Below are positions 1 to 64,000 of a stretch of DNA of 64,000 nucleotides, in pieces. Location: assembly GCF_007559335.1 (NCBI RefSeq), contig NZ_VMBG01000003.1, positions 62,001 to 126,000 on the forward strand. Reading direction: 5' to 3'. The notes under the pieces were generated by a model. That model saw nothing but the letters and a program-made list of their open reading frames with translations. It was not told where the DNA came from and did no database searches. The stretch comes from Rariglobus hedericola. GTDB lineage: Bacteria; Verrucomicrobiota; Verrucomicrobiia; Opitutales; Opitutaceae. The position numbers were made by a program, and so were the translations under genes. How positions within the stretch are numbered: position 1 is the first letter of the stretch; each line of letters starts with the position of its first letter.

Positions 1-302
1 CCAAAGAATTACCCCTCGGTGCTCTCGTCATCAATGCCACCAGCGCCGGCCTTAAACCCAACGACCCGCTGCCCATTGATTTGTCCACACTGCCGCGCCC
101 AAGAGCAGTTTATGACATGATCTACAACCCGCCCGAGACCCCGCTCCTCGCGCAGGCTCGCGCACTCGGCATTCCCGCCGCCAACGGACTTTCGATGCTC
201 GTCCACCAAGGTGCCCGTGCCCTCGAAATCTGGAGCGAGGCAGCCGTCCCCGTTGACGCGATGCGCAGCGCCGTTCATTCAGCCATGAAGTCTTCCGCAT
301 GA
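1..302 (+). CDS. aroE: Shikimate dehydrogenase, C-terminal part (5' end outside window)
   Basis: This is the last 99 codons of a shikimate dehydrogenase, the NADPH-dependent reduction of 3-dehydroshikimate in the chorismate pathway. The frame is open from base 3. The visible part has the INATSAG segment that follows the Rossmann fold, then YDMIYNPPETPLL and GLSMLVHQGARALEIW, both characteristic of the AroE C-terminal domain. The TGA stop overlaps the ATG of the next gene (ATGA at 299-302), so the two are probably cotranscribed. The catalytic Lys/Asp region lies upstream of the window and cannot be checked. Confidence 0.93.
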   Translation, partial: KELPLGALVINATSAGLKPNDPLPIDLSTLPRPRAVYDMIYNPPETPLLAQARALGIPAANGLSMLVHQGARALEIWSEAAVPVDAMRSAVHSAMKSSA

Positions 303-1216
303 CCTTCGACTACGCCGATTTTTCCTCCGCCTTCCCTTGGTTTTTTCCCGTCATGGCGGGCATCTTCGGCGCCATCGTCGGCAGTTTCCTCAACGTCGTC
401 ATCTACCGGATGCCGCTGGACAAATCCGTCGTCACCCCCGGCTCCCACTGCGCGTGCGGCGCGCCCATCAAGTGGTATGACAACATCCCCGTGCTCAGCT
501 GGTTTATCCTGCGCGGCAAAGCCCGCTGTTGCGGCCGGTCCTACTCGTTTCGCTACGCCTTCGTCGAACTGCTCACCGCGGCACTTTTCACGACGAGCTG
601 GCTGATGTTCCCGCCGGCGAAGGCGCTGTGCGGCATGCTGTTTGTCGCGTGCATGCTGTGCGCGCTCTTCATCGACCTCGATCACATGATCATCCCCGAC
701 ACGTTCACCATCGGTCTCGGCGTGGCCGGCGTGGTGCTGTCGGTATTCGTTCCTTCATTACACGGTCAGCACGACGGCGTTTTCTTCGTGAGCGCCCTGC
801 AATCGGGCCTCATCTCGCTGCAAGGCTTGTTGATCGGCTCCGGACTCGTGCTGTGGATCGCCCTCATCGCGGAGGTGCTGCTGCGCAAGGAAGCCATGGG
901 GTTCGGAGACGTGAAATTCGTCGGCGCGATCGGCGCGTTCACCGGCTGGCAGGGCGCGGTGTTCTCCATCTTTGGCGGCGCGGTCGTCGGCATCATCTGG
1001 ATCGCCCTCGCGTTCATCTGGAAAAAAATCTTCGGCGACCGCATCCAGGTCGCCCCGCGCGCCGAGACGCCCGACGGCCAGCCCGCCGAACTGGGCATGG
1101 GCGTGCAAATTCCCTTCGGCCCCATGCTGGCCGTCGCCGGCTTGCTCCACTTTTTCTATTTTACCCATTGGATGGACAACTACTTCGCCGAACTCGCGGC
1201 GATCTTCCAGGGCTGA
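299..1216 (+). CDS. pilD: Prepilin peptidase / N-methyltransferase (A24 family)
   Basis: A 305-residue polytopic membrane protein that should cleave and N-methylate type IV prepilins and pseudopilins. The N-terminal GSFLNVVIYR segment, the zinc-loop region around 51-78 (with WYDNIPVLSW between the cysteines), the first catalytic aspartate region (FIDLDHMIIPD, about 124-134) and the second motif GFGDVKF (D204) are all present. The zinc-binding cysteines are unusual: instead of two CxxC pairs there are C51-A-C53 and adjacent C77-C78. The methyltransferase half may therefore bind metal differently or not at all. The gene overlaps aroE by 4 bp. A pseudopilin substrate candidate is encoded at 16942-17691. 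Confidence 0.92.
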   Translation: MTFDYADFSSAFPWFFPVMAGIFGAIVGSFLNVVIYRMPLDKSVVTPGSHCACGAPIKWYDNIPVLSWFILRGKARCCGRSYSFRYAFVELLTAALFTTSWLMFPPAKALCGMLFVACMLCALFIDLDHMIIPDTFTIGLGVAGVVLSVFVPSLHGQHDGVFFVSALQSGLISLQGLLIGSGLVLWIALIAEVLLRKEAMGFGDVKFVGAIGAFTGWQGAVFSIFGGAVVGIIWIALAFIWKKIFGDRIQVAPRAETPDGQPAELGMGVQIPFGPMLAVAGLLHFFYFTHWMDNYFAELAAIFQG

Positions 1217-1255
1217 TCGCCCGCGTCAGAGTTCCACCCCAACCCCGACCGCACC

Positions 1256-2131
1256 ATGCGTCCTCATTGCTTCGCCTTGCTGGTTTCACTCGTCGCCCTG
1301 GCCGGTTCGGCCGGTGCCCAGCCCACCACCGGACTTTCCGGCACGTCCGACAGTCGGTCCGAAAAAGTTTCCTTCGATCCCGCCAAGTGGACGCTCGCGT
1401 GGTCCGACGAATTCGACCGGCCCGGCGCGCCCGACGCCACGCACTGGCAACGCGAAGAAGGCTACCGCCGAAATAAAGAGGCCCAGTATTACACGCGTGA
1501 TCGCGCTGAAAATGCCCGCATCGAAGACGGCCACCTCATCATCGAGGCGCGCCGCGACAACTGGAACGGCAAGCCCATCACCTCGGCCAGCCTGACCACC
1601 AAGGGCAAAAAAGCATTCCTTTACGGCCGCATCGAAGTGCGCGCAAAAATTCCGACGGGCCTCGGCACCTGGCCGGCCGTCTGGACGCTGGGCGACAACA
1701 TCGATCAAGCCGGCTGGCCCGCCTGCGGCGAAATCGACATCTTGGAAAACGTCGGCTTCTCCCCGCGCGCCATTCACGCGAACGTTCATTGCAAAGCTTA
1801 CAACCACATGACGAAAACCGGCAAAGGTCGCTCCATCGAAGTGGACGCGCCTTGGTCGGATTTTCACGTTTACGCCGTCGAGTGGTATGAGGACCGCCTC
1901 GAATTCTTTTTCGACGACACCCGCTATTTTATCTTCCGCAAAGAGTCCGATGATCCCGCCAAGTGGCCTTTCGCGAAATCCCAATACCTCATCCTCAATC
2001 TCGCGATTGGCGGCACATGGGGTGGCGCACGCGGCGTGGACGAATCCTTGCTGCCGCACCGGTTTGAAATCGATTACGTGCGTTACTATCAACGCACCGA
2101 GGCCCAACCCGCTCCATCTGCACAACCCTGA
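1256..2131 (+). CDS. Secreted glycoside hydrolase family 16 protein
   Basis: A 291-residue protein with a clear signal peptide (about residues 1-21, ending AGSAGA), so it is exported. The GH16 beta-jelly-roll begins near residue 45 (WSDEFDRPG). The catalytic motif is GEIDILENVG, with E159 as nucleophile, D161, and E164 as acid/base, in the beta-bulge arrangement. GH16 enzymes hydrolyse beta-1,3/1,4-glucans or galactans such as laminarin and agar; the sequence alone does not settle the substrate. The C-terminal LNLAIGGTWGG segment is typical of laminarinase-like members. It faces galK across a short hairpin. A second, longer GH16 is encoded at 12906-14819. Confidence 0.93.
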   Translation: MRPHCFALLVSLVALAGSAGAQPTTGLSGTSDSRSEKVSFDPAKWTLAWSDEFDRPGAPDATHWQREEGYRRNKEAQYYTRDRAENARIEDGHLIIEARRDNWNGKPITSASLTTKGKKAFLYGRIEVRAKIPTGLGTWPAVWTLGDNIDQAGWPACGEIDILENVGFSPRAIHANVHCKAYNHMTKTGKGRSIEVDAPWSDFHVYAVEWYEDRLEFFFDDTRYFIFRKESDDPAKWPFAKSQYLILNLAIGGTWGGARGVDESLLPHRFEIDYVRYYQRTEAQPAPSAQP

Positions 2132-2133
2132 TC

Positions 2134-2160
2134 GTCGGCGGCAGGATCTCCGCCGCCGAC
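2134..2160. terminator. Perfect inverted repeat between convergent GH16 and galK
   Basis: Nine-base arms GTCGGCGGC (2134-2142) and GCCGCCGAC (2152-2160) enclose a 9-base loop directly after the GH16 stop. There is no U-run on either strand, so it is a stable hairpin at a convergent junction rather than a canonical intrinsic terminator. It could still act as a 3'-end stabiliser or a bidirectional stop. Confidence 0.45.
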
Positions 2161-2173
2161 CAGTAGCAGCTAC

Positions 2174-3313
2174 TTAAAGCACCTGCGCGCCTTCGCCGGT
2201 GAGCATATGTAGGATGTCGGGACGCACGCCGTATTTTGCCTCGTAGGCATCGGCCACCTCGCGGGCCTGCGCATCACCAAACGCTTCGCTCGTGAGCGCC
2301 ATCACCGCGCCGCCAAAACCGCCGCCAGTGAGACGCGCGCCAAACACGTTCAGCGTGCGCGAAAGCGTATCCACGAGAAAATCGAGTTCCTCAGTGCTGT
2401 TGCCAAACAGGGTCTGCGAACTGAGATGAGAAGCCGTGAGCAGGTGCCCCACCGACGAAAGATCGCCCTGCTTGAGCACATCGACAGCGCGGCCGACGCG
2501 CGCGATTTCATCGACGACGTGCTTCGCGCGTTTGTAGGCATCGGCGGAAAGTTTATCTTTCGCGGCGTCCAATTGCTCGGGAGTCGCCTCGACGAGCAGG
2601 GAGACACCCAGCGTCTTCGCGGCTTCCATGCACTCGCGATGGCGCGTGGCATAAAGACCGTCCACCAGCGCATGCTTGGTGTGCGTGTTGAAGATCCAGA
2701 AATGCGCGCCCGCCGGCAACGGCACGGTGTCAAAACGCGGACCGCGGCAATCGATGAACACGAGGCTGTTCTCCTTGCCGAAGCCCGAAACGCCCTGGTC
2801 AAGAATACCGCAGGGCACGCCGACGAAATTATTCTCCGCATGCTTACCGATCTTCACGAGCGTCTCGCGATCGGCCTGCTGGCCGGTGATCGCGAGGAAC
2901 GCCAGGCCCGAGGCCAGCTCGATCGCCGCGCTGCTGGAAAGTCCCGCGCCTGTCGGCAGATCCGACGTCGCCACATAGTCGAAGCCTTGGGGAACTTTGA
3001 GACCGAAAGCCGGCAGCGCCTCGATCACGCCGAGCGGATAATTGATCCAGCTCGCTTCGCCGGACTGCTTGCCGTTCGCGGAGGCGTCGAGCGTCACCAT
3101 CTTGCCCGTGAACTCGCTGAAGAAATTACGTTTCCCGTCCTCGCGCGGCGCGATCGCCACGCACACGCCGCGATTAATCGATGCGCCCAAAACGGTGCCG
3201 CCGTTGTAGTCGGTATGGTTGCCGATGAATTCGATCCGGCCCGGCGCGCGTGTGATGACCGCTGCGTCACGACCGTGGATTTGCTTAAAGAGGGCGGCGA
3301 TTTTCTGCTTCAT
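2174..3313 (-). CDS. galK: Galactokinase
   Basis: A 379-residue GHMP-family kinase that phosphorylates galactose at C1 in the cytoplasm (Leloir pathway). The galactokinase signature lies at 25-39 (GRIEFIGNHTDYNGG; the usual GEH is GNH here). The ATP-binding loop PTGAGLSSSAA lies at 120-130, the catalytic-Asp motif CGILDQ follows, and the third GHMP motif LTGGGFGG begins at 328. Length matches the family. It is the last gene of a leftward operon after ygfZ and a small protein gene, with a 67-bp gap. No galT, galE or galM is nearby. The GH16 and GH50-type enzymes in this window could release galactose, which would give galK a link to galactan use; that link is inference. Confidence 0.95.
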   Translation of the reverse strand: MKQKIAALFKQIHGRDAAVITRAPGRIEFIGNHTDYNGGTVLGASINRGVCVAIAPREDGKRNFFSEFTGKMVTLDASANGKQSGEASWINYPLGVIEALPAFGLKVPQGFDYVATSDLPTGAGLSSSAAIELASGLAFLAITGQQADRETLVKIGKHAENNFVGVPCGILDQGVSGFGKENSLVFIDCRGPRFDTVPLPAGAHFWIFNTHTKHALVDGLYATRHRECMEAAKTLGVSLLVEATPEQLDAAKDKLSADAYKRAKHVVDEIARVGRAVDVLKQGDLSSVGHLLTASHLSSQTLFGNSTEELDFLVDTLSRTLNVFGARLTGGGFGGAVMALTSEAFGDAQAREVADAYEAKYGVRPDILHMLTGEGAQVL

Positions 3314-3380
3314 GAGTGGGTCAGCCGGAATGCCCTGCCCGCCCCCGTGGCGTCAACGGTGTTTCCTTGCCACCAATGGC

Positions 3381-3602
3381 TCACGCCTTTTTCACGCCCT
3401 CGAAGCCGGGAGGCGTCTCGCCCTGCGAACCCTTGGTCACGAGTTGTAGCAGATACGCCATCGCCTCGGTGCGCGCGATACCACGTTGCGCAGCCAACTG
3501 GTCACAACGCTTGATCAACTGATCCGCCATCGTCGCGGCAGCGGCGGAGGTGGGAGCACCCAGCTTCGAGCACAATTGAATGAGTTGTTCGCGCTCGGTC
3601 AT
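3381..3602 (-). CDS. Small conserved-looking protein of unknown function
   Basis: A 73-residue, mainly helical, soluble protein that I do not recognise. Its ATG overlaps the ygfZ stop (ATGA at 3599-3602), which is strong support for a translated, coupled gene rather than a chance frame. It begins TEREQLIQLCSKLG, continues with an alanine-rich helix, and ends in a charged tail. No signal peptide, membrane segment or metal motif is visible. Its position between ygfZ and galK gives no clear functional hint. Confidence 0.7.
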   Translation of the reverse strand: MTEREQLIQLCSKLGAPTSAAAATMADQLIKRCDQLAAQRGIARTEAMAYLLQLVTKGSQGETPPGFEGVKKA

Positions 3603-4525
3603 GGCGTATCGATGAGTTCGATAAATGCATCGCCGGGCTCGGGCGCGAGCGGTTGCGCCGGATCGAGTCCGAGCTTCGTGACCATCGCCAGCCCAATAAA
3701 ACCGCCCGAGCCATCCGCCACCGCCGAGCGCAATTCACCCACGCGTTTCTCGCCCTGCAACAACGCACAGGGAACCGCTGGCACACCGCGCCCCTCCGCA
3801 CGCACCCGCACCAGCCGGCGCCGCACGGTCCCCATGGCCTTGAGACGCGCCATCACTTCCTGCCCCAGATAACAGCCCTTGGTGTAGGAAATACCCACGG
3901 CATCCAGTCCGCCCTCATTCGGCAGATCACCGGACCCGATATCCTGCGGAACCCGCGGCAGACCCGTCGCAATGCGCATCCGCTCCAAATCGTCGGCCGA
4001 CACCTCCACTAATCCTGCCGAAATCCCAACGGTCGATGGCAGCAGCCACTCAAAACTCGTTCCTCCATCACGCCGCCCGCAAAATACCAGGCCGCCACCC
4101 GTCGCACGCACAAACTCGCCTGCCGCCGGCACCGCACCCGCCACCTGCATCAGCCAAGCCTCCGCCTCGGGCCCGCCCACGGCGACACTGTGCCAGTCAG
4201 CCGAGACATCCGTGATGACCACATCATCCGCGATGATGTAAGCCTCGAGCCGCTCGCTAATCACCGCCGCGCTCGACGAAAAGCTGATAATCCAAACACT
4301 ATCAGCCGTTTCCCTAAGCACAAAGCTATCCGCCAAGACCTTCCCTTTTTGGTTAAGCCATAAACCATAAGCCGCAGCCAAGGGAATCGGAGATCTCAAT
4401 TCTTGCGTAAACTGGCCCTGTAAAAAGGATAAGGCATCTTCCCCGGTCACGTGCAGGCATGCGGTCGGCCAGTTGGAGGATTTCCAGGTGATACTGGGGT
4501 CGAAAATTTGACTCATTTTATCCAT
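3599..4525 (-). CDS. ygfZ: Folate-binding YgfZ/GcvT-like protein
   Basis: A 308-residue member of the GcvT-related YgfZ/COG0354 family, whose members use tetrahydrofolate and support iron-sulfur cluster enzymes, including radical SAM enzymes such as MiaB. The diagnostic motif KGCYLGQE lies at 216-223 with the conserved cysteine at 218. An N-terminal GcvT-like domain precedes it (residues 20-110, GEDALSFLQGQFTQEL). Met4 is an alternative start 9 bp downstream. It is first in the leftward operon ygfZ, small protein, galK. A miaB gene is present elsewhere in the window. Confidence 0.92.
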   Translation of the reverse strand: MDKMSQIFDPSITWKSSNWPTACLHVTGEDALSFLQGQFTQELRSPIPLAAAYGLWLNQKGKVLADSFVLRETADSVWIISFSSSAAVISERLEAYIIADDVVITDVSADWHSVAVGGPEAEAWLMQVAGAVPAAGEFVRATGGGLVFCGRRDGGTSFEWLLPSTVGISAGLVEVSADDLERMRIATGLPRVPQDIGSGDLPNEGGLDAVGISYTKGCYLGQEVMARLKAMGTVRRRLVRVRAEGRGVPAVPCALLQGEKRVGELRSAVADGSGGFIGLAMVTKLGLDPAQPLAPEPGDAFIELIDTP

Positions 4526-4576
4526 CTATACCGTAATGTCTTAAAATTTAAACTGAGAGATTCTGATAACTTTTTA

Positions 4577-4620
4577 TTGACCGCCATCGGCCATGCGCTA
4601 GTTCTTATCACGTTAGATTA
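4577..4620 (+). promoter_or_regulatory. Possible promoter region for the DAHP synthase leader
   Basis: TTGACC at 4577-4582 resembles a -35 box in an AT-rich stretch between the divergent ygfZ and DAHP synthase genes. No convincing -10 hexamer is found at 16-18 bp; TAGTTC (4599-4604) is the best spaced and is weak. The assignment is tentative and rests mostly on position. Confidence 0.2.
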
Positions 4621-4668
4621 AAACACTTCTCCTGCCTAGCAGGAGTTTTGGGGTAACTAAGAAAGCAA

Positions 4669-4713
4669 ATGGCCGGTCGCTTAGGGGTAGGCGACCGGCC
4701 AACTTATTTTTAA
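4669..4713 (+). CDS. Candidate leader peptide of DAHP synthase, ending Tyr-Phe-stop
   Basis: A short frame starts at ATG 4669 and reads MAGRLGVGDRPTYF then TAA (4711-4713). A purine stretch AAGAAAG lies a few bases before the ATG and could serve as a weak ribosome-binding site. The last two sense codons are Tyr (TAT, 4705-4707) and Phe (TTT, 4708-4710), end products of the pathway opened by the next gene. The frame spans one stem-loop and ends 17 bases before a terminator, the layout expected of an attenuator leader. Only two aromatic codons are present, fewer than in classical pheA leaders, so translation needs experimental proof. Confidence 0.45.
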   Translation: MAGRLGVGDRPTYF

Positions 4714-4756
4714 AGATCGAACACCGACCGCCGCTTCACATCGAAGCGGTTTTTTT
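4671..4756 (+). promoter_or_regulatory. Attenuator-like leader with two mutually exclusive stems
   Basis: Arm 1 GGCCGGTCGC (4671-4680) pairs perfectly with arm 2 GCGACCGGCC (4691-4700). The core of arm 1, CGGTCG (4674-4679), can instead pair with CGACCG at 4725-4730, and with a one-base bulge the pairing reaches the first two bases of the terminator stem at 4731-4732. A ribosome stalled on the Tyr-Phe codons (4705-4710) would cover arm 2, free arm 1 and favour the alternative pairing over the terminator. This accounts for much of the 329-bp gap 4526-4854. A further small hairpin lies at 4629-4645 (CTCCTG/CAGGAG). Nothing else is recognised in the gap. Confidence 0.5.
4731..4756 (+). terminator. 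Intrinsic terminator upstream of DAHP synthase (attenuator)
   Basis: Stem CCGCTTC (4731-4737) and GAAGCGG (4743-4749) enclose a 5-base loop and are followed by seven T residues (4750-4756). It points toward the DAHP synthase gene and lies about 100 bp before its ATG. No rightward gene upstream needs ending here, because ygfZ is transcribed the other way. That position is the main reason to read it as an attenuator. Confidence 0.8.
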
Positions 4757-4854
4757 GTGCCCCGATTTCCTCACCACCGGTGGCACCCTTGTTAAACACG
4801 GTCCCCGCTGCGCGCTTGCCCTCGGCGCCTGATTTACGTCACGTTCTTCCCTTC

Positions 4855-5910
4855 ATGCACAAGACGTCCGACATCAATGTCGTGGAGACCCGCCCCCTCC
4901 CCTCGCCCGCCCAGCTGCTCGCCGAGCTGCCCAAAACCGAGAGCCAGGCCGATTTCATCACGCGCTCCCGCGACGAAATCAACCGCCTCATCTTCACCAG
5001 CGACCGCCGTTTCCTCCTCGTGATCGGACCTTGCTCGATCCACGACGTCGAAGCCGGCCGCGATTACGCCCGTCGCCTGGCCAAACTCTCCGCCGAGGTC
5101 TCCGACCGCGTCATGATCGTCATGCGCGTCTATTTTGAGAAACCGCGCACCACCGTCGGCTGGAAAGGCCTCGTGATGGATCCGCATCTCGATGGCTCGC
5201 ACGACATCGCCGCCGGCCTGCGCCTCGGTCGCGCCTTTTTGCAGGAAGTCCTCGACCTCGGTCTGCCCACCGCCACCGAGTTCCTCGATCCCATCACGCC
5301 TCAATACATCGCCGACCTCGTGTGCTGGGGCGCCATCGGTGCCCGCACCACCGAGTCGCAAACGCACCGCCAGCTCGCGTCCGGCCTCTCCGCCCCCATC
5401 GGTTTCAAAAACGGCACCGACGGTGGCCTCCAGGTTGCGGTCAACGCCATCAAAGCCGCCTCGCAACCGCAGACGTTCCTCGGCGTTAGCATCGACGGCG
5501 CCGCTTCCGCCATCGTCACCAAAGGCAACCGCAACTGCCACATTGTCCTCCGCGGCGGCTCCGGCGGGCCCAACTACTCCGCCGATCACATCGCCAAGAC
5601 CGAGGCCGCCCTCGCCAAAGGAGGCCTGCCGCCTTCGATCATGGTCGACGCCTCGCACGACAACTCCGCCAAGAAGCCCGAGCTGCAGCCCGAAGTCATC
5701 CGCGCCCTCCTCGCGCAGATCGCCGCCGGCAACACCTCGATCATGGGCGCGATGGTTGAGAGCAACCTCGAGGCCGGCAACCAAGCCTTCCCCCAGCCCA
5801 AGGAAAACCTCCGCTATGGCGTGAGCATCACCGACGGCTGCATCGGCTGGGACACGACCGAGACGATGGTCCGTGAAATCCACGCGGCCCTCGCTCCTCA
5901 CTTCGCTTAA
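4855..5910 (+). CDS. aroG: 3-deoxy-7-phosphoheptulonate synthase, class I (AroF/AroG type)
   Basis: A 351-residue DAHP synthase that condenses phosphoenolpyruvate with erythrose 4-phosphate, the first step of aromatic biosynthesis. ATG 4855 is chosen over an in-frame GTG at 4780 because it gives the family length and aligns with the E. coli AroG N-terminus. GPCSIHD at 58-64 carries the metal-ligand Cys60, KPRTTVGWKG lies at 96-105, and GARTTESQTHRQLASGLS follows. Positions corresponding to E. coli AroG Asp146, Pro150 and Ser180 of the feedback site are conserved, so allosteric inhibition is likely, though Phe versus Tyr specificity cannot be told. The symbol could equally be aroF. The leader suggests additional control by attenuation. 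Confidence 0.93.
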   Translation: MHKTSDINVVETRPLPSPAQLLAELPKTESQADFITRSRDEINRLIFTSDRRFLLVIGPCSIHDVEAGRDYARRLAKLSAEVSDRVMIVMRVYFEKPRTTVGWKGLVMDPHLDGSHDIAAGLRLGRAFLQEVLDLGLPTATEFLDPITPQYIADLVCWGAIGARTTESQTHRQLASGLSAPIGFKNGTDGGLQVAVNAIKAASQPQTFLGVSIDGAASAIVTKGNRNCHIVLRGGSGGPNYSADHIAKTEAALAKGGLPPSIMVDASHDNSAKKPELQPEVIRALLAQIAAGNTSIMGAMVESNLEAGNQAFPQPKENLRYGVSITDGCIGWDTTETMVREIHAALAPHFA

Positions 5911-5924
5911 TCTGCGACTCTATC

Positions 5925-5966
5925 AGCCGGTCTTGCGCGGTTCGTCCGCCAAGACCGGCTTTTTTT
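5925..5966 (+). terminator. Intrinsic terminator after DAHP synthase
   Basis: Eleven-base arms AGCCGGTCTTG (5925-5935) and CAAGACCGGCT (5950-5960) are followed by a T-run to 5966. The loop is 14 bases. It lies 14 bp after the stop codon and is a canonical rho-independent terminator. Confidence 0.9.
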
Positions 5967-6028
5967 GCGCATAAAAACGCAATCGGTGCGTGTCACCCGC
6001 CCGTGTTTTGCGCTAGCCTGTGATTCCC

Positions 6029-7018
6029 ATGAGCAACACCCCCATTCGCGTCGCTGTGACCGGAGCCGCCGGCCAGATTTCCTACTCGCTTCTTTTCCGC
6101 ATCGCCTCCGGCGCGATGTTCGGCCCCGACCAGCCGGTCATCCTCCAGCTCATCGAAGTCCCTTTCGAAAAAGCCATGAAAGCCCTCGAAGGCGTCGCCA
6201 TGGAACTCGACGACTGCGCCTTCCCGCTCCTCAAGGGCATGGTCCTCACCGATGATCCCCGCGTTGGTTTCAAAGACGCCAACTGGTCCCTCCTCGTCGG
6301 TGCCAAGCCACGCGGCCCCGGCATGGAGCGCGCCGATCTCCTCAAAGATAACGGCAAGATTTTCATTGGCCAGGGTCAGATCATCGACGAAGTCGCCGCA
6401 GCCGACGCCCGCATCGCAGTGGTTGGCAATCCTGCCAACACGAACTGCATGATCGCCGCCTCGCAAGCGAAGCGCCTCACGCCCGACCGCTTCACCGCCA
6501 TGGTGCGCCTCGACCAAAACCGCGCCCAGGCCCAGCTCGCCAAAAAAGCCGGCGTCGATCTCACCGCCGTCAAAGACATCTTCATCTACGGCAACCACAG
6601 CCCCACCATGTTCCCGGCGTTCAAGCACGCCACGATCAACGGCAAGCCGGTTAAGGAAGTCATCACCGACATCGACTGGCTCAAGGGTCCGTTCCTCGAA
6701 ACCGTCGGTAAACGCGGTGCCGCCATCATCGCCGCGCGCGGTTTGTCATCAGCCGCCTCGGCCGCCAACGCCCTCGTCGATCACGTCCGCTCGCTCGTCA
6801 CTCCCGGAGCTATTCACTCCGTCGCCGTGAAGAGCGAAGGTCGCTACGGCTTCGACCCCGATGTCTGGGCCGGCATGCCCGTGAAGACCACCACGCCCGG
6901 CAGCTACGAGGTCATCACCAGCTACGAGCTGTGCGACTTCTGCAAAGAGAAGATCGCCCTCACCAACAAGGAACTGGTCGAAGAACGCGCCGCCGTCCTC
7001 GACATGATCAAAGGCTGA
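6029..7018 (+). CDS. mdh: Malate dehydrogenase
   Basis: A 329-residue NAD-dependent malate dehydrogenase interconverting malate and oxaloacetate in the TCA cycle. It belongs to the group related to eukaryotic cytosolic enzymes. The nucleotide-binding start [14 protein letters not shown], the [11 protein letters not shown] segment, the RLDQNRA substrate-binding region and GNHSPTMFP around the catalytic histidine are all present. ATG 6029 is preferred to the GTG three codons upstream. The gene is monocistronic, between two intrinsic terminators. Confidence 0.95.
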
Positions 7019-7050
7019 TCCGTAGCGCTGAAAATTTGGTTCTGGTATCG

Positions 7051-7079
7051 AACGGCGTCCCGCAAGGGGCGCCGTTTTT
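7051..7079 (+). terminator. Intrinsic terminator after mdh
   Basis: Stem AACGGCGTCCC (7051-7061) with GGGGCGCCGTT (starting 7066) closes on a GCAA-type loop and runs into TTTTTG. It sits 32 bp after mdh and serves the rightward transcript. The convergent gene at 7086 starts just beyond it and has no T-run on its own side. Confidence 0.8.
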
Positions 7080-7085
7080 GTTTTC

Positions 7086-7805
7086 TCAGAGTAACCCCGC
7101 CAGCGCCCGGTCCTTCGTCAGCGCAAACGCCTTCCGCACCGCTGCAAACGCCTCGATCAACTCACGGGGCGAACCGCTTTTTTCGAAACGCATCTCCAGC
7201 GTGGCACCATCGCACACCACCGCCGCCGCGATGCCGGTGACCGACAGTGTGCAATCCCGGTAATCCGACGGATAATCCACATGGATTTTTCCTTCGGCAT
7301 CCGCGTCGCCCTCCAACCCTTCGACCGCATCGATCACCGCCTCGACGCGCACGCCTTTCTTCAATGCAAACGCGATCGCCGAAAATTGCCCGGCGAACAG
7401 CTCGTTGAATTCCGCCACGCGCAGCAGGTCGCCCGTCTTTATGGAGTGCAGCGTGCGCGTAATCGCGTAGCTCGACGGATCGGCCGACTCCAACGCATAC
7501 GTGATTTCGAACGTAAAATCCTTCGCGCTCAAAACCGCCATCGGTGACGTCACGTCGAGCGACATGTCCTTTCGCTTGTAGCTCATCGCCGCCTTCGCGC
7601 GTTGGAAAAAATCCTCGGCTTCCTCGCTCAGCTCAGGCGTGCACAGTTTTGCCAGGAACCCCGACGTCGCATTGTTCACCGCATCCGGAACCGTGTGCCG
7701 CGATTTATCGAAGCCTCGCAGCTTTTTAAACGCGCCGCCGCCCCGCCCCACCAGACTCACCTGGGAGATAAACGAGCGCGGATCATCGGCTGGCGACTTG
7801 GCCAT
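7086..7805 (-). CDS. Protein of unknown function
   Basis: A 239-residue soluble protein that I do not recognise. The start is set at Met 7805 (MAKSPADDPRSF), ten codons inside the longest frame, because the upstream residues look like non-coding sequence. Residues 1-55 contain a glycine-rich basic segment (GRGGGAFKKLRGFDKSRH). The rest has alternating hydrophobic and charged segments, with no signal peptide, membrane helix or catalytic motif. It is convergent with mdh and has its own upstream region of 142 bp facing the Nudix gene. Confidence 0.6.
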   Translation of the reverse strand: MAKSPADDPRSFISQVSLVGRGGGAFKKLRGFDKSRHTVPDAVNNATSGFLAKLCTPELSEEAEDFFQRAKAAMSYKRKDMSLDVTSPMAVLSAKDFTFEITYALESADPSSYAITRTLHSIKTGDLLRVAEFNELFAGQFSAIAFALKKGVRVEAVIDAVEGLEGDADAEGKIHVDYPSDYRDCTLSVTGIAAAVVCDGATLEMRFEKSGSPRELIEAFAAVRKAFALTKDRALAGLL

Positions 7806-7894
7806 AAACCCCGAGTGAGCGCACGAACGCCCCAAACCGGAAGTCTGTTTTTAACGCAGCACCCACAATCCGAGATTTGCCCTACCTGCGGTTT

Positions 7895-7965
7895 CCATCC
7901 TCTGTCCTCCTTATTCTGTCTTCCACACTCCGTCCTCCGCGCCCTCCGTGTCCTCTGCGTTAAAA
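7895..7965 (-). repeat. Intergenic micro-repeat of the TTTAACGCAGAGG type
   Basis: Read on the minus strand this stretch is a run of roughly 9-base units: TTTAACGCAGAGG, then ACACGGAGG, GCGCGGAGG, ACGGAGTGTGG and degenerate copies ending near AGGACAGAGG. A second element beginning TTTAACGCAGAGG is at 49931-49979, and a more degenerate one at 39071-39120. The unit is purine-rich and strand-asymmetric. The GTG start of the Nudix gene lies inside it. Confidence 0.6.
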
Positions 7966-8355
7966 CCTCCTCTTCTCGTCGTCTGCGCCTTGATCGAACG
8001 CGACGGCCACGTGCTCATGGCCCAGCGCCCCGCGCACAAACACCTCGGTGGAAAATGGGAATTCCCCGGCGGCAAGATCGAGCCCGGCGAAACGCCCGAA
8101 GCCGCTCTCCATCGTGAACTCCTCGAAGAACTCGGCAGCACCGTCGAGATTCTCCGCCCGCTCGCCGCGCACACCCACGCCTATGCGACGGTCACCGTGC
8201 AACTCATCCCGTTTGTCGTCCGCCTCACCGCGAACAGCCCGGCCCCGCAAACCCACGAACACGCCGCCCTCCGCTGGGTGCCCGCCGGCGAACTTCTTAC
8301 CCTCGATCTGCCCGAAGCCGATCTACCGATCATCAACGACTACCTGCGCCGTTAA
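7948..8355 (+). CDS. Nudix (MutT-type) hydrolase
   Basis: A 135-residue Nudix hydrolase, most like MutT-type 8-oxo-dGTP diphosphatases that sanitise the nucleotide pool. The Nudix box [20 protein letters not shown] continues with ELG and has all conserved glutamates and the arginine. The only start giving a full domain is GTG 7948. It lies inside a purine-rich intergenic repeat, so the first five or six residues derive from the repeat. The 3' end overlaps the convergent beta-helix protein gene by 23 bp (8333-8355). The exact substrate cannot be told from sequence. Confidence 0.88.
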
Positions 8356-10294
8356 GTTCACCGCCTGACGTAAACAACGGCACCGTAAACGACCGGTCGC
8401 CCTGCCGTCCGTTGCGCGGCGGCAAGTCCGCGCCCTTCCAGTCAATCGTCCGCCCGTCGCGCGTTTCGCGGATATAAACCGTGTAGTCGTGCTCGCGGAA
8501 ATTCTCCGCCGTAAACGCCAGCGCCACCGTGGAGTCCTCGATCACGTAAGGCACCAATCCCGCAGGCAATGGATCCGGCTGTGCGGCCGACACATAATTG
8601 TAGGCGCCCAGCAGCTCGGTTGTTCCGCCGGCTGTGGTCGCGAGAAAAGGCGCCGCGCCTTCGGTCTTGAAGCCCAACACCCACAACCGCCCGCCCCGGT
8701 TCGTCACCTGCGGTTCCGAGCCGTCCGAATCCCAATTCTCCGGATTGAACTGCCGAGCCCACACGCGCTGCCCCGTAAATTCCCAACCGGGCAAAAACAC
8801 GTCCTCCACAAACAAACGCCCGGTCGCGCGCGCCGTATTCCGGTAACTGCGCCGCGTGCCGCCGCCGCCTACCCAGCCCATGCTGTTGCGAATAACCAGA
8901 TCCCGCGGCGAATCGTTCTCGAACAACACGCCGCCCGGATACTGCGCATTAAAAAACATGTTATCGAAGAACAACGGCTCCGCCCCCTCGCCTCCCGTGA
9001 CGCGAAACAGCGGACGCGGTTTGGCCCGATTACTGAAGGGCGCTTCCGCCGCTCCGAGGCTGATCTCCGATCCCATGCCCGCCACGCGTTCAACCGACGC
9101 GCCCACTTCAATCGTATCCGATAAAAAATACACGCGCCCCAACGGAAAATAGACCGTGCGTTTTCCGGCGGAAAACGCCCGCCGCATTGCCTCGGTATCA
9201 TCGGGCTCGCCGTCGCGACGCGCGCCCACCGCGATCCAATCATCCCGGCCGCAGGCCCGCGGCTCGGGAGTCTCCTCAACCGGCAACAACGCACCCGCGC
9301 CCGCAAAAGCTCCGATCGGCGCGGGAGCAATAAACTCACGGCCCGCCACCAGCGTCGATTCCACGCCACGCACGCGCAATGACTTCGGCCGGTAACCGTC
9401 CACCGTCACATCACGCAACCGCACCGAACCGTCCGAATCAATGGCGAGCGCATCCGCCGCCCCGCCGGTCAGTCGCGAATCCAGCAGCGTGAGCCCGCTT
9501 TCCAGCCGCGTCATCACAATCGCCGGCACACGGTTTTGACTGAACAGCTTGCGCACATGCAGCAGGTTTTGATCGGTGTGAATACCGGCAACGCGCTGGC
9601 CCGTCAGCGTAACGTTTTCTATCGTCACCCCATATTGAATATCCCCCACGTCCACACCCACATCGAAGCCGTTCACAGTCACGTTTTTGATCAAACCCGG
9701 CCCCGGAATCTTCCGTCGCATCGAAATGCCCGCCACGCCCGCTCCATCGCCACTGCGAATGGTCGCGTTCTTGATCGTCCCTTGATTACTCACCGCCCAC
9801 GCAATGCCGATCGCGCCCGGATTCCCCGAGCCCGTGTCGATCGTGAGATCGAAAAACTGATTACGAAACGCCTTGTTGCCACCGCCATCCAATCCATCGC
9901 CTTCGTGCCAATGCGATCCCGTCGATAGCACCGCCGCCGGCTTCTTCGCATCACCAAAACCCGCCGCGCGATCCGCCAAACGCAAAACTGTGCGGTCACG
10001 TCCGACTCCTTGAAAAGTGATGTGCGCACGCCATTTTCCGTCACGATCTTTTGACACCAGCGGACGGCTCACGTCGTAAATACCTGCGGGAAAAAACAAC
10101 ATGCGTCCGGTGTCCACGTTGTCGGTAATCGCCCGCTGGATCGCCTCGGTGTCATCCACCCCATCGTCCGGTTTCACAGCATACGGCGGCTTGGTAACAT
10201 CCACGACAGCGTCAGCCGGAAACCAAACATCGCCCGCCTTGGCCGACGCCAGCACGAGACAACCCAAGACCACGACTTTCAGGATTATGCTCAT
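8333..10294 (-). CDS. Secreted pectate-lyase-like beta-helix protein
   Basis: A 653-residue exported protein (signal peptide about 1-20, ending ASAKA). It has two segments of the pectate lyase 3/GH55-like type, each beginning with the typical [12 protein letters not shown] or [13 protein letters not shown] motif (about residues 44-56 and 360-372) followed by FFPAGIY or YFPLGRVYF. Between them are many short repeats of a right-handed parallel beta-helix ([25 protein letters not shown]). Such proteins cleave or bind polysaccharides; no catalytic residues can be assigned. Its ATG overlaps the stop of the upstream GH50-type gene (ATGA at 10291-10294), so the two form one leftward operon. Confidence 0.82.
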
Positions 10295-12387
10295 CGGGCA
10301 AAACGCAGCCGATACATCTCAGCGTGGATCTCGCGTGCCGCGTCGATCAACTCCTGATGCGGAGTATCGGTGAGCGAGACGAAACCGACGTTACCATTTT
10401 CGCCATCCATCGGCCGTCCCGTCGCGGGTTGATCCGTGTATTGGAACCAGTGCGCACCGACGAATTTCGGCAGCGCCAGCACGCTGCGCACGTAATTTTG
10501 ATAGGCACGTCCGCGCGCATCCTGATCCGCCACGCCGACCAGACCCGTGTCGAACACCCCGCGATCCGGCGCACCGAAGTGAAATTCGCCGACCACCACC
10601 GGCTTGTCGTAGGGATCAAGGATGCTCATCTCCTTCGCGTCGAGCGTGAGGCGATAGAGGTTGAACGAGAGCACGTCGCTATACTTGGCCGCGCCGACCA
10701 GCACCTCCGGCGAATAACCCGCGAAGCGGCAGCCAAGATAAAGATGATTTGGATCGGCCTGGTTCAAGCCCGCCTGCACGACTCGAAAATACTGCTCCGA
10801 AAAACTCGTGAGCAGCTTTGAGAAATCGGCGAGCTGCGCGGCAGGATAAGGTTCTTTGATCGCGATCGGAGCATCGAGCTCCGACCAGCCGGCAAAGCCC
10901 GTGCCCCACGCGGCGTTGAGCTTCGCCACGTCACCGTAGGCTTCGCGAAGCTGCACGACGAACGCACGTTTGGCGGGCGAAGCGGCGGCGGCCGATTTCA
11001 GTGCGGCGAGAATCAACGTATAGTGCGAACGCGGACCGGCGCGGAAGTAGCCCCAGTGCTCCTCGTTGCCCACGAAGTAACCGAGAAACCACGGGTCGTC
11101 TTTGATCCGCGAGGCCTGGGCTCGTGCGGCCGAAACGACGTCTTCGGCGAACTGCGGATCGAACGGATCGTGCATCGAGCGCACCTGTTCCCCACCGGTG
11201 CGGATGCGGGCGTGGTTGCCACCGACCCAGACCGTCGCTGTGTAGGGCACTTTTCCGTTGTTGAGCGTTTCCCAACTGGAGAATGCACCGATGGTATTGA
11301 ATCCCCACGAAACGAGCCGTGCATAAGTGCGGTCAAACCAGGCTTGCTTGTAGTCGTTGCCGTATTTTTTTGCCAGATTGGCCGCGAGAAAGTCGTAGGT
11401 GACCTTGCCATTGCCACCCGCGACAAACTCCGCCGGCGGCGATTCGGCGAACATGTATTCGCGACCGGAATATAACGTCGTCGAACCCGGCCCGATGGTG
11501 GTCGGCCCGAAGGACAAAAAGAGCCGGCCGGCGGGATCGACGAAGGCCCACTTGTCTTCGTATTTCTCAACGCGAAAAAAGCCGGTCGCCTTTAGCTGCG
11601 GACCGGCGGACCAGCCGCCGAACTCGTTGCGCTCCGACACGGCGGGACGGGCAGCGAGGTCTTTTGCTTCGGCGGTGAGTTGCGCGGCGAAATCGGACTC
11701 ACCGTGGATTTTGCCCGGCCAGTCTTCGCGGGTGAATTGGCCGTAGCGGTCGATGATACCGTTGAAATCCTGTTTGCGGCCGGGCACGAGGCGCACGTTG
11801 TCCACGATGATCTCGGCGGGGCTGAGCGGGCGGTTAAGGAAAATCTGCCACGTCACAATATGACCCAAGTCGAAGGGGCCACGTCCGCCGGCGCCAGTGT
11901 CACGAAATGCGCCGTAACCGGGTAGCGACTTCATGCCGAGATCATCAGGGTTCGCCCCGAAAGGGATGACGAAGGTGACCCGCTGGCGTCCGTCGATGGA
12001 GCCTTTTCCGGCGCGCGAGTGGTTACCATTGCCATCGGCTTTCTCGGAGCTGTCGATACGCACGCCGAAAGCGATGGTGTCTTCCGTCGGGTTGTAGAGA
12101 TCGAAGGCGATGCCGCCGTAGCCACGGAAATCGGCAGGCGCGGACTGGACGAAGTTGATCGACGGATACGCGTTGGTTGGCTCGAAGCGCACGTGGAGTG
12201 CATGCGTGCCTTCGGACGCGCCGGTGGTCACGCGCGTGGCGACCGTGGCGTTGAGCCGCAGATGCGCGGTGTCGGCCTCGGTCTCAAAATTGAGCAGCGG
12301 GCGCGTGTCGGTTTTTAAAGCAACGTCGTCCGCAAAAACAGGCAGACACGCGACGAGCAGACAGACGGAGACGAGGGGGCGTTTCAT
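10291..12387 (-). CDS. Secreted GH50-type beta-agarase-like glycoside hydrolase
   Basis: A 698-residue exported protein (signal peptide about 1-19). Residues 25-200 form a beta-sandwich carbohydrate-binding-like region. The GH50-type catalytic region follows, with FNGIIDRYGQFTREDWPGK (208-226) and GWSAGPQLKATGFFRVEK (258-275), then a (beta/alpha)8 barrel. The predicted acid/base is E442 in FVGNEEHWG and the nucleophile E601 in VVVGEFHFGA, the clan GH-A pattern. GH50 members release neoagarobiose or neoagarotetraose from agarose. That substrate is inferred from family resemblance. It is translationally coupled to the downstream beta-helix protein. Confidence 0.85.
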   Translation of the reverse strand: MKRPLVSVCLLVACLPVFADDVALKTDTRPLLNFETEADTAHLRLNATVATRVTTGASEGTHALHVRFEPTNAYPSINFVQSAPADFRGYGGIAFDLYNPTEDTIAFGVRIDSSEKADGNGNHSRAGKGSIDGRQRVTFVIPFGANPDDLGMKSLPGYGAFRDTGAGGRGPFDLGHIVTWQIFLNRPLSPAEIIVDNVRLVPGRKQDFNGIIDRYGQFTREDWPGKIHGESDFAAQLTAEAKDLAARPAVSERNEFGGWSAGPQLKATGFFRVEKYEDKWAFVDPAGRLFLSFGPTTIGPGSTTLYSGREYMFAESPPAEFVAGGNGKVTYDFLAANLAKKYGNDYKQAWFDRTYARLVSWGFNTIGAFSSWETLNNGKVPYTATVWVGGNHARIRTGGEQVRSMHDPFDPQFAEDVVSAARAQASRIKDDPWFLGYFVGNEEHWGYFRAGPRSHYTLILAALKSAAAASPAKRAFVVQLREAYGDVAKLNAAWGTGFAGWSELDAPIAIKEPYPAAQLADFSKLLTSFSEQYFRVVQAGLNQADPNHLYLGCRFAGYSPEVLVGAAKYSDVLSFNLYRLTLDAKEMSILDPYDKPVVVGEFHFGAPDRGVFDTGLVGVADQDARGRAYQNYVRSVLALPKFVGAHWFQYTDQPATGRPMDGENGNVGFVSLTDTPHQELIDAAREIHAEMYRLRFAR

Positions 12388-12454
12388 GGCGGGGTGCGTT
12401 CAGGATAACCCAGGAACGCGCGGGAGTGTTAGCCCGAAACCGTTCGCCGGTGTG

Positions 12455-12898
12455 TCAAATACTGACACTCGCATCCGGCGGCTGAAGCTGCTGGCTGCGG
12501 TGGGTGTATTCCATGAGTTCGAGGCGGTTGCCGTCGGGATCCGCCGTCCACATCTGCAGCGACTTGTCATAGCCGGTGCGGATCTCGCCGATGGCGAGGC
12601 CGCGAGCGGTGAGCGTCTGCTTCAGGTCGGCGATGCCGGTGACCTCGAGGCAGAGGTGGCCGAAGCGATTGCCCGCGTGAAGCGGCTGCGTGTCGCCGCC
12701 CCATTGTTTGGCGGCGAGCACCTGGTCGAATATTTCGATGAACGTCGTGTCTCCGCAGGCCAGATACACGCCGTAGGTCGCGCCGTCGGAATTGGCGAAA
12801 GTAAAGGCGACCTTGAGGCCGAGCCCGTCGCGGTAAAACGCGACGAGTTTTTCAAGGTCGTTGGTGATGAGGCAGAGGTGGGCGAGACGACGGATCAT
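12455..12898 (-). CDS. VOC-family (glyoxalase-like) protein
   Basis: A 147-residue vicinal-oxygen-chelate protein with two beta-alpha-beta-beta-beta modules. The first starts RLAHLCLITNDLEKLVAFYRDGLGL with a likely metal-ligand His. The second has FGHLCLEVTGIADL and ends DPDGNRLELMEY with the ligand Glu. Members include glyoxalase I, dioxygenases and sugar-processing enzymes, and the sequence does not choose among them. It lies 7 bp after the GH16 gene on the same strand and 67 bp before the GH50-type gene, so it is probably part of the polysaccharide operon. Confidence 0.85.
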   Translation of the reverse strand: MIRRLAHLCLITNDLEKLVAFYRDGLGLKVAFTFANSDGATYGVYLACGDTTFIEIFDQVLAAKQWGGDTQPLHAGNRFGHLCLEVTGIADLKQTLTARGLAIGEIRTGYDKSLQMWTADPDGNRLELMEYTHRSQQLQPPDASVSI

Positions 12899-12905
12899 GG
12901 GGTGA

Positions 12906-14819
12906 TCACGGAGCCTTGGGTCCGTCCTCCGCCGTGGCGAGGTCTTTGCGCTGCCAGACGCGCACGTAGTCGATCACGAGTTCAGCGGGAAGTTGCGCAG
13001 GGTCGAGCGGATCATATTCGAAGCCACCGGGGAGCATGTCGAAGATCAGATACGACTGCACGGAACCGATGCGCGGCGAATCCCAGCTGCCGCCCTTGCG
13101 CCCCTGCGAGTAGACGGAGACGTGGCCGGGCGTCCACAGCATACCGATGGTCAGGAAGCCGTCCTTGTCCGGCTGGTTGTAGTGAACGCTCGTTCCGGCA
13201 GTCTTGTGATACTTCATGTAAGAATCCCAGTGCATGCCGAAGGTGGTGCGATACGGGCCCCACATGGATTGGCCTTCGAATATGTCGAACTCCATGCCGC
13301 CATCCTTGGTGTCGGTGCGACGGTATTTGGGCCACTCCTGTGGTCCACGTTCCGGCATGAGCCAGAAGCCGGGGAACATACTGGGCGCGGTGGGCAACTT
13401 GACGCGCACTTCGTAGTAGCCGTAGCGCTGCGTCCACTTGCCGTAGGTGTCGAGCCAGCCCGTCGCAAAAGTGGTGGCCTTGCCGGCCGGATCGTCGTTG
13501 TGGAAGCCGTCGCGTTTCTCGATGCGCAGACGTCCGAACCCATCGTTTTTCAGGATGATGTTTTGTTTGGAAAAGCCCACGCGCTGATCCCAGTGGTTGC
13601 CGCTGTAGGGATTCCACTTGGTCTCGTCGAAGGCGGCGCCGTCGAAGTTGTCCTCAAAGGTTTTCACCCACTCGCCAGCGACGGGCGGACGTTGCCCGAG
13701 CCACGCGGGCGGAGCCTCGGGCGCGGGCAGGCTGGCGCCCATGGCCACGATCTGAAACGACGACGGTTTCGTCGCGTCAGCCGGGGCCAGGATCACCCCT
13801 GTCGTCTGGTGACTGGTGTAGCGCGCGCCGGGGGTTTCTTTGACTCCCCAGCCTCGCTTGCCTTCGAGCTGTTCCTGCGCGGGATCGGCGACAATCTCGA
13901 ACGGCGTGCGCGGGATGAACGGGATGACCAGATCCGCGGTGGCTCCGGGAGCGATCGGTTTATCAAGTAACCCAAAATCGGATACATCCCCGCGACTAGT
14001 GAGTTGAGCGGTGAGCGAAGCGGGCGCCGCGCCGGTGTTTTTGACGCGAATCTTGACCTGCAAAAAATCGCCCAGATCCCAGAAGCCACGAACCGGACGG
14101 ATGAGCACGCTCTGACCGGGCTGACCGGTAAACGTGAGATTCACCGCTTGGCCGGCACCCGCGCCGGCAGCCTCGGCTTTGGCTCCGGCGCGCGGCAACA
14201 ATTGTTTGGCGGCATCGAAGGTCACGTTGCCGCCAAACAGGATGCCGTTGGCGGGCTTTGTGCGGACCAAGTCGGGATTGGTCGGCGCTTGTTCGCCGGG
14301 ACGGCCGCCCGCGACCACGGCATCGAGGCGGACGGTGCGGTCCACCTTTTCGTTTTTTCCGATGAAAAGAAGGAGCTTGGTGATCGCGGATGGGTTGAGC
14401 GCTTTGGAGCCCTTGCCGGGCGTGGCGAAATAAGCGCGGGCTTTTCCGGATTCACCGGGTTTGAGATAGGCGTTGCCACTGGCGTTGTCCGAGCCGCTAT
14501 CCACGCGGAGGACGACATTGATGATTACCGAACTGGTATTGGTGACCTGCGCCTCGACATAGCCGGCGGCAGAGAGATCGTAAGGTGCGTCGGGGGTGAA
14601 GTTCACCCCGGGGAAACCAGCCGGACCCGCCTTCACAGCAATGTCGAGACCACCGGCGGATGCAGGCGTGACGGCAACCTGATTGGCGTGTGAAGGGGCC
14701 GCCGTCTTAACATCCGTAAAAGGACGCGCGGCGGCTTCGGAGGTCGGCAACGGCAGGGCGTTTTCTCCGCGCATCAACGGCGTGATCAGCAGGGCGACAA
14801 GGAGCAGGGCGGATTTCAT
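12906..14819 (-). CDS. Secreted multidomain GH16 glycoside hydrolase
   Basis: A 637-residue exported protein (signal peptide about 1-18). Residues 35-170 and 190-360 look like two beta-sandwich carbohydrate-binding-type regions; the first resembles the N-terminal region of the neighbouring GH50-type protein (NVVLRVDSGSDNASGN versus FGVRIDSSEKADGNGN). The GH16 domain starts near 385 (KTFEDNFDGAAFDETKW). The active site is GGMEFDIFEGQ, with E510, D512 and E515. Agar, carrageenan or laminarin are possible substrates. Shared modules and position suggest one target polysaccharide for this cluster; that is inference. Confidence 0.9.
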   Translation of the reverse strand: MKSALLLVALLITPLMRGENALPLPTSEAAARPFTDVKTAAPSHANQVAVTPASAGGLDIAVKAGPAGFPGVNFTPDAPYDLSAAGYVEAQVTNTSSVIINVVLRVDSGSDNASGNAYLKPGESGKARAYFATPGKGSKALNPSAITKLLLFIGKNEKVDRTVRLDAVVAGGRPGEQAPTNPDLVRTKPANGILFGGNVTFDAAKQLLPRAGAKAEAAGAGAGQAVNLTFTGQPGQSVLIRPVRGFWDLGDFLQVKIRVKNTGAAPASLTAQLTSRGDVSDFGLLDKPIAPGATADLVIPFIPRTPFEIVADPAQEQLEGKRGWGVKETPGARYTSHQTTGVILAPADATKPSSFQIVAMGASLPAPEAPPAWLGQRPPVAGEWVKTFEDNFDGAAFDETKWNPYSGNHWDQRVGFSKQNIILKNDGFGRLRIEKRDGFHNDDPAGKATTFATGWLDTYGKWTQRYGYYEVRVKLPTAPSMFPGFWLMPERGPQEWPKYRRTDTKDGGMEFDIFEGQSMWGPYRTTFGMHWDSYMKYHKTAGTSVHYNQPDKDGFLTIGMLWTPGHVSVYSQGRKGGSWDSPRIGSVQSYLIFDMLPGGFEYDPLDPAQLPAELVIDYVRVWQRKDLATAEDGPKAP

Positions 14820-14887
14820 GAAAGGGGAAATTTAGGAGTTGGGGGATTCGAACACCGACGCACCGGCGGCGGCGCGGAACGAAGCCA

Positions 14888-16864
14888 TTAACGACGGCGA
14901 CGCAGGACGCAGGCGGCTGCGCACGTGATGCCCGCCAGCAAGGCCAGAGCGGACGGTTCGGGAATGGCACTGGCCGCAACATTGTAAACACCCGTGCCGA
15001 AGAAGACTTCATTGCCCCCGGTGAGACCGAAGTAGCTGTTGAGTTGAGTGGCGGTGTAGAGGCCCGAGGCAACGATTCCGGTGGAGCCGAGCACGATATT
15101 GCCAAGGCTTTCCGTTCCGCCTGAAAGCGTGATGGAGGCACCCTGCGAGAAGAAGAGCAACGCGGCGTCGGCGATGGAACTGGCATTGCCCAGCGCAAGC
15201 GAGGCACCCGATGCGACCGTGATATTGCCCGTGCCGAAGTTGCCCGTGGTGACGCCAGTCGCAACGCCGCCTGCATTGACGAAGGTGCCACCGGCGTAGG
15301 TGTTGGCCGCCGTGAGCGTCAGGATACCGGAGCCGATCTTGGTGAGTGTCCCGGAGATATTTTCCGCGAGATTGGCGGTGCCAAGAACCACCCCGGAGCC
15401 GCCTCCGCCGACCAGCGTGATGGTGGGCGCAGAGGTGTAGCCTGAGCCCGAACTGGTGACAACGATGGAGACGACCTCGGTGCCGGCCGCGTTCATGACG
15501 GCGTAACCGGTCGCACCCGTGCCGCCTCCGCCCGTAATGCTGACCAACGGCGCGCCAACGAAGCCGGAACCACCATTGGCGACGGCGATCGAGCCCACGC
15601 CATTGCCCGCGGGAGCCTGGAGAGATTGCGCGATCGTGACGTTAAAGCTGTTGGTATCGATGCGTGCGCCACCGGCATGGATGAAGTTGTTGGCAGTGCC
15701 GATGAAGTTGATCGAATCGGCCGTGGCGCGCAGAGTGCCGCCATCAAAAGCCAGCCGGCTGGAACCGCCGCCAGCGATAACTCCACCCGTTGAAATCAAC
15801 CCGCCGGTGCCGAGCGCCACCAATCCCGTGGATGCGGCATTTCCGGAAATACGCAGGCTCGTGGTGCCAAGATTGAGATGCGCTGAATCCCGAACGTTGA
15901 GTTCGCCCCGACCGCTGGCGTAACCGACGACGAAGGAGGTGTCGTTAGTCGCGCCGGTGCCGTTAAAGTTAAACGTGCCTCCGGTAAGGTTCATCGAGGC
16001 AGAGGCCGCGGTGGCGGTGGCGATGCGCACATAGGCTCCAACATTGACGGTGCCGCCCGCCTGATCGAACGCGGCCGAAGTGGATTCGGCGCCGGCACTG
16101 GCGACAACCATGTTGGTGACGTTCAGTGTAGAGGTGTCCGCAATGCGGTAATAAGATGAATTGGCCGCACCGGTTCCCGAAGCCGTGCCCATCACCAAGC
16201 CTACCGCCGTCACTCCACTTGATCCGGATTGATAAAGTGCTCCCGTATTGGCGGTGTTGGTCGAGCCATTCACGCCGAGGCGCACATTGCCCGTCGACGC
16301 CGTGAACGAACCTCCCGTGCCAACGTTGAGACGCGCATTGGTCGCGCCCGTGCTGATATCAATCGCATTACCGGCAACCGTGGTGGACATCGCACCGGTG
16401 ACCGTGAGTTCGCCCCGCAGCGCATAACCGCCAGTCGAAGCGACCGTCGTGTTAAAAACCGCCGTGGCCCCGGATGCGATCGTGATGCTGCGCGTGCCGC
16501 TCAGGGAGAGCGCGCCACCGGTGAGGGTGATCGCGCCTTCATCCACCGTGATATTATTCACGACCTGCGTGCCACTGATCGTGATCGTCGATGAGCCGGT
16601 CACGCCCGTGCCGGCGGAAAAATTGGCGTGGTTGCCAGCCACCCACCCTGCAGTTGCAATATTGCCGGCAGCATTGCCCCAATTGAGAGCCGAATCGCTC
16701 CATGTCGCGCTGGCCGTGGTGCCATCCGACCCGCCTGTCGTGGCGCCGTTCACATCCCAATAGACGGTGGTTTGAGCGAAAGCGGCGCCCGTAAAAAAGC
16801 CGGTCAAACAAGTGATGCGCGTGAGCACACGGATGAAGCGGGGTAGTTTCATAAAAGTCATCAT
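14888..16864 (-). CDS. PEP-CTERM surface protein with autotransporter-type beta-strand repeats
   Basis: A 658-residue exported protein. The N-terminal signal peptide ends near residue 30 (GAAFAQ). The body is rich in Gly, Ala, Thr, Ser and Asn with repeated short beta-strands, including the autotransporter-associated repeat GTLTKIGSGILTLTAANTYAG near 530-550. The C-terminus is a PEP-CTERM sorting signal: IPEPSALALL, a hydrophobic helix, then four arginines. PEP-CTERM proteins are processed by exosortase and placed in or on the envelope of EPS-producing bacteria. No enzymatic motif is visible. It lies in the polysaccharide gene block, so adhesion to substrate or matrix is plausible. Met5 is an alternative start. 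Confidence 0.88.
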   Translation of the reverse strand: MMTFMKLPRFIRVLTRITCLTGFFTGAAFAQTTVYWDVNGATTGGSDGTTASATWSDSALNWGNAAGNIATAGWVAGNHANFSAGTGVTGSSTITISGTQVVNNITVDEGAITLTGGALSLSGTRSITIASGATAVFNTTVASTGGYALRGELTVTGAMSTTVAGNAIDISTGATNARLNVGTGGSFTASTGNVRLGVNGSTNTANTGALYQSGSSGVTAVGLVMGTASGTGAANSSYYRIADTSTLNVTNMVVASAGAESTSAAFDQAGGTVNVGAYVRIATATAASASMNLTGGTFNFNGTGATNDTSFVVGYASGRGELNVRDSAHLNLGTTSLRISGNAASTGLVALGTGGLISTGGVIAGGGSSRLAFDGGTLRATADSINFIGTANNFIHAGGARIDTNSFNVTIAQSLQAPAGNGVGSIAVANGGSGFVGAPLVSITGGGGTGATGYAVMNAAGTEVVSIVVTSSGSGYTSAPTITLVGGGGSGVVLGTANLAENISGTLTKIGSGILTLTAANTYAGGTFVNAGGVATGVTTGNFGTGNITVASGASLALGNASSIADAALLFFSQGASITLSGGTESLGNIVLGSTGIVASGLYTATQLNSYFGLTGGNEVFFGTGVYNVAASAIPEPSALALLAGITCAAACVLRRRR

Positions 16865-16941
16865 ACGGAAAAGCCTGGGTGTGAGTGAGCCGGCAGCCGA
16901 CCCGGCGCGTGCCGTCTTCCGACGGATCCACGAAGCACTGC

Positions 16942-17691
16942 TTAGCGCGTGCGCCAGAAATAGTAGCCGTCCGCGTTCGTCGCCGTGAGCGTGCGCACTT
17001 CGGCTTCAACCGGGATTTTGTCCGCCGTGCGGCTCTCCACGTGGCCATCGGCAAACGCCATGTTGGCCTTGCCGTTGTGCGCCCTGACATCCGGTGCGCC
17101 GCCCTGGGTTCCGTGGTTAAATTTTCCGTCCGCTTGCGGCAACGTCCCATCCGAGATGAGCATCGTCCGGTCGGGACGGGTAAAGTAGGAGAACTTCGGG
17201 AAGTGGTAACTCGTCGCGATGTTGTTCATCGTGTAGGTCGAGACGCGGGCGTCGGAAGCATATCCGAATTCGTCCTGATATTCATTCATGTGTGCGCGGC
17301 ACGTGAAGATTTCGAAATGCTCGGAGACCCAGTCGTTCGGGTTGGTGCTGGCGCTGCGCGCTTCGAGAATCGCCCCTGAACCGATGAGCGCCGCGCGCCA
17401 GGTGCGCCCTTGCTTAAGAGGATTTCCCACCGCCAGCGATTCGCCCGAGGCACGCGGAATCGAACCTTGGTCGACCGTGAAAATCGCGATGCCCTGGTAA
17501 AGCACGCGCAGCTTGTTGAGGCACGTGGTGTTTGCCGCGCTGCGCCGCATGCTGCCGATCGTGGGAATGAGAATCGCCGCCAGAATCCCGATGATCGCGA
17601 CGACGGTGAGAAGCTCGATCAATGAGAAGGCGCTCACCCGCGCAGAGTGGCGACGGGCACATGAAAGAGGACGGGACGAAACAAGATTCAT
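16942..17691 (-). CDS. Pseudopilin-like protein with prepilin cleavage motif
   Basis: A 249-residue protein with a type III (prepilin) signal: a basic leader, then FSLIELLTVVAIIGILAAILIP, where cleavage precedes Phe and Glu is at +5. The mature part contains TTCLNKLR and, near the C-terminus, AFADGHVESR, the DG-containing motif of the large verrucomicrobial and planctomycete pseudopilin families. ATG 17691 (MNLVSSRPLS) is preferred to a start 17 codons upstream, because the leader then has normal length. Such proteins are very numerous in these phyla and may belong to a type II-like secretion system or a surface pilus. The PilD at 299-1216 would process it. Confidence 0.85.
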   Translation of the reverse strand: MNLVSSRPLSCARRHSARVSAFSLIELLTVVAIIGILAAILIPTIGSMRRSAANTTCLNKLRVLYQGIAIFTVDQGSIPRASGESLAVGNPLKQGRTWRAALIGSGAILEARSASTNPNDWVSEHFEIFTCRAHMNEYQDEFGYASDARVSTYTMNNIATSYHFPKFSYFTRPDRTMLISDGTLPQADGKFNHGTQGGAPDVRAHNGKANMAFADGHVESRTADKIPVEAEVRTLTATNADGYYFWRTR

Positions 17692-17835
17692 GGCGGGGTG
17701 GGCCGAGGTTAAAGGGGTTGGAAAGCAAACCCACTTTAACACCCTTCACGAAGGTGCGTGAGGTTGATTCCGACTGGATGCGTGCCCTTTGCCGACTTAG
17801 CGACGCGCGGACCAGCGGCGAAACGTGCCCAACCG

Positions 17836-18786
17836 TTAATTCGCCGCCGGCTGCAAACACTGACGCTGAAACTCGCCCGGCGGCATGCCGGCCAGACGAC
17901 GGAAGGCTTTGCTGAAATGAAAGCGATCCGAGAAGCCCGACAGGTCGGCGGCGTCCTCGATGGAGATTTTCGGATTGGCCAGCAGACGTTTCGCCCGCTC
18001 GATGCGCGCCTGCAGAAGATACAGGCTGAGATCGGTGCCCATCGCCTGCTTGAATTTACGCCCGAGAAAATCCGGATGGCAGTTCAAATGGTCCGCCAGA
18101 TCCTTGACGATAAACGGCTCCTGCAAATGCCCCGCGATGTAGGCGATCGCCTCGCGCACGATGTAGGGCACGTCCTGCGGATCCATGTAGGGATAACGCA
18201 GCGCACGCACTTTATAGAGGTCGGGACGCACGCCGCTCGCATCGAAGAAAAACCGCGCGAGCCTCGCCACGGTGCGCAGGGTTTCGCGGTGCCGCGGAAT
18301 CGTTTCCGGGTCGATTCGATGGACGGCCTTAAGTGCTTCCAAGTAGGGCTCCGGCTCATAACCCATGCGCCCGCAGTAGCGTCGGATGCGGGCCACCGCG
18401 CGTTTTTCCTGACCCTTGACCACGACCGATCCGTAGTAAAAAACGCCGAGCACGCGGTCGCGGATGATCAATGGCTCCGCGATGTCGAAGAGCCCGAGGT
18501 GGCAGATGCCATCAAGGCCGGTCTTGCGGCGAACGACGAGGCGGTTGACCGCGACTTTGTTGCGCGTGCAGTCGCGGCCCCAGTCGGGCTTTTTGGCGAG
18601 TTCGCAGTATTGGCAGGCGTGAAATTGATGACCGGCATCGAGTCGCATGGCCGGCACGTCGGTGTGCGCACCATTAAACATACCCGTGAGATCATCGAAA
18701 CTCATGTGCATGCCGCTGCCCGCCTCGAACGATTCCATCAGTTCTTGAAGCAAGGGGTGGGAGGCATCCGTGGGTGCGGGCTGCAT
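17836..18786 (-). CDS. AraC-family regulator with PocR sensory domain
   Basis: A 316-residue transcription factor. Residues about 10-180 match the PocR ligand-binding domain, with its cysteine cluster (HACQYCELAKKPDWGRDC) and LGLFDIAEPLIIRDRVLG. The C-terminal 100 residues are an AraC/XylS double helix-turn-helix (VKDLADHLNCHPDFLGRKFK and IEDAADLSGFSDRFHFSKAFR). PocR domains bind small molecules, classically 1,2-propanediol in the cob/pdu regulator. The gene is divergent from the FAD oxidoreductase and upstream of the pseudopilin and surface-protein genes, so it probably controls one or both sides. Confidence 0.9.
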   Translation of the reverse strand: MQPAPTDASHPLLQELMESFEAGSGMHMSFDDLTGMFNGAHTDVPAMRLDAGHQFHACQYCELAKKPDWGRDCTRNKVAVNRLVVRRKTGLDGICHLGLFDIAEPLIIRDRVLGVFYYGSVVVKGQEKRAVARIRRYCGRMGYEPEPYLEALKAVHRIDPETIPRHRETLRTVARLARFFFDASGVRPDLYKVRALRYPYMDPQDVPYIVREAIAYIAGHLQEPFIVKDLADHLNCHPDFLGRKFKQAMGTDLSLYLLQARIERAKRLLANPKISIEDAADLSGFSDRFHFSKAFRRLAGMPPGEFQRQCLQPAAN

Positions 18787-18937
18787 GTAAAGGGGTTAAA
18801 GCAGTCGAGTCGCACGCGCAACCCGTCTCAAGCGGGAAATACCGGCCCGCCTTCGCAGTCGGCAGACGGCACATTTCCGGTCGGCTACGAGTTCACCCTG
18901 CCCTGCCCGGATGGGTTAAACTTACGGCATTCCTTTT

Positions 18938-20326
18938 ATGAAGACCTACCCCGTCAGCGCGCGGACCGTGCCATTGGATGATTCCTGGGATGTGATTGTG
19001 GCCGGAGGCGGACCCGCCGGTTGCACCGCAGCCATCGCCGCCGCTCGTGAAGGGGCGCGCACCTTGCTCATCGAATCCACCGGCTCGCTCGGCGGCGCCG
19101 GCACCAGCGCGCTCGTGCCCGCATGGTGTCCGTTCTCCGACAAGGAAAAGATCATCTACCGCGGTCTCGCCGAGACGGTGTTCAGCGCCGCGAAGGCCGG
19201 CCTCGCCCACGTCAATGCCCACGATCTCGACTGGGTTCCCATCAACGCCGAGCGCCTCAAACGCGTTTACGATAAACTCGTGAGCGACGCCGGCGTGACC
19301 GTCCTTTTTCAAACCAACCTGTGCTCCGTCGAGAAATCCGCCGACGACACCGTCTCCGCGCTGCTCATCTCCAACAAAGCCGGACTCACCGCGCTTAAAG
19401 CCAAGGTTTACATCGATTGCACCGGCGACGCCGATCTCGCGGCCTGGGCCGGCGCGGAGTTCCACCAAGGCGACGAACGCGGCGAGACGCAGGCGACCAC
19501 GCATTGCTTCACCCTCGGCAATGTCGATTCCTACGCCTACCGGCATTCGCCCGATCTCGGCTGGTGGGATGCGCGCAGCCCGATCCACGCCATCCTCGCC
19601 TCAGGCCGGTATCCAGAAATCCCCGACAAGCATCTTTGCAACAACCTGGTCGGTCCCGGTGCCGTCGGCTTCAACGCCGGCCATATCTGGGACGTGGACA
19701 ATACCGATCCCGCCTCCATCTCGCGCGCCCTCATCCAAGGTCGCAAGATGGCCGACGCCTACTGCCGCGCCCTCGCCGAATTCGCGCCGGCGGCCTTTGC
19801 CAACGCTTTCGTCGTTTCAACCGGCGCCGTTCTCGGCGTGCGTGAGACGCGCCGCATCACCGGCGACTATGTGCTCACGCTCGATGATTACCTGGACCGC
19901 CGCAGTTTCCCCGACGAGATCTGCCGCAACAGCTACTTCATCGACCTCCACCAGACCAAGGAGGAGCACAAGGACAAGCTGGACGAGGTCGAGATGGCCA
20001 CGCGCTTCAAACACTACGGCAAGGGTGAGTCGCACGGCATTCCCTACGGTTGCCTCACTCCCCGCGGTTTGAAAAACGTGCTCGTCGCCGGTCGCTCGAT
20101 TTCCTGCGAACGCATCGTCCAGGGCAGCGTGCGCGTCATGCCGGTGTGCCTGGCCATGGGTGAAGCCGCCGGCTTGGCCGCCGCCCTCGCCGTGCAAACG
20201 CCCGGCCACGATGTGCATGCCGTCAACACCGCAACCTTACGCGACCGCTTGCAACAGCACGGCGCGTATCTCCCGCCCGTGGAAACACCTGCGGAGACAC
20301 CTATGCTTGCCACCTCCACGGTTTAA
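18938..20326 (+). CDS. FAD-dependent oxidoreductase
   Basis: A 462-residue flavoprotein of the PF12831-type FAD-dependent oxidoreductases found next to sugar-degradation genes in Verrucomicrobia and Bacteroidetes. The dinucleotide-binding fold starts at about residue 18 with VIVAGGGPAGCTAAIAAARE and ends in a Glu (LLIES) that should contact the ribose. YIDCTGDADLAAWAG is the second family segment, and the C-terminal VLVAGRSISCERIVQGSVRVMP closes the FAD site. The substrate is unknown, possibly a sugar or polyol derivative. It is divergent from the PocR/AraC regulator across 151 bp, which must hold both promoters; I found no clear operator there. Confidence 0.85.
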   Translation: MKTYPVSARTVPLDDSWDVIVAGGGPAGCTAAIAAAREGARTLLIESTGSLGGAGTSALVPAWCPFSDKEKIIYRGLAETVFSAAKAGLAHVNAHDLDWVPINAERLKRVYDKLVSDAGVTVLFQTNLCSVEKSADDTVSALLISNKAGLTALKAKVYIDCTGDADLAAWAGAEFHQGDERGETQATTHCFTLGNVDSYAYRHSPDLGWWDARSPIHAILASGRYPEIPDKHLCNNLVGPGAVGFNAGHIWDVDNTDPASISRALIQGRKMADAYCRALAEFAPAAFANAFVVSTGAVLGVRETRRITGDYVLTLDDYLDRRSFPDEICRNSYFIDLHQTKEEHKDKLDEVEMATRFKHYGKGESHGIPYGCLTPRGLKNVLVAGRSISCERIVQGSVRVMPVCLAMGEAAGLAAALAVQTPGHDVHAVNTATLRDRLQQHGAYLPPVETPAETPMLATSTV

Positions 20327-20438
20327 TCAGCCGGCACGCCCGCGTGATACAAGGCATCGGACCGGGATCGAAAACGCTAAAACGCCCCGTTGCAGCGCAC
20401 CTGCATCCCGCACTTGCCGAAATGCCGCGGGTGCCTAT

Positions 20439-20828
20439 ATGTTTTTCCTTCAGCCCGTGTATAGCACCTTCCTCAAAACCAAGCTCCACCGCGCCACCAT
20501 CACCGCCGCCGATCCCGAATACGAGGGCTCGGTCACCGTTGACCGTGACTTGTGCAAGGCAGCCGGTCTTCGTGAATTCGAGCAGGTTGACGTCCTTGAT
20601 ATCAACAACGGCGCCCGCTTCACGACCTATGTGATCTATGGCGGCCCCGGCGAGATTCAGGTCAATGGCGCCGCCGCGCGCCTGGTGAATCCGGGTGATC
20701 TCGCGATCATCATCGCCTACTGCCGCCTGCCCGAAGACATGATTGCCGGGCATAAGCCGCGCGTCGTTTTGCTGGGACCGGGTAATAAGATCACCGGCTC
20801 GCATGAACATGCGATGATCCAGCCGTAA
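20439..20828 (+). CDS. panD: Aspartate 1-decarboxylase
   Basis: A 129-residue pyruvoyl-dependent enzyme that makes beta-alanine for pantothenate and CoA. The self-cleavage site is YEGSVTVD, where cleavage between Gly and Ser generates the pyruvoyl group. LHRATITAADPEYEGS aligns well with E. coli PanD, and ITGSHEH and VNGAAARLVNPGDLAIII mark the C-terminal half. ATG 20439 gives the normal length; there is no strong Shine-Dalgarno sequence. A GC-rich hairpin (CCCGC/GCGGG) sits just before the start and could affect translation. No panB or panC is adjacent. A short palindrome, ATGGGGG-TAT-CCCCCAT, follows at 20869-20885. Confidence 0.95.
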   Translation: MFFLQPVYSTFLKTKLHRATITAADPEYEGSVTVDRDLCKAAGLREFEQVDVLDINNGARFTTYVIYGGPGEIQVNGAAARLVNPGDLAIIIAYCRLPEDMIAGHKPRVVLLGPGNKITGSHEHAMIQP

Positions 20829-20960
20829 GCAGGCTTCGAAACAGGCGCCGCACCGCGTCTCGGTCAGGTCATGGGGGTATCCCCCATTCTCACTTAAAGT
20901 CACGCCACCCAAGGCACTTTCGCGCCCGGTTGCGCACTATCGCGAGGAAAGGTCCCGCGT

Positions 20961-23240
20961 ATGTTGCTCAATTCATGGCCAGTTCGTTCCCTCATTACCC
21001 GCGCCGCGCGCGCCTATGGATTTCTCGATCCGATAGGCTTGCTCGCGAAGATGCGCGGCTTTGCCCAACCCTCGGAGGTCGCCGAGCCCATCGAGCTCCT
21101 GCGCGCCGGCATGCTGTTTCACGCGCGCGGTCTCGTGAACACCAAGGCGATCCAAAACAACCTCGACTGGGTCTGGCCCTATTGGGTCGAACGCCAGTTC
21201 AATCCCGGCGACGAATCCTTCATCCCGCGCGCATTTTCGTTCAGTCATATCAACCTCACCCATCGCAACTGGACCGCCGCCGGCCAGCCCGATGTGCCCT
21301 TCTATCCGATCGTTGATCCGCGCGGCCTCGTCACACCGATCTTCGATGGTTGGTCGCTCGATTTCTGGTTCGTCCCCGCCGACCCCAAGGGCACTCCGCT
21401 CTTCCCTTCGCGCCTCGACGATGCCGATTTCAAGCAAACGCTGCGCCTCGACACCAATCTCCGCGTCCACTCCACCGCCACCCTCGCCGGCCTCTCGCTC
21501 GCCAGCGAAGTGACGCTCTGCCTCGATCACGGTGAGCCCCATTGCTGCATCAGCATCCGCGTGGAGGGCAACGTCCCCGCAGACGGTTTTCTCGCTGTCT
21601 CGCTCCGGCCTTATAATCCCGAGGGCGTCAGTTTCATCGACAAAGTTGCCATCACGTCCGATCGCCCCGGCTGGCTCGTAAATGGTCGCAACCCCGTGTT
21701 TTTCGACCGCGCGCCTTCGCGTCAGCTTCTCTCCGTTTACAAGGACGGCGACGTCTCCCAGCGCCTTTACGAAACGTCCACCGCCACCGAGGTCGCCTGC
21801 CATGTCAGCATGGCCACCGCGGTCGCCTTGTTCCCGGTTGCCGGCTTGCGCGATCGCCCGCTCGAAATCCGCGCGCCGATCTACGATGAGCTCGACCCCA
21901 AAAAACGCCCGTCGTTGGCGCCCACCCGGTCCTGGGCCGAGTCGATGGCCCCGCTCGCAAAATTATCCGTGCCCGAAAAACGGATACAGGAGCTCTACGA
22001 CTTCGCCGCCGCCAATCTCGTGCTCCACACGCCGCGCGATGCCTATCCCGGCCCTTACACCTACAAGCGTTTCTGGTTCCGCGACGCCGCGTTCATGCTC
22101 AACGCACTGATCACACTCGGTGACGTCGAACGCACCCGGCGCGCTCTCGGCGAATTCGCCGGACGCCAGCGCCGCGACGGTTATTTCCTTTCGCAGGAGG
22201 GCGAATGGGACTCCAACGGCGAGGCCATCTGGATCTATCACCGTTTCGGTGCACTCACCGGCGAAACGCTTCCGGACGCCTGGCGCGAAGCCGTCGCCAA
22301 GGGCGCTCGTTGGATTACCGGAAAACGTCTGCCCCGCGACTCCGGCAAGCCCGAGGCCGGACTCCTCCCCGCCGGCTTCAGTGCCGAGCATCTCGGCCCC
22401 AACGATTTTTATTACTGGGACGACTTCTGGGCCGTGTCCGGCCTGCGTTGCGCTGCCGTGCTCCTGCGTTCGCATGACAACGAGCTCGCTGCCAAGTGTT
22501 CACGCGAGGCCGACGAATTCCTCGGGACCATCGAGACATCGTTTCCCGCCGGCCCGCAGCGTCGTTTCCCCGGCGCCATTCCCGCTTCGCCCAAGCGCCG
22601 CATGGACTCCGGTGCCGTGGGTTCGCTCGTCGCGGATTATCCGCTGCAGCTCTTCGCACCTGCTGACGCACGCATCCTGAAGACCGCCGAATATCTCCGC
22701 GACCACAGCATGTATGGCGGCGGCTTTTTTCAGAACATGATCCACTCCGGGATCAACGCCTACCTCACGATCCACCTTGCCCAGGTCCGCCTGCGCGCCG
22801 GTGATCCTCAGGGCGCCTGGGAGTTGATTGATTGCGTGGCCTCGCTGGCCTCGCCCACCGGCCAGTGGCCCGAGGCGATTCATCCGCGCACCGGCGGCGG
22901 TTGCATGGGCGACGGACAACACATCTGGGCCGCCGCCGAATGGCTCATGATGATTCGCAACTGCTACGTTCGCGAAGAAACCAACGCACTCGTCATCGGC
23001 TCCGGCGTAAAGCCCGCCTGGTGGACGGGCACCCGCACGTCCTTTGGCCCCACGCTTACGCCTTGGGGTGCGGTGACCGTCACCATCGAACCCGACGTCG
23101 CCGGCGGCGCACGCATCACCCTTGACGGACAATGGCGCGCCGAACCGCCGCAACTTGATTTCCGCCTGCCCGGCTGCTCGCCCGTCCTGATCGAGCGCCC
23201 CGACCACATTCGCACGTTTGTCTTAAAAAAACTCCCATGA
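20961..23240 (+). CDS. Six-hairpin glycosidase-like protein
   Basis: A 759-residue protein without a signal peptide. Residues 60-330 form a beta-sandwich-like domain. Residues about 345-680 show the (alpha/alpha)6 toroid of six-hairpin glycosidases (GH15-like), including YTYKRFWFRDAAFMLNAL, DGYFLSQEGEWDSNGEAIW, NDFYYWDDFWAVSGL and TGQWPEAIHPRTGGG. The acidic residues in these segments are good catalytic candidates but cannot be assigned. It is likely cytoplasmic and acts on an alpha-linked glycan or glycoconjugate. The stop overlaps the ATG of the GT4 gene (23237-23240), so synthesis and trimming of the same molecule is a reasonable guess. Confidence 0.75.
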   Translation: MLLNSWPVRSLITRAARAYGFLDPIGLLAKMRGFAQPSEVAEPIELLRAGMLFHARGLVNTKAIQNNLDWVWPYWVERQFNPGDESFIPRAFSFSHINLTHRNWTAAGQPDVPFYPIVDPRGLVTPIFDGWSLDFWFVPADPKGTPLFPSRLDDADFKQTLRLDTNLRVHSTATLAGLSLASEVTLCLDHGEPHCCISIRVEGNVPADGFLAVSLRPYNPEGVSFIDKVAITSDRPGWLVNGRNPVFFDRAPSRQLLSVYKDGDVSQRLYETSTATEVACHVSMATAVALFPVAGLRDRPLEIRAPIYDELDPKKRPSLAPTRSWAESMAPLAKLSVPEKRIQELYDFAAANLVLHTPRDAYPGPYTYKRFWFRDAAFMLNALITLGDVERTRRALGEFAGRQRRDGYFLSQEGEWDSNGEAIWIYHRFGALTGETLPDAWREAVAKGARWITGKRLPRDSGKPEAGLLPAGFSAEHLGPNDFYYWDDFWAVSGLRCAAVLLRSHDNELAAKCSREADEFLGTIETSFPAGPQRRFPGAIPASPKRRMDSGAVGSLVADYPLQLFAPADARILKTAEYLRDHSMYGGGFFQNMIHSGINAYLTIHLAQVRLRAGDPQGAWELIDCVASLASPTGQWPEAIHPRTGGGCMGDGQHIWAAAEWLMMIRNCYVREETNALVIGSGVKPAWWTGTRTSFGPTLTPWGAVTVTIEPDVAGGARITLDGQWRAEPPQLDFRLPGCSPVLIERPDHIRTFVLKKLP

Positions 23241-24511
23241 AAATCTGCATGATGACCAACACCTACCTGCCGCACGTCGGCGGAGTAGCCCGTTCGGTGA
23301 GCACGTTTGCCGAGGAATACCGGCAGCGTAAGCACCAAGTCCTCGTCATCGCGCCCGAGTTTGAAGGCAAGCCGCTCACCAAGCGCGCCGCCGCCATCGT
23401 CGAGCGCGTCGCCGCCATCCAGAATTTCAATGGCAGCGATTTCTCCGTGCGCCTGCCGCTCGCCGCCACACTTTCCGACCGGCTCGACGCATTCCAGTCG
23501 GACATCATCCACACGCATCATCCGTTTCTGCTCGGTGACACCGCGCTGCGCGTCGCCGCCACCAAAAACGTTCCGGTGATCTTCACGCACCACACGCGTT
23601 ACGAGGACTACACGCACTACGTGCCCTTTGATTCGCCCGCTTTGAAACAGGTCGCGATCAATCTCTCCACCGAGTTTGCCAACCTGTGCGACGGCGTCAT
23701 CGCACCCAGCGAAAGCATCGCCAAGCTCATCAAAAAGCGCGGCGTCACCTCGCCCATCCGCGTCGTGCCCACGGGCATCGACGTGGAGACTTTTGCCTCG
23801 GGCGACGGCGCCCGCTTCCGCAAAAAATTCAAGATCCCTGCCAAGGCGTTTGTCGTCGGCCATCTCGGCCGTCTCGCCCCCGAAAAAAACCTCGGCTACC
23901 TGGCCGAAGCCGTCGCGCTCTTCGTGAAGAAAACGCCCACCGCGCGTTTTCTCGTTGTTGGAGGAGGTCCGTCCGAAGACGCCATCAAGGCCACCTTCGC
24001 CAAACACGGTGCAGCGTCCCAGCTCATCCTCGCCGGCAAACACAGCGGCCGTTCTTTGGCCGATGCCTACAACGCGATGGACGTGTTCGCCTTTGCCTCG
24101 TTCAGCGAGACACAGGGTATGGTTCTCGCGGAGGCGATGGCCGCCGGCCGGCCCGTCGTCGCGCTCAACGCCTCCGGCGTGCGCGAGGTCATGCGCCACG
24201 GTAAAAACGGTTTTATGCTGCCCGCCCGCACTCCCGCGAAGACCTTTGCCGCGCACCTCGCGCGTCTTCAGGCCGAGCCGAAACTGCGCCGCGCGTTTTC
24301 CAAGGAAGCCCGCCGCACCGCCGAGGATTTTTCCAAGGAACACTGCGCCGAGCTCGCCCTCGCCTTCTACGAAGACATCCGCAAAGCCACCCGTCGCGAG
24401 CGTTTGATCACCCAGCAAAATCCTTGGGGCTCCTTCCTCGAGCGTCTCAGCACCGAATGGAATCTAATCGCGAAAAAGGTTCAGGCTCTCACCAGCGCCG
24501 TCGTCGCCTAA
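23237..24511 (+). CDS. Glycosyltransferase family 4 protein
   Basis: A 424-residue GT-B retaining glycosyltransferase. The N-terminal acceptor domain starts MKICMMTNTYLPHVGGVARS, with the glycine loop typical of GT4. The C-terminal donor domain has GHLGRLAPEKNL and the EX7E motif FSETQGMVLAEAMAAGRPVV near residues 288-307. Close relatives include 1,2-diacylglycerol 3-glucosyltransferases and alpha-mannosyltransferases, so a glycolipid product is possible. It is translationally coupled to the six-hairpin gene and lies 9 bp before the two-domain phosphodiesterase gene. This three-gene operon looks like a lipid- or polyol-linked glycan pathway. Confidence 0.9.
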   Translation: MKICMMTNTYLPHVGGVARSVSTFAEEYRQRKHQVLVIAPEFEGKPLTKRAAAIVERVAAIQNFNGSDFSVRLPLAATLSDRLDAFQSDIIHTHHPFLLGDTALRVAATKNVPVIFTHHTRYEDYTHYVPFDSPALKQVAINLSTEFANLCDGVIAPSESIAKLIKKRGVTSPIRVVPTGIDVETFASGDGARFRKKFKIPAKAFVVGHLGRLAPEKNLGYLAEAVALFVKKTPTARFLVVGGGPSEDAIKATFAKHGAASQLILAGKHSGRSLADAYNAMDVFAFASFSETQGMVLAEAMAAGRPVVALNASGVREVMRHGKNGFMLPARTPAKTFAAHLARLQAEPKLRRAFSKEARRTAEDFSKEHCAELALAFYEDIRKATRRERLITQQNPWGSFLERLSTEWNLIAKKVQALTSAVVA

Positions 24512-24520
24512 TCCCGTTCC

Positions 24521-26824
24521 ATGTTCGCATCCATCGAATCGAAATTTCGCAGCTGGCGCCGTCGCTTCAGCCGCAATGAATGGGCTATTCGCAACCTCGG
24601 TCTCACGCCGATCGAGGGTCAGAGCGAGGAGCCCGGCCTGCTGTTGATCCAGATCGACGGCCTCGCCCGCCGCCAGCTGGAGGACGCGATCGCCAAGGGG
24701 AAAATGCCTTTCCTCAAACGCCTGCGTGATCGCGGACACTATGCGATGCACACGTTTTATCCGGGCATCCCGACCACGACTCCGGCCGTGCAGGCCGAAC
24801 TCTACTACGGCGTGCGCGCAGGCGTGCCGGCCTTTTCGTTTCTTGATCGTGAAACCGGCGCGACCGGAATGATGTTCCAGCCTGAGTGGGCCAAGAAATT
24901 CGAAGCGCGCTTTCAAGCCGATCATGAAGGTCTGCTCAAGGGCGGCAGTTCATGGTCCAATATTTACTCGGGCGGGGCCGCTCCCGAGGAAACGCATTTT
25001 TGCGGAGCCAGCATCGCGTTCAGCGACATGTGGCGCACCGGCAAGATCAGGAATATTTTCGTGTTCATCGCGCTGCATATTCCGTCGGTGATCAAGATCG
25101 CCGGACTGCTGCTCCTGGAGTTGGCCATCTCAGTCCCGCAGGCCGTCCGCGGTATTTTACGCGGACAATGGCCGTCGCAGGAATTCGGCATGGTCATCTC
25201 GCGCACGTTCATCGGCATCGGTCTGCGCGAACTCATCACCATCGGCGGCCAGGTGGACGTCACCCGCGGTCTGCCGGCCGTGCACGTCAACTTCCTCGGC
25301 TACGACGAACTTTCGCACCGTCGCGGTCCCGGCTCGCGCTTCGCCCACTGGTCATTGAAGGGCATCGATCGTTCAATAAAGAACCTCTACCGCGCGGCGC
25401 AACGCTCCACGCGCCGCGATTACAGCGTGTTCATTTTTTCGGACCACGGGCAGGAACGCGCCCGTTCGTTTGCGACCGAATTCCCCGGCGGTATCCATAA
25501 AATCACCACCGATGCACTCGCCGCCGAACAGATCGTGACCGAAGCCACCGTCGCGGCACTGGGCCCGATCGGTCATGCTTATTTTAAGCCCGAGCTCACC
25601 GATCTCCAAAAACACGCCGTCGCCCGCCGCCTTGTCGATGACGGCAAGGTCCCCGGTGTCCTTCACCGCGACGCCAACGGACGCATCACCTGGCTGCACG
25701 CCCAGGGAGAAACCTCCGTCCCCGAGGGCGTGCCGGCGATGTTGGCGAATCACCCCGAGCCGTTGCGCGCCGAAATCGCCCGCGATCTCGTCACGTTTTG
25801 CGAAAACAAGGACTGCGGCGATCTCGTGCTGGTCGGTTGGAGCCCCGCGGGGTCATGGACGTTTGCACCCGAGCGCGGCTCGCACGCCAGCATAGGTCCG
25901 GATGAAACCCAGGGCTTCCTGCTCGTGCCGCCCGGCACGCGTTTGCCGGCCGACGCGATTGATTTTGTGCGTCCCTCCGATCTGCGCGCGGCCGGTCTCG
26001 CACTGCTCGGGCGTCAACCGCTCACCTCCGCCCGCCACGCCGGCGCACGCAATGAAACCCATCTCCGCGTGATGACCTACAACACGCATAGCTGCAGCGG
26101 CATGGATGGTCGCGTTTCCCCTCGTCGCATCGCCCGCATCATACAGCAGCAATCCGCAGACATCGTTGCCTTGCAGGAACTCGATTTGGGACGTTCCCGT
26201 TCGCGCGGCGAGGATCAGGCCACGCTTGTCGCCGAGGCGCTCGGCTATCACGTCGTGTTTTGCCCGACCGTGAAACACAGCCAGAGCGAACACTATGGCC
26301 ATGCGCTCGTCAGTCGCTGGCCGATTGAAATCATCAAGGTCGGCGAACTTCCCAACGCACCCAACAGCTGGTTTCCGGAGGCCCGTGGCGCGCTCTGGGC
26401 GCGCATCGAAGTCAACGGCGTCAATCTCAACATCGTCACGACGCACCTCGGCCTCAGTCCGCGTGAACGTCTCGCACAGATGAATGCCTTGCTCGGCCCC
26501 GACTGGCTCGGACCGGTCATCGCCACGGAGCCAGTGATCCTCTGCGGTGATTTTAATCTCTCGCCGGGCAGTGCGCCTTACGGTCTGGCCGCTTCAAAGC
26601 TGCGCGATGTGCAGGCCGCCCGCAGCGGTCACCGTCCGCGGAGCACGTTCAGTTCCACGAAACCGTTTATGCGCATCGATCACATTTTCGTTTCGGCCCA
26701 TTTCGAAACCGAGCGCGCTTTCGTGCCGCGCAACGATCTTACGCGACTGGCTTCGGACCATCTGCCCCTGCTGGCTGATCTTTCATTTTCTTCTGCAGGC
26801 GACGGAACGACCACGCGCACGTAA
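24521..26824 (+). CDS. Fusion of alkaline-phosphatase-superfamily phosphodiesterase and EEP hydrolase
   Basis: A 767-residue protein with two metal-dependent phosphohydrolase domains. Residues about 38-480 are a type I phosphodiesterase/nucleotide pyrophosphatase-like domain: LIQIDGLARRQ, the TTTPAVQAE loop with a candidate nucleophile Thr, YDELSHRRG, and SDHGQERA as metal sites. A hydrophobic stretch near 175-210 could be a membrane anchor. Residues about 515-760 form an endonuclease/exonuclease/phosphatase domain: MTYNTH, ALQELD, CGDFNLSPGS and SDHLPLLADL, all catalytic. EEP proteins can be nucleases, sphingomyelinases or inositol phosphatases. After a glycosyltransferase gene, phospholipid or glycolipid turnover is the best guess. 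It overlaps the convergent VTT gene by 86 bp. Confidence 0.88.
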   Translation: MFASIESKFRSWRRRFSRNEWAIRNLGLTPIEGQSEEPGLLLIQIDGLARRQLEDAIAKGKMPFLKRLRDRGHYAMHTFYPGIPTTTPAVQAELYYGVRAGVPAFSFLDRETGATGMMFQPEWAKKFEARFQADHEGLLKGGSSWSNIYSGGAAPEETHFCGASIAFSDMWRTGKIRNIFVFIALHIPSVIKIAGLLLLELAISVPQAVRGILRGQWPSQEFGMVISRTFIGIGLRELITIGGQVDVTRGLPAVHVNFLGYDELSHRRGPGSRFAHWSLKGIDRSIKNLYRAAQRSTRRDYSVFIFSDHGQERARSFATEFPGGIHKITTDALAAEQIVTEATVAALGPIGHAYFKPELTDLQKHAVARRLVDDGKVPGVLHRDANGRITWLHAQGETSVPEGVPAMLANHPEPLRAEIARDLVTFCENKDCGDLVLVGWSPAGSWTFAPERGSHASIGPDETQGFLLVPPGTRLPADAIDFVRPSDLRAAGLALLGRQPLTSARHAGARNETHLRVMTYNTHSCSGMDGRVSPRRIARIIQQQSADIVALQELDLGRSRSRGEDQATLVAEALGYHVVFCPTVKHSQSEHYGHALVSRWPIEIIKVGELPNAPNSWFPEARGALWARIEVNGVNLNIVTTHLGLSPRERLAQMNALLGPDWLGPVIATEPVILCGDFNLSPGSAPYGLAASKLRDVQAARSGHRPRSTFSSTKPFMRIDHIFVSAHFETERAFVPRNDLTRLASDHLPLLADLSFSSAGDGTTTRT

Positions 26825-27413
26825 GCCCGATCGCGATCGAATACAGACCGAAACCCGCGAGTTTCATCGGCGTGAGATCGGCACTCTCATGGCCAAAGAT
26901 GACGCCGACGATCGAGCGCACCACGTGCAGCGGAAAGCTCCATAATAGATACGTGCCTAGTGGCACGCCGACCAGCGGCAGCACATAATTCTGCGCAAAA
27001 TACGGGGCGCCCGGCAGGAGCATCGTGAATTGCGTGAGCGGCGCGTGTGCAGCCTTGGGCAGACGCTTGCGCAGAGGCTCGACCCAGCGCGCGAAGAACG
27101 ACGGCGCCGCTTTCACGAGCGCATAGCTCGCGAGCAATTGGATGAAGATCGAGACTGTGGTGAGCGCGAGTCCGAGTCCCGTGCCGAAGCGCACGCCGGC
27201 CGCCACGTGCAGCACGCTCACCGGAAAACCAAACATGGGCAGCACCGTCATCACTACGAACACCGCGAAGCCGTTCATGCGCTGCGCGTAATCATGGACC
27301 GCCTGCATATCGATCAACCGGTAGAGAAAAACCAAGCCGACGCAGGCCGCCAACGCAAAGGCGAGCAACGTCCATTGCTTGGGCGTGATCCGACGCAGAA
27401 AAGAAACAACCAT
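26739..27413 (-). CDS. VTT-domain (TVP38/TMEM64-like) membrane protein
   Basis: A 224-residue integral membrane protein with about five to six hydrophobic helices. It contains the VTT/SNARE-associated family features: FPVSVLHVAAGVRFGTGLG, then FTMLLPGAPYFAQNYVLPLVGVPLGTYL. Related DedA and TVP38 proteins act in lipid or undecaprenyl-phosphate flipping and envelope homeostasis. It is last in a leftward operon with miaB, a membrane protein and gmk, 50 bp after gmk. Its final 86 bases overlap the 3' end of the convergent phosphodiesterase gene, including the coding region for that protein's conserved SDH motif, so both frames are constrained there. Confidence 0.85.
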   Translation of the reverse strand: MVVSFLRRITPKQWTLLAFALAACVGLVFLYRLIDMQAVHDYAQRMNGFAVFVVMTVLPMFGFPVSVLHVAAGVRFGTGLGLALTTVSIFIQLLASYALVKAAPSFFARWVEPLRKRLPKAAHAPLTQFTMLLPGAPYFAQNYVLPLVGVPLGTYLLWSFPLHVVRSIVGVIFGHESADLTPMKLAGFGLYSIAIGLTCAWSFRRLQKKMKDQPAGADGPKPVA

Positions 27414-27463
27414 GCTTCGTCAGACCCGCTGGCAACCAAACGGTTCAGACTGTTCGAGTTTGG

Positions 27464-28057
27464 TTAAACCTGCTCCGCGCGCGCCTGCACCTGACGCCAG
27501 ATCGCCAGCAGTTCTTCAAAGTCGTCCTCACGGTGGCTGCTATCGACCACGAAGTCGAATTTGCCGATTTCCAGCAACTCGCGCTCGGCGGTTTCCATGC
27601 GGTGCGCGATTTCGGCCTCGGTCTCACCGCGACCCGTGAGCCGCACGCGCAGCTCGGGAATCGGGACATTGATGAACACCGAGCCCATGCGTTGCGAAAG
27701 CAGCGGGTTGGCCTTGGCGGCCTGGCGGAAGCTGTCCACACCCTGCACATCGACATTGATGATCAGGCTGCGGCCGGCCGCCAGCGGATCGAGCACCGAC
27801 GACGCCAGCGTGCCGTAACGGTTGCCGGTTTTGTGAACCCACGCCCATTCGAGGAACTCGCCCGCGGCGACTTTGGCATCGAACACGTCGGATGATAAAA
27901 AGTGATAATGCACACCATCGACTTCGCCCGGACGCGGCGCACGGGTCGTCGTGGTGACGATGCGCTCAAACCCGGGAACTTCGGCGACCATGCGCTCGCA
28001 CAGGGTGGTTTTTCCAGAACCGGCGGGACCGGCGAGAACAAGAAGAACGGGAGTCAT
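27464..28057 (-). CDS. gmk: Guanylate kinase
   Basis: A 197-residue kinase converting GMP to GDP. The P-loop GPAGSGKTTL lies at about 10-19. The GMP-binding segment TTTRAPRPGEVDGVHYHF and the lid-domain FLEWAWVHKTGNRYG match the family, and the DVQGVDSFR segment carries the conserved Asp. It is 15 bp after the preceding membrane-protein gene in the miaB operon. An inverted repeat AACCAAAC/GTTTGGTT (27434-27465) covers the stop codon and the gap to the VTT gene; it lacks a U-run. Confidence 0.95.
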   Translation of the reverse strand: MTPVLLVLAGPAGSGKTTLCERMVAEVPGFERIVTTTTRAPRPGEVDGVHYHFLSSDVFDAKVAAGEFLEWAWVHKTGNRYGTLASSVLDPLAAGRSLIINVDVQGVDSFRQAAKANPLLSQRMGSVFINVPIPELRVRLTGRGETEAEIAHRMETAERELLEIGKFDFVVDSSHREDDFEELLAIWRQVQARAEQV

Positions 28058-28072
28058 CAGGGTAACAAAAAA

Positions 28073-28618
28073 TCAGTAGGTGAACGCCACGCCGGCCAGC
28101 AACAAACCGTAAGCCGCCAGCACCCCGCCGAGAATACGGGCACGGCCCGGCGTGCGATAAAGCCAGTCGAAGAAATCACGCAGGCGGAACGGCGACACCG
28201 CGAGATAGAGCGCGGCGAGGATCGCCACATAAAGCGCCGAAACCATCAGGAGCCGCTGAGGAACTTCATAACGACCGTAAGCCGACATGAGCAGCGGCCA
28301 CGAACCGACCAGCGTCACCACGCTCAAGCCGCGCACCGCGAGAAACTCCGGCAGATAAAAAAACGCCGCCAACGCCAGCCCGCCGAAAATGAACACAAAC
28401 GGAGTCGGCGTGGAGAACCCGATCACGTCGGCCGTGGACATGTTGGCCACGTTATAAACGAACCACGCCGCGCCGCCGCCGAAGAAAATCACCGTGGCGA
28501 TCTGCGAGCGCGGGAACGCCTTGAACATCGACTTGATCGCGGAATTGCTCACGAGAAAGAGCGCGCCCAGCGAGAGCAGGATCAGGCCGGTGACGAGGGT
28601 GGCGAGGGTGAGGGACAT
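28073..28618 (-). CDS. Polytopic membrane protein of unknown function
   Basis: A 181-residue protein with about five transmembrane helices: residues 5-25, 38-58, 72-90, 97-115 and 122-145, with another near the C-terminus. I do not recognise a family. It has no obvious charged or metal-binding motif within the helices; FRLRDFFDWLYRTPGRAR is a basic cytoplasmic loop near 142-160. It lies 23 bp after miaB and 15 bp before gmk, so it is almost certainly cotranscribed with them. That conservation of order, rather than motif content, would be the best clue to function. Confidence 0.7.
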   Translation of the reverse strand: MSLTLATLVTGLILLSLGALFLVSNSAIKSMFKAFPRSQIATVIFFGGGAAWFVYNVANMSTADVIGFSTPTPFVFIFGGLALAAFFYLPEFLAVRGLSVVTLVGSWPLLMSAYGRYEVPQRLLMVSALYVAILAALYLAVSPFRLRDFFDWLYRTPGRARILGGVLAAYGLLLAGVAFTY

Positions 28619-28641
28619 GAAGAAAGTTGAGAGCGGAGAGT

Positions 28642-30108
28642 CTAGAACTGTGAGCCGGCAGAAGTCATCAAACCCGACGAAGACGGAATATGGTTTTGGC
28701 CGTCAGCCTCGAGGCCATCGACGCCGGCCAACTGCAGTTCGCCGTAAAGTGTGCTCACACTGGCGCGATCGATCTTAAGCGGCACGAGCTGTCCGATCAG
28801 TCGCGGATTCGCATCGAAGATCGCCACGCGATTACCGCGGGTGCGACCGGTAAAACGCTTGCCGGTTTTGTCCGGACCCTCAACCAGCACTTCTTCCACC
28901 GTGCCGAGCAATGCGGCGTTACGGCGCTCGGAGTTTTTCTTAAGGATATCGAGGAGCACCTGGTTGCGATGCTCCTTCACCTCGTCAGGGATCTGGTCGC
29001 CCATGTCCGCCGCCGGCGTGCCGCTGCGGATGGAATACTTGAAGACGTAGGCCATGTCGTAGTTGCACGCCTCGAACAACTCGCGCGTCTGCTCGAACTC
29101 CTCGTCGGTCTCGCCGGGGAAACCCACGATGATATCCGTCGAGAAATACATGTCGGGTCGCACCGCGCGCAGGGAATCGACGATCTCCTTGTAGCGCTCG
29201 CGCGAATACGGGCGGTTCATAGCCTTCAGGATGCGGTTGCTCCCGCTCTGCATCGGCAGGTGCACGTATTCGCAGAGCTTGGACAAACGCCCGTAGGCTG
29301 CGGCGAGGTCTTCCTTGAAGCCACGCGGATGCGGCGAAGTGAACCGGATGCGCTCGATGCCTTCGATTTCGTGGACGCGCTCAAGCAACTGCACGAACGG
29401 CGAGATGCCGTTGGTGTGCGCATAATCGCGGCGTCCGTAGCTGGTGACGATCTGGCCGAGGAGGGTGATCTCCTTCACGCCGCGCGCCGCGAGGGTGCGG
29501 CACTCGGTCACGATGTCATCCATCGGACGCGAGCGTTCGTCGCCGCGCGTCTTCGGGACGATGCAGAACGCGCAATCCATGTTGCAGCCCTGCTGGATGG
29601 AGACGAAGGCGTTGACCTGGGGCACGAGGTCGGCCGCGCCGCCGGAACCTTCGACCGATTCGGGCGAAAGATGGTCTTTGATCGTGTTCTGCGAACCGGC
29701 CTCCTCGCCGATGTCGATGATCGTCTCGCCGATGGGCACTCCGGCCTCGCGGGCGGCGCGGAGGTTGTCGAGGTAATCGGGAACCTGGTGAAATTTTTGG
29801 GTGCCAACGATGAGGTCCACGTCGGGCAGTTTATCCAGCAGCTCGGCGCCACGGTTTTGCGCCATGCAGCCGAGAATACCCAACACGAAGTCGGGGTTTT
29901 TCTTTTTGCGATGAGTGATGTTGGCGGCCTTGCCGATCGCCTTCTGCTCGGCGGCGTCGCGCACGGAGCAGGTGTTGAGGAGCATCACATCGCACTCATC
30001 CTCGGAACCGACGATCCGGTAGCCGCGGGCACGCAGCATCGCCGCGACCGCTTCGCTGTCGCGTTCGTTCATCTGACACCCGTAGGTTTTGATGTGCACC
30101 CGGTTCAT
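28642..30108 (-). CDS. miaB: tRNA-2-methylthio-N6-dimethylallyladenosine synthase
   Basis: A 488-residue radical SAM methylthiotransferase that modifies A37 of tRNAs reading UNN codons. The N-terminal UPF0004 domain begins HIKTYGCQMNERDSE with the first cluster cysteine, then NTCSVRDAAEQKA and GILGCMAQ. The radical SAM motif is IQQGCNMDCAFCIVPKTRG (CxxxCxxC), and a C-terminal TRAM-like domain ends the protein. ATG 30108 is chosen because 56 extra upstream codons in the open frame are arginine/glycine-rich and unlike any MiaB. It is the first gene of the leftward operon with a membrane protein, gmk and a VTT protein. Confidence 0.95.
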   Translation of the reverse strand: MNRVHIKTYGCQMNERDSEAVAAMLRARGYRIVGSEDECDVMLLNTCSVRDAAEQKAIGKAANITHRKKKNPDFVLGILGCMAQNRGAELLDKLPDVDLIVGTQKFHQVPDYLDNLRAAREAGVPIGETIIDIGEEAGSQNTIKDHLSPESVEGSGGAADLVPQVNAFVSIQQGCNMDCAFCIVPKTRGDERSRPMDDIVTECRTLAARGVKEITLLGQIVTSYGRRDYAHTNGISPFVQLLERVHEIEGIERIRFTSPHPRGFKEDLAAAYGRLSKLCEYVHLPMQSGSNRILKAMNRPYSRERYKEIVDSLRAVRPDMYFSTDIIVGFPGETDEEFEQTRELFEACNYDMAYVFKYSIRSGTPAADMGDQIPDEVKEHRNQVLLDILKKNSERRNAALLGTVEEVLVEGPDKTGKRFTGRTRGNRVAIFDANPRLIGQLVPLKIDRASVSTLYGELQLAGVDGLEADGQNHIPSSSGLMTSAGSQF

Positions 30109-30218
30109 CTGCAGGACCGGTCTAATTAAACGCCCCCTCCCGAGGGTCAAACGGGAAAGCTCCCTCCTCCCCTCGCACCCCGGTGCAACCCGTTCGCCGT
30201 TCTCCTGTCCAAACCACC

Positions 30219-31205
30219 ATGTCGCTCCGCTTCCTGTGCTTACCCTTGCTCGCCACCACCTTGCTGGCCGAAACACCCGCGCCCACGCCCACTCCGGCCC
30301 CGACGGCGGACTCCGAGGATTTGTTCACGCTCGGGCAGTCGCTGTTCGAAGCGTATGCCCCGCCCGAGATTAAAAAGGACTTAGCCTTCCCCACTCGCGC
30401 ACAATGGGACGAATTTGCCGCGCGCCTCGAAAAGACCCGCGCAACCGGCTCGCTCGCCGAACTCGCCGCTTACGAGACCGAAGCGCGCACCGCCCTCCTC
30501 GCCCTGCGCGCTCTGCCCGAATACAAAGACTATGCCGACTGGCTCGAAGAGCGTATCGACGAAATCGTGGTGGCCAAAAAAGCAATCGCCCCGCCCGTGA
30601 CGCCTCAACCCACGCCGACACCCGTGCCGCAGCCCGGCCCCGTGACCCCGGTGCCCGTCGTCCCCAAATCTACGAACTCGGACATCCCGCTGTATGATTT
30701 ATGGGTGGAGCGCCTGCGCGACCGCCCGCGCCCCGCCCGCGCCGACGAGTTTTTGCCCGACCTCAAAAAAATCTTCGCCGACGAAGGTCTGCCCGCTGAT
30801 CTCGCCTGGATTCCCGAGGTCGAATCGATGTTCAACCCCCGCGCCAAAAGCCCCGCCGGCGCCCAAGGTTTGTTTCAACTCATGCCCGTCACCGCCAAGG
30901 CGCAGGGCTTGAGCCTGCTGCCTTTCGACGAGCGCAACGATCCCGAGAAAAGCGCGCGCGCCGCCGCCACGTTGCTCCGCCGCTTGCACGGGATGTTCGA
31001 TTCGTGGCCGCTCGCGCTCGCCGCTTACAACGCCGGCGAAGGTCGCGTGCGTCGCACCCTCAAGGCCGAAGACGCCAAGACGTTTGCCGAGATTGCCGAC
31101 GCCCTGCCCACGGAAACACGCCTCTACGTTCCAAAAGTCCTCGCCACGTTGGCCATCCGCGAAGGCCTCGATCCCGCCAGGCTCGCCGCGCCTTCCGCTC
31201 GCTAA
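30219..31205 (+). CDS. Lytic transglycosylase (SLT/MltD type)
   Basis: A 328-residue exported peptidoglycan lytic transglycosylase. The signal peptide is about 1-17 (LLATTLLAE). Residues 20-30 and 140-160 are Pro/Thr-rich linkers. The SLT domain spans about 200-310: the catalytic Glu lies in WIPEVESMFNPRAKSPAGA, followed by GLFQLMPVTAK and ALAAYNAGEGRVRR. No LysM repeat follows, so it is shorter than E. coli MltD. ATG 30219 places the signal peptide at the N-terminus, unlike a start 12 codons earlier. It is divergent from miaB. Confidence 0.9.
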   Translation: MSLRFLCLPLLATTLLAETPAPTPTPAPTADSEDLFTLGQSLFEAYAPPEIKKDLAFPTRAQWDEFAARLEKTRATGSLAELAAYETEARTALLALRALPEYKDYADWLEERIDEIVVAKKAIAPPVTPQPTPTPVPQPGPVTPVPVVPKSTNSDIPLYDLWVERLRDRPRPARADEFLPDLKKIFADEGLPADLAWIPEVESMFNPRAKSPAGAQGLFQLMPVTAKAQGLSLLPFDERNDPEKSARAAATLLRRLHGMFDSWPLALAAYNAGEGRVRRTLKAEDAKTFAEIADALPTETRLYVPKVLATLAIREGLDPARLAAPSAR

Positions 31206-31207
31206 GG

Positions 31208-31249
31208 AATCCGCATAAAATCTGTAAAATCCGTCCCCTCGACGGATTT
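31208..31249 (+). repeat. AATCCG/AATCTG micro-repeat with hairpin
   Basis: Just after the transglycosylase stop lie three near-decamers (AATCCGCATA, AAATCTGTAA, AATCCGTCCC). The last forms a perfect 9-bp stem with AAATCCGTC (31227-31235) and GACGGATTT (31241-31249). It has no trailing U-run, so termination is doubtful. The unit resembles short intergenic repeats seen in many environmental genomes; that comparison is from general knowledge and was not searched. Confidence 0.4.
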
Positions 31250-31297
31250 GCAGACGAAAAGCGTCGCGACAATTCAGGGACCGTCTTCGTTGTGGGC

Positions 31298-32245
31298 ATG
31301 GGTTTCATGGATCGTCTCATCGGCCGAAGCGCCCCGCCTGCCCCCGCAGGCGTATTTCCGTCACTGGCCTTGGATGCCACGCTGCCGACCGAAACGTCGG
31401 GCGCGGAAACCGTTTCGCTCGTCAGCATCGCCAAACCGGTGTGGGCCTACGGCGTGGAAACAACCCCCGGCCTCCTTCCGCCCAAGGCCCCGGCTGCGCG
31501 GCGCATTGCCTTCACCCAGCTCGCCACTCCGGGCCTGCCCGATCTGCGCGAACGCCTCGACCGCCCCGAGGACGACCTCGGCCGTTTCGCGCGCGGCTTC
31601 CCTCTCTGGCTGGCGGAAACCATGTATTTCTCCGTCAACTACACGCCGATCGCCGTGCTCGGTTCCCGCGAGCAATCACGCCACGTCTTGTTCCCCCATC
31701 CTTGGACGCCGGCCAACATCCAGCAAATCGTGGACACTGCGGCCGATGGTCTCGACTTCGTGCTCACCGGCTCGCTCACCGGCGGCGACGGCAACCAGTG
31801 GACACTCTCCCTCCAGCTCTGGGACGTCGCCAAGGCCCGCGAACGCAAAACCTGGTCGTCCAGTTTTGCGCGCGACAACGCAGACCGCGCGCTCGTCGAG
31901 TTTCACACGCATTTCCGTCTGTTCATGGAATGGGCCGCCTATCCTGAAGACGCGGGACTGATCTATACGGCGCCCTCGCGGCCATCCCCGTGGATTCGCA
32001 CTTTGGGCATTTCCGCATCCGCCTTTCTCGCAGAGCAAAATGCCCTCGATCGCGCGCAGATCGACCTGCCGTCCTCGCTGATCGACCAAGTCGCCGAGAA
32101 CGCCGTCACTGGCGAAACCGCGTCGCTTGCCTGGCTCACGCTGGCCGCGCGCGCACGGCGGCTCGGTCTGGTGACCGAACTGCCGGCAGTGCAATTACTA
32201 CCCACGCCGCTCGTTAAATCCCTGTCGGCCGCCGGCGTCGTTTAA
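31298..32245 (+). CDS. Protein of unknown function
   Basis: A 315-residue soluble protein that I do not recognise. ATG 31298 is the first start after the transglycosylase gene; ATG 31307 (MDRLIG) is equally possible. The middle has LWLAETMYFSVNYTPIAVLGS and ADGLDFVLTGSLTGGDGNQWTLSLQLWD, a pattern of alternating beta-strands like proteins that compute a bulk property over TPR or Sel1 sets. No signal peptide or catalytic motif is visible. It follows the transglycosylase by about 90 bp and meets rlmN tail to tail with a 4-bp overlap. Confidence 0.6.
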   Translation: MGFMDRLIGRSAPPAPAGVFPSLALDATLPTETSGAETVSLVSIAKPVWAYGVETTPGLLPPKAPAARRIAFTQLATPGLPDLRERLDRPEDDLGRFARGFPLWLAETMYFSVNYTPIAVLGSREQSRHVLFPHPWTPANIQQIVDTAADGLDFVLTGSLTGGDGNQWTLSLQLWDVAKARERKTWSSSFARDNADRALVEFHTHFRLFMEWAAYPEDAGLIYTAPSRPSPWIRTLGISASAFLAEQNALDRAQIDLPSSLIDQVAENAVTGETASLAWLTLAARARRLGLVTELPAVQLLPTPLVKSLSAAGVV

Positions 32246-33339
32246 GCCGACGCATCCGCTACCGCGAGCTGGCCGCAGCCCGCGCCGATATCAATGCCGC
32301 GCCGCTGGCGCACCGTGCTGGGCAGCCCGTAGCCGGCGAGAATATCTTGGAATTTCTTGGCGTTGTTACTTGGCGCGCCTGCGTATCCTGAAGTTGGATT
32401 CAACGGGATCAGGTTCACCTGCGCCGCCATGCCCTTCAACAAGGCGCCCACCGCATGCGCCTGGTCGGGGCCGTCGTTTTTGCCGTCGATCAGCGTCCAC
32501 TCAAAGAAGATGCGGCGGTCCATCTTCGTCGTGTAGTAGCGGCAGGCGTCCATCAACGCATCAAGTGTCCACTTGCGCGCCGCGGGGACCAGCGCGGCGC
32601 GTTCGGCCTGCGTCGCCCCGTGCAGCGAAACGGCCAGGCACACCTGGCGTTTCTCGTCGGTCATGCGAATGATGCCCGGCACCACGCCCACGGTGGAGAG
32701 CGTGATTTTTTTCGCACCGAGGCCCATGCCCGCGCCGTCGCAGAGGATGTCCACGGCCTTCATGACCGCGTCGTAGTTGTGCAAGGGCTCGCCCATGCCC
32801 ATGAGCACAATGTTGCGCAGACGCTCGTGGCGGTGGTGCGGCGAACTGTGATCGGACTCGGAGAGCGCAGGATTTTCCTCGGCGGTATGCCACAATACGC
32901 GATCCACATGCACCGCCTGCGCGACGATCTCGCCCGCCGTCAGGTGGCGCGTGTAACCCATCTGGCCCGTCGCGCAAAACACACAACCCATGGCACAGCC
33001 GACTTGCGAACTGATGCAGGCGGTGGTGCGGCCCTTGTAGCGCATGAGCACGGTTTCGATGCGGTGCGCGTCTTCGAGCGCGAGCAGATACTTGCGCGTA
33101 AACCCATCACTGGAGCGTGTTTCGCGCGAGGTCGCCAGCAGGCCGAGCGTCGTCTCGGCCTCGAGTCGCGTCCGCACCCGCAACGGCAGTTCTTCCATCG
33201 CTGCGAACTCCACCACGCGTTCCAGATAAAGATACTTCCACAGGCGCGCGGCGTGCACTGCGTTCAGCCCCCAGCCGGCCACGAGCGTGCCGAGCTCGGC
33301 ACGCGTGAAGCCATAAAGATTGAGGAGCGACGACGGCAT
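32242..33339 (-). CDS. rlmN: Dual-specificity 23S rRNA/tRNA adenine C2 methyltransferase
   Basis: A 365-residue radical SAM enzyme that methylates C2 of A2503 in 23S rRNA and A37 of some tRNAs. The cluster motif is CAMGCVFCATG (CxxxCxxC). GMGEPLHNYDAV and VSLHGATQAERAALVP are family signatures. The C-terminal cysteine in GAGCGQL is the second methyl-carrying residue. ATG 33339 (MPSSLLNLYGFTRAEL) matches the usual RlmN start; the frame remains open 16 codons further upstream. It is divergent from the hybrid kinase at 33477. Confidence 0.95.
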   Translation of the reverse strand: MPSSLLNLYGFTRAELGTLVAGWGLNAVHAARLWKYLYLERVVEFAAMEELPLRVRTRLEAETTLGLLATSRETRSSDGFTRKYLLALEDAHRIETVLMRYKGRTTACISSQVGCAMGCVFCATGQMGYTRHLTAGEIVAQAVHVDRVLWHTAEENPALSESDHSSPHHRHERLRNIVLMGMGEPLHNYDAVMKAVDILCDGAGMGLGAKKITLSTVGVVPGIIRMTDEKRQVCLAVSLHGATQAERAALVPAARKWTLDALMDACRYYTTKMDRRIFFEWTLIDGKNDGPDQAHAVGALLKGMAAQVNLIPLNPTSGYAGAPSNNAKKFQDILAGYGLPSTVRQRRGIDIGAGCGQLAVADASA

Positions 33340-33476
33340 GGGGCGGGCATAGGCGATCGGCGGCGAAAGGACAGAATTTTCTCCCACTTGGGTAAAACCC
33401 CCAGTAGATCAAGGTTGCCCGTCCTGCCATTCGTGAGACACTCGGTGCCACGTCAGCCCCGCATGTTTCACCGTTC

Positions 33477-36290
33477 ATGATCCCTTCTGATCAGACCCCG
33501 CAATGGCCCGAAAGCCTGCCGGCAGCGACCACGGACATGTTCGCGATGGTCGCGGAACACACGCACAACGCCGCCATCGTCACCGATCCGCAGTATCGGA
33601 TTCTCTGGGCCAACGACTCGTTCACCCGCATCACCGGTTACCCGCTCACCGAGGTCAAAGGCCGCACGCCAGCCGACTTCATGCGTGCGCCTGACAGCGA
33701 TCCCGCCCGCGCCGCCGACATCCGCAACGGCGTCGAGAACGGTCTCAACTTTTCCGTGGTCATCCGCAACCGCCGCAAGGACGGCGTCTCCATCTGGATG
33801 CGCATTGAGGGGAAACCGATCCGCGACAACGACGGCACGTTGAACGCCTTCCTCGTCGTGGGCACCGATGTCACCGCGCAGGTCGAACGCGAAATGTTTC
33901 TGGAGCGCAACGAGGCGCTATTCAACGAAGCCCAGCGCATCGCCCGCATCGGCAGCTGGGATTACGATCTGTCCACGCATCAACAGCAATGGAGCGCGGA
34001 GACGTTTCGCATCCACGGGATTCCCGAGGGAGACACTCCGCCCGCCGCGGCGGACGGCATCGCGACCTTCATCGAGGAACACCAACCGCTGATCGATGCG
34101 GCTTTCACCCAGTGCTGTCTTATGGGCGTTCCCTACGACATCGAACTGCAGCTCCGCCCGCGCACCGGCGGCGTGCGCTGGGTTCGCTGCATCGGTCGCG
34201 CCTACACGGTCGATAATCGCGTCGTGCGCGTGGCCGGCACCATGCAGGACATCGATGACCGCAAACGCGCGGAGCTTGAGGTCGCCCGCCTCGCCGAGCG
34301 CATGACGCTCGCCGCCAAATTCGCCGGCATCGGTATCTGGGAATACAACGAGGCCACCGGCGAACTCATCTGGGACGACGCCATGCTCGCCCTCCACGGC
34401 ATGCACCGCGACGCCTTCCCCGGTAATTTTTCCATCTGGGGCCTCGTGATGCTGCCCGATGATCGCGCCTCTGAAGAGCAGATCAACCGCGCCTTCGCCG
34501 AGGGCCGCGGAGAATTCGACGTCGAGTATCGCGTGCTCACGCCCGACGACGACGTCCGTTACATTCGCAACTGCGGCCGCATCGTGCGCGATGCCGATGG
34601 CCGCATCATCCGTTCCTATGGCGTTAATTACGACATCACCCGCGAACGCGTGAACATGATCGCCCTCCTCGAGTCCGACGAAAGCCTCCGCGCGGCCAAC
34701 ACGTCCCTTCAGGCCACCATCGAGGAAGCCCAGCGGCTGGCCCGCGTCGCCGAGGCGGCCAATCAGGCCAAGAGCTCCTTCCTCGCGACCATCAGCCACG
34801 AGATCCGCACGCCTCTTAACGGTGTGATCGGCATGACCAACATCCTCGCCGGCACCCCGCTCGATGCCGAGCAGCGTGACTATCTCCAGACGATCAAGCT
34901 CTCCGGCGAATCCCTTCTCACGCTGATCAACGACACGCTCGACTACTCCAAGATCGAGGCCGGTCGCGTCGAACTGGAACGCCAGCCCTTCGACTTGCTT
35001 GCCTGCGTCGCCGAGGCCATGGATCTCGTCGAGCCGCACACCCGCCAGAAAAACCTGTCTCTCTCGCGTATCATTTCATCGGATACTCCCCGCATGATCG
35101 AGGGCGACGCCTCCCGCCTCCGCCAGATTCTCGTCAACCTGCTCGGCAACGCCGTCAAATTCACCGACCACGGCGGCATCCTCCTGGAGACACGGGTGGA
35201 TTCCGCCTCGGCCGATGAGGTCAGCCTCACCTTCCAGATCACCGATACCGGCATCGGCATTCCCAAGGACAAACAGGCCCGGCTCTTCGAACACTTTTTC
35301 CAGGTGGACGCCTCCATCACCCGCACGCACGGCGGCACCGGTCTGGGCCTCGCCATCAGCCGCCGTCTTACCGAGCTCATGGGCGGCACCATCGAAGTGG
35401 AGAGCACCTTGGGCCGTGGATCCACCTTCTCCGTCAACATCCGCGTGCCCGTGGTCATCGAGGACGCCCTCACGGTGCATGCCAACTGTCTCGCCCGCCT
35501 CGCCCACCGCCACGCCTTGATCGTCGCGATCCAGCCTTTGCGCGCCACCATCGAACACTATGCGCGCCTCGCCGGCCTGTTCACCTTCTCGGTCCCCGAC
35601 GCCACACACGCCCTCGACCGGCTCGCCACCGGTGTGCCGTGCGATCTCATCATCTCCGATCCGGAGATGCCCGGCATGGACGGTCTCGATTTCGCCCGCG
35701 CACTTCAGGCCCGCGCCCTCAAATCCACGCCGCTCCTTCCGATCAACCGCATCGGCACGCTCTCCGACAGCTCCGCGCCTCGATTCTATCAACTCATGGC
35801 GAGCTTGGTGCCCTCGCTTCAAAGCGGGCAAAATTCACCCACGCCGCCCGCATCACAACGAATTGGCGACGCCATGCCGCTGTCCATCCTGATGGCCGAG
35901 GATAACAACGTGAATCAACGCGTCGCCCAGCTCACCTTGCGCCGCCTTGGCTACGAGGTCGAAATCGTCTCCGACGGCGCCGAAGCCCTCGGCGCGCTGC
36001 AACGCCGTTCCTTCGATGTCATTTTGATGGATGTGCAGATGTCCGGCATGGACGGTCTCGAAGCCACCCGCCGCATTCGCGCACTGCCTCAGCACCAGAA
36101 TCACCCGTGGATCATCGCCCTCACCGCCGGTGCCTTCGAGGAGGACCGCCTCAACGCCTTCCGCGCCGGCATGAACGATTTCCTGAGCAAACCGCTCCGC
36201 GTGGATCTCCTCCACGCCGCGCTCGGCCGCGCCTGGCAGGCGTTGCAAACACTCTCCACGGAAGTCACCTCCTCCACGCCGCGCACCTGA
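33477..36290 (+). CDS. PAS-rich hybrid histidine kinase / response regulator
   Basis: A 937-residue cytoplasmic sensor; no transmembrane segment is seen. It has three PAS-type domains: about 20-140 ([21 protein letters not shown]), 150-265 and 275-395. These are followed by a short coiled coil, a HisKA domain with phosphoacceptor H441 ([11 protein letters not shown]) and an HATPase domain ([31 protein letters not shown]). A degenerate receiver around 670-775 keeps D728 but lacks the paired acidic residues at its start. The C-terminal receiver (about 800-920) is intact, with AEDNNVNQ, D852 and the Lys in FLSKPL. The output partner is unknown. It is divergent from rlmN and convergent with the PHP gene. 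Confidence 0.92.
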
Positions 36291-36300
36291 GTGCTCCGGC

Positions 36301-37119
36301 TCAGCGTAGTGAAGCGAGCGCGTCCGTGATCGGCACCGTGTGGCGCTTGCGATCCAGAAAGTAGTTCACCTCGGTGTAACCCGCCGCCTGCAACATCCGC
36401 ATCGCCATCGCATAACCATCGGCCACGCGGCGCGGCGTATGCGCATCGGCACCGAGCACGATCGGAATCCCCCGCTCGCGCATGAGCACCAGTTGCGACG
36501 GAGACGGGTTCATCTCCGGCAACGCCTTGAGCATTCCACTCGTGTTAAGCTCCATCGCCACACCGGTCGCCGCGATGCGATCCAGCGCGCGCTCCACCTG
36601 CGGCTTGATCCGCTCAAAGCTCCACTGCGCCGGATCCTCGTTCTTGATCAGATCCGGATGCGCCAGCGTATCGAACAATCCGCTCTCGGCCGACAACGCC
36701 AGGTGCTCGTAGTAAATTTCCTGATACGCCGCCACATCGCCGCGGTAAAACAATGCCCGGTAATCGCGCATCTGGTAATGCACCGAACCCAGCACATGGT
36801 GTAGCGGCACGCGCGCATGAAGTTTCTCCAGCCACGGCTCGACGCCCGGATAAAAATCGCTCTCCAGCCCGAGCCGCACATCGACCCGGCCTGCAAACGC
36901 CTCACGCGCACGTGCGATCATCGCCACATAAGTCTCAAACTCCTCCGGCAGCATGCGCACTTCCTTCGCAAATCCATCCGGCAGCGGCGCGTGGCAGGTG
37001 AAGATAATTCCCTTCAACCCGCGCAGTTCCGCCATCACTGCATAGTCTTCAGGCTCGCCCTCGGCATGGTTGCAAAGAGGCGTGTGACAATGGGACTCGT
37101 AAAGGATCGGCGCTGACAT
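36301..37119 (-). CDS. PHP-domain phosphatase (histidinol-phosphatase-like)
   Basis: A 272-residue PHP-superfamily metalloenzyme related to HisK-type histidinol-phosphate phosphatase. Metal-binding motifs are present in order: SHCHTPLCNH near the N-terminus, FTCHAPLPDG, LGLESDFYPG, DTLAHPDLIK and LGADAHTPRRV. These supply the expected His, Asp and Glu ligands for a trinuclear site. ATG 37119 is preceded by GGAGGG and begins at the first PHP motif; the open frame upstream has no family resemblance. No his genes are near, so another phosphate ester may be the substrate. It follows the LysR gene by 44 bp on the same strand. Confidence 0.85.
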   Translation of the reverse strand: MSAPILYESHCHTPLCNHAEGEPEDYAVMAELRGLKGIIFTCHAPLPDGFAKEVRMLPEEFETYVAMIARAREAFAGRVDVRLGLESDFYPGVEPWLEKLHARVPLHHVLGSVHYQMRDYRALFYRGDVAAYQEIYYEHLALSAESGLFDTLAHPDLIKNEDPAQWSFERIKPQVERALDRIAATGVAMELNTSGMLKALPEMNPSPSQLVLMRERGIPIVLGADAHTPRRVADGYAMAMRMLQAAGYTEVNYFLDRKRHTVPITDALASLR

Positions 37120-37163
37120 CCCTCCACCCTGAAACATCCAGGCGGATTGGGCAGCAAAAAGTT

Positions 37164-38057
37164 TCACCGCATCGCACCCGCCTCCGCCAATGCCTCCAGC
37201 AATGTCTTCAACGCAGCCGACGACTTGCCGCGTTGCCAGGCGACCATCAGTTCCCACTTCGCCGTCGTGTCGCGCAACTCGCGAAACACCACGCCCGGCA
37301 CCTGCTGCCGCTGCACATAACCGGGCAGCAACGACACCGCGCCTTCCGTCACCACCAGGGACAACCCGTGCGTGAGACTGTCCGCATCCTGCACGAAGCG
37401 CGCACGAAAACCCGCGCGTTTGCACACTTGGGAAACCCACCTGTTGTGTCCCGGCACATCCTCGTCGAGCGCACCCACAAACACCTCACGCTTCAGATCG
37501 GCCATCTTCACCGTCTTCGCCTTTGCCAGCGGATTCTCCTCCGACATCGCCGCCCACACCGGCAGCACCGCCAGCGTCTTCACATAAAATTCCTTCGTCA
37601 GCAGCGCCCCCGCCTGCCCGATCAAGCCCACATCAATCGTTCCTTCGCGCAACGCCGTGATCTGCTCACCCGGTGACAAATCCCGCATCGTCACCTTCAC
37701 CTCGGGGTGCGCCTTCCTCACCGCCGACAACGCCGGATTCAGATAACACGCCGCCGCCGACATCAGATAACCGATGCGCAACACCGCGCTCTGTCCACGC
37801 GCCCGTTGTCGCACATCCGCCATCGCCACGTCGAATTTCTCCAGCAGGGGTCGCATCTTTTCAGCCAGCGCATGTCCCGTCGCCGTCAACGCCACGCCGC
37901 CCGGACTCCGCTCCAGCAGCGCACCGCCCACTTCCTGCTCCAGCGTTTGCATCTGCCGCGTGAGCGTGGATTGCGACACGCGCAACCGCTCCGATGCCTT
38001 GTTCAGGCTGCCTTGCTCCACGATGGCGAAGAACGAACGAAGAAGATCAAGATTCAC
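37164..38057 (-). CDS. LysR-family transcriptional regulator
   Basis: A 297-residue LysR-type regulator. Residues 1-60 form the winged helix-turn-helix (LRSFFAIVEQGSLNKASERL, VSQSTLTRQMQTLEQEVG). The remainder is the two-lobed effector domain, starting LRIGYLMSAAACYLNPAL. It is transcribed away from the stress-gene cluster at 38144-41964, the classic arrangement for a LysR activator of divergent genes. A T-N11-A palindrome lies 14 bp before its start codon. The effector is unknown; the target genes suggest a quinone, electrophile or peroxide signal. Confidence 0.93.
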   Translation of the reverse strand: MNLDLLRSFFAIVEQGSLNKASERLRVSQSTLTRQMQTLEQEVGGALLERSPGGVALTATGHALAEKMRPLLEKFDVAMADVRQRARGQSAVLRIGYLMSAAACYLNPALSAVRKAHPEVKVTMRDLSPGEQITALREGTIDVGLIGQAGALLTKEFYVKTLAVLPVWAAMSEENPLAKAKTVKMADLKREVFVGALDEDVPGHNRWVSQVCKRAGFRARFVQDADSLTHGLSLVVTEGAVSLLPGYVQRQQVPGVVFRELRDTTAKWELMVAWQRGKSSAALKTLLEALAEAGAMR

Positions 38058-38067
38058 GGTGACGCAC

Positions 38068-38121
38068 GGTTATGCGCGAAACGCATGACGGCAAGCCGTT
38101 CCGCGCAGTAGGCGCATAACC
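38068..38121. promoter_or_regulatory. LysR-type binding sites in the divergent promoter region
   Basis: ATGCG-N5-CGCAT (38072-38086) is a perfect palindrome with the T-N11-A spacing of LysR boxes. It is embedded in GGTTATGCGC (38068-38077), whose exact reverse complement GCGCATAACC recurs at 38112-38121, just before the small membrane protein gene. A second short palindrome, ACGGC-AA-GCCGT (38088-38099), lies between. One recognition site near the regulator plus a half-site near the target promoter is the usual LysR layout. Confidence 0.6.
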
Positions 38122-38143
38122 CTTCGCCTGCTAATCTGGTCCC

Positions 38144-38413
38144 ATGCAACCGACCAACCGACTCTCCCTCGCCCTCCGCCTCACCGCCGCAGCCGCCCTG
38201 CTCGCGGTGCTCGGCCTCTGGATCGCCACCGGTGCCCACGCCGGCTGGACCCAGACCAGCAGGGTCGTCGTCCAGCACGACGAGATCACCGGCATCGATT
38301 TCCCGGTCCGCGAAAAAACCTTCGTCGCCGGTGTCGAGGTCCTCGCGGCCGGAGCAGGTGTCGCCGCCGCCCTCGCCACCGCGAGCATCTTCACCAACGG
38401 CCGCCACGCCTAA
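38144..38413 (+). CDS. Small membrane protein of unknown function
   Basis: An 89-residue protein with two hydrophobic helices: residues about 8-30 (LALRLTAAAALLAVLGLWIATGA) and 61-82 (VAGVEVLAAGAGVAAALATA). They are joined by a polar loop of about 30 residues that would face the periplasm. No family is recognised. It is the first gene of the cluster divergent from the LysR regulator and precedes the YceI gene by 39 bp, so it is probably coregulated with the stress genes. Confidence 0.6.
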   Translation: MQPTNRLSLALRLTAAAALLAVLGLWIATGAHAGWTQTSRVVVQHDEITGIDFPVREKTFVAGVEVLAAGAGVAAALATASIFTNGRHA

Positions 38414-38452
38414 AAATTTCTGCCAGCTCAACTCATCATTCCAAAACACACC

Positions 38453-39070
38453 ATGAACTCGCTCATCCGCTCCTCCCTCCTCGCCACCGCCCTCGTCTCC
38501 GCCGCCTACGCCGCGCCCCAGTCCTTCGACTTCAAAGACCCGAAGGGCGTTAACAACGTTCAGTTCCACCTCGACGCTCCCCTCGAATCCATCACCGGCA
38601 CCGCGACCGGCATCACCGGCACCGTCGTCTTCGACACCGCCGCGCCCACCGCCACCACCGGTAAGATCATCCTCGCTACTAAATCCATTACCGTCGGAAA
38701 CCCGCTAATGGCCGAGCATCTTCACAGCGCCAACTGGCTTGATGTCGCCAAATATCCCGAGATCACCTTCGAGGCCGTCAAGGTCGCCAACGTGAAGACC
38801 AAGGGCACGCAGGTCACCGCCGATCTCACCGGCAACCTCACCGTCAAAGGCGTGACCAAGGAAGTCACCGTCCCTGTCACCTTCACCCACCTCGCCGACA
38901 AACTCGGTGCCCGCCTCGGAGACGCCAATCTCAAGGGCGACCTCCTCGTCCTCCGCACCACCTTCGAAATCAACCGCAGCGACTTCAACATCATGCCCGG
39001 CCAGGCCACCGACAAGGTCGCCGAAAACATCGTCCTCACCCTAGCCCTCGCCGGCGCCGCCACCAAGTAA
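38453..39070 (+). CDS. YceI-family periplasmic protein
   Basis: A 205-residue exported lipocalin-like protein (signal peptide about 1-20, ending SAAYA). The YceI fold is recognisable from FDTAAPTATTGKIILATKSITVGNP in pieces, MAEHLHSANWLDVAKYPEITFE and NLTVKGVTKEVTVPVTF. YceI proteins bind polyisoprenoids or hydrophobic ligands and are often induced by alkaline or oxidative conditions. Here it stands at the head of genes for quinone and peroxide detoxification, so a role in envelope quinone or lipid stress is plausible. Confidence 0.9.
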   Translation: MNSLIRSSLLATALVSAAYAAPQSFDFKDPKGVNNVQFHLDAPLESITGTATGITGTVVFDTAAPTATTGKIILATKSITVGNPLMAEHLHSANWLDVAKYPEITFEAVKVANVKTKGTQVTADLTGNLTVKGVTKEVTVPVTFTHLADKLGARLGDANLKGDLLVLRTTFEINRSDFNIMPGQATDKVAENIVLTLALAGAATK

Positions 39071-39120
39071 ACACTCCGCATTCTGTCCTCTGTAATCTGT
39101 TCTCCGTCCTCTGTCCCCTT
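39071..39120 (-). repeat. Degenerate purine-rich micro-repeat between YceI and MhqO-like genes
   Basis: The 57-bp gap between the two genes is filled by pyrimidine-rich units on the plus strand (TTCTGTCCTCTG, TAATCTGTTCTC, CGTCCTCTGTCC). It shares the TCTGTCCTC core with the element at 7895-7965 but lacks the TTTAACGCAGAGG head. It lies directly before a start codon. A role as a simple spacer is possible. Confidence 0.4.
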
Positions 39121-39127
39121 CTTCACC

Positions 39128-40069
39128 ATGAACACTCCCACCGGCCTCCACCACATCACCGCCATCGCCAGCAACCCGCAGGCAAACGTTGATTTCTACA
39201 CCGGCATCCTCGGTCTGCGCCTGGTGAAGAAAACGGTGAACTTCGACGACCCGTCCGCCTACCATCTCTACTACGGCGACGAATCCGGCCGCCCCGGTTC
39301 CATCATCACGTTCTTCTACTGGCCCGGCCACGAGGCCCGCGGTCGCGTCGGCTCCGGACAAACCACCGCCATCGTCTTCGCTGCTCCCGCCACCTCGCTC
39401 GATTTCTGGCAGGCTCGCCTTCAGACCAACAACGTCGCCGCCACGCGTCGCAATCGCTTCAGCGAAGACGTCGTCGCCTTCGCCGACCCCGACGGCATCC
39501 CCGTCGAGATCGTCGCCGTCACCAACGACACCCGCTCCGGCTGGACCACCGCCACCATCCCCGCCGACCACGCCCTCCGCGGCATGCACACCGCCGAACT
39601 CACGGTGCGCGCTCCGCAAGCCACCGAGAAACTCATCACCGACACGATGGGCTACCGCCTCGTTCGACGCGACGGTGACCGCGCCCGCTTCACGGCTGCA
39701 TCCGGCGAACAATCGGGCAACTACATCGACGTCATTGCCAACGCCTCCGCCGCACCCGGCGCCGGCGGTTCCGGCACCGTTCACCACATCGCCTTCAGCG
39801 TGCCCAACGACGCCACCGAACTCGTCATGCAAAAGGCGCTGCAAAACGCCGGCTACTCGGTTTCCGAGGTGCGCGACCGCAACTACTTCCATTCGATCTA
39901 CTATCGCGAGCCAGGCGGAATCCTCTTCGAAATCGCCACCGCCAACCCCGGTTTCGCGGTGGACGAATCCCTCGCATCATTGGGAACCGCGCTCAAACTC
40001 CCGGTTCAATTCGAACGAGCCCGCACCCAAATCGAAAAGCTCCTCCCGCCCATCTCCGTAACCAAATAA
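39128..40069 (+). CDS. Ring-cleaving dioxygenase / VOC protein (MhqO-like)
   Basis: A 313-residue protein with four VOC modules, of the type annotated as ring-cleaving dioxygenase or LinE/MhqO. Metal ligands are suggested by the His in GLHHITAIASNPQANVDFY, the second His in GTVHHIAFSV and the Glu in GGILFEIATANPGF. Bacillus MhqO is induced by hydroquinones and quinones. Its neighbours here, WrbA, an MhqD-like hydrolase and Ohr, match that stress response. The true substrate is unproven. Confidence 0.88.
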   Translation: MNTPTGLHHITAIASNPQANVDFYTGILGLRLVKKTVNFDDPSAYHLYYGDESGRPGSIITFFYWPGHEARGRVGSGQTTAIVFAAPATSLDFWQARLQTNNVAATRRNRFSEDVVAFADPDGIPVEIVAVTNDTRSGWTTATIPADHALRGMHTAELTVRAPQATEKLITDTMGYRLVRRDGDRARFTAASGEQSGNYIDVIANASAAPGAGGSGTVHHIAFSVPNDATELVMQKALQNAGYSVSEVRDRNYFHSIYYREPGGILFEIATANPGFAVDESLASLGTALKLPVQFERARTQIEKLLPPISVTK

Positions 40070-40087
40070 GGTTACTTCAATTCCGCC

Positions 40088-40122
40088 CTACTCACTACCC
40101 GCTACTCACCACTCACTACTTC
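40088..40122 (-). repeat. Heptamer repeat upstream of wrbA
   Basis: Five consecutive 7-base units on the plus strand: CTACTCA, CTACCCG, CTACTCA, CCACTCA, CTACTTC. They end 8 bp before the wrbA ATG. The same heptamers occur after wrbA at 40805-40839 in the same orientation, and inverted at 40755-40782. Confidence 0.75.
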
Positions 40123-40130
40123 TCAAAACC

Positions 40131-40751
40131 ATGAGCACCAAAATCAAAGTCATTTTCCACAGCCTCCACGGCCATGTCTATAAACTCGCCGAAGCCGTCG
40201 CTGAAGGCGCGCGCTCCGTCCCCGGCACCGAGGTCGAACTTCTCCAAGTCCAGGAGACGCTCTCCGACGAAGTCCTCGCCAAAATGGGCGCCACCGAAAC
40301 CAAAAAAACCTTCGAGCACATTCCGGTCGCCAAGCCCGCCGACCTCGCCGAGGCCGATGGCGTGCTCTTCGGCTCCGGCACGCGCTACGGCAGCGCCTCG
40401 GCCCAGATGCAGGCCTTCTTTGATTCCACCGGCGGCCTCTGGATGAAGGGCGCCCTCGTCGGCAAAGCCGGCGGCGTGTTCGTTTCCACCGGCACGCAAC
40501 ACGGCGGCCAGGAAACCACCCTCGTCAGCATGCAGACGTTCCTCTTCCACCAGGGTCTGGTCGTCGTCGGCGTTCCTTACGCCGCGCAAGAACTCACCAA
40601 CATGGACGACATCACCGGCGGTTCTCCTTACGGCGCCGGCACCATCGCCGGTTCCAAAGGCGAACGCACGCCCTCCCCCAACGAACTCGCCATCGCCCGC
40701 TACCAAGGCAAACACACCGCCCAAATCGCCGCGAAACTCGCCACTAAATAA
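40131..40751 (+). CDS. wrbA: NAD(P)H:quinone oxidoreductase, WrbA type
   Basis: A 206-residue flavodoxin-fold FMN protein that reduces quinones by two electrons and so avoids semiquinone radicals. The FMN phosphate loop is near FHSLHGHVYKLAEAV, slightly changed from the usual SMYGH form. LFGSGTRYGSASAQMQAFFD and VFVSTGTQHGGQETTL are typical WrbA segments. It is framed on both sides by heptamer repeats, so it may have its own transcript or processing signals within the stress cluster. Confidence 0.93.
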   Translation: MSTKIKVIFHSLHGHVYKLAEAVAEGARSVPGTEVELLQVQETLSDEVLAKMGATETKKTFEHIPVAKPADLAEADGVLFGSGTRYGSASAQMQAFFDSTGGLWMKGALVGKAGGVFVSTGTQHGGQETTLVSMQTFLFHQGLVVVGVPYAAQELTNMDDITGGSPYGAGTIAGSKGERTPSPNELAIARYQGKHTAQIAAKLATK

Positions 40752-40754
40752 AAA

Positions 40755-40839
40755 GTAGCGGGTAGTGAGTAGCGGGTAGCGAGCACCCCCAATCCGTCCT
40801 CCGACTACTCACTACTAGCTACCCGCTACTCGCTACTTC
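40755..40839. repeat. Inverted pair of heptamer tandem repeats between wrbA and hydrolase gene
   Basis: The left half (40755-40782) is GTAGCGG, GTAGTGA, GTAGCGG, GTAGCGA. The right half (40805-40839) is CTACTCA, CTACTAG, CTACCCG, CTACTCG, CTACTTC. The halves are reverse-complementary in pattern and 22 bp apart, so the transcript could fold into a long imperfect hairpin that fills most of the gap between the genes. Confidence 0.8.
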
Positions 40840-40849
40840 GTCACAAACC

Positions 40850-41488
40850 ATGCACCTCCACGACGCCACCCACACCCTCCGACTCGGCGCTCCGCTCGCG
40901 AAAGCCCGCGGCGTCGTGATCCTTCTCCATGGTCGCGGTTCCTCCGCCGACGACATCGCCGGCCTTGCCGATGTATTCGGCGCCTCCGACTTGACCTACC
41001 TCGTGCCCGAGGCGGCCAACAGCAGCTGGTATCCACATCGTTTCCTCGTGCCGCCGGCACAAAACGAGCCGTGGCTTTCCAGCGCCCTCGCCGTGATCGA
41101 CACCCTCGTCGCCGAAGCCCTCGTCGCCGGCATTCCGTCGGAACGCATCGGCCTCGCCGGGTTTTCCCAAGGCGCGTGCTTGAGTCTTGAATACGCCTCG
41201 CGTCATCCGCGCCGCTACGCGTTTGTCGCCGGCCTGAGCGGCGCGCTCATCGGCCCGACCGACACCACCCGTGATTGCATCGATCTCCAAGGCACGCCCG
41301 TCCTCGTCGCGTGCGCCGAACGCGATGCCCACATCCCGCTCGATCACGTCGAGCACAGCGCCACCGCACTCGCCGCCTTCAACGCCACCGTCACTAAGCA
41401 CATTTTCCCCGGCTCCGCACACAACGTGTTCCCCGAGGAAGTCGCCTGGTTGAAAAAGCAAGCCGCCAGCTTGCCCCGGTCGGCCTGA
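40850..41488 (+). CDS. Phospholipase/carboxylesterase-type alpha/beta hydrolase (MhqD-like)
   Basis: A 212-residue serine hydrolase. LLHGRGSSADD forms the oxyanion loop and GFSQGAC holds the nucleophile Ser (GxSxG). The Asp in CAERDAHIPLDHV and the His in PGSAHNVFPEE complete the triad. It belongs to the PF02230 carboxylesterase family, which includes Bacillus MhqD of the hydroquinone response. Position after the MhqO-like and WrbA genes supports that comparison. The natural ester is unknown. Confidence 0.9.
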   Translation: MHLHDATHTLRLGAPLAKARGVVILLHGRGSSADDIAGLADVFGASDLTYLVPEAANSSWYPHRFLVPPAQNEPWLSSALAVIDTLVAEALVAGIPSERIGLAGFSQGACLSLEYASRHPRRYAFVAGLSGALIGPTDTTRDCIDLQGTPVLVACAERDAHIPLDHVEHSATALAAFNATVTKHIFPGSAHNVFPEEVAWLKKQAASLPRSA

Positions 41489-41541
41489 CCGCGCACCCTG
41501 ATCACTCCGTCCCGCTTACCAATCCGTCGCATCCACTTCAC

Positions 41542-41964
<423 letters not shown>

Positions 41965-41995
41965 ACCGGAAAACAGCTTTATTTTTTTGGCTCAA

Positions 41996-42023
41996 GGCGG
42001 ACCCTGATCGGTCCGTCTTTTTT
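41996..42023 (+). terminator. Intrinsic terminator after ohr
   Basis: Stem GGCGGACC (41996-42003) pairs with GGTCCGTC (42010-42017), with one G-U pair, around a 6-base loop. Six T residues follow (42018-42023). It closes the stress cluster. Confidence 0.88.
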
Positions 42024-42074
42024 GTGCACAGGGCGTGACAATCTCCGACCTCCAAAGTAATCTGCTCACGCCCC

Positions 42075-45710
<3,636 letters not shown>

Positions 45711-45713
45711 TCG

Positions 45714-46034
45714 TCAGACAAACGCCATCGTGATCAGCACGCAGATGATCGCCATCAGCACCAACCCCAGGAAAAAAGCCGTGTCGGCCGCCTTCTGAAG
45801 CCGCTGCCTGATTCCGTCGCGCTTCAGCCGGAACGACCCGAAAATCAACAGGCAGCACACCAGGAAAAGACCCGCATCCACCGCGAGTAATTCATCGCTG
45901 ATCGTGCCGGCTTTTTTCACCGAGGTCACCACCTGCAACAGCCCGATCCCCGTGAGGCACACGCCCACCATTCCCGCCGAAACGGAAAAAATCGCCAGCA
46001 TCAGGCTGAACTCGCGCTCGTCATTCTGTTGCAC
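45714..46034 (-). CDS. Small three-helix membrane protein of unknown function
   Basis: A protein of about 106 residues. The start is taken as GTG 46034 (reading [16 protein letters not shown]); an ATG eleven codons further in is the alternative. Three hydrophobic helices are predicted: residues 12-33, 48-66 and 86-105, separated by basic loops ([14 protein letters not shown]). No family is recognised. It is divergent from the AraC gene and ends 3 bp from the hybrid kinase stop on the other strand. Confidence 0.6.
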
Positions 46035-46142
46035 GCGCAAAGCCAACCCGCCGGCCCGGCCCGCGGCAAGGCATCTGTCGGCCACCCGCCGCCCACAAGC
46101 AGCTCGATTCCCCCGCACTCCGCCGACAACGTTATCCCCGCG

Positions 46143-47045
46143 ATGAAACACCGCACCATTCCCGCGATCGGCATGAACCTCCACAGCCGCGACTCCCTGC
46201 GCGCCGAGGGTTTCGTAGCCATGGCGTATGAGGAATCGATGAACGCCGAGCCGGCCCGCTTGCAGCCGCACTACCACGATTTTTTCCAGGTGTCGTTACT
46301 GCGCGGTCCCGGGCGCCTCATGCACGACTTCCGCGAAAAGAACGTCGATGGCCTCACCTTGCTGTTCATCACGCCTGGTCAGGTCCACACCGTGAAACCC
46401 GAAGCCGACATGCGCGGCACCATCATTTCCTTCACTCGCGAATTTTTCGACGCCAGCTCCGAAACCGGCGCGACCCTCCTGCTGGAACTGCCGTTTTATT
46501 TCGCGACCGACACGCCTCCGTGGCTCTCGCTCGACCCCGTGCGCGAAACCGAGATCCCCGCGCTCTTCCGCGAGCTCCAGTCCGAAGCCGATCTCGCCCG
46601 CCCCGACGCACCCGAGGTCATCCGCGCATTGCTGCGCATCCTCTTCATTAAATCGCGCCGGCTCCACACCGCGAAAACCGCCGCACCGCAAACCGTCCGT
46701 GCCACCGCGCTCGTGCGCAGCTTCCAGCTCGCCGTCGAAAAACACTTTCTTGAATGGGCTTCGCTCGCGCCCTATGCACGCAAACTCAGCGTGAGCGTCA
46801 ACCACCTCAACGACGTCGTCAGCGCCGCCACCGGACGCGCCGCGGGTGAACACATCCGCCTCCGCCGCCTGCTCGCCGCCAAGCGCCAGCTCCTCCACTC
46901 CGAGCTCACCGTCTCCGAAATCGGCTTCAAACTGGGCTTCAAAGATCCCTCCTACTTCAGTCGTTTTTTCCGCCGCTACGAAAAGCTCACTCCCGCCGCC
47001 TTTCGCGCCCGCAGCAGAGAAAAATACCAGCAACAGACCGGTTAA
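46143..47045 (+). CDS. AraC-family transcriptional regulator with cupin-like sensor
   Basis: A 300-residue regulator. Residues about 25-150 form a cupin-type ligand-binding domain (LQPHYHDFFQVSLLRG, LLFITPGQVHTV). The C-terminal 100 residues are an AraC double helix-turn-helix (YARKLSVSVNHLNDVVSAAT, VSEIGFKLGFKDPSYFSRFFRR). ATG 46143 is preferred, since 38 upstream in-frame residues are proline-rich and overlap the divergent gene's start. The exporter gene follows 58 bp later, so the regulator may control it. Confidence 0.88.
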   Translation: MKHRTIPAIGMNLHSRDSLRAEGFVAMAYEESMNAEPARLQPHYHDFFQVSLLRGPGRLMHDFREKNVDGLTLLFITPGQVHTVKPEADMRGTIISFTREFFDASSETGATLLLELPFYFATDTPPWLSLDPVRETEIPALFRELQSEADLARPDAPEVIRALLRILFIKSRRLHTAKTAAPQTVRATALVRSFQLAVEKHFLEWASLAPYARKLSVSVNHLNDVVSAATGRAAGEHIRLRRLLAAKRQLLHSELTVSEIGFKLGFKDPSYFSRFFRRYEKLTPAAFRARSREKYQQQTG

Positions 47046-47103
47046 CACCTAGAGACGGATTTGAGACGGAGGCGGCGCCGGTGGATTATGCCGGACTCCA
47101 GTC

Positions 47104-48354
47104 ATGCAAACGTCCGCCGTCACCACCTCCGGGAATCCCGAAAACAACGCCGCGACCAACACTGTTTTTGCGGTGCTGTTCACGATCAGTTTTTCCCACC
47201 TGCTCAACGATACGATCCAGGCGCTGCTGCCTTCCATCTACCCGCTCTTAAAAGACAGCTACCGCCTGAGCTTCACGCAGCTCGGCCTGATCACGTTCAC
47301 GTTTCAATGCACCGCATCGCTCCTGCAACCACTCGTCGGCTACCTCACCGACAAACGCTCGATGCCTTTCTCCCTGCCCGTCGGCATGGCCCTCACGCTC
47401 ACCGGCCTCATCCTGCTGGCCTACGCGGGTGATTTTACGCACATCCTCATCGCCGCCAGCTTCGTCGGCGCGGGCTCCGCGATTTTCCACCCCGAGGCTT
47501 CGCGCATCGCCTTCATGGCGGCCGGCAAACGCCGCGGTCTCGCCCAGTCCGTCTTCCAGGTCGGCGGCAACGCCGGCAGCGCCATCGGCCCGCTCCTCGC
47601 CGCACTTATCATCGTCCCGCACGGACAACGTTCCGTATTGTTTTTCTCGATACTCGCGTTGATCGGCGTCGTCGTGCTCTGGCGCGTCGGCCGCTGGCAC
47701 CGCGCCAACCCGCACCGGCTCGTCCGCAAGCCGCGTCCCGCCCTCGATCCCAACGCGGTTGCCAACGTGAACGCGCTTTCCCGCCGCCGTGTGTTCTTCG
47801 CCGTCTGCGTGCTCATCGCGCTGACGTTCTCCAAATACGTCTACCTGTCTTCGCTCACCAGCTACTACACGTTCTATCTGATCGACCGTTTCCACCTCTC
47901 CGTGCAAAGCGCCCAATACCACCTGTTCATCCTGCTCGCCGCCGTGGCGGTCGGCACGATCGCCGGCGGCCCCATCGGCGACCGCATCGGCCGCAAGCGC
48001 GTAATCTGGGCCTCCATCCTCGGCGTCGCGCCGTTCTCACTCGCACTGCCTCACGTCGGCCTCGGCGCGACGGCCGTGCTCAGCGTTTTCATCGGCTTGA
48101 TCCTCGCGTCCGCATTCTCGGCGATTCTCGTGTATGCGCAGGAACTGATGCCCGGCAAAGTCGGCATGGTCGCCGGCCTGTTCTTCGGTCTCGCCTTCGG
48201 TGTCGCCGGCATCGGCTCCGCCGTGCTCGGTAAAGTCGCCGACCACACCGGCATCAACTATGTCTTCCAGCTCTGCGCCTGGCTCCCGTTGATCGGCCTG
48301 CTCACCGTCTTCCTCCCCGACATCGAGCGCCACCGCGAAGACTCTTCCGCTTAA
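47104..48354 (+). CDS. MFS transporter, fosmidomycin-resistance (Fsr) type
   Basis: A 416-residue major facilitator with about 12 transmembrane helices. The N-terminal segment FTISFSHLLNDTIQALLPSIYPLL and LVGYLTDKRSMP between helices 2 and 3 are characteristic of the Fsr subfamily. The cytoplasmic loop after helix 8 has GGPIGDRIGRKRVIW. E. coli Fsr exports fosmidomycin and related compounds; the natural role is unknown. The gene lies immediately after an AraC regulator. Confidence 0.9.
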   Translation: MQTSAVTTSGNPENNAATNTVFAVLFTISFSHLLNDTIQALLPSIYPLLKDSYRLSFTQLGLITFTFQCTASLLQPLVGYLTDKRSMPFSLPVGMALTLTGLILLAYAGDFTHILIAASFVGAGSAIFHPEASRIAFMAAGKRRGLAQSVFQVGGNAGSAIGPLLAALIIVPHGQRSVLFFSILALIGVVVLWRVGRWHRANPHRLVRKPRPALDPNAVANVNALSRRRVFFAVCVLIALTFSKYVYLSSLTSYYTFYLIDRFHLSVQSAQYHLFILLAAVAVGTIAGGPIGDRIGRKRVIWASILGVAPFSLALPHVGLGATAVLSVFIGLILASAFSAILVYAQELMPGKVGMVAGLFFGLAFGVAGIGSAVLGKVADHTGINYVFQLCAWLPLIGLLTVFLPDIERHREDSSA

Positions 48355-48385
48355 AAACACCCCCTTCGTCCCTGACTCCACCCCC

Positions 48386-48423
48386 AACCCGGTTTGTAAC
48401 TTAATAAGTTACAAACCCGGGTT
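48386..48423. promoter_or_regulatory. Palindromic operator candidate upstream of the AhpD-like gene
   Basis: The perfect 12-bp arms GGTTTGTAACTT (48391-48402) and AAGTTACAAACC (48406-48417) flank AAT. Outer bases AACCC and GGGTT extend the symmetry to 48386-48423. The AT-rich core contrasts with the GC-rich surroundings. It lies 31 bp upstream of the ECF41-type -35 box. No U-run follows, which argues against a terminator. A near-copy is at 49900-49924. The pattern suits a dimeric MarR- or TetR-like repressor; no such gene is in the window. Confidence 0.6.
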
Positions 48424-48448
48424 GAGCGCCCGAAGTTTTTCGCCCCGC

Positions 48449-48475
48449 TGTCACAAAACGAAACACTATTTCGTC
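48449..48475 (+). promoter_or_regulatory. ECF41-type promoter of the AhpD-like / sigma operon
   Basis: TGTCACA (48449-48455), a 16-bp spacer and CGTC (48472-48475) match the bipartite promoter recognised by ECF41 sigma factors. It lies 11 bp before the AhpD-like start codon. ECF41 sigma genes commonly autoregulate an operon with exactly this kind of partner gene, and the sigma gene is the next gene. Confidence 0.8.
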
Positions 48476-48485
48476 TGGTTGTGTG

Positions 48486-48977
48486 ATGACCAATCACACC
48501 ACCACCGTCTCGTCACCCTCCACGGCCCTCAAGCCCCGCATGGACCACTGGTCCGTCGCCCCCGCCCTCATGCAAGGCCTGCTCGATCTCCAGCAGGTCG
48601 CCGACTCCACGGGCATCGAACGCAGCCTCCACTTCCTGATCACTCTCCGCGTTTCCCAGATCAACGGCTGCGCTTACTGCATGAACATGCACTCCGCCGA
48701 AGCGAAGGCCCACGGCGAATCCGACCAGCGCCTGTTCCTGCTCTCCGCGTGGCACGAGACCAACCTCTTCACCGCCCGCGAACGCGCCGCGCTCCACTGG
48801 GCCGAAGTCCTCACGCGCCTCCCCGGCGGACACGTCTCCGACGCCGATTTCGCCGCGATGCGTGCCGAGTTCACCGAGTTCGAAATCGCCGCCGTCACCC
48901 TCGCCATCGCCACCATCAACGCCTGGAACCGCTTCGGCGTCGGCATGCGCCCGTCCCTCGAAAATTCGGTTTCCTGA
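48486..48977 (+). CDS. Carboxymuconolactone decarboxylase / AhpD-like protein
   Basis: A 163-residue all-helical protein of the carboxymuconolactone decarboxylase family. The AhpD core motif is present as INGCAYCMNMHSAEA: CxxC plus the downstream His that supports thiol peroxidase or adaptor activity. This family is the typical companion of ECF41 sigma factors. ATG 48486 is used; a GTG one codon upstream is also in frame. It has an ECF41 promoter directly upstream and the interrupted sigma gene 30 bp downstream, so it is most likely the target of that sigma factor. Confidence 0.92.
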   Translation: MTNHTTTVSSPSTALKPRMDHWSVAPALMQGLLDLQQVADSTGIERSLHFLITLRVSQINGCAYCMNMHSAEAKAHGESDQRLFLLSAWHETNLFTARERAALHWAEVLTRLPGGHVSDADFAAMRAEFTEFEIAAVTLAIATINAWNRFGVGMRPSLENSVS

Positions 48978-49007
48978 TTTCCTGAGTTCTCGATAACTCT
49001 CCTGCTG

Positions 49008-49880
49008 TTGTCCTCCCTCTTCACCGAACACCGCACGCTTCTCTTCGGCATCGCCTACCGGATGCTGGGCCGTGTCGTTGAAGCCGAGGACGCCGTGCAG
49101 GAGACCTTTCTCCGCTGGCAAAAACAAGACGCCGCCACCGTGCAAACGCCCAAGGCCTAGCTCATCTCGACGCTCACGCGCCTCTGCATCGACCAGCTTC
49201 GCTCCGCCCAACGCCAACGCGAAGAGTATGTCGGCATCTGGCTGCCCGAGCCGCTCCTCTCCGACTCCGCGCCGTCGCCCGACGAAACCGCCGCGCTCTC
49301 AGATTCCCTCGGCATGGCGTTCATGCTCCTCCTCGAAACCCTCACCCCGCTCGACCGCGCCGTGTTTCTCCTCCGCGAAGCCTTTGACCGCGACTACGCC
49401 GAGATCGCCCCCATTGTCGGCAAAAGCGAAGCCGCCTGCCGCCAGATCGTCAGCCGCGCCCGCACCCAGCTCGGCCGCACCGAACGCCCCGCCGATTTCG
49501 TCGCCGACGTCGCCCGCACCGAGCCCCTCGTCGCCCGTTTCACCGAAGCCTGTCGCACCGGCAATCTCAGCGAACTCCTCGCCTTGCTCACCGAAGACGC
49601 CGTCCTCTACACCGACGGCGGCGGCAAAGTAAAATCACGCCTCAAGCCCATCTACAGCGCCCTCTACGCGAGCCGTTTTCTCGCTGGCATCAGCCCGCAC
49701 GTTTTCCAAGAAGCCATCAGCCGCCCCGCCATCGTCAACGGCCTGCCCGGCATGATCCAACGCCGCCCCAACGGTGTCCTCACCATCAACGCCTTCGCCT
49801 TTGACGAAACCGGCACCCGAATCAAAGCCATCTACATCGTCAGCAACCCCGAAAAACTTACCCACGTCCCTTCACCCTGA
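49008..49880 (+). pseudogene. ECF41 (SigJ-like) sigma factor interrupted by an amber codon
   Basis: The frame from TTG 49008 encodes region 2 (LFGIAYRMLGRVVEAEDAVQ), then stops at TAG 49158-49160 after QTPKA. It continues in the same frame with LISTLTRLCIDQLRSAQRQR, the ECF41 hallmark WLPEP, region 4 (YAEIAPIVGKSEAACRQIVS) and a SnoaL-like C-terminal extension with DGGGK and NPEKL. Everything after the stop is intact through 49880, about 290 codons in all. The expected residue at the stop is an aromatic one, so TGG or TAC to TAG is a single-base change. Possible explanations are recent inactivation, sequencing error or stop-codon readthrough. The internal ATG at 49314 would lack region 2. Confidence 0.88.
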
Positions 49881-49899
49881 AACGGGTCCCACCCATCCC

Positions 49900-49924
49900 G
49901 TTTGTAACTTAATAAGTGACAAAC
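49900..49924. promoter_or_regulatory. Second copy of the palindromic operator, one mismatch
   Basis: GTTTGTAACTT-AAT-AAGTGACAAAC differs from the 48391-48417 palindrome core by a single base (T to G in the right arm). It lies 19 bp after the sigma gene and about 110 bp before the helicase gene. Together the two copies bracket the AhpD-like/sigma pair. Confidence 0.55.
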
Positions 49925-49930
49925 CGCCGT

Positions 49931-49979
49931 CTCCCTTCTTTCGCTCTCGTCGCCTCTTCTTTGCGCCTCTGCGTTAAAA
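49931..49979 (-). repeat. Second TTTAACGCAGAGG micro-repeat, upstream of the helicase gene
   Basis: Read on the minus strand it begins TTTAACGCAGAGG, then GCGCAAAG, AAGAGGCG, ACGAGAGCG and fades into AAAGAAGGGAG. The head is identical to that of the element at 7895-7965. It ends 57 bp before the helicase start codon. Confidence 0.6.
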
Positions 49980-50035
49980 AAATCTGCTCATCCGAGTGTT
50001 GATCTCCTCCCGCCGAAGCCGTCTGATGTTCCGCT

Positions 50036-53000
50036 ATGTCTCTCGGTTTTGTCGGACAGCGCTGCGTCAGTGAACGTGAACCCGAACTCGGCCTCGGCCA
50101 GGTCGCCGAGCTCGACCGCACCCGTATCACGGTCGAGTTTCCCGCCACCCGCGAGAAACGCATCTACGCCCGCGGCACGCCCGTCCTGAAACGCGTCCAG
50201 TTCGCCGCCGGCGAATCCGTCGCCCCCCGCACCGGCGCCAAATTCACCATCGCTTCCGTCGAGGAAACCGCCGGCCTCCTCACCTACATCGGCGCCGAGG
50301 GCCAACGCGTCCGCGAAGACGCCATCTCCGACATCACCAGCGTCGCCTCCCCCGCCGAACGCCTCATGGCCGGCCAGGCCGACCCGTCCGAGGTCTTCGA
50401 TCTCCGTCTCCGCGCCCTCCAGGCCGCCAACCGTTTCCGCCAGTCCGAGGTCCGCGGCTTCCTCGGCGGCCGCATCGACCTGATCCCGCACCAGTTCTAC
50501 ATCCTCAACGAGGTATCCAACCGCCAGATACCGCGCGTCCTCCTCGCCGACGAAGTCGGCCTGGGCAAAACCATCGAGGCCTGCTTGATCCTCCAGCGCC
50601 TCCTCGCCACCGGCCGCGCCAAACGCGCCCTCATCCTCGTTCCCGAGTCGCTCACCCACCAGTGGTTCGTCGAACTCCTCCGCCGCTTTAACTTGTGGTT
50701 CACCATTTTCGACGAAGCCCGCTGTCTCGCCGTCGAAGCCTCCGAGCCCGGCAAAAACCCCTTCCTCTCCAGCCAGCTCGGCCTTGCCAGCATCGCCTAC
50801 CTCGCCGGCCCCGACGCCGCCGCTCGCCGCACCCAGGTCATCGAAGCCGGCTGGGATCTCGTCATCGTGGACGAAGCCCACCACCTCGGCTGGACCCCCG
50901 AAGCCGCCAGCCCCGACTACCAGTTCGTCGAGCAACTCGCCCGCAAAGCCCCCGGCCTCCTCCTCCTCACCGCCACGCCCACCCAGCTCGGTCTCGCCGG
51001 ACACTTCGCCCGCCTCCGCCTCCTCGACCCGCATCGCTACGACGACTACGAGACGTTCCTCGACGAGACCGCCGACTTCGGCAAAATCGCCGCCATCGCC
51101 GAAAAGATCGTCGAAAACAGCGCCCTCTCCAACGCCGACCAGAAGACCCTCCGCCAGATCTTCGACCGCGATCCCGAAACCCTCGCCACGCACCTCGCCG
51201 CGCTCGACGCCGGCAAACCCGGCGCCCGCGAAGCCCTCCTCCGCACCTTGCTCGATCAACACGGCACCGGCCGCGTCGTCTTCCGCAACACCCGCGCCGC
51301 GATGACGGGTTTCCCCAAGCGCCAGTATTGCCCCGTCGCGCTCCCCGACGCCACGCCCGCCCTCCTCGCCCGCGTCGCCCGCGAACTCGAAGCCGAAGAA
51401 GCCGCCGCCGAAGCCAGCGCCCACAACGCCAGCCGTATCCAAGGCGCCGCCGCCGCAATCGAAACCGGCCCCATCTCGATCGACTTCTCCGCAGAAGCCG
51501 AAGCCGCCCTCGCCGACGCGTCTTCCGAAGACTCCGACGACTTTAATTCAGGCGAATCCGACAACGTCGTCAGCCCCGACGAAGAACCCTCCGAGGATTC
51601 CGACGACACCCTCGACGACGCGCCCGCCAAACCCACCCGCAAAAAGGCCGCCAAGAAAACCAAAGCCAAGTCCGCCCCCCTCACCGCCTTCCCCAGCGCC
51701 AAGTCCAAATCCAAACCCGTAGCGGCGAGCGTGAGCGAGCCGTCCGCCGCCACCGCCCTCCGCTACACCTACAAAGACGACCCCCGCCTCGACTGGCTCG
51801 TCTCCTTCCTCAAAAAAACCGCGCCCGCCAAAGTCCTCCTCATCTGCCGCTCCGAGCGCAAGGTCCTCGCCCTCGAAGCCGCCATCAAAGAAAAGCACAA
51901 CCTCAACATCGGCCTCTTCCACGAAGGCCTCCCGCTCGTCCAACGCGACCGCCAGGCCGCGTGGTTCGCCGAAAAAGACGGCGCGCAACTCCTCCTCTGC
52001 TCCGAAATCGGCAGCGAAGGCCGCAACTTCCAGTTCGCCCACCACCTCGTCCTCTGGGATCTCCCGCTCAACCCCAGCCTCGTCGAACAACGCATCGGCC
52101 GCCTCGACCGTATCGGCCAAACGGATACCATCAAAATTCACGTTCCCTACCTCGCCGGTGGAGCCGACGCCGCCGTCGCCGAGTGGTATCATTTCGGACT
52201 GAACGCCTTCGAAGCCCCGCTCCACGGCGGCAATGACTACGCCACCGCCTTCCGCACCCGCCTCCTCGAACTCGCCGTGTCCTACGGCGAAGGCAAACTC
52301 AAGAAGACCGCCCGCGCCCAACTCGACGCCTTCATCGCCGAAACCGAAAAATTCCGCGACGAACTCCAGCTGAAGATGAAGCAAGGCCGCGACCGCCTCC
52401 TCGAGTTGAACTCCTTCAACCCCACCGTCGCCCGCCAAGTGATCGACCGCGTCCGCGCCGCCGACGCCGACCCGCTCCTCAAAAAAATCCTCACCGATCT
52501 CTTTGATCACTTCGGGGTGCGCATGAGCGAGCACGAAGACGGCGACGTGAACCTCGACGCCAACCACGCCTACGTCGAAGGCTTCCCGTCCATTCCCCGC
52601 GACGGCATGCTGGCGACTTACAGCCGCAAACGCGCCATCGCGCGCGAAGACATCCGCTTCATCTCCGCCGACCACCCGCTCGTGCAGGACAGCATCGACC
52701 TCCTCGTCGATTCGCCCGCCGGCACCACCAGCTTCTGCGTCCTCGAAGCCGATAAACCCAACCTCCTCCTTGAGGCCGTTTTCGTCCTCGAAGCCGTCGC
52801 CGACGCCAAGTGGCACGTCGACCAATTCCTCGCCCCCACGCCCATCCGCGTGTTGGTCGACATCCACGGCAACGATCTCACCGAAAACGCGCTCTACACC
52901 CGCCTCTCCGCCGACGTCGAAGACGCCCCGCTCCCCCGCTTCCTCGAGCGCCCGGGCTTCAACGGCACGCTCCTCAAAAACCTCGTCGAAGCCGCCAACG

Positions 53001-53236
53001 ACCGAGCGAAAACCCACACGCTCACGCTAAAGAAAGCCGCCCGCGAACGCGCCGCCGCCGTCCTCACGGCCGACCTCCAACGCCTCGTGGATCTCTCCAA
53101 GCTCAACGACAACGTCCGCCCCGAAGAGATCGAGTTGGCCAAAAAACAAGTCCTCCAAGTCCGCACCGCCATCGAAGCCGCCCGTCTCCGCCTCGACAGC
53201 CTCCGCCTGATCGTCGAAGGTGTCGAAATCGACTGA
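50036..53236 (+). CDS. rapA: RapA-like SNF2-family helicase
   Basis: A 1066-residue Swi2/Snf2 ATPase resembling RapA, which recycles RNA polymerase. Residues 1-110 contain two Tudor-like beta-barrels (GQRCVSEREPELGLGQV). The ATPase core has Walker A DEVGLGKT (172-179), DEAH (279-282) and helicase motifs V-VI (GSEGRNFQFAHH, EQRIGRLDRIGQTDTIKI). Between the two RecA-like lobes, at about 480-575, is an insertion that is Asp/Ser-rich and then Lys/Ala/Pro-rich. It is probably disordered and makes the protein about 100 residues longer than E. coli RapA. The C-terminal domain (RapA_C-like) is present. The gene appears monocistronic. Confidence 0.92.
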   Translation: MSLGFVGQRCVSEREPELGLGQVAELDRTRITVEFPATREKRIYARGTPVLKRVQFAAGESVAPRTGAKFTIASVEETAGLLTYIGAEGQRVREDAISDITSVASPAERLMAGQADPSEVFDLRLRALQAANRFRQSEVRGFLGGRIDLIPHQFYILNEVSNRQIPRVLLADEVGLGKTIEACLILQRLLATGRAKRALILVPESLTHQWFVELLRRFNLWFTIFDEARCLAVEASEPGKNPFLSSQLGLASIAYLAGPDAAARRTQVIEAGWDLVIVDEAHHLGWTPEAASPDYQFVEQLARKAPGLLLLTATPTQLGLAGHFARLRLLDPHRYDDYETFLDETADFGKIAAIAEKIVENSALSNADQKTLRQIFDRDPETLATHLAALDAGKPGAREALLRTLLDQHGTGRVVFRNTRAAMTGFPKRQYCPVALPDATPALLARVARELEAEEAAAEASAHNASRIQGAAAAIETGPISIDFSAEAEAALADASSEDSDDFNSGESDNVVSPDEEPSEDSDDTLDDAPAKPTRKKAAKKTKAKSAPLTAFPSAKSKSKPVAASVSEPSAATALRYTYKDDPRLDWLVSFLKKTAPAKVLLICRSERKVLALEAAIKEKHNLNIGLFHEGLPLVQRDRQAAWFAEKDGAQLLLCSEIGSEGRNFQFAHHLVLWDLPLNPSLVEQRIGRLDRIGQTDTIKIHVPYLAGGADAAVAEWYHFGLNAFEAPLHGGNDYATAFRTRLLELAVSYGEGKLKKTARAQLDAFIAETEKFRDELQLKMKQGRDRLLELNSFNPTVARQVIDRVRAADADPLLKKILTDLFDHFGVRMSEHEDGDVNLDANHAYVEGFPSIPRDGMLATYSRKRAIAREDIRFISADHPLVQDSIDLLVDSPAGTTSFCVLEADKPNLLLEAVFVLEAVADAKWHVDQFLAPTPIRVLVDIHGNDLTENALYTRLSADVEDAPLPRFLERPGFNGTLLKNLVEAANDRAKTHTLTLKKAARERAAAVLTADLQRLVDLSKLNDNVRPEEIELAKKQVLQVRTAIEAARLRLDSLRLIVEGVEID

Positions 53237-53275
53237 TGGTGAAACGCACCTTCGCAAGGCGGCGGTGCGCCATCA
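53234..53275. terminator. Two-part hairpin between convergent helicase and HDOD genes
   Basis: The outer arms TGATGG (53234-53239) and CCATCA (53270-53275), and inner arms CGCACC (53245-53250) and GGTGCG (53264-53269), form one stem with a 5-base bulge. It includes the helicase stop codon and ends next to the HDOD stop. There is no strong T-run; it may end or stabilise both transcripts. Confidence 0.5.
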
Positions 53276-53277
53276 AA

Positions 53278-54111
53278 TCACCCCTGAAATGTGCTCATCG
53301 CGATGACCGCTTCTTCACGAATGAGTGTCGCCTCGTCATTTGTGAGCCCGACCGCGACCAGTTTTTCATGCGGGACACCCCACTCGCCATTCTCTCCGGA
53401 AAGTCCGAAGCCCGCGAGACGCACGATGCACTGGGTTAAGTGGAGATTTTTACCGAGCGGCGTCGTCGGCTCCGATAACGATGCGTCGTGACTCACCGCC
53501 TTGACCACCGCGTCGGGAAACTCCCATTCGCGCAGCAACCGGCCCGCGACTTCGTGGTGCGACAGGCCAAATGTGTTTCGCTCCCATTCCGCGAGGTGTC
53601 CATGACCGGCCTCGGGAAATACTTCCGCCGGCCCCAGACTGTCGCGCCCGATGCGATCCAAAAGAATGCATCCAATGCCACCCAGCAGCCCGGCCGTGTA
53701 GGCAAGCCTCGAGTCCATACCCGTGTGTTTGGCGACCCCTTCGGCGACAAGCGCCGTGCACAAACAATGCGCACGAAACGTTTCCGCCCCGTAGCCATAA
53801 CAACGTAGATTCGAGTCGGTGAGAGAGGCATTGGCGACCACGCCCACAAGACGGAACACCTCGGAAAATCCCACGCGCTGCAACGCTTCTTCAATCGTGC
53901 CCAAACCGCCGCCTTTGTAAGCGGGACTGTTGGCAATGCGGATAATCCGGCTGGTGAGCGCGATGTCGCGTTTGAGCAGCGCGGCGATCTCGGTCATGCC
54001 CGAATTAGAATCTAAAAGCATCTTGTGCAGCCGCGCCATGATCTGCGGAGCGGCGGGCAACAACTTGGCCGTGGCGATCAAACGTTCCTCCGACACACAT
54101 GTGATGATCAT
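53278..54111 (-). CDS. HDOD-domain protein
   Basis: A 277-residue HDOD protein, a catalytically inactive relative of HD phosphohydrolases used in signal transduction. The domain covers about residues 12-215: LPAAPQIMARLHKML, ALTSRIIRIANSPAYKGG, TIEEALQRVGFSEVFRL and a later LSHHEVAGRLLREWEFPD. The usual HD metal pair is not evident. HDOD proteins influence motility, biofilm and cyclic-nucleotide signalling. Upstream, the 238 bp to the FKBP gene (54112-54349) is partly AT-rich on the HDOD side and probably carries its promoter. Nothing else is recognised in that gap. Confidence 0.9.
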   Translation of the reverse strand: MIITCVSEERLIATAKLLPAAPQIMARLHKMLLDSNSGMTEIAALLKRDIALTSRIIRIANSPAYKGGGLGTIEEALQRVGFSEVFRLVGVVANASLTDSNLRCYGYGAETFRAHCLCTALVAEGVAKHTGMDSRLAYTAGLLGGIGCILLDRIGRDSLGPAEVFPEAGHGHLAEWERNTFGLSHHEVAGRLLREWEFPDAVVKAVSHDASLSEPTTPLGKNLHLTQCIVRLAGFGLSGENGEWGVPHEKLVAVGLTNDEATLIREEAVIAMSTFQG

Positions 54112-54349
54112 ATCCGAAACTTATCGGCATGATCAGCGCCGACTTCAGTTTTCCTCCCCGATTTTATGACTCTTTTCGGACAAATAATTGAGACACGCAG
54201 GCTGGGCTTTCCCTGAAAAGCTCGCCGCATGCTTTTAAGCGGCACGCCTGCTGGACCTTACTCGACTTGAACGAAAACTCCCGCCTTCAGCGGCCTCGGC
54301 CCCTTCCACTCCAGTGCGAAGGTATCAGCCGAAGCCGCCAGAAAAGGGT

Positions 54350-54973
54350 TTAGCTGACCGAGATCAACTCCACCTCGAACACCAGCACCGAGCCGGCGGG
54401 GATCCCACCTTGGGCTCGGTTGCCGTAGGCAAGCTCGGCAGGGATCGTGAGCTTCCACTTCGAGCCGACTGGCATCAGCTGCAGCGCTTCGACCCAGCCG
54501 GGGATCACGCCGGTGACGGGAAACGAGATCGTCTCACCGCGCTGCACCGAGCTGTCGAACACCGTGCCATCGATCAGCGTGCCGTGGTAGTGCACCTCGA
54601 CGCTCTGGTCCTTAGTGGGCTTCGCGCCTTTGCCTTCAACGAGCACTTCGTATTGCAGACCCGACTCGGTCGTGACGACGCCCTTGCGCGCCTTGTTCTC
54701 GGCGAGAAACGCATTGCCGGCCTCGGCTTGCTTAGCGGCCCCTTGAGCGGCGACCGCCTCGGCACGCTCCTGCGCGGTTTCAAACGCGGCACGCAGCTCC
54801 GGCTCGGACACACGCGACTTCGCGCCGCTCAAACCGTCCTGCAAGCCGACGACAAACGCCGCCAGGTCGATCTCCACGCCGCCCTGCTGGGCGATGTTGC
54901 GGCCCATGTTCATGGCGATGCCGTAGCTGACGCGTTGATCTGCGGTTTGAAGAGAATTATCGGGTGTGGACAT
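54350..54973 (-). CDS. FKBP-type peptidyl-prolyl cis-trans isomerase
   Basis: A 207-residue isomerase of the Mip/FkpA/FklB group. Residues 1-95 form the helical dimerisation arm (SYGIAMNMGRNIAQQGGVEIDL, then an Ala/Glu-rich helix). Residues 100-207 are the FKBP domain: VEVHYHGTLIDGTVFDSS, FPVTGVIPGWVEALQLMPVG and IPAELAYGNRAQGGIPAGS. No signal peptide is present when ATG 54973 is used, which suggests a cytoplasmic FklB-like enzyme; 23 extra codons upstream do not form a convincing signal. It lies about 120 bp downstream of the carbonic anhydrase-chemoreceptor gene on the same strand. Confidence 0.92.
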   Translation of the reverse strand: MSTPDNSLQTADQRVSYGIAMNMGRNIAQQGGVEIDLAAFVVGLQDGLSGAKSRVSEPELRAAFETAQERAEAVAAQGAAKQAEAGNAFLAENKARKGVVTTESGLQYEVLVEGKGAKPTKDQSVEVHYHGTLIDGTVFDSSVQRGETISFPVTGVIPGWVEALQLMPVGSKWKLTIPAELAYGNRAQGGIPAGSVLVFEVELISVS

Positions 54974-55092
54974 GGCGGGTTGGGTTGGCAGGTGGGTTGA
55001 AAAAATTACCCGCCACCCAAAGCGACCGTCCACAAAGCGCAATCCCTGTCTGCGGTTTTCAGGTCCGTCGTGAAACCCGTGCTGGGACTGCC

Positions 55093-57474
55093 TTATGCAG
55101 GCTGTCCCGAGGCACGAGCGCCCACCGGCCGGACGCTCTTGGAAGCCCGCTTCGAATCCGTGCGCACACCGGTCAGAACCTGCAACTGCACAACCGCCTC
55201 CTGCAACATCACCGACTGGCCGTTGAGCTCCTCCGCCGCCGCGGCGGTTTCCTCCGCGCTTCCCGCATTGGACTGCGTCACTTGATCCATCTGCGAAACC
55301 GCGGTGGAGACCTGGGCAATGCCTGTGCTTTGTTCGTCGGAAGCTCCGGCAATTTCAGCCACCAGCGTATCCAGCTGTTGGATGAGTGCATGGATATCCT
55401 TGAAGCTGGCCGCTACCGTGGCGCTGATTTCCGCGCCCTGCCTGCTCTTGGCGACGGAAGCCTCGATCTTGGCGGATGTTTCCCTGGCGGCGACGGCTGA
55501 TCGCTGGGCCAGCGCGCGAACCTCCTCGGCCACCACCGCAAAACCGGCTCCATGCTCACCGGCGCGCGCGGCCTCCACGGCCGCGTTGAGGGCGAGGATA
55601 TTGGTCTGAAATGCGATTTCATCGATCGTCTTCAGAATCTTGGTAATGTCCTCGGATGCCGATTTGATCGCCTCCATCGATTCCAGCATGACCTGCATCT
55701 GGCCGGTGCCCGCCACTGCGGATTCCCGGGCGGCAGTCGCGACGGATTTCACCTTCTGCGAGCCCTCCGCATTGCGTTTGGTCATCGATGAAAGCTCCTC
55801 GAGTGAAGCCGACGTTTGCTCAAGCGAAGCCGCCTGTTCACTCGCGCCTTCAGCCAAAGCCTGACTGGCGGCCGAAACCTGGCCTGCCGCCGCCGCCGTC
55901 TGGTCGGCACCAGCGCCCAGCGAGCGCACCAGATGCCCCAGGGGTCCCGTGATGCTGCGTGCGATTATGAGCGCCAGTCCGGCACCCAGCATGACGGCCG
56001 CGACACCGAGCCAGACCACGGTTGACTGGGTGTGCTTTAATTCCGCCGCCATACGCGGACCATCCTGATTTTGCTGGGCGATAAATTCCTCGGCGAGATC
56101 GGTAACTTCGAGATCAATCACCGATCCCAACAGGCCCATGCGCCGGTTGATTTCCATGACCGCGGTTGTGCGGCCGGCCAGTGCCGCCGCTTTTAACTCA
56201 AGCTGCAAAGACGCATGCTTGCCCACTTCCTCTTCGATTACTCGCAGTCTTTGACGGCTCGCCGGAGCTTCAATCAACGCATCCGCTTTTCGGATAAACT
56301 CCATGAGTTTAGTCTTATGTTGATCGTAGCGGGCGGATGCCTCGGGCGTGCGTAAGATCACCAGATCCTTGGCCGCGATACGCATCTCCAAATATTCAGT
56401 CGTGATCTCTCCAACCAGAACGCTGCGCCGTGCGTCTCCCCGGTAGTTGGTGAAATCCAACAAGGCCGTGTGGAGGCTGTAATAACTTTCGGCGGCCAGC
56501 CCCGCGAGCACGAGCAACACACAGGAAAAACCCGCGCTCAAACGGGCGTTGATCGTCCATGCCTGCATTCCCCTGATCGAGTAACGGTAAATTGCGAACA
56601 ACAGAAGGGCGAGCGCCAGCACCCCTGCACCAATTGAAACATAACCCAGTGAAGTTGCGTGTTCCGCCGAAACCGGCGTGGACGCAGGCACCTCATGTCC
56701 GGCAGCATCCACAGAACCCGCATGCGCACCTGCGGGTGCGGCTTCATGCCCGATCTCATTCGCTTCGTGTCCGGCTCCTCCCGTGGAAGCCAGCAAGCGG
56801 GCTTGATCGGGATGCTCTCCGTGCCACTGGATGGCGCCGGTGGAGAGATCGTAAACGGCCCCGACCACCTTGAGTTTTCCCGCCTTCACGAGATCACGGA
56901 CGGTCGCGCTGTTTTCAAAAATATCCTCGATCGAATGCCAGACGTTGCCATCCACGGCCTTCGATAAAAAGTCCGCTCCGGACAAACCTGGATTTTCTGC
57001 GTGCGCCTTTTCGACTGCAGGCACGATCGGTTCGACAAGCTGCTGAATGCTGCCGTGGACCTGCGCATGCTCGGCCACCGCTTTGACCGCGCCGCACGAG
57101 CTGTGCCCGAGAAACACCAGGAGCGTGGAGCCCAGATGTCCGGTGCCGTATTCGATGGAGCCGAGTTCATCGGGTTTCGCGACATTGCCGGCGACCCGCA
57201 CCACAAAAAGATCGCCGACGCCCTGGTCGAAAATCGCCTCGGGCGGCACGCGTGAATCCGAACACGTAAGGATCGTTGCGAACGGCGCCTGCCCTCCGGC
57301 CACTTCGATTCTGCGCGCCGCTGTTTGATGCGGATGAATCGTTTTTTCCGCGGCAAAACGCAGATTGCCTTCACGCAGATTTTGCAGGGCCACGTCAGGC
57401 TCCACGGCGGTGGGCGCAGCCACGGCAATACCCAGCGACATCAATATGAGAGCGGTCAAACGGAGGGCATTCAT
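55093..57474 (-). CDS. Beta-carbonic anhydrase fused to a methyl-accepting chemotaxis protein
   Basis: A 793-residue chimera. A signal peptide (1-20) leads to a beta-carbonic anhydrase domain (about 25-225) with zinc ligands C71, H124 and C127 and the D73/R75 dyad (CSDSR; GHSSC). A linker with five histidines (236, 243, 251, 260, 272) precedes TM1 (277-298) and TM2 (about 313-332). A helical periplasmic 4HB-like region (to about 480) and TM3 (484-507) follow. The cytoplasmic part has little HAMP sequence and a full signalling hairpin ([20 protein letters not shown], near 618-637). The predicted topology places the anhydrase in the periplasm. CO2, bicarbonate or local pH sensing is inference. 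ATG 57474 starts the signal peptide cleanly. No che genes are in the window. Confidence 0.93.
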
Positions 57475-57613
57475 AGGAAGGAGTGGGGCACAGACACGCG
57501 GCCACAACGGTCACATGAGATGCCTCTTAATCGGTCTCCCTTCCCAAAGCTTTAAACTCCGCACGCCGGAAACCGCTCCAGCCATCCTTCGCTGGCCGGC
57601 AAACCTGCCTCTA

Positions 57614-58309
57614 TTAAACCGGCTTGGGCGTGAACCGCGCCGCCACAAGCCAGCAGGCCACCGCCCAGGCCGTGCCCGCACTCCAGCCCGCCAGCACATC
57701 CGTCGGATAATGCACGCCGAGAAACACCCGGCTCAGCCCGATCATAAACGTCAGGAAAAACGCCACGCTCACAAAATAGATTTTCTCGCGCCGACGGTCC
57801 GAGGCCTGGGCCAGCAACGCCCCCAGCGTCAGATAAACCAGCGACGACAACATCGAGTGTCCGCTCGGGAAACTCGCCGAATGCACCTGCGACAGATGCG
57901 GCACGATGTCCGGCCGCGCGCGGTCAAACGACATCTTCAACACGTTGCTCAACACATACCCGCCCGCCACCGTTCCCGCGATCAAGGCCACGCGTCCCCA
58001 CTGGCGGCGCATCGCCAGGTAGCCGATCACGAGCAGCGACAACGTGATTACCACCACCGCACCGCCGACCGCGCTCACGTCCCGGCCCACTTCCACCAGC
58101 CACAATGGCCCCGCCGGCACACCGGGATTTTCGGGACTGCGCAACATCCGCATGAAGCGCGTCTCCGTCTCCAGATGAGTTTCATGCCTCACCACGCTCG
58201 CCACATGGATGAACAACCACACGCCGAGACACAGCGCCGCCACGCTCGCGAACAACACAAACTCATTCCAGCCGGCGTTTTTCCAATAGGTCTTCCAACG
58301 GGATATCAT
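57614..58309 (-). CDS. PAP2-family membrane phosphatase
   Basis: A 231-residue membrane phosphatase with about six helices. The three PAP2 motifs are present: KMSFDRARP, PSGHS, and SRVFLGVHYPTD, the last holding the catalytic His. Members dephosphorylate phosphatidic acid, phosphatidylglycerophosphate or undecaprenyl pyrophosphate. ATG 58309 (MISRWKTY) is used, since 31 further upstream codons are Arg/Cys-rich and non-membrane. It is divergent from a diacylglycerol-kinase-like gene, so the two may act in opposite directions on lipid phosphorylation; that pairing is inference. Confidence 0.9.
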   Translation of the reverse strand: MISRWKTYWKNAGWNEFVLFASVAALCLGVWLFIHVASVVRHETHLETETRFMRMLRSPENPGVPAGPLWLVEVGRDVSAVGGAVVVITLSLLVIGYLAMRRQWGRVALIAGTVAGGYVLSNVLKMSFDRARPDIVPHLSQVHSASFPSGHSMLSSLVYLTLGALLAQASDRRREKIYFVSVAFFLTFMIGLSRVFLGVHYPTDVLAGWSAGTAWAVACWLVAARFTPKPV

Positions 58310-58428
58310 GCGGCGGATGCAAACAGCTCCTCCAGTCCGTCGACAAGCCCGCTCACACTTAAAATCACACGCAACCAACCGCCCGTCCGCCGGTCGGCTC
58401 ATGCAGACACGCCCGTCACCCGCACCGC

Positions 58429-59346
58429 ATGAAATTCATCGTCATCCTCAACAGCAAAGCCGGCACCGCCGCCAAAGGCTCCGAAGAGCTGGCGCCGGAT
58501 GCCCTGCGCACCGCTTTTTCCGAAGCGGGGGCCGAGGCCGATGTGCGCGCGGTCACTCCCGACCAGATCGAAGCCACGCTTCGCGAAGCCGTCTCCACGC
58601 GTCCCGATGCCGTGATCATCGGCGGCGGCGACGGCACGGTGCGCAGCGCCGCGGGCTTGCTGGCCGGCACGGGTATTGCCCTTGGCGTGCTTCCGCTGGG
58701 CACGCTCAATCACTTCGCCAAAGACCTCAAAATTCCCCCCACCGTGAAAGACGCCATCGCAGTCTTCGCAGCGGGTGTTGTGCGCGAGGTCGATGTCGGC
58801 GAGGTCAACGGCCATGTGTTCATCAACAACTGTTCCCTCGGTTCCTATGCCGAGGCCGTCCGCCGCCGCGACGCATTGCGTGACACCCACGGCCACGGCA
58901 AATGGCCGGCGATGATCCGCGCGTCGTTTCAAGTTTTCCGACGCCTGCGTCGCATGCACCTGCGATTCACCTCCGCCGATGGAAAATCCCGCTCCGTGCG
59001 CACGCCGGTCGTGGTGATCGCCAACAACCGCTACTCCGGTCACGTGCTCGATAAAACCATGCGCGCCCGTCTCGATGAGGGCCATCTCTGGCTCTACACC
59101 GCGCATGTTCACCGCCACCTCGCCGCGCTGCGTCTCGCGCTTCAATCCTTGGTGCGCCGGCTCGACGAAGCCGATGCACTCGCCTCCGAAGCCGTCACTG
59201 AAATCACCATCGCCAGCGAACGCGGTCCGCTGCCCGTCGCCATGGATGGCGAACCGGTCGAGCTGCCGAGCCCGCTGCATTTTCGCATACGGCCGCGCGC
59301 ACTGCGGGTGCTCGTGCCGCGCGATGAACGGAACGGGCAGACATGA
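58429..59346 (+). CDS. Diacylglycerol kinase-like lipid kinase
   Basis: A 305-residue soluble protein of the DAGK catalytic family (YegS/DgkB-like). Nucleotide binding is marked by ILNSKAGTAAKG at residues 5-16 and by GGGDGTVRSAAGLLAG (about 65-80), then LGVLPLGTLNHFAKDL. The C-terminal sandwich has VVIANNRYSG and AMDGEPVELPSP, the latter a conserved DGE metal-site segment. It likely phosphorylates diacylglycerol or a similar lipid. It is translationally coupled to the metallophosphoesterase gene (ATGA, 59343-59346). Confidence 0.92.
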   Translation: MKFIVILNSKAGTAAKGSEELAPDALRTAFSEAGAEADVRAVTPDQIEATLREAVSTRPDAVIIGGGDGTVRSAAGLLAGTGIALGVLPLGTLNHFAKDLKIPPTVKDAIAVFAAGVVREVDVGEVNGHVFINNCSLGSYAEAVRRRDALRDTHGHGKWPAMIRASFQVFRRLRRMHLRFTSADGKSRSVRTPVVVIANNRYSGHVLDKTMRARLDEGHLWLYTAHVHRHLAALRLALQSLVRRLDEADALASEAVTEITIASERGPLPVAMDGEPVELPSPLHFRIRPRALRVLVPRDERNGQT

Positions 59347-60194
59347 AAACCATCGCTCACATTTCCGATCTCCACTTCGGCACCGAGCGTCCGGAGATCG
59401 CCGCCGCGTTGCAGGCGGAACTGCACGCACTCGCACCGGCGCTGGTCGTGGTCAGCGGAGATCTTACCCAACGCGCCCGCAGCGGCCAATTCATCGCCGC
59501 GCGCGATTACCTCGCCACGTTGCCCGGTCCGCAGCTCGTCGTCCCCGGCAATCACGACGTGCCGCTTTACGATGTCGCCCGGCGGTTTCTGGCACCACTC
59601 GCACGCTACCGGCATTTCATCAACGACGACCTGAATCCCGTTTACGACGACGGCGATTTGTTCGTCGGTGGACTCAACACCGCGCGTTCGCTCACGTGGA
59701 AAAGCGGACGCATCTCGCTCGACCAAATCGAAAATCTCCAGGCTCGACTGCGCTCCTCCTCCGCACGTTTCAAAGTCGTGGTGACACACCATCCGTTTAT
59801 CCCGCCTCCGTCAAAAGGCTCGCCCGATGCGCGCATCGATCTGGTTGGTCGCGCCGCGCGTGCGCTCACGATTCTCGATTCGGACAAAGTGGATCTGCTC
59901 CTCGCCGGACACCTGCATCACAGCTACTCGGGCGACACGCGCACGCACTACCCCGCCGCGCACCGCGCCATCATTTCTGCGCAAGCCGGCACCGCGATTT
60001 CCAGCCGTGTGCGCGCCGGAGATCCCAACGGCTACAACCGCATCACGCTCGACGGAGACACCATTACCATCGAAGTGCGCACTTGGCGCGACGGGGCATT
60101 TTCCCCGCTGAATTGCATGACCTATCACCGTCATGAAACGGGCTGGAGCGCAGCCCACGAAGCGCGGCCAAACCCGCTCAGCTGCCAAAAATAG
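59343..60194 (+). CDS. Calcineurin-like metallophosphoesterase
   Basis: A 283-residue dinuclear metallophosphoesterase. All motifs are present: SDLHFG, SGDLTQRA, VPGNHD, THHPF and GHLHHS. The family includes cyclic-AMP phosphodiesterase CpdA-like enzymes and UDP-diacylglucosamine hydrolases; the RaraN-like spacing here fits the CpdA/Icc group best, but the substrate is not set. It is coupled to the lipid kinase gene, so a phospholipid or sugar-phosphate substrate is also possible. Its last 17 bp overlap the convergent response regulator gene. Confidence 0.9.
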   Translation: MKTIAHISDLHFGTERPEIAAALQAELHALAPALVVVSGDLTQRARSGQFIAARDYLATLPGPQLVVPGNHDVPLYDVARRFLAPLARYRHFINDDLNPVYDDGDLFVGGLNTARSLTWKSGRISLDQIENLQARLRSSSARFKVVVTHHPFIPPPSKGSPDARIDLVGRAARALTILDSDKVDLLLAGHLHHSYSGDTRTHYPAAHRAIISAQAGTAISSRVRAGDPNGYNRITLDGDTITIEVRTWRDGAFSPLNCMTYHRHETGWSAAHEARPNPLSCQK

Positions 60195-60573
60195 TCGCGA
60201 GGTGCGCGGTCAACAAGGGCTTCACCAGGTAGCCTTGAGCTCCGGCTTTTTCCGCGCGTTGCTGGTCGCTCATTTCCGCCGATGAGGTGAGCACATACAC
60301 TTTCAAATCACGCAAGGCCGGCTCCGCCCGCAGCCACTCTAACACTTCGTGTCCGGTGAATTCCGGCATCTTCAAATCAAGCAGGACGACTTCCGGCAGC
60401 GGATAACGCGTGCGGTCGGCATAGTCGCCCTTGCCGGCCAGATAATCCATCGCCTGCCGGCCATCGGCCACATGAAACACCGGAGCGATCCCCGCCTTAG
60501 CCAAGACGCGCTTGGAAAGGAAAAGATCATCATCGTTATCCTCGGCGAGGAGAACTGCGACTGGAGGCTTCAT
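60178..60573 (-). CDS. Single-domain response regulator
   Basis: A 131-residue receiver with no output domain, of the Rcp1/CheY-like type. Acidic residues EDNDDD lie at 11-16, phosphoacceptor D66 in LLDLKMPEF, Thr in VLTSSAE, and Lys in GYLVKPL. ATG 60573 is the first start with a complete beta-1 strand. It is third in the leftward kaiC-like/kinase/regulator operon, 72 bp after the kinase gene, and is the natural phosphorylation target of that kinase. With no output domain it must act by protein contact or phosphorelay. Confidence 0.92.
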   Translation of the reverse strand: MKPPVAVLLAEDNDDDLFLSKRVLAKAGIAPVFHVADGRQAMDYLAGKGDYADRTRYPLPEVVLLDLKMPEFTGHEVLEWLRAEPALRDLKVYVLTSSAEMSDQQRAEKAGAQGYLVKPLLTAHLATIFGS

Positions 60574-60645
60574 GAGCCGCCCAGAGAGGAAACAGTTGTT
60601 CACAACGTCAACCTTACAACTTAACAGCCGCCAGCCCAAGCCACG

Positions 60646-61812
60646 CTAATCCGCCTTCGCCAGTTCCAGCCAGAAGCGCGCGCCTTGCCCCGGTGCCGAC
60701 TCCACGCCGACCGATCCCCCCATGCGTTCGGCCGCCTTCTTGACGATAGCCAGGCCGATGCCCGTGCCCTCCACCTGCTTGTGGGCGGCACCCCGTTCAA
60801 ACATCCCGAATATGCGCTGCTGTTGAGAGAGATCGATTCCCATGCCTTGGTCAGCGACGGTCACACGGATGCGATCGCCGCGCGTGACCGCATAAATTTC
60901 CACATGCGGCACCACACCTTCGCGCTTAAACTTCAGAGCGTTCTCCAACAGGTTCGAAAAACACTGGATGAGCGAAGGTCCGTGCCCAAGCACCGCACCC
61001 AGCGGAGCCTGCAGGTGGATCAGATGTTTCGATGCGATGAGCGAGGGGTATTGCTCGATTACTTCGCGCAACATCACCTCCAGATCCACCGGTTCCAGCG
61101 TGAGCTCTCCCCGGGAAACCCGCGTATAGGCGAGCACATCCTGGGTGAGACGGTCCATGCGATGCGCTGTGCGCGAGATGCGCGCCAGCAAATCCTTCGC
61201 CCCCGGCTCCAGCGTGGCACCGTAATCCTCGATCAACGCCTGCGCATACCCGTCGAGCACGCGCAAGGGTGCCCGCAGGTCATGCGACACGCTGTAGGAA
61301 AACGCCTCCAGTTCCTCGACCATCTGCTGCAGCTTGGTCGTGCGTTCGACCACCCGTTCTTCGAGGGACGCGAGCAGCGTCTCGCGGTCCGCCAGCAGGT
61401 CGCGGATCTCGTATTGCCGGCTGCGGGCTCGCAACGCCGTCTTGAGCGTGGCCACCAGCGTCGAGGCGCGCAGCGGACGCTCGATCAGCGTGAGGTTGGC
61501 CCGTGCTCCCACCAGCGCGGTCGCCCGCGTGCTCACCGGGCTGAACTGTCCGCCGGAGGTAATCAAGACCACCGGCACATCCGACCAGGTCGCCTGCCGC
61601 TCCAGCTGCGCCGAGAACAACCCGGCCTGCGCCGAGTCCATCGCCTCCTCCGTGATCAGGAGCGCCGCGCAACCCGCGCGAAACTCCTCCGCCGCCATCG
61701 CCAAGTCGCGGCACACCCGCGTGTCGATGCCCGCCGCGGCCAGCACTTCCGCGATATTGCGTGCATCGGCCCCCAGGGGAGCCGTGATCAACACTCGTTT
61801 TTCTATATTCAC
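60646..61812 (-). CDS. Histidine kinase with N-terminal pseudo-receiver
   Basis: A 388-residue soluble kinase. Residues 4-125 have a receiver-like fold, but the phosphoacceptor position reads LLITEEAM without Asp, so it is a pseudo-receiver. A coiled coil (132-170) leads to HisKA with H177 (SVSHDLRAPLRVLDG) and an HATPase domain with NLLENALKFKRE, DQGMGID and EGTGIGLAIVKKA. It resembles the phytochrome-type kinases paired with Rcp1-like regulators. It starts 14 bp after the kaiC-like gene. In cyanobacteria the clock kinase CikA also carries a pseudo-receiver, but at its C-terminus. Confidence 0.92.
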   Translation of the reverse strand: MNIEKRVLITAPLGADARNIAEVLAAAGIDTRVCRDLAMAAEEFRAGCAALLITEEAMDSAQAGLFSAQLERQATWSDVPVVLITSGGQFSPVSTRATALVGARANLTLIERPLRASTLVATLKTALRARSRQYEIRDLLADRETLLASLEERVVERTTKLQQMVEELEAFSYSVSHDLRAPLRVLDGYAQALIEDYGATLEPGAKDLLARISRTAHRMDRLTQDVLAYTRVSRGELTLEPVDLEVMLREVIEQYPSLIASKHLIHLQAPLGAVLGHGPSLIQCFSNLLENALKFKREGVVPHVEIYAVTRGDRIRVTVADQGMGIDLSQQQRIFGMFERGAAHKQVEGTGIGLAIVKKAAERMGGSVGVESAPGQGARFWLELAKAD

Positions 61813-61826
61813 GATATTGATACAAT

Positions 61827-63320
61827 CTAGTGCTCGGGAAGCATGTCGGATGATTTGCCCTCGAAGGTCGGCACACCGGTCAGCACGCCGTGGAATTTCT
61901 CCAGCGGCTCGCCCACGCGGATGCCGTTCTGGTCGAACTTGAATTCACGGATGAAGTCCTCGTGCGAGCCCATGCGTTTTTTCACCACGGAGATCGCCTT
62001 GCGGATGCGGCCCTCCTGCTCGAAGTAGCGCAGCAGCATCACAGTGTCGGCCAGATACGTGAGGTCGATCGGCGTGTTCATCTGGCCCACGATGCCGTGC
62101 TGCGCCACCGTCATGAGCGACACCACGCCGTGGCGGCTGAAGAACGACAGCAGCTCGTGCAGCTGGATGTTAAGGAACTTCACGTTGGGCATCGCCTGCA
62201 GGTAGCTGTTGAGACTGTCGATGACCACGAGGCGCACCCCCTCTTTCTGAACCCGCTGCTTGAGGCGGTGGACGAACTCGCCAGGCGTCAGTTCGACGGG
62301 GTCCACCTGCATGATCTCGATCATGCCCGAATCCACGTATTGCCGCACCGGGATTTTGATCAGCTCCGCGCGCTCGAACAGCGTGTGCGCCGTCTCTTCG
62401 AACAGGCACAACGTCACCTTTTCGCCACGCGCCGCCGTGTTGACCACAAACTGAAGCGCGATGGTGGACTTGCCCGTGCCCGCCGGCCCCAGCAGCAGGC
62501 AGCTCGTGCCGTAATCCAGTCCGCCACCCACCAGGGAATCCAGTTCGGCAATGCCCGAACTGATCCTGCCGGGCTTGAACGACGCCTCATGGTCCGAGGC
62601 AACCAGGCGAGGAAACACGGTCACGCCTCCTTGCACGATCGCGGCGTCATGAAAACCTCCGACAAAATTCACTCCGCGCAGCTTGTTGATTTTCACCCGC
62701 CGGCGCTCGGCACCGTAATCGGAGGCCAGCTGCTCGATGGTGATCACGCCGTGCGCGATGCTTTGCACGTGGAGGTCGCCGCCGCCTTCGCCCGCCGCAT
62801 GGTCGTCCAGCACCATGACGGTCACATCGCGCTGGCTGAAAAATTGTTTCAACGCCAGCATCTGCCGGCGGTAGCGAAACGGGGTGTCCGACAACAGCCG
62901 CAGCTCCGAAAGCGAGTCGATCACCAGCCGCTTCGGTTTCACATCTTCGATCCGCTTGAGAATAATGTCCGTGGTCTTGTTAAGTTCGATTTCCGAAGGA
63001 TGAAAAACCGTGTTCTGCGCCTCATGCGCGAGTTGGTGCTCGAGTGCCGATAACTCAAAAATATCGAGCCCCGAAAGATCCCAATGGTGCGAAGCCGCGA
63101 CCGCGTTGATCTCATCCCGCGTTTCAGAAAGCGTGATGTAGAGCCCCTTTTCCCCGAGCCGGATACCTTGGAGCAAAAACTGGAGTGCCAGGGTGGTTTT
63201 GCCCACGCCGGGATCGCCCTTCAACAGATACAGCCGGTTGAGCGGAAGCCCTCCTTTAAGAATCTCGTCCAGACCTTCGATTCCTGTGGGGCAATTGTGC
63301 GGTTCGTGCGTGGAGTTCAT
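61827..63320 (-). CDS. KaiC-like double-domain ATPase
   Basis: A 497-residue RecA-superfamily protein with two KaiC domains. P-loops are GDPGVGKT (35-42) and GPAGTGKS (278-285); Walker B-type strands are RLVIDSLSEL (131-140) and RLVVIDSLNSY. Length and architecture match KaiC (519 in cyanobacteria), but kaiA and kaiB are absent, and the KaiC Ser-Thr autophosphorylation pair cannot be assigned with confidence. Such stand-alone KaiC homologues occur widely with histidine kinases, and this one heads an operon with a kinase and a response regulator. Clock function should not be assumed; light, redox or stress signalling is equally likely. Confidence 0.9.
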   Translation of the reverse strand: MNSTHEPHNCPTGIEGLDEILKGGLPLNRLYLLKGDPGVGKTTLALQFLLQGIRLGEKGLYITLSETRDEINAVAASHHWDLSGLDIFELSALEHQLAHEAQNTVFHPSEIELNKTTDIILKRIEDVKPKRLVIDSLSELRLLSDTPFRYRRQMLALKQFFSQRDVTVMVLDDHAAGEGGGDLHVQSIAHGVITIEQLASDYGAERRRVKINKLRGVNFVGGFHDAAIVQGGVTVFPRLVASDHEASFKPGRISSGIAELDSLVGGGLDYGTSCLLLGPAGTGKSTIALQFVVNTAARGEKVTLCLFEETAHTLFERAELIKIPVRQYVDSGMIEIMQVDPVELTPGEFVHRLKQRVQKEGVRLVVIDSLNSYLQAMPNVKFLNIQLHELLSFFSRHGVVSLMTVAQHGIVGQMNTPIDLTYLADTVMLLRYFEQEGRIRKAISVVKKRMGSHEDFIREFKFDQNGIRVGEPLEKFHGVLTGVPTFEGKSSDMLPEH

Positions 63321-63368
63321 GCGTTAAGAAATGTATTACCTGTTGTTGATGACCGACAGCAGGCCTCC

Positions 63369-63394
63369 AAAAAAGTGCGCCGAAAACGCCACTT
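63369..63394 (-). terminator. Terminator-like hairpin in the kaiC-like gene leader
   Basis: On the minus strand AAGTGGCG pairs with CGCACTT, with one bulged G, around a short loop. The T-run of the 3' arm extends to TTTTTT. It lies about 50 bp before the KaiC-like start codon and faces the operon. There is no leftward gene upstream for it to end, so it may be a leader attenuator or a coincidental AT patch. The remaining 63321-63534 gap must contain divergent promoters, none of which I can pick out. Confidence 0.35.
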
Positions 63395-63534
63395 ATCGAA
63401 CAGCCCCCCGTATCACTTTGGGAACTATACGCGCCCTCTCGCCGCACCGCTTCCGTCATCCGCCGGTAAAATCGCCGGCCCGTCTTCAAACAACGCTTGC
63501 CCGGTTGATTCCCCCAACCGACCGTCCCCATGCC

Positions 63535-64000
63535 GTGCCTCTCCTTGTGATCACCGAACGCTACAACGCCTTTCGCGCGCGCCACGCCCGTCGCTATAAA
63601 GACAGGCGGCTGATTCGCCAGGACTTCACCGTTATCAGCGATGATTGCTGGGGCGGAAAAATCTACTCCGCGTTCGGTCTGAAGTGCCACTCACCCTTCA
63701 TCGGCATGGGTTTTCGCGCCAAGGAATACCTCGATTTCGTCTGCCACTTTCACGATGAGGGCGCCCTCGATGTGCTCGGCACGTCGACCCGCGAGGACAA
63801 CGGTTTCCATCAGATCGAGACCCGTCACGCCCAGCTTCAAGGCATGCACTACGACTCGCAGGAGGAGTTTCTCCATGCTTACGAACGTCGCCGCAAAACC
63901 ATCCTGTGGGACCGCGTGTTCATCAAAATAGACTTCGGCAAAAAGAATTACACCGCCGAGGACATCGCCCGCTGGAACGCCCTTAAGTTTCCCAACTCCA
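63535..64000 (+). CDS. DUF1919-family protein (3' end outside window)
   Basis: The first 155 codons of a protein resembling the DUF1919 family, often found in exopolysaccharide or capsule gene clusters. Recognisable segments are FTVISDDCWGGKIYSAFGL, SPFIGMGFRAKEYLDF, YDSQEEFLHAYERRRKTI and WDRVFIKIDF. The start is GTG 63535 or GTG 63547. The ATG at 63530 is in another frame and stops after six codons. The frame is open to the end of the window. Function is unknown; membership in glycan-modifying loci is known only by association. Confidence 0.8.
   Translation, partial: MPLLVITERYNAFRARHARRYKDRRLIRQDFTVISDDCWGGKIYSAFGLKCHSPFIGMGFRAKEYLDFVCHFHDEGALDVLGTSTREDNGFHQIETRHAQLQGMHYDSQEEFLHAYERRRKTILWDRVFIKIDFGKKNYTAEDIARWNALKFPNS

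Follow-up and report, generated by a model that had tools for sequence, protein, structure and literature searches.

The window, a stretch of 64,000 nucleotides of the Rariglobus hedericola genome, carries a gene that joins a carbonic anhydrase (CA) domain to the signaling part of a chemoreceptor of the MCP type (Table 1). The coding strand reads without a single internal stop, while the frame translated from the plus strand over 55093-57474 contains stops. The first-pass annotation of this DNA, made from the letters alone, described one unbroken frame at these coordinates; the coordinates are right, and the strand is added here. No clear Shine-Dalgarno sequence lies ahead of the ATG in window positions 57475-57524 (minus strand), and a promoter scan returned one match where 0.9 would be expected.

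Table 1. Parts of the CA-MCP fusion gene, with window positions and protein residues
Feature	Window positions	Strand	Residues	Basis and remarks
CA-MCP fusion gene	55093..57474	minus	793 aa + stop	ATG at 57474, stop ends at 55093
Putative signal peptide (hydropathy peak 6-24)	57415..57474	minus	1-20	predicted from hydropathy only
Beta-carbonic anhydrase domain, predicted to be exported; C71, H124, C127, D73/R75	56809..57402	minus	25-222	Pfam and alignment
Ala/His-rich linker, 5 His	56659..56808	minus	223-272	composition
Membrane helix (peak 277-295) and short positively charged loop, probably cytoplasmic	56563..56658	minus	273-304	hydropathy; topology inferred
Membrane helix (peak 308-326)	56491..56562	minus	305-328	hydropathy
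Helical bundle, probably periplasmic	56029..56490	minus	329-482	structure model, pLDDT 79-92 for 351-460
Membrane helix (peak 486-504) and neck, without HAMP	55855..56028	minus	483-540	hydropathy, Pfam
MCP kinase-control hairpin	55150..55854	minus	541-775	Pfam, alignment

Pfam finds Pro_CA at residues 66-214 (E = 9e-39; 133.7 bits against a cut-off of 25.7) and MCPsignal at residues 578-733 (E = 1.3e-42; 146 bits against a cut-off of 34.6), and at E-values up to 0.1 it matches nothing else in the protein, neither HAMP nor a sensor, Cache, SulP or 4HB domain. The MCP hairpin, described from the letters as complete, is thus confirmed by Pfam, but the HAMP relay is missing; such a relay is usual in MCPs, not universal. 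The four hydropathy peaks fit a signal peptide and three membrane helices, which bears out the earlier outline of a signal peptide, two helices, a helical periplasmic region and a third helix. Since the loop joining the first two membrane helices is Arg-rich it is assigned to the cytoplasm, and the predicted topology puts the hairpin on the same side as the loop, leaving the CA and the helical region periplasmic.

The receptor half is akin to MCPs with four-helix-bundle sensors (Tsr/Tar, PcaY_PP and MCP2201 type). Residues 506-787 align with residues 254-537 of E. coli MCP I, and a structure model renders the bundle as long helices with a weak resemblance, at E-values of 0.1 and above in a fold-level comparison, to solved helical sensors such as Vc1313 and PcaY_PP. 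(The model was built from a six-sequence alignment and has a mean pLDDT of 55; its CA part falls mostly below 50, is unreliable and was therefore not used for the active site.) Unlike those MCPs, the window protein has an exported enzyme and an extra membrane helix in front, and has neither HAMP nor a 4HB match in Pfam. The 4HB_MCP_1 domain does score 36.7 bits in one of the related fusions (G209); in the window protein the likeness is at fold level and weak.

Genome searches yield at least 16 uninterrupted CA-MCP frames, that of the window included, 14 of them whole at both ends. Within the Opitutaceae, with four (rarely five) places scored per genome, 10 of 252 genomes, that of the window included, hold an uninterrupted frame running from CA to hairpin, eight of these being whole at both ends. 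One (G246) is truncated at its start by a contig end that falls inside the signal peptide, and another (G095, L082:263-2764) has a UPF0029 piece after residue 714 in place of the last part of the hairpin, so that its C-terminus is probably an assembly chimera. Because the frame recurs in nine other genomes of the family, a chance join is excluded. An eleventh family CA-MCP (G242, L143:8048-10165) has its start cut by a contig end and contains one in-frame TAG; it is either a pseudogene or the product of a sequence error.

Identity between the window protein and the nine other family fusions is 55-72% in the CA, 44-72% in the MCP part and 18-55% in the helical region, the bundle being the least conserved folded part. 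Four family genomes (G214, G070, G056 and G160) encode homologues without CA; these still have the signal peptide and the extra membrane helix, together with a short linker. The one from the window's own genus (G214), a close relative of the window's receptor, retains a short stretch resembling the start of a CA, which suggests that the CA was lost there.

The first-pass annotation proposed a search for the same architecture and its phylogenetic spread, and the search, run on genomes, finds it in the family and in other phyla; a one-off fusion is thereby ruled out. Among the best-scoring matches in a sample of 387 Verrucomicrobiota genomes, fusions occur only in G000, G048 and G050, all Opitutaceae (a 794-aa frame in G430 was left out). 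Hydrogenedentota contribute at least three fusions in 68 genomes, one with the same layout as the window protein (G652) and two with the CA inserted within the helical sensor (G603 and G657), which in G603 is of the HBM type by Pfam. At least two fusions occur in 392 genomes of Planctomycetota (G864 and G804), with a signal peptide, CA, membrane helices, HAMP and an MCP hairpin, and at least one (G1505) among 247 genomes from the phylum to which the MAG L005 belongs (Myxococcota in NCBI). HAMP is present in all three of G864, G804 and G1505. Among the matches listed for 349 genomes from the phylum that includes Variovorax L044 there is no fusion, and the sole frame longer than 600 aa is a SulP-CA by eye. 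The counts beyond Opitutaceae are lower bounds, drawn from best-scoring matches with part of the long frames opened; most Planctomycetota frames between about 757 and 824 aa are presumed to be SulP-CA. Two CA-MCPs, at L274:386-3223 and L305:4099-7155, combine HAMP, the canonical relay, with long His-containing linkers.

SulP transporter-CA fusions, met in Verrucomicrobiota and Planctomycetota genomes, likewise carry a related CA domain on a membrane protein. Their CA is C-terminal and they have no MCP, whereas the window protein has no SulP; by the usual topology of such proteins, their CA would be cytoplasmic. Ten candidates proved to be of this kind by eye (G463, G472, G521, G421, G418, G953, G974, G695, G733 and G1363), and in the two that were scanned, G418 and G733, Pfam confirms Sulfate_transp plus Pro_CA. 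Six further long frames (G932, G302, G287, G262, G541 and G1473) were rejected for having no MCP.

A maximum-likelihood tree of 81 CA domains does not gather the fusions together. Forcing the CAs of 15 of the 16 fusions into one clade costs 173 log-likelihood units and is rejected (AU p = 1.5e-37), and well-supported branches force at least four changes of fusion label. In the first tree of CA domains, the four SulP-CA rows included form a clade of their own (support 100/99). Tested separately, A+B as a clade (p = 0.32) and C+D as a clade (p = 0.38) are not rejected, and group A, the ten family rows, is not one clade in the best 81-row or 80-row tree, although its being one is not rejected either (p = 0.48). 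The later 80-row tree, which includes G1505, needs eight label changes, three of them forced by well-supported branches, with the bootstrap unsettled. (Left out were 12 CA rows before the first tree, namely a duplicate of L010 and eleven distant ones, a further seven cytoplasmic rows before the 81-domain tree, and 22 rows of far groups before the 80-row tree.) One ancient join followed by losses could also produce non-monophyly, but is disfavored because CA and MCP similarities disagree: G652 shares 70% with G1505 in the CA and 39% in the region round the MCP tip, against 49% and 80%, respectively, with G603. More than one joining event is probable, perhaps between two and six (not exactly six), so that a CA seems useful as part of a receptor.

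The CA domain itself looks intact. The zinc ligands C71, H124 and C127 and the dyad D73/R75 all stand where the earlier reading put them, the motifs CxDxR and HxxC are kept in 16 of 16 fusions, and these five residues are among 52 CA columns invariant in an alignment of 11 fusions. Nei-Gojobori dN/dS, computed for six pairs drawn from eight family fusions, lies between 0.10 and 0.20 in the CA and between 0.08 and 0.25 in the hairpin, as compared with 0.26-1.14 for the bundle and 0.38-1.08 for the linker in the five computable pairs (the sixth is saturated for both). The CA is under purifying selection like the hairpin and unlike the bundle. The active-site residues, the predicted export and the selective constraint together suggest a functional CA. 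With the exported beta-CAs (Pro_CA; PRK15219) and Rv3588c it has in common the fold family and all catalytic residues; standalone exported beta-CAs, unlike the window protein, carry no receptor. A whole-protein score of 146.8 against the NCBIfam model PRK15219 for exported CAs, below the curated cut-off of 221, suggests a CA related to that family but not to be filed in it. Its closest solved structure is 2A5V/1YM3 (Rv3588c), whose zinc site is reported to be pH-switching (PMC6834203). Type II CAs are described as having little or no activity under about pH 8 (PMC7287614). A 427-aa frame with two tandem CA domains and a hydrophobic start lies at L283:4207-5487 in another genome (G786).

The first-pass annotation would have given up its proposal had the genome contained no che genes. 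In fact the window genome (4.15 Mb in 16 contigs) holds 11 MCP hairpins and five CheW-domain places, two of which belong to CheA proteins that also carry Hpt and ATPase domains. Pfam also identifies a cluster with FliF, MotA, FlgK, CheR, CheB, CheD, an MCP and CheW, and the partners CheA, CheW, CheR and CheB are accordingly all present. CheW directly adjoins 4 of the 16 fusions, with gaps of 2-4 bases on the same strand in G050, G044 and G048 and on both sides in G652. In G047 a same-strand CheW sits about 1 kb upstream of the fusion, probably separated from it by one small gene; in G657 the genes run CheW, MCP, CA-MCP, with the fusion 2.4 kb from CheW. No CheW was found near the other 10: nine were examined by tblastn of their flanks, several of them short, with one CheW query at E = 1e-4, which may miss divergent CheW, and in the window genome the CheW places are on other contigs. 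A PAS/GAF hybrid histidine kinase follows CheW in G050 and G044 and lies downstream on the same strand in G047. The CA-less homologue of G160 adjoins genes that by eye resemble fliF, cheR, cheB and cheD.

In two Hydrogenedentota genomes (L277:582-3233 and L278:2752-5432) the CA-MCP stands in a same-strand row with CheW and a CA-less MCP. The fusions of L083, L085, L084, L086, L087, L089, L277, L278 and L010 have a Phe at or near the C-terminus, often in an acidic setting (DEFFK, DDDMKGF), and such tails are perhaps tethers for CheR, CheB or CheD. No such tail is seen in the window protein.

The five His residues reported for the linker are there, 5 in 50 residues compared with 2.3% His in the rest of the protein (p = 0.006). 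Across the 16 fusions single p values run from 0.001 to 0.41, with six above 0.05 (G209, G193, G603, G657, G652 and G864). Combining one row for each of six designs gives a Fisher p of 3e-6, design B being represented by the better of its two rows (G657, not G603). CA-less homologues have 0-1 His at the linker position, its limits roughly set. The enrichment is modest but recurrent. Zinc binding or supply, buffering, or a shape change set by pH are guesses at what the linker might do.

The window protein is most readily understood as a CheA-coupled receptor with a CA input, to which we give a probability of about 0.85. That the stimulus is inorganic carbon (CO2 or bicarbonate) or the linked pH is a further step, which we favor with appreciably less assurance. 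The points in favor of a receptor with this stimulus are the shared frame, the motifs kept in every fusion, the recurrence, the probable repeated joining, the constraint on the CA, the adjoining CheW genes, the che and flagellar genes of the genome, and the reported pH switch in the zinc site of the nearest solved CA. The exported beta-CA would be the input module, sitting in the periplasm at the end of what may be a long, flexible tether and informing CheA and the flagella about CO2, bicarbonate or the associated pH. MCPs function as dimers, as do beta-CAs, so a CA dimer may be positioned above a receptor dimer. Whether the zinc site is open or closed, and whether it has bicarbonate bound, would be read by the nearby helical bundle through proximity or docking, and the bundle would relay the signal across the membrane to the hairpin. 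Transmission in this manner is doubtful as a specific proposal, albeit likelier than an effect of altered bulk periplasmic chemistry.

The step from the tethered CA to the poorly conserved bundle is the weakest of the mechanism. The bundle must carry the signal yet is the least conserved folded part, where a fixed docking site predicts otherwise, and a linker of 50 residues, probably flexible, makes direct mechanical coupling hard. The four CA-less family homologues mean that the receptor can do without the CA. Also against the receptor reading are the position of the window gene away from che genes, the 10 of 16 fusions with no CheW found near them, and the small share of family genomes (10 of 252) that carry a fusion. 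A broader proposal is less likely than not: a recurrent class of enzyme-headed chemoreceptors may have been built separately in several phyla, with the CA zinc site as ligand site and its open or closed state, governed by bicarbonate or pH, read by a helical sensor via a flexible His-containing tether, which would make these proteins dedicated receptors for CO2/bicarbonate taxis.

A rather unlikely alternative, the best of those considered, makes the tethered CA a chemical amplifier: it would speed up hydration at the receptor, the bundle would sense the bicarbonate or protons made, and the His linker would be a local buffer or proton antenna. The catalytic motifs kept in all 16 fusions and the His enrichment across separate designs agree with this, as does the slowness of uncatalyzed hydration relative to run times (half-time about 19 s). 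The quantities are less kind to it. By our own estimate, with assumed kinetics, constants and cell size, the share of diffusing CO2 that 500-5000 enzymes could process is 0.3-3%, and a single enzyme would raise bicarbonate at 2-10 nm by 4 nM to 1.8 uM over 10 uM to 1 mM CO2, that is, by at most 1.8 uM even with 1 mM CO2. Given such small turnover and so small a rise, the periplasm as a whole is unlikely to be altered, and we prefer a direct readout of the zinc site or detection over nanometers. The same figure, at most about 3%, weakens the earlier suggestion of a receptor responding to a pH shift that its own enzyme produces.

Less likely still, the CA is cargo, the receptor serving to fix an exported CA that the cell needs to the membrane or the pole while the bundle senses an unrelated ligand. 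Only two Pro_CA places were found in the window genome, and the second (C4:10848, 242 aa) has no signal peptide visible by eye; CA-less homologues also suit this explanation. A plain membrane anchor would suffice for the purpose, however, and the repeated use of a full MCP is left unexplained. The hairpin is constrained as strongly as the CA, and a CheW gene directly adjoins 4 of the 16 fusions. G048 and G050, moreover, hold another, standalone CA that is a good match to the fusion-CA profile. A receptor for zinc or another metal, which would bind the metal through its His linker and CA zinc site and drive metal taxis, is improbable: the His content of the window linker speaks for it, but six of the 16 fusions show no significant enrichment singly, dN/dS in five of six pairs indicates loose constraint on the linker, and the full catalytic set invariant in the 11 aligned fusions includes D73/R75, unneeded for metal storage. 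That faulty annotation or assembly brought a CA gene and an MCP gene together has a negligible chance, for although the chimeric look of G095 shows that false joins can occur in such assemblies, the identical CA-to-hairpin join in 10 family genomes refutes it for Opitutaceae, and CA-MCP joins occur in other phyla as well.

To our knowledge, bacterial sensing of CO2 or bicarbonate for taxis is poorly known. A receptor with a known active site offers a direct handle on it, in that mutation of a zinc ligand can be tied to signaling; if the receptor reading with a CA input is true, a whole enzyme can serve as chemoreceptor input, and the join was made several times in evolution. For comparison, the Helicobacter pylori receptor TlpA is reported as a receptor for bicarbonate, arginine and acid (PMC8406319, PMC5245789), and one of these papers notes that bicarbonate as such and the basic pH have not clearly been told apart as its stimulus (PMC5245789). 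TlpA has a dCache sensor, whereas Pfam finds no Cache domain in the window protein, and the term "carbonic anhydrase" is absent from the main text of both papers. In agreement with the first-pass annotation, which knew of no receptor of this design, we found no description of a CA-headed chemoreceptor in the open-licence PMC literature as judged by title and start of abstract; domain databases may list the architecture. The CA-MCP fusion is real and recurrent and, within the literature searched, undescribed; its sequence contains an MCP hairpin as well as a beta-CA domain, and its design is new among chemoreceptors so far as that search goes.

None of the nine neighbors scanned around the window gene, from 50036 to 63320, is a che gene; they encode a RapA-like helicase, HDOD, FKBP, PAP2, diacylglycerol-kinase-like and phosphoesterase proteins, a response regulator, a histidine kinase and a KaiC-like protein. 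When 13 window genes were compared with relatives, the gene order shared besides the fusion came to HDOD in G246 and scattered response-regulator and kinase matches. The response regulator, histidine kinase and double KaiC-like ATPase lie side by side on the minus strand at window positions 60181-63320. The HDOD gene is found downstream of the fusion both in the window (53278-54111) and in G246 (L139:2891-3754), with 35% identity between the two.
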